The notes under the pieces were generated by a model that was not told the DNA's origin, searched no databases, and saw only the letters and a list, made by a program, of their open reading frames with translations. From Baffinella frigidus (lineage: Eukaryota > Cryptophyceae > Cryptomonadales > Baffinellaceae), in assembly GCA_026770585.1 (NCBI GenBank), contig MU646752.1, positions 255,212 to 285,543 on the forward strand: a stretch of 30,332 nucleotides of DNA. The letters run 5' to 3'. The translations under genes and the position numbers were made by a program. Below are positions 1 to 30,332 of the stretch, piece after piece (the stretch's first letter is position 1; each line of letters opens with the position of its first letter).

Positions 1-70
1 CTCTCTCTCTCCCTCCCTCCCTCCCTCCCTCCCGCCCTCTCCCTCTCTCTCTCGCTCTCTCTCTGAGCAG
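1..70. repeat. CT/CCCT microsatellite ending in a splice acceptor
   Basis: A run of CTCT and CCCT units leads directly into GAGCAG. It forms a natural polypyrimidine tract for the exon that starts at 71. Confidence 0.9.
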
Positions 71-3020
71 GTTTGCGGTGGAGAAGGAGAGTGACACATC
101 CGTGGACAACATCTACTACCAGCGCGACTACCTCTGCATCCTCCGCCACGCGGTACCCCCCACACCCCAGGTGTAAAGTTAGTTGTACAGTTGTGAAGTT
201 GTTCAGTTGTACAGTTGTGCAGTCGTGCAGTTGTACAGTTGTACAGTTGTACAGTGCTGCAGTCAGTTGTACAGTTGTACACTTAGTTGTACAGTTGTAC
301 AGTTGGTTGTACAGGTGTGCAGTTAGTTGTACAGGTGTACCGTTGGTTGTACAGTCGTATAGTTGGTTGTACAGTTGGTTGTGCAGTTAGTTGTACAGGT
401 GTACCGTTGGTTGTACAGTCGTATAGTTGGTTGTACAGTTGGCTGTACAGTTGTCAAGTTAGTTGTACATTGGTGCACCTCCGCCACGCGGTAGAGCCTC
501 TGATGGCCACACGAAAACAACGCATCTTTTGGCCGCACGAAAAGCGAAAATTCGCATCTGGTGCGAAAATTCGCATCTGTTCTGTTCCGAAAATTCGCAT
601 GTATTTGCCACACGAAAACAATGAAACCAATGTTGACCCGCTCTGCGCCCCACAGCCCCTGCATCCTCCTCCTCCCGGCCGGGCCCACGCACGAATCGCA
701 CACGGATAAAGTGCGTTTACTACTGCGGATCAAAACCAACATGGCCACCGTATTCCCTTCCTTGAAGGCCTTGCACAGTAAGTATTCCCTTTCGTGAAAA
801 AACCTTGCAGTATTCTCTTCCGTGAAGGCCTTGCACAGTAATTTCCGCGTTGCCACTCCGCTGTCACTCTTGTCTGCGGGGGAGATTCCCGCTTGTCCCC
901 TGAATCGCCCCCGCCGACAGGAGTGACGGAGCGCAGCACGGCGTAAGACCGCGCAGAGGCTCCGGCAAAAGAACACGACTTTCTTGTGAAGCAACACGCT
1001 GACCAGCGTGTAGAAAGCTCGTAGAAAGCTCTCGTAGAAAGCTCTACGTAGAAAGCTTGGGCGGCCCGAGGCGGGCCTGTCGGATCTCGGTCTGGCATAG
1101 GAGTGGTCCTTGTCTTACAAGGCTTTCACGGAAGAGAATACATGATGGGCATGTTGGTTTCGATCCAGAATCAACGCAATTCTGCTTCGAGAGGCGTGAG
1201 GGATGTTGAGCAAGCCACGACGCTGGTGACTTGGACAGGTAGCATGGGCAGCTTCGACTGTGGCTTGCAAGTGTGCACCGAGGGAGGGTGGCAAATCTCG
1301 TGAGAGATGAGCTGCAGTGCGTGGCTGAACAGTGGCCGAGATTTCGAGAATACATGATTGTACGAAATGTGGTACCAAGGGGCGTACGATGCTTCGAATC
1401 ATGATAATCTAAATTGGAACTTTCTGAATCTTGGAAATCGATTGGTACGCCCTCAGCCCTACGCCCTAAGCCATAAGCCATAAGCCCTAATACCGCCCTA
1501 AATGCCGCCCTCAGCCATCAGCCCTATGCCATAAGTCGTAAGCCATAAGCCATAAGCCACAAGCCACAAGCCATAAGCCATAAGCCCACGACCCTAAGTC
1601 ACTTAATATACCCTATACCCTAAACCCTCAACCATAGCTCCAAAATGTTACGTGCGGCCACCTCAGCGATCAAGATGGTCCCACAGCATGGACCTAAAAC
1701 CGGAAACCATTCAAAGTGAGAACTCAACTTCGACTCCAAATCCATGAAACCTGGACCCTGGACCCTGAATCCAGAACCTTGACATGTAAAACTGTATTTA
1801 CCTTGATAGTATTCACCTTGACTTTAGTATTGAGGATTCAGGGTTTAGTGTTCAAGGTTCAGGGTTCAGGATTTTGGGAAACCCTAAACCCTGAACCCTA
1901 ACCCCTAAACCCTAAACTCTGAACCCCAAACTCTAAACCCTCAACCCTAATCCCCAAACCCCAATCCCCAAACCCCAAGCCCTAAACCCTAAACCCTGGA
2001 CCCTGAACCCTAAGTCCTAAAATTAAACCCGAAACCACAAACTTCATACCCTAACCCCTAAACCCTAAACCCTGAACCTCAAACCCTAAACCTCAAACCC
2101 TGAACCCTAAACCCTGGACCCTAAACCCTAGGTCCTAAAACGTACACCCTGAACCCCAAACTCTATACCCTTAACCCTACACCCTAAACCCTGAACCTCA
2201 AACCCTAAACCTCAAACCCTAAACCCTAAACGCTAAACCCTAAACTTTACACCCTGAATCACACAACCTAAACCCTAAATCCAAAACTGTGTCAGAGCAT
2301 ACTGGGGCAACTAGCCCAGAACGCCCTCAGCAGGCCTGTCCGCGTCCCTGGAGTCCGAAGAGACGACGGTTTCGGTCTTGGGCGCGCGCACAGGAACGCC
2401 GAAGCAGGCCACTGGAAGCAATGTTCCAAGAGCAGCTGCAGCAGGGCAGAGGGAGATGCAGCAACGCGCCCTTCCACACACAAGATCAGAGCATGGGAAG
2501 TACTTTGATGAAGAGCTGCAGATCCCTCTCCCCACCTCCTAAATCCGGCCTCCCCTCGGTCTTAAACCTACATAGACCTGCCCCTTATGTCGACCCCGAA
2601 CAGAGTCTGGCAGAAAACCAAAGACAGGCACCAATAACCTGTTCTACAGAGTGTCTCGACAAACCCCACACCCTAAACCCTAAATCTAAAATCAGAACTC
2701 CTAAAGCCTAAACCCCAACTCCTCAAGCCTAAACCCCAACTCCTAAAGCCTAAACCTTTAGCCCTAAACAATGAAACCTGAAACCTAAACCCTGACCTCT
2801 AAACCCTAAAACCCCAAACCCAAAACCTTCAACCCTTAACCCCAAACCCTAAACCCCACGGGTAACTTTAGAACACATTTCATCATTCAATCCTCGACAT
2901 GCGTGACAAGACGCACAGGTGGACCTAGAGGTCTCCAAGACCCACGCGAAGCAGTACCGGGATGAGAAGTGGGCCCCGCCGACATTGCAAACGTTGCTCC
3001 TCACGGAACCCCAGGAGTGA
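71..3020 (+). CDS. 3' end of an unrecognised gene (exons 71-152 and 2919-3020)
   Basis: Two exons are supported. The exon at 71-152 follows a strong polypyrimidine tract and GAGCAG, reads FAVEKESDTSVDNIYYQRDY onward for 27 codons, and stops at GCG|GTACCC in phase 0. The exon at 2919-3020 follows GACGCACAG, starts in phase 0, reads VDLEVSKTHAKQYRDEKW onward and ends with TGA at 3018-3020. The phases match, so they can join directly across a 2.77 kb intron, or a further exon may lie near 2300-2560. The first exon of the gene lies left of the window. I do not recognise the family. The alternative frame at 71-152 is also open but has a less protein-like composition. Joining the two exons into one gene is inference. 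Confidence 0.5.
174..470. repeat. GTTGTACA minisatellite
   Basis: About 300 bp of degenerate 8- to 10-bp units (GTTGTACA, GTTGGTTGTACA, GGTGTACC) starts just after the donor of the exon at 71-152. Open frames through it are repeat artefacts. A 16-bp direct repeat of the exon end and donor (140-155 and 478-493) flanks it. Confidence 0.9.
727..1166. mobile_element. 440-bp segment bounded by imperfect inverted repeats
   Basis: The left arm (727-777, starting GGATCAAAACCAACATG) is repeated in inverse orientation at about 1116-1166, ending CATGTTGGTTTCGATCC. Inside the left arm a unit of about 31 bp (TATTCCCTTCCTTGAAGGCC type) is repeated three times at 750-846. A tandem CGTAGAAAGCT repeat lies at about 1008-1057. 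No coding capacity is seen, so this is a non-autonomous or decayed element. Confidence 0.5.
1445..2290. repeat. Degenerate CCCTAA/CCCTAAA repeats, C-rich on the + strand
   Basis: At 1445-1610 the variant is CCATAAGCCATAAGCC. From about 1880 to 2290 it is CCCTAAACCCTGAACC and similar telomere-type heptamers. The block lies in the intron or 3' region of the + strand gene. The sense strand carries the C-rich form. Confidence 0.85.
2290..2640. other. Non-repeat island with ambiguous open frames
   Basis: This GC-rich island sits inside the CCCTAAA blocks. All three + frames stay open for 120-250 bases, so no frame can be chosen. One frame carries a credible stretch (EHGKYFDEELQ) but lacks a clear donor. 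It may hold an internal exon of the gene at 71-3020, or be decayed sequence. Confidence 0.25.
2655..2865. repeat. CCCTAAA-type repeats
   Basis: Degenerate CCCTAAA, CCCCAACTCCTAAAGC and related units continue up to about 50 bp before the acceptor of the exon at 2919. The polarity is the same as in the block at 1445-2290. Confidence 0.85.
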
Positions 3021-3097
3021 CTTGCCAACCAAAGGGCCTCAATGGCTTCCACGGTGGGCCTGTCCCGCGTGAATTTCAGAGGGTAGATGGTGTCCGA

Positions 3098-4340
3098 AGG
3101 TCCTTTAGGTCCTTTAGGTTCTTCGAGTTCCCAACAAAGGCGGACACCGGAACTTGTTCTGCAGAAAAGCCATGCTTCCCCTCGGATCACATCGGCCACA
3201 CTCCGGTGCAGAGGATCGCGGCAGAAACCGGCTGAATGGTATCCTCATCGGGCATGTGACAACGTTCCACGACGGATTCTAAACACACACACACACCAGG
3301 ATAATTTTCAAGAAGCGCGCCGACGTACAGAATGTGCTCAGAATGTGCTTATTTTTTTCATTATTTCGTTTTATTTGAACAGGATGGTCGGTGTCAGCCC
3401 ATGCCATCAACAAACAAGGTCGGGACCGCCACTTGAACCACTGCCTACCCACGAATTGGAGTAGACGGGTAGCTCCGCCCTGCCTGCATCAAGGGGCCGC
3501 TCCCGATGGGGATCTAAACCCTGAACCCTGACCCCGAAACCCTACACCCCAAACCCTACACCCCACACTCTGAACCCTGAACCCTGTACTCTGTACTCTA
3601 AACTAGGTTCCGAGGTCGGCGCCATTGATATTAGGGTTTAGGGTTTAATAGGGCACCAGCCTGTGTTTGATACGCCTACAATGCCACATAGCGGGCTTCG
3701 AAGGGATTTCATGGGTCTAATCCTCAGCAACAAGACCTACGATCATACGGTAGGCAAATCCGTTTTTGCAACGTCCTTTAGGTCCTTGAGGTGTTAAATG
3801 CTCCCAACATATTCCAACGACACGCAGTTCCGTAGAAGGGTTCTGCAGACAAAGCATTTTTGCTTTCGGATCGCGTTTAGCTCTCCAGTGCAGAGGCTCG
3901 TGAACAGGGGATACAGGGTAGTTCTGTTGGGGTGGGTGAAGGTATGCGGTATCGCTCCCATGCTCACTTACACGCACCGAACCCAAGTCAGCCTCCTTTG
4001 AGGCTCATGGTTACGAATTACTACACATGGATATTCCGTCCTTTCCGTCCTTTAGGTCCTTGAGGTTCTTTTAACTCCCACCATAGGCGGACACCGGAAC
4101 TTGTTCTGCAGAAAAGCCATTTTAGGTCCTTTAGGTTTTAAATGCTCCCAACATATGCCAACGACACGCCCTTCCGTAGAAAGGACTGCAGAGAAAGCAA
4201 TTTCCATTAGGTCCTTTAGGTTCTTCGAGCTCCCAACATAGGCGGACACCGGAACTGGTTCTGTAGGAAGGCCATGCTTCCTTTCGGATCACATCAAGCC
4301 CCCCTGTACAGAGAATCGCGCGGCAGAACCGTCCTTTACC
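3098..4340. repeat. Dispersed repeat family (GGTCCTTTAGGTTC ... GGCGGACACCGGAAC), several copies
   Basis: Copies begin near 3098, 3771, 4036, 4119 and 4206. They share the order GGTCCTTTAGGTT, CTCCCAACATA, GGCGGACACCGGAAC, TTCTGCAG, then a CGGATCACATC segment and an end resembling GCAGAGG-CG-GGCAGAA. The last three copies are tandem and partly truncated. A further copy lies in a kinase-gene intron at about 16155. No terminal repeats or coding frame are evident. Confidence 0.8.
3516..3652. repeat. Short telomere-type repeats on both strands
   Basis: CCCTAAACCCTGA-like units occur at 3516-3600. At 3632-3652 a short stretch has the opposite orientation (TTAGGGTTTAGGGTTTA). It lies between the two + strand genes. 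Confidence 0.7.
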
Positions 4341-4858
4341 GGCTAAAGTGCATGGCACAGTCCCAAACCAGATCTTCACGGTCTTTTTTTTGCTGGAAGC
4401 CTGGGGGACCGGAGACCGGAGGCGAAAGCTTTCGCCTGCGAAACCGCTCTCGGTGTGCGCAAACTATCGAGCTGCCCCTCTTTGCTTGAGTGAGGTTGCT
4501 GCTGCGGTCGTGTGGGGGTGGGCAGGCGCTTGCCAGCTCCCGCAATTTACATGATCTTCACGCAGATCAGCCTCGGATCCGATAGAGCCAACCTGAGCCA
4601 AGTTCCCTGTTTTGCCCCATCGCTTGGAAAGTCCACCATCGTTTCACCCACGGCCCTCGTCCCTTGCTCGTCCACCCACCTCTTCCACCCAAAGTTTGTG
4701 GAAGAGGTTGAGGGAGCTTCCGGTTGAGCTGAGGGGCGGGGCGTGAGGTTCAGCAAACCACCCGCTGGGATGTATTCACAACGTCTTCAGTCGCTCTAAG
4801 AAGTATGGCGTGGGGAGCATGGTCTTGTCACTGAAAGGCTAATTAACCGCACTCTCAG
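4341..4858. other. Region upstream of the large kinase gene
   Basis: No repeat of the neighbouring families and no convincing exon is seen. It is the likely promoter/5' UTR region of the gene at 4876, or contains an unrecognised first exon, because a plausible acceptor (ACTCTCAG) ends at 4858. No TATA box can be claimed. Confidence 0.3.
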
Positions 4859-4875
4859 GTTCATTGGTCGTCAAC

Positions 4876-5598
4876 ATGTCCGTCCCTTCGAATCAGACGC
4901 TGATCCTGAAGGTGGGCTCCTCCATCGATGCGAATAGCGAACTCGGAGCGTGTGAATATCCAGATCGGGTTGGGTGTGTGGTGAGGAACATAAGCACGTT
5001 TCATGCTCCCACAGGGGTTCAAGGACCACGCAGACTACCGCAATGTGATTACTTTTCTCAAGGAGCTTGGCGTCATGGCTGGATGCATGTTCATCAACCC
5101 GTCGAGCATTGTCCCGGACGCATACAACAAGGTCGAGCCCCTGCCTCGCCCGATGCCGGGGCTTCTTGCGAGAAGGGCTCACGCTGAAACCGTGAAGAAC
5201 TGTAACTGCGAAACTGCAGCCGGACGGGCTCTGCACTCCACATGCGCGAAACCCGCCAGCTGTTGATGAATCTCTGTCTTCGCGCAGGATGATGGGGGCC
5301 AGATCGCCTATGTCAACTACCACTCCCCCGCGGCCGCGGCAAGGTCGCTCCAGAAGTGCCAGGTAGATCTACCAGCCCTCCCGTCTCTTTCGTCTTGAGC
5401 TCGTCGCATATGAGTGCATTCCAGAAACCCGACTGAATTTGTTGATGACGACTCTGTTGGTTCATGGATCACTGATACTGCCAACCCTCCAGCGCTACGC
5501 GGCTCAGCTCGACCAAGGCACAGCCAAGCAATATGGATTCCTCGCCCGGCTCACAGTCGGTTGCAAGGACAGAAACGTTACTGCGGCATCCGACTCAG
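4876..5598 (+). other. N-terminal region of the kinase gene (RRM-like pattern, weak)
   Basis: Exons 4876-4911, 5015-5131 and 5288-5362 join in phase 0. They read MSVPSNQTLILK, GFKDHADYRNVITFLKELGV onward, and DDGGQIAYVNYHSPAAAARS onward. A helix, a short strand, then GQIAYVNY followed by an Ala-rich helix resembles helix 1 to helix 2 of an RRM, with GQIAYVNY in the RNP1 place, but the aromatic positions are not canonical. The next exon starts at 5493 (RYAAQLDQGTAKQYGFLARL). It can end at ACA|GTCGGT (5555, phase 0) or at CAG|GTCTCG (5598, phase 1). Only the former fits the next exon. Confidence 0.45.
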
Positions 5599-8500
5599 GT
5601 CTCGGCCCCGCGAGTCTCTACCTGCAACCAGCCCCTTTGAGTGACGGCATTCGTTTGTGACCGTCCTGCTCGTTTACTGAGACTCTGTTCGCGGGGCGTT
5701 GAGCAGACGAGGGGGAGTCGCTCTGCGAGCACCTTGAGAGGTTGCTGCGTGGCGCGCCCGGTGGAATTGATGGTGTGCAGGTCTGATTCCGCCCAAATCC
5801 ACTCAAAATGCTACAGGGGACCGATAGCCCCGGATATCTGGTGTACCGTGTTCTAATTCCGGCCCCTTTTAGTCTTCTGTGTGTGGAATACCCCACCTCT
5901 GAGTACGAGTCCAGGAAATCCGTCCTTGAGAAGAGATGTTTGGTGAAAGGTTTTGTGTAGACAACGCTTCCGCGCCCCGATCCGGGAAACTAGGAGCATC
6001 CAATGGCTCCACGGTCAACCTGAAATTCAGGTTGTCATCTCCTGACTTTTCCTCATCACGGGCAAAAACAAGTTTTTGCTGACGAGAAAACCTATTTTGG
6101 GAGTACACGTACGTCTATTCACCTTCTTACAATGCATTTAGTCAAAGACTCTTGGAAGGACCGTAGGCTTCCGGATTTGGGCGCGGCTTCTGAGCCAGGT
6201 GGATCTAAATTTTCTTCACACCTCATTTGCATTTTCACGAGGAGGGACCGAAGTTGAGACGTGAACGAAGTGAACCCAACCTTATTCACGCCTTGCAGGT
6301 CGAGAGCATCGCCAGGGAGCGCGGGGAGTGGCAGGTTCTTGGCACCCCCACCCCCCCCACCTGAATCCCGACCCTGCTCGTTTTCACCCGCCTGTCAGGA
6401 TGCACTGTGCTCAACTTGACTCGATTCCTCTACCGTGAATGCTGCCAGCTGGTCTTTCACCAACCATCGGTGAAGGGTCTCCCCAGCTGTTTCCTTGACG
6501 AAGGGTCTTCTTTTCAGGACGAAGTCAACGACGCTGGCGGCGTCAAGACATTCGTGCAGGTACGCTAGAGCGGATTTCAGATCTGATGGTCACGAAAACA
6601 GTTCAACAATCGGACACGCGTTGACGATGCTGGTACAGCAACTTTGACTCTGGACAATTTGCATTTATTTGGAGGCTATTGCATCTGAAACTTGCTCTAC
6701 TTCCCAACACCATTATCCTTGAAACAAACAAATCCCGACCCCGCGATAAGTTCATTCGCACTCTCTTCCCCCCCGTCCGTGTGAGCTTTCCTTCGATGCT
6801 GTGGAGCCTCCCACTCAAATGACTACATGTAACACGTTTGAACCGGAACTGGAACCTTTTCTTTAATCTGTATTGGGAGTGGTCACGTACCTCCCCGGAT
6901 ATCCGGGGAAGACGTACCCCGTAGCCTTTTGAGCGGGTTAGTTGTGAAACTGAAACTTTTCGAAACTGACGAGCGCGAGATGCTTTGCAGGCACACTGTG
7001 CTGCAAGGCTTGAGTGGTACTTCAGCACGGTCCGCCTCCTCGCAACACCTTCCCAAAACCAGGTGCTTAATGTTTGGTGCTTGGTGCATGGTGCTTGGTT
7101 CCCACGGGTTGGTATAAAGCTTCGGGCGCATGAAACAGAGCGCGGGATTGCGTTATGTTGAGGATGAGCTAGTTCGGTCTCAACTACAGGGTGCAGGGCA
7201 TGCAGCACCGGCGTGTCGTGCAGGCATCACCGTAGTCTGAATCCTTCCGCGACAAATCCCAAAACTGAAATGAGACTTCCACGGCGGGTGACTGAACTGG
7301 GCAGGGTGTGTATCAACCGACGACTAAACTGGGTGCACTTTGTACCAGGAAAAGTATCAGATTGGTGAGCAGTGGTGGAAGTCTCTCTGAAATACTCCTT
7401 CGTACCTCGCGGCCTGGTGCAGGGGGCAGCAGGCGGGCAGCAGCGCGCCGCGACATCCGTCCCAGGTCTTGCCCCTGCGAGTCTATACCTGTAAACACCA
7501 CCTATGCAAGACGGCGTTCGTTTGTGACCATCTTTCGCGTTTACTGACACCCTGGATGTGGGGCGTTCAGAATCCGAAGCGGCGACGCTCTGCCAGCACC
7601 TTGAGGGGTTGCTGCGCGACACGCCTGGTGGCCTTCATGCCCCGCAGGTCTGATTCCGCACAAAAAACGACCCCCCCCGGAGCGCGAGTCCCACTCGAGG
7701 CTAGAAATGTGATCATTTTAAAACAGATCTTCTTTTACGAGTGATGAAAAAAAAGAGGTGTGTGGTAATTTTCACACAAATGGGGGCGTTTGGTCACGTA
7801 TCTGACATAAATCCGTCAGACACGTGACCAAGCCCGCCCGTGACTGGCACTAAATTTAACAACCTGACATTTAAAATAGTCCCATTTCTAGCCTCGAGTG
7901 GTCCAGGAGTAGCGTTCTCCAGAAGAGATTGGGCAGAAGTTTTGGGCAGACACCGCTTCTTCTGAGCCGTGTGAATCTCAATTTATTGTCCCACCTCATA
8001 TCAGCCCCCCCGAGGAGTGAACGAAGTGAAGCCCACCTTTCGCGCCTTGCAGGTCGGGTTCATCGCCAGGGAGCGCGGGGAGTGGCAGGTGCTGCGCAAA
8101 CGCACCCCTCCCACCTGAAACCCGACCCTGCATGTTCGTACCCGCCTGTCAGGATGCACTGTGCTCAACTTGTTTCGATTCCACTGCCGTGAATGCTGCC
8201 AGCTGGTCTTTCACCAACCATCGGTCAAGGGTCTCCCCAGCTGTTTCCTTGACGAAGGGTCTTCTTTTCAGGACGAAGTCAACGAAGCTGGCGGCGTCAA
8301 GAAATTCGTGCAGGTATGCCAGAGCGGATTTCGGATCTGATTGCCACGAAAACAGTTCAACAATGGTACACGTTGACGATGCTGACACTACAAAGTTGGC
8401 TCTAAATTATTTGGTGACCATTGGCTCAGAATCTCGCTCTCCATGCCAGAGCCCATGTCTGAACGTCACATCGCAACGTTTCGCTTTAAAAGTGTTTCGT

Positions 8501-11500
8501 GGTACAGGTTCTCACACTTTTGCGGTTCTGCGCTATTGACTTTTTGCGTGTTTCTCATACAATTATGTCACACATCTCACTAATCAACTTTAGGCAAATT
8601 ATCGCTGGTGACCTGGCGTGGACTGCCCAAAATTCTCCTTGCAAAGACCAAATTGCCACGAGACTGTGCAGGCGCATTCGCTTCCACCAGTCAGCTGTGA
8701 GCTTCCTCTGATGCAAGACAGCCTCATTCGGTGTCAAACTGAAACGTTTTAACACTGTGAGAGCGATGTTCCTTGCAGGACAACTGTGCTGGGAAGCTTG
8801 AGTGGTACCACGACGGGGGAAGCGACAAGATTCGCCTCGCAGCAACTTCCGAACCCGAGGTGCTTGGAGCTTGGTGCTCATTTTTCATGGGTTGATTGAT
8901 ACCAAGCCCCGGCTACAGGACATCGGTCTCTAGTTTTGTGTTATGTTGAGGATGAGATTAAGAGGTTGGGATGGTTCAATCTTACCGATAGGATGCAGGG
9001 AATGCAGCCCTAGCGTCGTCGAGGAATCACTGCAGACTGAATCCTTCCGCGACAAATCCCAAAACTGAAATGAGACTTCCACGGCGGGTGACTGAACTGG
9101 GCAGGGTGTGTATCAACCGATGACTAAACTGGGTGCACTTTGTACCAGGAAAAGTATCAGATTGGTGAGCAGTGGTGGAAGTCTCTCTGAAATACTCCTT
9201 CGTACCTCGCGGCCTGGTGCAGGGGGCAGCAGGCGGGCAGCAGCGCGCCGCGACATCCGTCCCAGGTCTTGCCCCTGCGAGTCTATACCTGTAAACACCA
9301 CCTATGCAAGACGGCGTTCGTTTGTGACCATCTTTCGCGTTTACTGACACCCTGGATGTGGGGCGTTCAGAATCCGAAGCGGCGACGCTCTGCCAGCACC
9401 TTGAGGGGTTGCTGCACAGCACGAACGACACCCGTGCATTCTATGCCACGCAGGTCTGATTCCGCCCCAGAACCCCCCCCCTGAGGCACGAGTCCAGGAG
9501 TACAGTTCTCCAGACGCTGTTTTTGGAAAACGTGGTGGACAGACACCGCTTCCACTTGAGGCTGGAACAGGGAGTGTTTTTGTGGGGTTCTTGAATGCAA
9601 ACCAGTCACAGGCGGGTTTGGGCACGTTATTGCTCGATATCGAGCAGTAACGTGACCAAACGCGACTATTTGTGTGAAAATTACTACACAGCGCCCCATT
9701 TGTAAAGGACCCCCGGGTCCAAAACAGACATTTCTAGCCTCAAGTGGTTCTTCTGAGCCGTGTGCATGTAAATGTATCTTTAAACCACATTCCCCCGAAG
9801 AGTGAACGAAGTTTAACCCTTTTATTTGCGCGTTGCAGGTCGGGGTTCTCGCCAGGGAGCGCAGGGAGTGGCAGGTGCTGGGCACCCCACCCCACTCTGC
9901 TCAACTTGTTTCCATTCTTCTGTCAGGATGCACTCTGCTCAACTTGTTTCAATTCTGCTGCCGGTCAAGGGTCTCCTCAGCTCTTTCCTTGACGAAGAGT
10001 CCTCTTTTCAGGACGAAGTAAAAGAAGCTGGTGGAATCAAGAAATTCGTGCAGGTATGCCAAAGCTGATTTCAGATCTGCTGGCCACGAAAACAGTTCAA
10101 CACGATGCTGGTTACACGTTGACGATGCTGGCACTACAACGTTGATCTTTGTGAATTTTGAATCATTTCTTCGATGACCATTAGACTGAAACTCGTTCTA
10201 CCTCCCGATATCCTCCTTGACAAGACCAAATGTCGACCCTGAGACAAGTGCATTCGCACTCTCTTCCCCCCGTCAGTGTGAGCCTGCCTTCGATGCAGGG
10301 GAACCTCGTTTGGAATGAAACTGAAACGTTTCGAAACTGACGAGCGCGGTTGTGCAGAACCGGTGTGCTGGGAAGCTTGAATGGCATCACGATGGGCCAC
10401 CGGATGGGGGGAGCGACCTGGTCTGCCTGGCGGAGTCTCCCGATGCATCGGGGGGCGCAGTGGAGGCGTCGTCCTTGTGCGTCGAGGCAGCCTCTCCGGA
10501 GGCGAGCGCCGAGGAGGGAGCAGCGGTCAGCGGCGAGGAGGGCGCGCTGGAGGCGTGGAGGGCTGGTGTTTGGACCTATCTCAATACGACTGGGCCGGTA
10601 CAGACCCTCAACACTTTCCCAAGCTTGACCCCTTTCCCCGAAAACTGGCTGCCTCCAATCCCAGCTCTGGGCTTTCTCGGTGTGTCTGGACACTTTTGGG
10701 ATCTCTTTGGCGACGTTTTGATTTGGTAGACTCTGAGCCAAGGCGCATGCCCTCAACGTTCAACCCACTCGCCAGGATTTCGCGGTGTCTCTCATCAAAA
10801 AGGTCCCGCATCCCCTCCAACACACCCTCAACCTCAGACCCATCTGCATCGTTGCGTGAGCCCGTTCCAGCTTTGAAACACTCCTTCTCCGCCCAAACAC
10901 ATTCATGCGATTAATTCGTGCCGCGGGCGTAGATTCCGCCGCCGGGGGGGAAAGCGAACTACTCCAGTGCATGGAAGCTGCTGCACTTCGATCCACAGAA
11001 GCGATTCTTTTTCGGGGAGGGGGGGCTCGTCAGTGCAAAAAACACCAAAAGCAGCAAGCGGAAGCTCCTCGGCAGAGGCGTGACCCCCGCCGAGGCGCCG
11101 TCCTCTTGCGGCGGAGGAGCGGCGAGAGGAAACGCAGCGCCCCCCTCCATCGCGCCGATCAGCACCCACCGTTTGGAGGAGCCTGTGGGGACAAACCCCT
11201 GGCTCCTCCAAGCTCCTGGCTCCTCCTGCAGGGGTCTTGAGGAGGACTACCGGCTGATGTTGCTGGCGTACCTGCGCGCGGTGGGCAGGCCAGTCGACAG
11301 GCGCCAGCCGGTGTTCTTGTCCGGGGATACCTTCTTCGGGGAAAAGCAACCCGGAGTCGTGTTTCTGGAACTCTACGTGGGGGCGATCGTTGTAGGGAAG
11401 GATGATCGCTTCATTAAGACTAAAGATGAGAGCGGCGTTCCGTGGCTGGCGGCAGCGGAACAGCAGGAGCCGATTTCTCCTCCCAGCGGCGCTGATCCTG

Positions 11501-14500
11501 CCGGAGGCGCGGAGGAGCGAGGCCGGCGGGAGGCACTTGAGGCGGATCAAGAGTTCGCCTCTTCCAGCGAGGAGCTTGCCGGAGTGGAGGAGGCACGCAA
11601 CCAGCAGGAGCGTGCGGGAGTGGGCGCGCGATCTCAAGTTGGAGGGCCTGCAGTCAGCGAGGGTCCAGCGCAGACGGGGGGGGCTCCGCCGAAGTTTGCA
11701 TGCACTTTCTTCCGTACGCCCCCCCCCGAACCCCTCTCAGGCCCACTCCTTTTCGCTTTCCCGCAACACCAGCGCCCACGGCTCAACGGATTTTTATTCA
11801 TCACATCCACCGGGGCACGAGCCCAAGCACCACGCGTTCTCGCCGGACGGGAAGCGCGTGCTCGCGAAAGCTCATCTACCACTAGATAGGAGGAAGTGGA
11901 AAATCCCGCACGCACGGACGCCTGAGCGCCCGGACGTGCGAGATGTGCGCGTGCGTCCCGCGCTTCCTGCGCGAGACCGCGCGCGCGCTCACGTGAGAGC
12001 AGAAAGCCACTCTGAGACGCTGAAGTATCGGCGCGTGCCAGGCAAGGACACATGCCGCAAGGGGGACAGTTGCCCGTTCTCGCACGACCCCAGCGCGCCG
12101 GACGCGCCGATCAAGAGCGCCCCCCCCCCGCGCGTCTCTCCCTCCGAGCCCCGCCCCGCTGAGGTGAAGGTCGAGGAAGACGCAGGCGCGGCGGAGGCGG
12201 AGGAGGCGGGGGCCAGGGAAGACGCGGGCGACCCGCGGAACAAGGCTCTGGCGGAGATCACCGAGGAGGGTAACTTTGCGCGCTTCTGTCGCCTGCTGCA
12301 CGAGGTCAACCTTGAAACATATGTCGTTGTGCGTTGTGCGTGCAGCATAGCAGGTGGAATGTTGCTTGCTTAGGACGGGTGCGTCGTCAGCATGCGGTCT
12401 CTATCGCCAGACACGACGTAGGTGTTCCACGTGGCACGTCTTTTGACAAAGTTTTGGTCCGAGGAACGCAGGTGTGCCCGGAGGTGCTCTCCGCGATCTT
12501 CCGCATCAAGTGGCGCGAAAATACCGGGGGCGAATGGGCGGACGGTGCGGCGTGCGGGGGGGCGCTGTTTGCCAAGATCGATGACGTCACCCAGCGCAAG
12601 CTCCTCGGGAAAGCAGCAGTGAACCAACTTCGAGAAGGTCTTTGAATGTTTCAGTAGGGGACGAACCTCTCCCTTTGGAGGACTGGGGGCTTTCACATTT
12701 CTTTTAGTTTTCGCCTTCCTCAGGGTTGCGCGAAGAGCAGCTACACACCAGTCTGGCCGTCGAGTGGTTGACAACAAACAGCTTGACGTTGTGCCTCTGA
12801 TGTGCGTGGATGCGTTAGTGAATTTTATGCGAATTTTATGAAATCAACGTGACGTTGATGCCTTCGGAGTGACGTTGAGGTCTGTGGGCTCAGGCGCGAG
12901 CAAGAAGTGGGACGTCACGCTCCTCACCAGCCTCCTGCTCTTCCAGCCCGGCTACTGCAAAGTCCAGCCCGTCCACCACCTTTCTGGTGATAAGCCCGGT
13001 CGAGTGACCTTCCCGGTGTACAGGATTTCCCGGTTCAGTCGACAGTAGTTGAACTCTCCCTCCACACCACAGGTGTGGAACTGATGGTAGTTGACAACAC
13101 CGGTTATATATTTCATTTTTGAGGGTGTCGACAACGTCGAGGAAGCGTCTAACCCACTGCTGTTTCTGGTGACTGCCTCTGTGCCCTACACGCCACACAC
13201 GCGCTTCTGAAGGGGACCTATACACCACCAACCAAACCTCTGTATTAGTCCAACACCGCATGCTTACCACCCTCTATCCGCCTCGTTACCCGTGGCTACT
13301 CAACTGACCTTGAGGGTTGAGGGTGAAGGCGTTCTGTGCTACAGGGGTTCAGGGTGTCGGGGGAGCACGGCGTACTGGTCCACGCGGGCTCGCATCAGAA
13401 CTGATGAGAAAGCATGTGAAGCCCCACGGCACTGCCTTGACAAGTCCCGGCTCCTCGCAGGTGACAAGGATCATGTCGTCGTCGAGGCTCTCGAGAAGAT
13501 TCGTAAATCCCGCAACGCCATCGCACACTCAACCAAGCGCTCAATGGCCGACGCGGACTTCAAGGCCTCGTGGGCGGGGGTGGTTGGTTCGCTTGAATCG
13601 ATCATATCGACGTTTCCGGCAGACGACACTCAGGTCCGGGTCGAGACAATTTCTCCTGGGGGTTGTGCCACGACTGGGGTTTGAAATTATAGATTGGAGT
13701 GCAACAGAAAAATGGGCGGACTCACGGTCTACGCCAGCTCACAAGTGAGAATTTGCACAAGTCGATTCTCCACATGTTCCCCACGAATTGTCGAATGCAA
13801 CACGCCAAAAGGAAGTAGCCCACTGGGCAAAAATGTGCAATTTGTACCAGGAAACACTTTCAAAGCGAAACGTCGCGTTCTGAAATTTCCACTTGTGACC
13901 TGGCGTGGACGCATGGTTTGCACAAAAACTGAACTGGTTGGCACCGCAGGTACAGCAGCTGCGCGGAAACATTGAAAAGGTGTACACGGAGAAGGGCCTG
14001 TCGTCGCACGTCGATCACTTCATGACTGTCATCTCGGTGCTTTCACCTCACAGACCTTGCTATGCGTGTGCCCCCGGTGGCCTCTTCCAACTATGAGACG
14101 CTCTCGGACCACCACGGCATTGAAACGATGCGTGAACGCGGGCATTGTTTGACCTTGCCGCTCTCGCACAGGCCAAGTACGCTGGCTTCCACCCTCAGCC
14201 CGAAACCCCTCACCGTTACGCTCTGAAACAGGGCGTAGAGTCGGAGATGCAGCGTCTGGCGGAAGAACAGGAGCGGAACGTGACCAAGACGGAGGCTGGC
14301 CGCATGATCGAGACCGGCATCCAGAAGGTCTTGAATCCATCGCACAAATTCGACCCACACAGGCGATTGCCCCCATACGATCTGTCCTCCCTACACCTTG
14401 ACCGCATGTTACAGTCAACTTCCGAACTTGTCTGATAATTTGCCGATTCATCCGAAGCGGGCCCATCGATTCGCAGACTTTAGGATCCCTCTTTTCTAGG

Positions 14501-17500
14501 CTTGAGACCGTTTCATTGTGAGTAACCAAGAAGACGGATGAGGTTGTCTGACCTAAGACGCAAACCGCACACCCTTCAGGTTTCCATTGCCTGTTCATCT
14601 CGACAACGGGGCAGACTACACGCTGCTCCGACGCGCTGGGGAAGGAGGTTTTGGCACGGTGTTTGAGGCTTATGACCCAGTGACGAGGGGTCTCGTCGCT
14701 TTCAAGAAATGCGAAGCTCAGGGGGAGTTGGACCGCGGGGACAGGGAGGCCAAGATTCTGCAGACGCTGTTGAAGTTGAAGCACCCCCACATCGTCGCCT
14801 TTCTCTCCAGGTCAGCGTTTCCAGGCCAGCCTCTGGTTCTGAATTCCAATGAGTTCTGCAGAATTTGAGTCTCTCGCCGTTTGCAAAAGGAGCAGCGTCG
14901 GTGATACTCACGCAATGTCCGCACGCACAGCTCGACGTTGCAGGGCCAGCAGATCGTCGTGATGGAGCTGGTCAAAGGGGATTCGCTGAAATCGTTTCTC
15001 GACAACGAGGTCATCCTGCAGAAGTTGCTTGCCCTGGCGCTTTGGACGACGGGTTGCTGTTTTGTGCCCCTTCTTCCTGTCAACTGATCTCGACACCTTC
15101 CCTGAGAAGTAACTGAACCATGCTGAATCAGCTTCGGCAGCAGCATCTGCCTCTTTTCATGGTGTGTGAAGTCTGGTGAAACCATTGCAGGGCGCGTTCG
15201 GCGTGGAGAGGGCCAAGACCCTGATGCTGCAGCTCACAGACGGGATGAGCGCCGTCCACTCCCTCAAGATCTCTCACCGGGACCTCAAGCCTGGTACCCA
15301 TCCTCCCCTCCGAAATATATCCAGACGAAAAAGTCAATCCCTCGCCCCCTTGCCACAGTCATGTTTGGTTCGAACCCGCACTTCTTTGAGCCCAGGCCAT
15401 TCCAAGGTGGCCACCTTGGAAAGCCCGAAGTCGTCGCGTGGGCCCAAGTGAAAAGCATCTCTCGCCTCGTCACATGTGAGGCCTTGTTGCAACTTCTGAG
15501 ATCCGGGATTCCTGGCAGCGAACATCATGTTTGACGAGGTCACTGGGATCGCGACCATCGTCGACTTCGGGCTTTCCAAGGTGTGTCTTGATTTGGATTC
15601 TGGCTGAAAAGTGGCTAAACGTTGCACAGGGTCTTGGTTCTTGGTTCTTCTGGAACTGGTATGCACCCATTGGCAATGGTATTTCCGACCGGGGCCAGGA
15701 GCTGATCCCAGAAAGGATCGAACCCACCGTGGGAATGATGCCCAGGGTTCTAACGCTCCTGATGGGAATGATTGACCAGGTCTTAACGAGACTCTTGGGA
15801 ATCGGAGCAAACGCTCTTGCCCACGGTCTTTAGTGTTAGACGGTGCACACTTCCCGATAAAGCCGGTAAGGCTTTCCCCCCACTCGGATGACCCCAGCCG
15901 GGACAAAACTGATTCAGACAACTAACGTTTCAATCAAACACGAACCAAACCAAAGACCAAAAACCAATCGCAGGGTGGGGCGACTCAGGTTGGTCGCTGG
16001 ATCAGAATTTGGTGCTTGACTGACGCAAACCCTGCCCCCGAACCCAGGAGCAAAACACGAACTCGACCGTCACAAACTCGTCGGGAGCAAAGATCGGGAC
16101 GGTGCTGTACATGAGCCCCGAGCAGACAGAGGGCGACGTGTCCAAAATTGGTACGTCTTTTAGGTCCTTTAGGTTTTTTTGTGCTCCCAGCATAGGCAGA
16201 CACCCCACCCTTCCGAAAGGACCCTTTACGCAGGAAGCCCTCCAGTGCAGAGACTCGTGGCAGAACCGTCTAAAGGGTGATCTACTGAAGGATTAAAACG
16301 TTGCGGATTTTAGAGGGTGGGGCGGACCATAAGTTGGCTGTCCACTTACGAATCTCAAAAGAGAGCTGTGCCGTTCAGCAAAAAGAAGGTCACTTACTAG
16401 CTTTCCAGGGCCAGGGTTGAACCCACTTAGGAGGCGTCCGCGTTGGCCACTGACATCGATGTGTAGCACCGTGGAGTTCGATAAACCCTGCCTCTCACAA
16501 AACGAACAAGAGCCAGCAACTTTCCCATCGGCCAAGAACCTCCTCGATTCGAGCGTTCAGCTCCCGCTATTAGCAGCCTGGCCAATAGCAAACTGGCAGA
16601 CAAGGACCAGATCCTTAAGACCTCCCGGAGGAGCGTGATAAGCAGAAACAAGCCCGCCTCCAATCCGGTGACATGTTTAAGTTAAACAACAATGGGTTCC
16701 TATTGGTCATGGGAGTTGGCCGAAGGTTAATTAGGGGCCCATGTGAATTTAATGAGGGCCATGATCCGGTTTGATAGGCCATTTTCGTTTAAATTAAACA
16801 TGTTCCCGGATGAATTTGCGCAGGTGCTCCCGCGGACGTGTGGGCGCTCGGCGTAATCTTCTACGAGATCCTCACGGGCCAACACCCGTTCCTCCCCCTC
16901 TGCCTCCGCCCCTCGCCGTCGCCCGCCGCCGGGGGAAGTTCCCCGAAGCCTCCGCTGATGATGTCGAAGAAGGAGGAGGGCGTCCTGGTCTGGCGGATCT
17001 GCGAAATGGAGTGTCCGCCGCTGCCTGTTACGCCTGCCAGTGCCAGGTTGCTCAAATCCCGTTGGCGATGATTCATCTGCGCTCTTGTCTTCGGTGTGTG
17101 TAGAGGGTTACTTGGGTTGAGGCTGGTACGCCCACCTTTCAGCTCAGACGATATCCAGTCTAAGTTGGAAGCCGCGCCGTGAATTTACCATCCAGCATGA
17201 ACCAGCGAGACGAGTAAAACCTGGGCCTGGTGAGCAGCTTGGCCGAAGTGGTCTTCCGGGCACTGAAGAAGGACCAGGACGAGCGCTACAAAGATGCTGG
17301 GGAGATGCATGCGCACCTCAAGGTCATACACCCCATTCTTCTCCAACGCTTCTATGATTGGACCTGATCTGTCGAATCTGTCATGGATGCTGCTGCGCGT
17401 TGGTATGATTTGGTTGACACTATCTTGCGCAGAGGGCGGGTTGCTGACTCAGACATAAACACTCATTCTTCCTTGTTTCCGTGGTGCCTGCAGGCTGGCC

Positions 17501-18410
17501 CGCTTTGTCAGGCACACGTGGGGGCCTCTGGCTTGGTACTGAATCGTCTTTCTCCCTCCTCCGCAGGAAACCTTCGCAAGCCCCGAAGCCCCCGTCGAAC
17601 CGGAGGGAGGCTCCGCACGCCCCCACGACTCGTGGACTGAAATCGAACTCGCTGCATTCGTGCGGCGCCTGGGACCGAAGTTTTCCGAGGCGGCGGCTAC
17701 GATTGAGGAAGACTGTGTCAATGGCATGCTCTGGAACGAACTGGTCAAGGCAATCCCCCTGCCCTCGACTTTCCCCTCATGCCGGTCTCTTTATGTACAG
17801 AGGTCACTCGAAAACAAGGTCGGCCATGGCGTGAGAGGCTACAGTAAGCCTATGCGTACTGGCCTAGGGTTCTGGCTGAGTCATCACAGGGCAAACCACA
17901 TAGCCTATGTTCGAGAGTAAGGCACTGCGGCGCTGAACCTCACTCAAGACCCTGGACTCTCAACCCTCAACCCTACACCCTCAGCCACCCTACGAGCAGT
18001 GTGTGTCCCTGTTTTCGAGTAACCCCTCTAGCCTGGGGGCTCGCAACGTACTTCTGTCTCGGAACGGTGCTCCTTGGTTGGAACAGTTTGCACGGCTCAG
18101 TTGCGCCTTGGCCCAAGGCGAGCCTCATGCAGTGCAGTTTGGATCGACAGAGTGCGGCAAGGTAGACTCGCTGACACAGGCTCCGCCGACGGTTGACCCG
18201 TGTCTTGTCTTCCTGCCACAAAGCCTACCCGGTTTAGGTATCGTTATGGTACAAAACCTGCCCGGTTTGATCAACGGTCGCGCGGGGGAGTTCCCTCTGA
18301 TGAGTCGTTTCCGGCAGGAGAAGGCCATCACGAAGAGCCTCGCGGACGGAGGGTTGGGGCTCAGCCCCTTGCAGCTCAAGCGCGTGCAGCAGGAGCTGCG
18401 CGTGTTGTAG
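4876..18410 (+). CDS. Multidomain protein kinase with winged-helix-like repeats, CCCH-like finger, DZIP3-type HEPN and SAM-like domain
   Basis: About 30 exons: 4876-4911, 5015-5131, 5288-5362, 5493-5555, 6299-6334, 6518-6559, 6991-7062, 8053-8088, 8272-8313, 8779-8859, 9839-9874, 10012-10053, 10358-10597, 10933-11652, 11741-12304, 12472-12637, 12894-12986, 13461-13633, 13950-14036, 14172-14327, 14580-14810, 14931-15009, 15191-15293, 15519-15580, 15974-15988, 16048-16150, 16824-17046, 17238-17322, 17567-17743, 18318-18410. This gives about 1,350 codons. The ATG at 4876 is the first in-frame ATG of the exon opened by ACTCTCAG, so a 5' exon could be missing. Phases agree at almost every joint from 12304 to the TAG. 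Uncertain joints are 5555-6299, 7062-8053, 8859-9839, 10597-10933, 11652-11741 and 14327-14580. The kinase keeps all catalytic motifs and the HEPN keeps R-x4-H, so both may be active. The likely role is RNA-linked signalling or stress/defence response, which is inference. An annotation pipeline might split it into two or three genes. Confidence 0.8.
6299..7062 (+). other. Cassette 1 of three: exons A1, B1, C1 (winged-helix/LOTUS-like unit)
   Basis: The exons are 6299-6334 (VESIARERGEWQ), 6518-6559 (DEVNDAGGVKTFVQ) and 6991-7062 (AHCAARLEWYFSTVRLL onward). All are phase 0 at both ends. The pattern helix-RERGEW, then E-x2-AGG-x-K-x-FVQ, then LEW and a strand ending in RL resembles the GG-LKxFL ... 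VxL core of LOTUS/OST-HTH and related winged helices. This copy is the most diverged. It lacks four residues of C2 in frame (the HDGGSD segment). Confidence 0.6.
7237..7614 (+). repeat. 378-bp block repeated at 9037-9414 with one visible mismatch
   Basis: The block starts at CTGAATCCTTCCGCG and is repeated exactly 1,800 bp downstream. The only difference I see is C at 7321 versus T at 9121. It lies between cassettes and matches the region around exon 5493-5598 only loosely. It contains TTTGTACCAG|GAAAAGTATCAG, an exon-like start reading EKYQIGEQWWKSL and then TGA, so its coding status is unresolved. Confidence 0.9.
7691..7901. mobile_element. 211-bp TIR element (CCACTCGAGG...CCTCGAGTGG) in a kinase-gene intron
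   Basis: The terminal inverted repeats are CCACTCGAGGCTAGAAATG and its complement. A TC dinucleotide flanks it on both sides. The paralogous site in the next cassette (around 9493, CGAGTCCAGGAG) lacks the element and has one TC, so it is a filled site with a 2-bp target duplication. An inner hairpin (TTGGTCACGTATCTGAC with its partner) lies near 7799. No ORF is present, so it is MITE-like. Confidence 0.85.
8053..8859 (+). other. Cassette 2 of three: exons A2, B2, C2
   Basis: The exons are 8053-8088 (VGFIARERGEWQ), 8272-8313 (DEVNEAGGVKKFVQ) and 8779-8859 (DNCAGKLEWYHDGGSDKIRL onward). Exon sizes are 36, 42 and 81 nt, all phase 0. Most base differences from the other copies in exon B fall at third codon positions in this frame, which supports the frame and purifying selection. 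Confidence 0.65.
9037..9414 (+). repeat. Second copy of the 378-bp near-identical block
   Basis: This copy is identical to 7237-7614 except for one base. Cassettes on either side differ far more, which suggests recent gene conversion or a recent unequal exchange. Confidence 0.9.
9552..9747. mobile_element. 196-bp TIR element of the same CCACTYGAGG family
   Basis: It begins CCACTTGAGGCT and ends AGCCTCAAGTGG. It is flanked by TT, and the matching empty site at about 7957 in cassette 2 (CACCGCTTCTTCTGAG) has one TT. An inner palindrome (TTGCTCGATATCGAGCA) is present. Its position differs from that of the element at 7691, so it is an independent insertion. Confidence 0.85.
9839..10597 (+). other. 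Cassette 3 of three: exons A3, B3, C3 with acidic/Ala-rich extension
   Basis: The exons are 9839-9874 (VGVLARERREWQ), 10012-10053 (DEVKEAGGIKKFVQ) and 10358-10597, which starts NRCAGKLEWHHDGPPDGGSD and runs on into an Ala/Glu/Ser-rich low-complexity tail. The end could be GCT G|GTGTTT at 10565 (phase 1) or CCG|GTACAG at 10597 (phase 0). The second fits an exon start at 10933. Confidence 0.6.
10933..11652 (+). other. Low-complexity region with a second winged-helix-like segment (kinase gene)
   Basis: This long open frame runs from TAG|ATT at 10933. It includes LLHFDPQKRFFFGEGG, then Pro/Ser-rich sequence, then a globular stretch at about 11230-11425 (EEDYRLMLLAYLRAVGRPVD onward) with FLELYVGAIVVGKDDRFIK at its end. 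Helix, turn, helix and a two-strand wing would fit another LOTUS/winged-helix-like unit. The rest is Glu/Ala-rich. The donor GCA|GTCAGC at 11652 is a guess that keeps phase with 11741. Confidence 0.5.
11741..12304 (+). other. CCCH zinc-finger-like exon of the kinase gene
   Basis: In this frame TCRKGDSCPFSHDP lies at 12050-12091, giving C-x5-C-x3-H (codons 12053, 12071, 12083), the second half of a CCCH finger. The preceding YRRVPGKD is also typical, but no Cys stands at the expected first ligand position (LKYRRVPG where LCKY would be expected). The finger may therefore be degenerate or the exon start different. An acidic Ala/Glu linker follows, and the exon ends CAC GAG|GTCAAC in phase 0. Confidence 0.6.
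12472..13633 (+). other. HEPN domain, DZIP3 type (three exons of the kinase gene)
   Basis: Exons 12472-12637, 12894-12986 and 13461-13633 join G|GC and G|GT in matching phase 1. The first two give VCPEVLSAIFRIKW, LFAKIDDVTQRKLLGKAA and KWDVTLLTSLLLF. The third gives EALEKIRKSRNAIAHS and then MADADFKASWAGVVGSLESI. The DxTLL motif, the R-x4-H signature (RNAIAH, 13511-13528) and the D-x-F-x3-W segment match the HEPN domain of DZIP3-type proteins, as I recall the family. HEPN domains with R-x4-6-H are commonly RNases. Activity here is not shown. Confidence 0.75.
13950..14327 (+). other. Helical linker between HEPN and kinase
   Basis: Exons 13950-14036 (VQQLRGNIEKVYTEKGLSSH onward) and 14172-14327 (AKYAGFHPQPETPHRYALKQ onward) are both phase 0. 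The second has a charged helix (ESEMQRLAEEQERN) that may form a coiled coil. The joint to the kinase exon at 14580 needs phase 2. A GC donor further on at CACAG|GCGATT (about 14376) would give the right phase, or a small exon is missing. Confidence 0.6.
16155..16270. repeat. Copy of the GGTCCTTTAGGTT dispersed family in a kinase intron
   Basis: It starts five bases after the donor at 16150 and reads TTTTAGGTCCTTTAGGTTTT, CTCCCAGCATAGGCAGACACC, then CAGTGCAGAGACTCGTGGCAGAA, like the copies at 3098-4340. Confidence 0.8.
16664..16810. mobile_element. 147-bp TIR element (TCCGG-ACATGTTTAA) just before an exon
   Basis: The ends are TCCGGTGACATGTTTAAGTT and AATTAAACATGTTCCCGGA. A second 147-bp copy lies at 25736-25882. 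The inner end is only 13 nt from the splice acceptor at 16823. No ORF. Confidence 0.85.
17567..18410 (+). other. C-terminal SAM-like domain and stop of the kinase gene
   Basis: Exons 17567-17743 and 18318-18410 join in phase 0 (CTG|GTCAAG, CCGGCAG|GAG). They read SWTEIELAAFVRRLGPKF, IEEDCVNGMLWNEL and then EKAITKSLADGGLGLSPLQL onward to TAG. The tryptophan start, FVRRLG, the D-x-VNG-x-LWNEL turn and the final helix fit a SAM domain, a protein or RNA interaction module. The intron holds a few CCCTCAACCCTACACC units near 17956, again C-rich in sense. Confidence 0.65.
18096..18128 (+). repeat. Hairpin motif CGCCTTGGCCCAAGGCG, inverted copy at 19000-19033
   Basis: A perfect 8-bp inverted repeat with a one-base loop lies in a block of about 30 bp (CTCAGTTGCGCC...GAGCCTCAT). 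The same block appears in inverse orientation at 19000-19033. The first copy lies in the last intron of the kinase gene, the second in the downstream intergenic DNA. Confidence 0.8.
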
Positions 18411-19544
18411 TTTGCAGCCGGCGTTCAAATCTGCTACACATCATGTACATGTTGTAAATCTTTTTCTGCTCTCACGCTCGCACGCGTCTCTCGCCAGCGA
18501 GCGCTCTCTCTCCGTGCGCCCCAGAGTAGGCTTCGCCTGCCTGCAATGCGGACAGTATCACTTGAAATTTGAGGAAACGCACTGCCCCTAGGATGGTCCT
18601 AAACTTCTAGACTCCTGGGAGCTCCCTGCCATAGAGTAAGACGTTGTGTTTTCTTAGTTTCGAGGCTCAAAGTTGAAGGAAGAACATCATCTACACGTCT
18701 CAGCTGCGAACAATGTGGGACCCTAGCTAGATCCCTGGGCAAGAAGGACGAGCCTGTGTCTCTATTCGGCCCCCCTCATTCTGGCGCAGTGACGCCTTCC
18801 GAAAGAGATAGAGAGATAGAGAGAGTGAGCGAGAGGAGAGAGAGAGAGTGTGTGTGAGGGAGAAAGAGAGAGAGAGTCAGCCATGGGGATTTCCAGCACA
18901 CTCGCAAGTGTCTCCAGAACACAGTCACGAGCGTTTCCAACACACTTGGAGCAGACACGCCTTGTGTCTGGGCTCCGGGACTCAGGCGGAGAGGAAAGAG
19001 ATGAGGCTCGCCTTGGGCCAAGGCGCAACTTAGCATCCGTGGAGGAGGATGCATCATGGGTAGAAATATGGGGACTAGTAGGGTTCTGCGAGGAGCAGCG
19101 TCGGCGGGAGAACTTCCTAGGTAGATAGATGCCTGCGAAACTGTTGGAGTCCAGTTTCGTGTGGAGATGGAGGTCCCCCATCCGGGCTTTCGTGAGGTGG
19201 ATGGTGGCGAAGGCTCCACAGACGGCGAACGAAGACACGTCGTTGGTAATTTAACACCACACAGACCCCAAATCCGGTGCGGGTTCTCAAGTTCTGGGTA
19301 CTTGCGACCCAGATATCCTTGTGCGGTAGGCCTATCTATGAGTCCTAGGGCGGTCCTAAGGGGAGTCTCGCAAGGGATGCGCAGCAGGGGTGGGTCACCG
19401 AGATTTCGAGAATACATGAAACACACGACATCAATCGGCTCTTATAATTCACGCACGCCCTTCAGATCATGCCAGCGTTGACTCATAATTCACGCAATTA
19501 TTCAGATCTGCACTCCCCGTCTGCCTGTCTCCACCTCAAACCCG
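18411..19544. other. Intergenic region with GA microsatellite
   Basis: No exon with both splice sites and a protein-like frame is found. A GAGA/GTGT microsatellite lies at about 18795-18880. The string CCGAGATTTCGAGAATACATGA near 19397 also occurs near 1337. Long open frames on the minus strand (down from 19426 and 19238) pass through the repeats and look fortuitous. Confidence 0.6.

Positions 19545-19589
<45 letters not shown>
19545..19589. repeat. Poly-C run of 45 bases at the gap edge
   Basis: A pure C run directly abuts the N gap. It may be a real G/C homopolymer or an assembly artefact. Confidence 0.95.
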
Positions 19590-19829
19590 NNNNNNNNNNN
19601 NNNNNNNNNNNNNNNNNNNNNNNNNNNNNNNNNNNNNNNNNNNNNNNNNNNNNNNNNNNNNNNNNNNNNNNNNNNNNNNNNNNNNNNNNNNNNNNNNNNN
19701 NNNNNNNNNNNNNNNNNNNNNNNNNNNNNNNNNNNNNNNNNNNNNNNNNNNNNNNNNNNNNNNNNNNNNNNNNNNNNNNNNNNNNNNNNNNNNNNNNNNN
19801 NNNNNNNNNNNNNNNNNNNNNNNNNNNNN
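19590..19829. other. Assembly gap (240 N)
   Basis: A run of N. It interrupts the minus-strand SHIPPO gene, whose exon starting at 19896 runs into it. Confidence 1.
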
Positions 19830-22800
19830 CTCCTCCTTCCCCCTCTGCAAAAGGTCCATTCCCCTCCAACAGATCCACCTCCTCCAATGCAAACGTCTGT
19901 TTTAGGGTTTGGGGTTTAGGTTTGAGGGTTTATGGTTTGGGGTTTGGGGTTTATGGTTTATGGTTTATAGTTTATGGTTTATGGTTTATGGTTTCGGGTT
20001 TAGGGATGAGGATTTAGGGTTCAGGGTTTTGGGATTGCGGGTTCCGGGTTTAGGGTTTTGGATTTAGGGCTTCGGGTTTCCAACCTTGAGCGCAGCGCAG
20101 GTTTATGGTTTATGGTTTGGGATCGAGGATTTACAGGGGTACCTCGCTCATAAGAAAACGTCTTCCCCTAGGACCCTACAGTAGCCCTATGTCTAGGGCC
20201 CTAGGGAAAGGCTAGGGGGGGCACGGGTTCTTATGAGCGAGGTACCCCTGTTGGGGTTCGGGTTTCCAACCTTGAGCGCAGCCATAACCTGGTCGCTCAA
20301 CGATCTCTCCGGCTGCACCTAGGGTTTCGGGTTTTGGGTTTAGGGTTTCGGGTTTCGGGTTTGGGGTTTCGGGTTTAGTGCTTAGTGCTTAGTGCTTAGG
20401 GTTTAGGGTTTAGGGTTTAGGGTTTAGGGTTTAGGGTTTGGGGTTGAGTGCTGAGGGTTTAGTGCTTAGTGCTTAGGGTCTCGGGTCTCGGGTTTAGAGT
20501 TTAGTGCTGAGGGTTTAGGGTTTAGGGTTCAGGGTTCAGGGTTTAGGGTTTAGTGCTTAGGGCTTAGTGCTTAGGGCTTAGTGCTTAGGGTTTAGGGTTT
20601 AGGGTTTAGGGTTTAGGGTTTAGCGCTTAGGGTTTAGGGTTGAGAGTTGAGAGTTTACCCCCCCCCCTCCCTCCGCGAACGCCCTTCCACCAACAGGCGC
20701 GCTCTCAGGCCGGTTTCGCCTCCTCCGAACCGGGTGCGCCAGAGGCCCCTGCACGCCATACGGTCTCGTTAGTGGATTGTTGTGACGTGAGAGGTTTCCG
20801 ACCTTGCTCATCACCAGCGCAGTACATGGTTTATGATCCTGGGCACCTTGCAGGAGGATTTCGAACATGCATGCAGCATGAAACCCCATTTCGAAAATGC
20901 ATGGAACCTACGATCCTGGGCACCCTGCAGGAGGCAACCACCTGGGGGCCTACGACGGTTTTAGCGGGGCGCATGATCAATCCATCCTTGTAACACAAAC
21001 AGCACGCCCCATATGTTCCTGGTCGCGAGGGACGGAAAAGTGCGGAGCCGCGGCCATCTGTGGATCCGTCCCAATCCCAATCGTCCCCGGTATATCATAC
21101 ATGATCACACACACAAAAAGCAATCTCTCCTGTATGTGCATACCTGATCGCGAGGGACGGTCCTCCACTCCAGGCCCTCGGATGGGGTATTCCAGGGTCG
21201 CCCTTGGAGCCATTGGGTCGCTCTTGGAGCCGTTTTCTTACTAAAGTTGACATTTGAATATCATTCTCCCTTGAAAAATTGACCTTTGAATACCCCCCCC
21301 TCCAGCCTTGCGTGGTAGACGGGAGGAGCCATCTCATGATCGAGGCACCCCTGTCATCCCTGCTGGCTGTTGAGTAGCGATCCAGGCACACACAGAACAC
21401 CGCCCCCCTCTGTACCTGATCGCGAGAGACGGTGAAATGGGGCGCCTGAATAACCCCTAAGCGATAATACCTACGACCCTTAAATAACCCCTAAGCGATA
21501 ACACCTGCGACCCTACGGTAGGCAATCCGTAGGCACATTGGGGGGTTCCTACGGATAATGTAACGGAAACTCGGCCCGAAATGGGCCGAAAATGCCTTGG
21601 TAGCCCGCTGTGTGGTATGTACCTGGTCGCGAGGGACGGTGAAATGGGGCGCCAAGGCCATCCGCGGATCCGTGCCAATCCCAATCGTCCCTGCTTGAGG
21701 GTGTAGGGTTCAGGGTTTGGGGTTTGGGGTTTGGGGTTTGAGGTTTATGGTTTATGGTTTATGGTGTGTGGTTTATGGTGTGTGGTTTATGGTCGATGGT
21801 TTGGTGTTTGGTGTTTGGTGTTTGGTGTTTGATGCTTGGAGTTTGGTGTTTGGTGTTTGGGGTTGAGGGGCTTCGTACCCGGGATATCATACATGACCGC
21901 CGCCCCCTCCCCATTCATCCCCGGATGATCCCTCCCCTAGAGTTTAGGGTTTAGGGTTTAGGGTTTAGGGTTTAGGGTTTAAGGTTTAGGGTTGGGGGTT
22001 CAGGGGTTTATGCTTTATGGTTGAGGGTTGAGGGTTTAGATTTGAGGATTTGGTGTTGTGGGTCTAGTGTTTAGTGTTTAGTGTTTAGTGTTCAGGGTCC
22101 ATGGTTTAGGGGTTTGGGTTTATGGTTTATGGTTTATGGTTTATGGTTTACGGTTTATGGTTTATGATTTATGGTTTATGGGTCAGGGTTTAGGGCTTAC
22201 CACTCGAGAATGCAAGAGGAGCCTACTTAAAACTTTCATGGCTGATTACGATTTCAAATGTGCGGCCGTAAAAGGATTTTAAAGGGCTGTGCCGAAGAAG
22301 AAAATAATATTCCATAATACATTAAAAGAGTTGCGCACCTTAAACAATTAGGAACATCGTCTTTCTATGTGAAATCCGTGACCATTATAAAAACGATCAC
22401 GGATTTCGGATAAGATTGACCAACCTCGTGTCTGTCTTGAAGCATTATTTTACATGGCTAAAAGGGGAGTCCGCTAAATTTGAGCGGACTCCCGGACGTG
22501 ACCGGTACACATCTTAATATCCTACATTTAAACAGGCCCCTCCAGCGTTCCCGTGTGGTAGGGCTTACCCGCTGCGTCTTATCGAACACCCCCCCGACGC
22601 TCGCGGCGTTGGTGACGGACGGGTCGCGCGCCCACACCGCGTGCCCCGTGTGGTTCACCAGGGGGAGGAGCGGTCCGGGGGTCTCCAGGGGCGGTGGTGC
22701 GTTACGCGAGGCTCTCCCTGCGATAGTGGAACGGCGGAATTGTCAGCGAGGCCTTCCCTGCGAGAACGGACGGGTCCGTTAGGCGTTAGGCCCGACCCGT

Positions 22801-25800
22801 GTGCGTACCGGTATCCAATTTCGGAACGTTACATGATCACGTGTTATGCTCGAGCGGACGGGTCCGTTAGGCACCACCCGAACCGGTGGGTGTTGTTGCG
22901 CGAGGCTTTCCCTGCGATAGTGGACAGGCGGAATTCTCAGCGAGGCTTTGCCTGCTCGAGAGGAGGAGCAGAACCGTGAGGACACGCCACTCTGCAAACC
23001 GATGTGCGAGTTGCCCTGCCAACTCCAGGGGGTGGACCGCTCAAACTGTACAGGGGTGCCTCGCTCATAAGAAACCGCCTCCCCCTAGGACCCTACAGTA
23101 GGAGTACGCCTAGGGCCCTACGGTGGTCCTAGGGGGGGGGGGCGGTTTCTTATGAGCGAGGTACCCCTGTAGGGCCAACGTGCGAAGCCGTCCCTGCTCG
23201 GACGGGTCCATCAGGCCCCACACACGTACAGGGGTACCTCGCTCATAAGAAAGCGCCCCCCCCCCCTGGACCACCATAGGGCCCTACCTACGCATAGGCC
23301 TGATGGGTCCTAGGGGGGGGCTGTTTCTTCTGAACGAGGCACCCCTGCACTCGACGCGGGACTGTCTCAGGTTTCAGCTTCTAGAGTTCAGGGTGTAGGG
23401 TTCAGAGATCAGGGTTCAGGGTCCAGGGTCCAGGGTCCAGGGTCCAGGGTCCAGGGTTCAGGGTTCAGGGTCCAAGGACCAGGGTCCAGGGTCCAGGGTT
23501 CAGGGTTCAGGGTCCAGAGTCGAGGGTTCAGGGTCCAGAGTCGAGGGTTTAGGGTCCAGGGTCCAGGGTCCAGGGTCCAGGGTCCAGGGTTCAGGGACGC
23601 ACCGATTGACCAAGCAACCGAATCTCCGACCATCTTGTCATACAGCTCATAATCCGCGGGGCCTGTAGGGTTCAGGGTTTAGGGGTTAGGGTATAGGGTA
23701 TAGGGTTTAGGGTTTAGGGTTCAAGGGTTCAAGGGTTTAGGGTTTAGGGTTTCAGGTTTAGGGTTTAGGGTTTAGGGTTTAGGGTTTAGGGTTTGGGGTT
23801 TGGGGTTTGGGGTTTGGGGTTTGGGGTTTATGGTTTAGGGTTTATGGTTTAGGGTTTAGGATTTAGGGTTTAGGGTTTGGGGGTTAGGGTTCAAGGTTTA
23901 GGGTTTGCCTGGCCGCCCAGCCTCCTCGTTCTTCTCGTCCCGGGACGCGCGCGGGAGTGCCTGGTTTAGTGGTTAGGGGTTAGGGTTTAGGGTTTAGGGG
24001 TTAGGGTTTAGAGGTTTAGGGTTTAGGGTTTAGGGTTTGAGGTTTAGGGTTTAGAGTTGAAGGTTTAGAGGTGAAGGTTTTAGCGTTTAGAGTTTAGGGT
24101 TCAGATGTTTAGGGTTTACCCCGCCGGTGACGCGCTCGATGCCGTTTGCGAGTGGTGTACCCGTCCAGTAGTCGCCTGGTGTAGGGTTAGGGGGTTAGGG
24201 TCTAGCCTTTGATGGACGCGACCGGTTTTAAACAGGGACACGACAGGTATCCCTTAAGTGGCGAGTAGGCTCATACGCCCTACCGTAGGGCCCTATGACC
24301 TGCCTAGGACCTCTTGTGGGCCCCGCCGGTGATACACCTTGCCTGCAACTGGGCTCGCCATGAAACACTTTTAGATCCTAGTTTTACGCAGGCAGAGGTA
24401 GGAACCCCCCCCACAAAGCGGCGGATGAGTCACCTCGCAGATGAGCCCTTCGGCAGATGAGTTCTAGCTCTTCTATTCTCAAGTTGATATGAGTGCGGTA
24501 CAAAATCGTCAACTTTAGAGTGAAAATATTGACTCAGACAGAGCTAGGAGCAACCTCGCAGATCGATCATGGCCCTTCCGACAGCGTCGTTCTCAGTATC
24601 CCTCAAGTGGCGAGGCCGTCAAATTTGATGGCCAAGAGGTCCTGGGCAGGTCCTAGGGCCCTACGGCAGGGCGTATGGGCCTACTCGCCACTTAAGGGAT
24701 ACGATGTAGGATGGCGGGTGAAGTGAAGGGTTCGGGGTGCAGGGTGTACAGTGAGGGTCACCCTCGATCTACGTAGATCGAGCATGTCTCCTCCGGCAGC
24801 GTCATCCGCCTCGAGGCGCGAGACCACAGCAGAGGGCTAGCTGCCAACCGATCGGATAGAACACCTTATCTTGCGGTTGCCCTTGCCGCAAAAGTCAACT
24901 ATTTGCGGGTATTTCCGGCAACATTTGCCAATTTTAAGGGAAAATATTAGAAGGACGCGGTGCGTAAAATGACATGTAGCTGACCTCGCAGATCGAGCAT
25001 ATCCCCTCCGGCGTCTTCCTCCTCGAGACGCGAGAGCGCCGTCCGCCTGCCACCACAGCGATGTTGAGGCTAAGCTAGCATACTTCACCCCCAAGATAGC
25101 ACAGCACGGTGGTGTAAATGATTGCCACCGTTTACGGTTGGTGCCAACCCGGACGCGAGAGCGCCGTAGATTCACAGGGGTTGACGACTGCTTGAAGGAC
25201 AAAGGCCCAAAGACCCTTGATACAAATTGTGTATCAGACGTGTGGACAAGACCATACAACACCCTGAATCTACTGAAAAAAATCACTGTTATAGTCTCCG
25301 GCAGCGTCTTCCTCCTCGAGACGCGAGAGCGCCGTCCGCCTGCCACCACAGCGATGTCGAGGCTAAGATACCATAGTTCACCCCCGAGATAGCACAGCAC
25401 GGTGGTGTAAATGGCTTCCACCATCTACCGCCTGCCACCAAGCCACCCGGCGTGAGCAGGACGCTACGGAGACGATGCACCCGAAACCCGGAACCCGAAA
25501 CCTGAACCCTGAACCGGCAGGGTCCTCCTTCTGGAGACGCGAGAGCCACCAAGCCACCCGGCGTGATAAGCGCGCCATCGCGACATGCAGGCGCTCTAAC
25601 GCTATTCAGTCAACTCACCATCGTGCGATGGTGGGGGCCTGGGCAATCTCGCGCTGCACGCGCTAACGCGCTAACTCCAACGTAAGGGCACGCGCCGCCA
25701 TACGGTCCGCCAGCAGGGCTGGTCCTGGGAACTAATCCGGGGGCATGTTAAATTCAAAAGAAAATCGACCCCTATGTGTTCAAAGGAGTTGGAAGAAGAT

Positions 25801-28800
25801 TCATTAGGGCCTTAAGTAAATTTAACTAGGGCAGAATCCGGTTTGATAGGCCATTTTCTTTTAAATTAAACATGTTCCCGGATGAGCGCAGGGGGGCTCA
25901 CTGCGCCCAGGTTTCTAGCAGCGGCTGCGACGGCATCCACACCCACGCGCCACTCGGTGGGCTCCGAGGGTTTCGAGACCCCTAGATTTAGCGGTAACGT
26001 GACCAAATTTGCATTAGAAAATCCTTAAAGTTAATTACCCATAGGGTAAGTTGACTTTTGATGAAAGGTCCGTAGTCCACCGTGTGGACTCACCACCCAG
26101 CAGCAAACCGCTCTGCTGCAACCCTCCGCCGCGGCGGTTTTTGGTGGGTTTTGCCAAAACCACCACTTCAAAAACACGCCGCGTTCCCAGCCGGCAGTCC
26201 CCGTGGCGAGAGGTTCAGGGTTTCGGGTTTTGGGTTTGGGGTTTTGGGTTTGGGTTTTTTGGTTTTTGGTGTGGGGTTTGGGGTTTGGGGTTTGGGGTTT
26301 GGGGTTTGGGGTTTGGGGTTTGGGGTTCAGGGTCTCAGGTTTAGAGTCTAGTGCTCAGGGTTGATGGTGGGGTGCGCACTCGCGGTAGGCGACGAGGCAG
26401 ACGTCGCTGCGCGGGTGGAGCTAGCGTAGGGACCCTACAGTAGGACATCCCTAGGGACCTAGGGCGTTCCTACGGGGGCGAATAGACGTCTCGCACATCT
26501 CAAGCGCACATCCTGCGGGAAAACACGCCCCTGAACCCCCCGATGTAAGCTGTTTCAGGATGTTGGTGGCGGGGTGGAGGGGCGCGCACTCGCGGTAGGC
26601 GACGAGACATACGTCGCTGCGCGGGTGGGTGGAGGATGCGTCCATCGCCTGCTCGGGGCGGTAGTCCCCTGGGCCCAGCTTCCGCCCCTCGCGCGCGATC
26701 TGTGGTGCACACCATTTACACCACCGTGCGTGCTATCTTGGGGGTGCAACATGCTATATTAGCCTCGGCATAGCTGTACCACAGCACACAATCCACCCCT
26801 AAGACAGCAAAACGCTAGCGTGCGCAGCCTCCTCGGGGCGGTGGTCCCCTGGATAAATCTTCCGGCTCTCGCGCGCGATCTGCCGTCGTGCCGCTTCTTA
26901 TGTTAGGTTAGGCTGTGGTGTGTTGTATGTTAGAGCGCTTGCGGGAAAACGTGGCCGATTTCAACGAGAATTGTTTTCAGAAATTCAGAACTTTTGCACC
27001 AGGACGTGACATGAAACCGGTCCATCTAAACGATTCTGGTACAGATTCTGAAATAAATTATCGTTGAAATTGGCCAAGTTTTCCCGCAAGCGCTCTAGGG
27101 TGGTTGTGCTGCGGTAGGCGTAAAACCCATGCCGAACATAGCATACACGTGGAACTAGTTTTATCCGGGGAAACCTAGTTTTCTTTCATTTGATGGCAAT
27201 GAAAATTTCTACACATTTTTAAAAATATTACTAGAAAAACGAATTGTGTAGTAATTTTCATTGCCATCAAATGAAAGAAAAATAACTAATTTCTCCTATT
27301 CAACCTCCTATCGAAAAGGAACTGATCCAGGTATCTTCCGAGATGAGCATATGCCTTGTCGCCACCGCGCACAAATCGGCCAGGCACGAGCCGTCCGTGG
27401 GGGGGGGCGCCGGAGCACACCTAGCACAGGCAAAATCCGTACACGGAGGGGGGATGGGTTTGCCGCACCTGGGCCTTAAGAGTCTCGTAGCGATCGAGCA
27501 GCGGGTCCCGGGGGAAATTGGCGGACGGCACTGAGCTCCACTGCGAGGCCCCGCACTCCTCCGGCCTGCCGGACCAATCGTTAGCGCCTCACGTTTGAAA
27601 TGAAAAGGAGCAGGAAGGTGCGAGGTGTGCATGTGGCTCCCGCCCACGAATTCCACCTCGGGAGATAACTGAGGCAGTTGCTTTTCAATAGGAGGTTGAA
27701 TCGGAGAAATTAGTTGGGGCATAGTAAATTTAATTATGCCTCCTAATTAAATGAAAACTCTTATTAGGGAACTGATTCAGTGATCGTTCGAGATGAAATT
27801 GTGAGGCATACCCGCTACAGTCCTTCGGCCTGGGGTAGGGTGGGGTTTGGGGTTTGGGGTTTGGGGTTTGGGGTTTGGGGTTTGGGGTTTGGGGTTTAGG
27901 GGTTTGGGTTTTGGGTTTTGGGTTTGGGGTTTAGGGTTTCGGGTTTCGGGTTTCGGGTTTCGGTTTTAGGGTGAAGGATTTAGGGTTCCGAGTTTCGGGC
28001 TTGGGGCTTGGGGTTTGGTTAGTTTTTTCGGATTGAAAGTTTTAGGGTTTAGGGTTCATGGTTCATGGTTCATGGTTCATGGTTCATGGTTCATGGTTTG
28101 GGTCTTAGGGGTTTTGGCGTGCCTGTGGTCGCCAGCCCCCGGCGTGACCTCTGCCGGGTCGTCAAACCTGCCACTTAAAGACGAGCTCTTTCCCGCTCTG
28201 AATTCGACGAATTTGTACCACACACTCAGCATGTCAACTTTCGAACAGTCTGACAGTCAACACGCGCGAGGCACCTGTAGTCGCCCGGCCCCGGCGTGAC
28301 CTCCTCCGGGTCGTCAAACTTATCCGGGCGCGCCTCGGGCGGCGGCGGCCACTTGAACGCGAGCGAAGTCGGGCGCGTCGACAGCAGCCCGAGCTTGTTG
28401 TCATTCCCGTACCCCATCTCCCGCTCGGTGTGGTCCACGTTGTAGTACCCTAGGTTTAGGGTTCAGGGTTTGGGGTTTGGGGTTGGGGGTTTGGGGTTTA
28501 GGGTTTAGGGTTTGGGGTTTTAGGTTTAGGGTTTAGGGTTTAGGGTTTAGGGTTAAGGGTTTACCGGGGCCGGGGATGCCGCTCCGGTCCTCCCGAGGAT
28601 CGCGGTATTTCGGAGCTGGCCCGAAGCGGTAGGTGGAGTTCCCGGCGTAGGTGTTGGACGGGCGCTGGAAGGCCTGGTTGGGGTCGGACACGGCATAGCA
28701 GCACCCGGCCGACCGCTGCCCTATTTTTTCAGCCTCGTGTAGGAGCGTTTGGGCGGGGCCCCTCCCTGTGCCCATTGAAAAACCGCGCGCGTTCTTGACG

Positions 28801-29162
28801 AATACCCCCCCGGCCTGGCCGCGCAAATTTGTGTCTGCGAGGTTATCCCCCGGCCAGCGCTTCTCCTGGGCGTCCCAGGTGGTCTCGACCCGCGCGTACT
28901 TGCCCTTATCGTAACGCACCGAACACCCATGCGGGTTCCCCGGCGTGTACCGTCCTGGACCTGGCGTATACGCCCGGCCGTCCTTGGCTTGCAAGGCGCC
29001 CGGGCCGCAGCGCGTCGGCTTCTCTGAGTTATAGGGGGTGCGCCAGGAGCCTCCCAGCCAGGTCCCGGGCTCCTTCTCCCAGCCCTTCTTACCGCGCGAG
29101 AGCAGCTTCTCGGCTCTTTGGTGCTCGTAGGCTGTGCTCCCCCACTGGGAGATGGTGGGCAT
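19830..29162 (-). CDS. SHIPPO (PGPxxY) repeat protein gene, 3' end lost in gap
   Basis: Minus-strand exons in order: 29162-28565, 28449-28275, 27565-27469, 26699 to about 26540 (end uncertain), then 24175-24120, 23960-23909, 23662-23603, 22717-22569, 20748-20659 and 19896 into the gap. The start ATG at 29162 has context AGCCATGCCC and opens MPTISQWGSTAYEHQRAEKL. SHIPPO/STPGR-type motifs are YTPGPGRYTPG, GIPGPGYYNV (across an intron), VTPGPGDYR, LGPGDYRPEQ, GDYWTGTPL, RPGPADYEL and ETPGP. Phases agree at each joint listed (for example AG|G, G|GG, G|GC); at least one exon is missing between 26451 and 24175. Such proteins bind microtubules of axonemes (ODF3/CIMAP types) or lie along cytoskeletal filaments. 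Several introns are CCCTAAA-type repeat. The last two exons share FAEG-GG ends and are the least certain. Confidence 0.75.
19905..20655. repeat. TTTAGGG-type repeats (C-rich on the minus, sense, strand)
   Basis: Degenerate GGGTTTA, GGTTTATGGTTTA and GCTTAGTGCTTAG units fill the intron between exons 20659 and 19896. A TIR element (20133-20251) interrupts them. The acceptor of exon 19896 (CCTAAAACAG) and the donor after 20659 (GTAAACTC) both lie at the repeat edges. Confidence 0.9.
20133..20251. mobile_element. 119-bp TIR element, family ACAGGGGTACCTCGCTC (copy 1)
   Basis: The ends are ACAGGGGTACCTCGCTCATA and its complement, about 24 bp. The interior holds CCCCTAGGACCCTACAGTAG and a run of G. 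No coding capacity. Confidence 0.9.
20823..20940. repeat. Local direct repeat CGATCCTGGGCACC-TGCAGGAGG
   Basis: ATCCTGGGCACCTTGCAGGA at about 20837 recurs near 20911 as ATCCTGGGCACCCTGCAGGA. Both follow a GAA-CATGCATG-type stretch. Confidence 0.7.
21015..21693. repeat. Repeats with GATCGCGAGGGACGGT, four copies
   Basis: Copies lie near 21020, 21146, 21418 and 21622. The first and last extend over about 70 bp (GCCATC-G-GGATCCGT then CCAATCCCAATCGTCCC). Between them are a duplicated TAACCCCTAAGCGATAA (21450, 21486) and the core CCCTACGGTAGGCAATCCG. This is intron sequence of the SHIPPO gene with no exon seen. Confidence 0.75.
21695..22200. repeat. TTTAGGG/GTTTATG-type repeats
   Basis: Degenerate heptamers run at about 21700-21870 and 21937-22200, including GTTTATGGTTTATGG and GTGTTTGGTGTTTGG variants. 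They are G-rich on +, so C-rich in the sense of the minus-strand gene. Confidence 0.9.
22372..22493. repeat. Two short hairpins
   Basis: AAATCCGTGA (22372-22381) pairs with TCACGGATTT (22397-22406). GGGAGTCCGCT (22465-22475) pairs with AGCGGACTCCC (22483-22493). They lie in the AT-rich stretch 22210-22500 of a SHIPPO-gene intron, which has no exon I can support. Confidence 0.7.
22690..22960. repeat. Duplicated acceptor/exon-start segment of the SHIPPO gene
   Basis: The segment GCGAGGC-TTCCCTGCGATAGTGGA-GGCGGAATT-TCAGCGAGGC occurs at about 22707-22765 and 22899-22955. The left copy contains the start of exon 22717-22569. The right copy has the same acceptor (TATCGCAG) and KASRN but loses the frame soon after. 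Confidence 0.75.
23050..23170. mobile_element. 121-bp TIR element, family ACAGGGGTACCTCGCTC (copy 2)
   Basis: The TIRs match copy 1. The interior CCCCCTAGGACCCTACAGTA is shared with it. Confidence 0.9.
23228..23348. mobile_element. TIR element, family ACAGGGGTACCTCGCTC (copy 3)
   Basis: The left TIR is intact and the right arm is diverged (TTTCTTCTGAACGAGGCACC). It is 57 bp from copy 2. Confidence 0.85.
23395..24119. repeat. TTTAGGG/CCAGGGT-type repeats forming introns of the SHIPPO gene
   Basis: Repeats at 23395-23602 are mostly GGTCCAGGGTCCA. Those at 23663-23908 and 23961-24119 are GGGTTTA types. The last two are exactly the introns between exons 24175-24120, 23960-23909 and 23662-23603. 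Confidence 0.9.
24247..24325. mobile_element. Truncated TIR element, family GTATCCCTTAAGTGGCGAG
   Basis: It matches the reverse complement of the right part of the element at 24596-24702 and breaks off after AGGACCTCTTG. Next to the break is CACCGGCGGGGCCC-like sequence resembling the end of exon 24175-24120. Confidence 0.75.
24596..24702. mobile_element. 107-bp TIR element, family GTATCCCTTAAGTGGCGAG
   Basis: The ends are GTATCCCTCAAGTGGCGAG and CTCGCCACTTAAGGGATAC. The interior GGTCCTAGGGCCCTACGGCA resembles the core of the ACAGGGG family. Confidence 0.9.
24771..25590. repeat. Complex repeats with CTCGAGACGCGAGAGCGCCG and GATAGCACAGCACGGTGG
   Basis: A unit of about 115 bp (TCCTCCTCGAGACGCGAGAG to GGTGGTGTAAATG) lies at 25003-25120 and 25297-25412, with part-copies near 24785, 25150 and 25535. 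GCAGATCGAGCATATC precedes two copies. An inverse copy of the last 60 bp lies at 26707-26772. Minus-strand open frames here look repeat-derived. Confidence 0.8.
25736..25882. mobile_element. 147-bp TIR element (TCCGG-ACATGTTTAA), second copy
   Basis: It has the same length and right end as 16664-16810 (GGTTTGATAGGCCATTTTC, then AAATTAAACATGTTCCCGGA). The left end is more diverged. Confidence 0.85.
26213..26365. repeat. GGGTTTG-type repeats
   Basis: GGGTTTGGGGTTTGG tandem units are present. G-rich on +, as in the other SHIPPO-gene introns. Confidence 0.9.
26368..26420 (-). pseudogene. Duplicate fragment of SHIPPO exon 26699
   Basis: On the minus strand CACCCGCGCAGCGACGTCTG onward repeats part of the exon at 26699. 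The frame is kept for SDVCLVAYRECAP, with two visible synonymous changes (GTA/GTC, TGT/TGC). It could be a second exon rather than a remnant. Confidence 0.55.
26826..26880 (-). pseudogene. Duplicate fragment of SHIPPO exon 26699 (start part)
   Basis: The minus strand reads GGCAG|ATCGCGCGCGAGAG and IARESRKIYPGDHRPEEAA, parallel to IAREGRKLGPGDYRPEQAM. The acceptor is kept. PGDH replaces PGDY, so it is either decayed or a divergent repeat exon. Confidence 0.55.
26931..27097. mobile_element. 167-bp element with 37-bp TIRs flanked by TA
   Basis: TAGAGCGCTTGCGGGAAAAC begins it and its complement ends at 27097. The arms continue to CGATTTCAACGA / TCGTTGAAATTG. TA at both ends suggests a Tc1/mariner-type target site. 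No ORF. Confidence 0.85.
27174..27288. mobile_element. 115-bp long-hairpin element
   Basis: The arms TTTTCTTTCATTTGATGGCA... (27179-27215) and the complementary sequence (27245-27283) give about 37 paired bases around a 30-bp AT-rich loop. Confidence 0.85.
27284..27715. repeat. 432-bp segment with 41-bp inverted ends, containing a SHIPPO exon
   Basis: The left arm 27284-27324 (AACTAATTTCTCCTATTCAA onward) and right arm 27675-27715 are inverse copies with a few mismatches. Exon 27565-27469 lies between them. A related GGAACTGATTCAGTGATCG stretch follows at about 27769. Confidence 0.8.
27838..28110. repeat. GGGTTTG, GGGTTTC and GGTTCAT repeats
   Basis: Degenerate telomere-type units lie in the intron between exons 28275 and 27565. 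GGTTCATGGTTCATGG at about 28045-28095 is a local variant. Confidence 0.9.
28118..28172 (-). pseudogene. Duplicate fragment of SHIPPO exon 28449-28275
   Basis: The minus strand reads FDDPAEVTPGAGDH, parallel to FDDPEEVTPGPGDY at the end of exon 2. The place of the donor GT is GC. It is separated from the parent exon by about 100 bp. Confidence 0.6.
28211..28241 (+). repeat. Dispersed 31-bp repeat, second copy at 30035-30065
   Basis: ATTTGTACCACACACTCAGC followed by ATGTCAACTTT. The copy at 30035 differs by one base in this stretch. Confidence 0.8.
28450..28564 (-). repeat. 115-bp SHIPPO-gene intron made of CCCTAAA-type repeat
   Basis: The intron runs from GTAAACCCTTAACCC to CCTAAACCTAG (minus strand) and is telomere-type repeat throughout. 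It joins GGCCCCG to GGTACTAC so that GPGYY is restored across it. Confidence 0.85.
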
Positions 29163-29680
29163 GGCTGGGCTCCAGCACCGCTCTCACAACCTGGGAGTCT
29201 TGACCCAGGGTCCAGCGGTTTGAACCCACGTTGATCCTTTCTAAACAGCAAAACGCCCAAAAGGAGAAATCTGCGTTGAAAGAAAGAATTCAGATTTGAC
29301 TAGTTTGACCAGTTCAAATATCAAATCAGTTTGACCAGTTTGAAGACTCAAATCGATTTGAATTAAAATCGCCGGAAGTCATGGGCCCCTTTCCTTGTTG
29401 GTGAGGTCCAGAAGGTGAATGAGCTACATTCACGAGGACCAAAGAGTTGTGACAGTTGCTGAAGGCGGCCTCTGGTGGATGCAGCGGTCGGTGGGTCTCA
29501 ATACCCCTTTCCTCGGCCCTGCCATGCAGCAACGGATTGTCAAATTTGGATCAGACTGATTGGTCCTGGGCCATCTGGCGGCGTCGCTGGAGAGAAGAGG
29601 CAAGCGGAATGCCTACCAGGATCCCGGACCGGGGGCTGCGACGTGCGGCTCGTCATCGAAGGGGAGGGCTCTCGGGGAGG
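29163..29680. promoter_or_regulatory. Divergent intergenic region between SHIPPO and secreted-protein genes
   Basis: These 518 bp lie between two start codons facing away from each other. It is the presumed shared promoter region. At 29290-29360 a short motif TTTGACCAGTTTGAA recurs (TTTGACTAG, TTTGACCAG, GATTTGA). No TATA-like box stands out. Confidence 0.4.
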
Positions 29681-30267
29681 ATGGCATCGCGGGCGCTGCT
29701 TTTGCTGATGCCGCTGCTCAGCGTGGGGTTCATTGGCGGCAAGACCTGGACGGTCGACTGCAAGGACGGGTTCGACTCGAAGACGTGCGGCTGGCATGAG
29801 GCGCCCTGCAGGTGCGCCCCTGCGCCCCTGAACTTGCTACAGTCGTTTATCCCTGCTGTCGACGCCCGTTGAATCTATAGCTGCCGCAACAATGGTCTTC
29901 CTCCTTCCCGTCTCACAAGTTCTGATCCCCCCTAGCCTCGCCACAACCACACTGGCTACTCCTAGTCATGTCTCAGTCTGTGTGGTCTCACCAATTTGGT
30001 GAGACCGGGCTCTTCCCCGCTGCAAAGTTGACGGATTTGTACCACACACCCAGCATGTCAACTTTTTCGACACGGCTGAGTACTAGCTAGTACTCCAGTA
30101 CCGACACGACAGGGTCTGAGACAATCGTGCATGTTTCCTTCCCCAGTACCGCAGCTGGATCCCCTTATTCCACACTTTGCGAACATCACTCCCCTGTCCT
30201 GAACACCCCACCCCCTCCACGATGACATGAAGTCGAGGGGACCAAACCGCACACAGTGTCAGCTTCT

Positions 30268-30332
<65 letters not shown>
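29681..30332 (+). CDS. First exon of a secreted Cys-containing protein (partial gene)
   Basis: ATG at 29681 (context GGAGGATGG) opens MASRALLLLMPLLSVGFIGG, a good signal peptide with a hydrophobic core of about 14 residues. Then come KTWTVDCKDGFDSKTCGWHE and APC, ending TGC AG|GTGCGC at 29811 in phase 2. Three Cys in 20 residues suggest a disulphide-bonded extracellular or lumenal domain; I do not recognise it. The following 29812-30268 holds no exon I can support and is taken as intron. Upstream in-frame ATG codons at 29456 and on would bury the signal peptide, so 29681 is preferred. Confidence 0.55.
29984..30095. repeat. Two short palindromes
   Basis: GGTCTCACCAA-T-TTGGTGAGACC lies at 29984-30006 and the 18-bp perfect palindrome GAGTACTAGCTAGTACTC at 30078-30095. 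Both lie in the putative first intron of the secreted-protein gene. Confidence 0.8.
30269..30332. repeat. Poly-C run at the window end (64 bases)
   Basis: A pure C run to the last base, like the run at the gap edge (19545-19589). Confidence 0.95.

Follow-up and report, generated by a model that had tools for sequence, protein, structure and literature searches.

A single gene on the plus strand of the window (the whole 30,332-nt stretch of Baffinella frigidus DNA that was analyzed) joins a DZIP3-type HEPN domain to a Ser/Thr protein kinase, and this core of the finding, a HEPN-kinase gene with its modules in order, holds. The gene model (4876-18410, +) comprises 34 exons and 1,404 codons. Its product begins with an RRM-like N-terminus, followed by three winged-helix-like modules, a CCCH motif, the HEPN domain, the kinase, and a SAM-like end. 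We read it as one multidomain protein in which an RNA-responsive kinase is linked to a HEPN RNase, and give this reading slightly less than an even chance. In its favor are the gene model, the domain matches, the paralogues with the same order, the invariant R-x4-H, the retained kinase residues, and dN/dS ratios below 1. From 4876 through the stop codon at 18410, the exons join as one open, phase-consistent chain, in agreement with the sequence-only reading, which had described modules ordered on one strand, with splice phases matching at nearly all joints from 12304 onward. GT-AG borders were found in all 33 introns of the 34-exon model, and the GC content is 0.76 at third codon positions, compared to 0.525 in the introns. 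An Rfam search of the window gave no match. The features are as follows:

4876-5598, plus strand: start codon and RRM-like N-terminal domain (exons 4876-4911, 5015-5131, 5288-5362, 5493-5598), with homologous exons in the paralogous locus C105
5707-7062, plus strand: winged-helix-like module 1 (exons 5707-5780, 6299-6334, 6518-6559, 6991-7062)
7423-8859, plus strand: linker exon 7423-7465 and winged-helix-like module 2 (7571-7647, 8053-8088, 8272-8313, 8779-8859)
9223-10597, plus strand: linker exon 9223-9265 and winged-helix-like module 3 (9371-9453, 9839-9874, 10012-10053, start of 10358-10597), with a sub-threshold wHTH_TTC3 match
10933-11713, plus strand: long exon, carrying the first Cys of the CCCH motif at its end
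11701-11713 and 12042-12085, plus strand: CCCH-like motif C-x7-C-x5-C-x3-H, formed across intron 11714-12041
12042-13633, plus strand: DZIP3-type HEPN (exons 12042-12304, 12472-12637, 12894-12986, 13461-13633)
13511-13528, plus strand: putative HEPN R-x4-H active site, R-N-A-I-A-H, with R and H invariant in four of four copies
13950-14383, plus strand: linker exons from HEPN to kinase (13950-14036 and 14172-14383, the latter ending at 14362 if a GC donor is used)
14580-17322, plus strand: protein kinase (exons 14580-14810, 14931-15009, 15191-15293, 15519-15580, 16048-16150, 16824-17046, 17235-17322)
14704-14706 (Lys), 15281-15283 (HRD Asp), and 15563-15565 (DFG Asp), plus strand: kinase catalytic residues, from alignment to solved kinases
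17567-18410, plus strand: SAM-like C-terminal domain and stop (exons 17567-17743, 18318-18410), with no Pfam match

A Pfam search with the whole protein gave 17 family matches at E<=1. The kinase and HEPN labels proposed earlier were borne out by Pfam, whereas those for the CCCH finger, the SAM domain, and the winged helices were below the cut-off or without a match. The HEPN_DZIP3 profile (PF18738) scored 26.0 bits against a cut-off of 27 when the whole protein was searched, and 30.3 and 30.8 bits when only the segment was used; a missing HEPN profile match, which the sequence-only reading had named as grounds for giving up its proposal, was thus not encountered. The Pkinase profile matched with an E value of 8.9e-45. 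The Lys, Glu, HRD, and DFG residues align with those of solved kinases and are all present in the kinases of the window, C105, and C548; judged from its sequence, the Ser/Thr kinase is apparently active. A whole-protein database search, driven by the kinase, returned 2644 matches among 7995 candidates scored, and among the 120 matches listed, all rows naming an organism were bacterial. Three other kinase ORFs were examined, and these carry LRR (C35 and C1019) or ARM repeats (C23).

Besides the window, the B. frigidus genome holds three paralogous loci (C105, C548/C785, and C698), which were matched exon by exon in a protein search. The wHTH-HEPN-kinase order is repeated, on one strand, at C548/C785 and C105, indicating that the arrangement in the window is not due to chance, and backing the earlier proposal that one gene places a DZIP3-type HEPN ahead of an apparently active kinase. 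In C105, the last exon of the third wHTH module continues into the start of the HEPN in one open frame; in C548, the HEPN is followed by the kinase and then by the SAM-like end. A blastn comparison of window positions 12042-18410 with C548 covered 1141 of 2153 exon bases and 462 of 4216 intron bases, showing that the similarity marks exons. In C698, a HEPN was all that was found, with no kinase match in the approximately 3.4 kb readable 3′ of it (N beyond), and no wHTH match. The wHTH-HEPN-kinase layout is therefore present in three of the four loci and the SAM-like end in two, which counts against the main reading; no SAM-like match was among those listed for C105.

The splice joint between HEPN and kinase (14362/14383 to 14580) is the least certain of the model, and its donors differ among the window, C105, and C548, which also counts against the main reading. 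Together with the C698 HEPN, after which no kinase was found, the uncertain joint would fit two adjoining genes, wHTH-HEPN and kinase-SAM-like, joined only by splice choice. We consider this arrangement quite improbable, since order and strand are the same at three loci, and counterparts of the linker exon 14172-14383 are present in C548 and, from reading the translation, in C105. In addition, translations of the first kinase exon contain no in-frame ATG upstream of the glycine loop at any of the three loci, so that the kinase exon provides no start of its own.

The dN/dS ratios of the HEPN (0.31-0.76, six pairs), the kinase (0.29-0.62, three pairs), and the SAM-like end (0.26, one pair, 38 codons) are below 1. 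The kinase is the slowest-changing part (C548-C105 dN of 0.115), which speaks for a reading in which it is the sole effector, regulated by RNA with a PKR-like logic, and the HEPN is a non-catalytic RNA-binding or dimerizing adaptor; inactive HEPNs that bind or sense RNA have also been suggested for Swt1 and for families in nematodes (PMC3710099). This alternative is rather unlikely: the R-x4-H is invariant in all four HEPN copies, while much of the surrounding sequence varies, and no double-stranded-RNA-binding family is among the 17 Pfam matches. In pearl oyster, Rx4-6H is present in 194 of 202 DZIP3-like HEPN proteins, with Rx4H the commonest form and Asn usually following Arg, and these proteins were proposed to degrade foreign RNA (PMC9646362). 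The RNAIAH of the window is of this pearl-oyster type, Rx4H with Asn after Arg (PMC9646362). HEPN RNases also repeatedly adjoin RNA-binding domains in conflict systems (PMC8195603). The HEPN_DZIP3 match is weaker in the paralogues (21.5 bits in C548, 12.9 bits in C105, no match in C698), which counts against reading the protein as a kinase with a linked RNase; the best profile match of the C105 HEPN is DUF4145, at 16.4 bits.

Searches for relatives of the HEPN were negative. A protein database search with the HEPN region scored 2223 candidates, none at E<=10; the database includes some protists (among the 120 rows listed for another protein search, two have the source "eukprot" and one names an Anaeramoeba), and with this partial coverage the negative result has some but limited weight. 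Searches with the HEPN alignment gave 37 pattern matches in viral contigs and 28 in prokaryote contigs, with no relative in either. The HEPN_DZIP3 family search was silent in the genome itself as well as in 14 control genomes, and is therefore uninformative. In the PDB, sequence searches with four parts of the protein (HEPN, wHTH, RRM-like, SAM-like) found nothing convincing; the lowest E value, 0.041, came from an armadillo protein matched by the wHTH profile.

The RRM and winged-helix labels of the N-terminal modules are sub-threshold, lying below Pfam cut-offs, which weighs against the main reading. The RRM-like extreme N-terminus was absent from the earlier annotation. RRM_1 matched two of two N-terminal members, with a best E value of 0.13 and a non-significant 12.1 bits for the window (cut-off 20.7), and the four PDB matches of this part, including eIF3b RRMs (E 0.44-0.65), are not significant. 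An OST-HTH/LOTUS identity of the winged-helix-like modules found no support, as zero of six module sequences matched the profile at E<=10. The wHTH_TTC3 profile scored 17.8 bits (whole protein) and 13.3 bits (segment) against one module copy (cut-off 27), and matched none of the six in the per-module search (E<=10); SAM_6 is equally weak against two of the six (best E 0.14). The dN/dS ratio is 1.30 for the RRM-like part (interval 0.73-2.61) and 0.39-1.36 for pairs of wHTH modules. The interval of the RRM-like part spans 1, as do those of 11 of the 15 wHTH pairs; constraint on the sensor is thus not proven, and diversifying selection on it was dropped. A sensor evolving faster than the HEPN was likewise dropped, as amino-acid change in the HEPN is as fast as in the RRM-like part (window-C105 dN of 0.319 vs. 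0.304).

The CCCH-like finger proposed earlier stood as a pattern, C-x(7-8)-C-x5-C-x3-H being present after splicing, but not as a profile match (zf_CCCH_4, 26.7 bits for the segment against a cut-off of 29). Exon searches and translations found neither the motif nor a counterpart of the long exon 10933-11713 in C105 or C548, and the CCCH motif, known from the window copy only, was dropped as a family hallmark. The SAM label, which had been assigned by eye, was not upheld by the Pfam profile (zero of two sequences at E<=10), although the window and C548 share 56% identity in this region.

In the proposed mechanism, the RRM-like and three winged-helix-like modules would form a nucleic-acid-binding-type sensor, the SAM-like domain and/or the kinase would bring molecules together, the Ser/Thr kinase would signal by phosphorylating itself or other substrates, and two DZIP3-type HEPN copies would pair to form an RNase. 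The logic would be that of RNase L/IRE1 (sensor, kinase, HEPN-superfamily RNase), independently assembled with another HEPN family and in the opposite order. The domain layout, its repetition in the paralogues, the R-x4-H, and the retained catalytic residues of the kinase were observed here; RNA as the ligand, RNA cleavage, oligomerization, and a stress or defense role are our inferences. The gene may be an alarm, developed within this lineage, against RNA that is foreign or damaged. Tentatively, and with appreciably less than even confidence, we propose that an alarm resembling RNase L arose independently in a lineage of protists. In this alarm, RNA-binding modules at the N-terminus would control both an active kinase and an RNase of the DZIP3-type HEPN class within a single chain, encoded by a small paralogous family with intact active-site residues. 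Many immune families are strongly expanded, and the four loci of this family, which is not, count against the main reading. An ordinary modular signaling kinase with shuffling accessory domains, in which the HEPN has no special meaning, would accord with the LRR and ARM-repeat kinase ORFs, by which kinase fusions are not rare in this genome; we regard it as very improbable, given that HEPN, linker, and kinase were kept together at three loci.

Coupling of a kinase to a HEPN in eukaryotes is known from IRE1 and RNase L. The window gene resembles these in combining a kinase, a HEPN-superfamily domain, and a sensor part in one chain, but its HEPN precedes the kinase and matches the DZIP3 HEPN. 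Neither KEN nor ankyrin families are among the 17 Pfam matches of the whole protein (E<=1), and with no KEN match and the HEPN ahead of the kinase, the gene is, by its predicted product, not a member of RNase L/IRE1. PKR-like RNA-sensing kinases combine RNA-binding-type modules with a kinase, as does the window gene, which differs in lacking a double-stranded-RNA-binding Pfam match and in adding a HEPN and a SAM-like domain. KEN proteins sometimes bear CCCH fingers (PMC3710099). The profile match and the R-x4-H with Asn after Arg liken the HEPN to those of DZIP3/hRUL138-like proteins, whose partners, mainly in animals, are listed as TPR, Zn-ribbon, RING, ankyrin, CARD, NACHT, DEATH, and LRR, with no kinase in that list (PMC3710099); the window HEPN has a kinase partner. 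In prokaryotic abortive infection, kinase and HEPN domains are each used as partners placed C-terminally to AbiJ-type N-terminal domains (PMC3710099), whereas the window HEPN has no sequence relative in the prokaryote contigs. No HEPN-kinase of this domain order is described in the portions of the HEPN literature drawn on here (PMC3710099, PMC9646362, PMC8195603). If the proposed reading is true, the small family, which allows separate tests of sensor, kinase, and RNase, represents a second, convergent kinase-HEPN coupling through a HEPN of the DZIP3 type, which is listed as a mainly animal family (PMC3710099), and would suggest that kinase and HEPN have been paired repeatedly for RNA surveillance.

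The window sits on contig C443 of the 382-Mb genome, and a gene model was assembled from its three forward reading frames:

4876-18410, plus strand: 34 exons, phases consistent, 1,404 codons without a stop

GT-AG borders were found at all 33 introns, an agreement that is in part imposed, as the splice sites were hand-chosen. GC content is 76% at third codon positions versus 52.5% in introns. A Pfam scan of the whole protein matched residues 1032-1234 to Pkinase (E 8.9e-45) and residues 832-912 to HEPN_DZIP3, the latter with 26.0 bits, marginally below the cut-off of 27; the HEPN segment alone scored 30.3 bits, and 30.8 bits in a second scan, against the same cut-off. The N-terminal half comprises three tandem modules of ~75-85 residues with four exons apiece, which are designated winged-helix-like from their motif pattern. 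Among six module sequences scanned against Pfam, none matched OST-HTH and two gave weak SAM_6 matches; equally weak was the sole wHTH_TTC3 match, sub-threshold and of one copy, from scans of the whole protein and of a segment. The segment N-terminal to these modules is RRM-like, with weak support. By eye, ~7230-7640 and ~9030-9440 are near-identical blocks, intron sequence included, suggesting that the region around a winged-helix-like module was recently duplicated internally.

A protein search of the genome with the HEPN part revealed three more loci, on contigs C105, C698, and C548 with C785; the last two contigs are identical (100%) across 7855 bp and were taken as a single locus. The order winged-helix-like, HEPN, kinase on a single strand is common to C105 and C548/C785. 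A comparison that sought same-phase exons only found equal phases at both exon ends, for example in exons 1-4, 21, 23, 24, and 26-32 of C105, and in exons 21, 22, 24, 27-30, and 32 of C548. In C105, the final exon of the third winged-helix-like module continues into the HEPN start in one open frame (frame 2, stretch 12900-13700), and the two halves are thus connected without any splicing choice. C698 retains the HEPN; no winged-helix-like match was found there, nor a kinase match in the ~3.4 kb readable downstream of the HEPN, beyond which lie Ns. Among the matches listed (at least 14), the winged-helix-like module was seen only in C443, C105, and C785. Across 12042-18410, DNA similarity between the window and C548 covers 1141 of 2153 exon bases versus 462 of 4216 intron bases; three of the 15 exons have no DNA-level cover, and all three match as protein. 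The corresponding alignment with C105 (1470 of the 2153 exon bases, 1834 of the 4216 intron bases) cannot tell exons from introns, because introns align too. We conclude that the architecture is real and occurs in a small paralogous family.

The sequence-only reading had proposed a single gene joining winged-helix-like repeats, a CCCH-like finger, HEPN, kinase, and a SAM-like domain. Two of its labels proved weaker than assumed. The CCCH motif CTFFRKDTCRKGDSCPFSH does arise once 11714-12041 is spliced out, but scores under the Pfam cut-offs; SAM-like exons followed by a stop lie downstream of the kinase in C548, but no SAM-like match is among those listed for C105. The single gene itself is likely, given the order kept at C105 and C548/C785, with the HEPN-kinase joint not proven. 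This joint, between the exons at 14172 and 14580 (kinase), is the weakest of the model. As read, a phase-2 donor is required there in the window, C105, and C548. In the window, this could be GT at 14383 or GC at 14362. In C105, GC stands at the apparent equivalent of 14362, and GT donors occur only further downstream; the C548 linker exon contains GT donors, of which the last lies at position 8365 in the joined stretch. The first kinase exon lacks an in-frame ATG ahead of the glycine loop in all three loci. A one-gene HEPN-kinase fusion is likely, not proven.

The window kinase Lys, helix-C Glu, HRD, and DFG align with solved kinases and are also present in C105 and C548, the Lys piece of C548 being a weak tblastn match. 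The kinase is clearly under constraint, because dN/dS was 0.29-0.62 (three pairs) and the bootstrap gave 0.50 (0.33-0.76) for window-C105. The SAM-like exon gave 0.26 (one pair, 38 codons), the RRM-like part 1.29 (one pair; bootstrap 1.30, 0.73-2.61), and the winged-helix-like modules 0.39-1.36 over 15 pairs, with the interval below 1 in four. Positive selection was not demonstrated by bootstrapped dN/dS in the kinase, RRM-like, or winged-helix-like pairs.

For the HEPN, the Arg and His of R-x4-H are invariant in all four copies (RNAIAH, RNALAH, RNDYSH, and RAKIKH), and Asn directly follows the Arg in three. Pearl oyster DZIP3-like HEPNs usually have R-x4-H with the Arg followed by Asn (PMC9646362). 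HEPN ratios are below 1 (0.31-0.76, six pairs), yet its amino acids change as fast as those of the RRM-like part (window-C105 dN 0.319 and 0.304, respectively). In the main rival explanation, the kinase acts as the effector, and the HEPN serves only for RNA binding or dimerisation. Most likely, the protein would combine sensing, self-association, kinase signalling, and a paired-HEPN RNase: a nucleic-acid ligand would bind to the RRM-like and winged-helix-like modules, self-association would be promoted by the SAM-like end or by the kinase, the kinase would carry the signalling step, and an RNase would form when HEPN domains pair.

Other features of the window were as follows:

1879-2287, 2661-2856, 19901-20079, 20320-20657, 21938-22199, 23389-23596, 23666-24118, 27841-28018, 28453-28563: degenerate 7-base telomere-like arrays (TTTAGGG/AAACCCT variants)
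19590-19829: assembly gap, 240 N, adjoining a poly-C run
28533-29183, minus strand: 216-aa open frame with PGPG-type stretches
30269-30332: poly-C end, 64 bases

Repeats similar to the telomere-like arrays are visible in the C548 and C105 translations. The minus-strand frame bears some resemblance to sperm-tail PG-rich repeat proteins; most of it was scanned, with an approximate query sequence, and gave no Pfam match.

Three other kinase ORFs examined in the genome carry LRR or ARM repeats, each in a single open frame. Those on contigs C35 (838001-846000; ORF at 3526-7005 of that stretch, minus strand) and C1019 (2195-4630, minus strand) join a kinase to a long leucine-rich repeat region, with several repeats of plant-resistance type; a SAM-like stretch ahead of the C35 kinase was read by eye, with no profile match. 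The ORF on C23 (429001-437000; 1539-5093, plus strand) joins a kinase to ARM repeats (LRRK2-like), and its end resembles a caspase-type CHAT domain by eye, unreported by Pfam. A further kinase-like match (C546, 254059-254676) lies within an open frame given as 13,283 aa, which would be either an intron-free gene of very large size or an unusual open frame.

Passages of a 2013 HEPN survey name no kinase among DZIP3-type partners, and list kinases, ankyrins, and sometimes CCCH for KEN proteins (PMC3710099). The protein database region search and the scans of viral and prokaryote contigs yielded no relative of the HEPN part. No recognised description of the winged-helix-like-HEPN-kinase order was found in the literature searched, in which few subscription journals were covered. 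The protein is worth pursuing, because HEPN and kinase are kept together with active-site residues at three loci. In RNase L and IRE1, the KEN RNase is set up by a kinase dimer. The window protein stands outside that family, having no KEN match and the opposite domain order, but the working proposed for it would follow the same logic.
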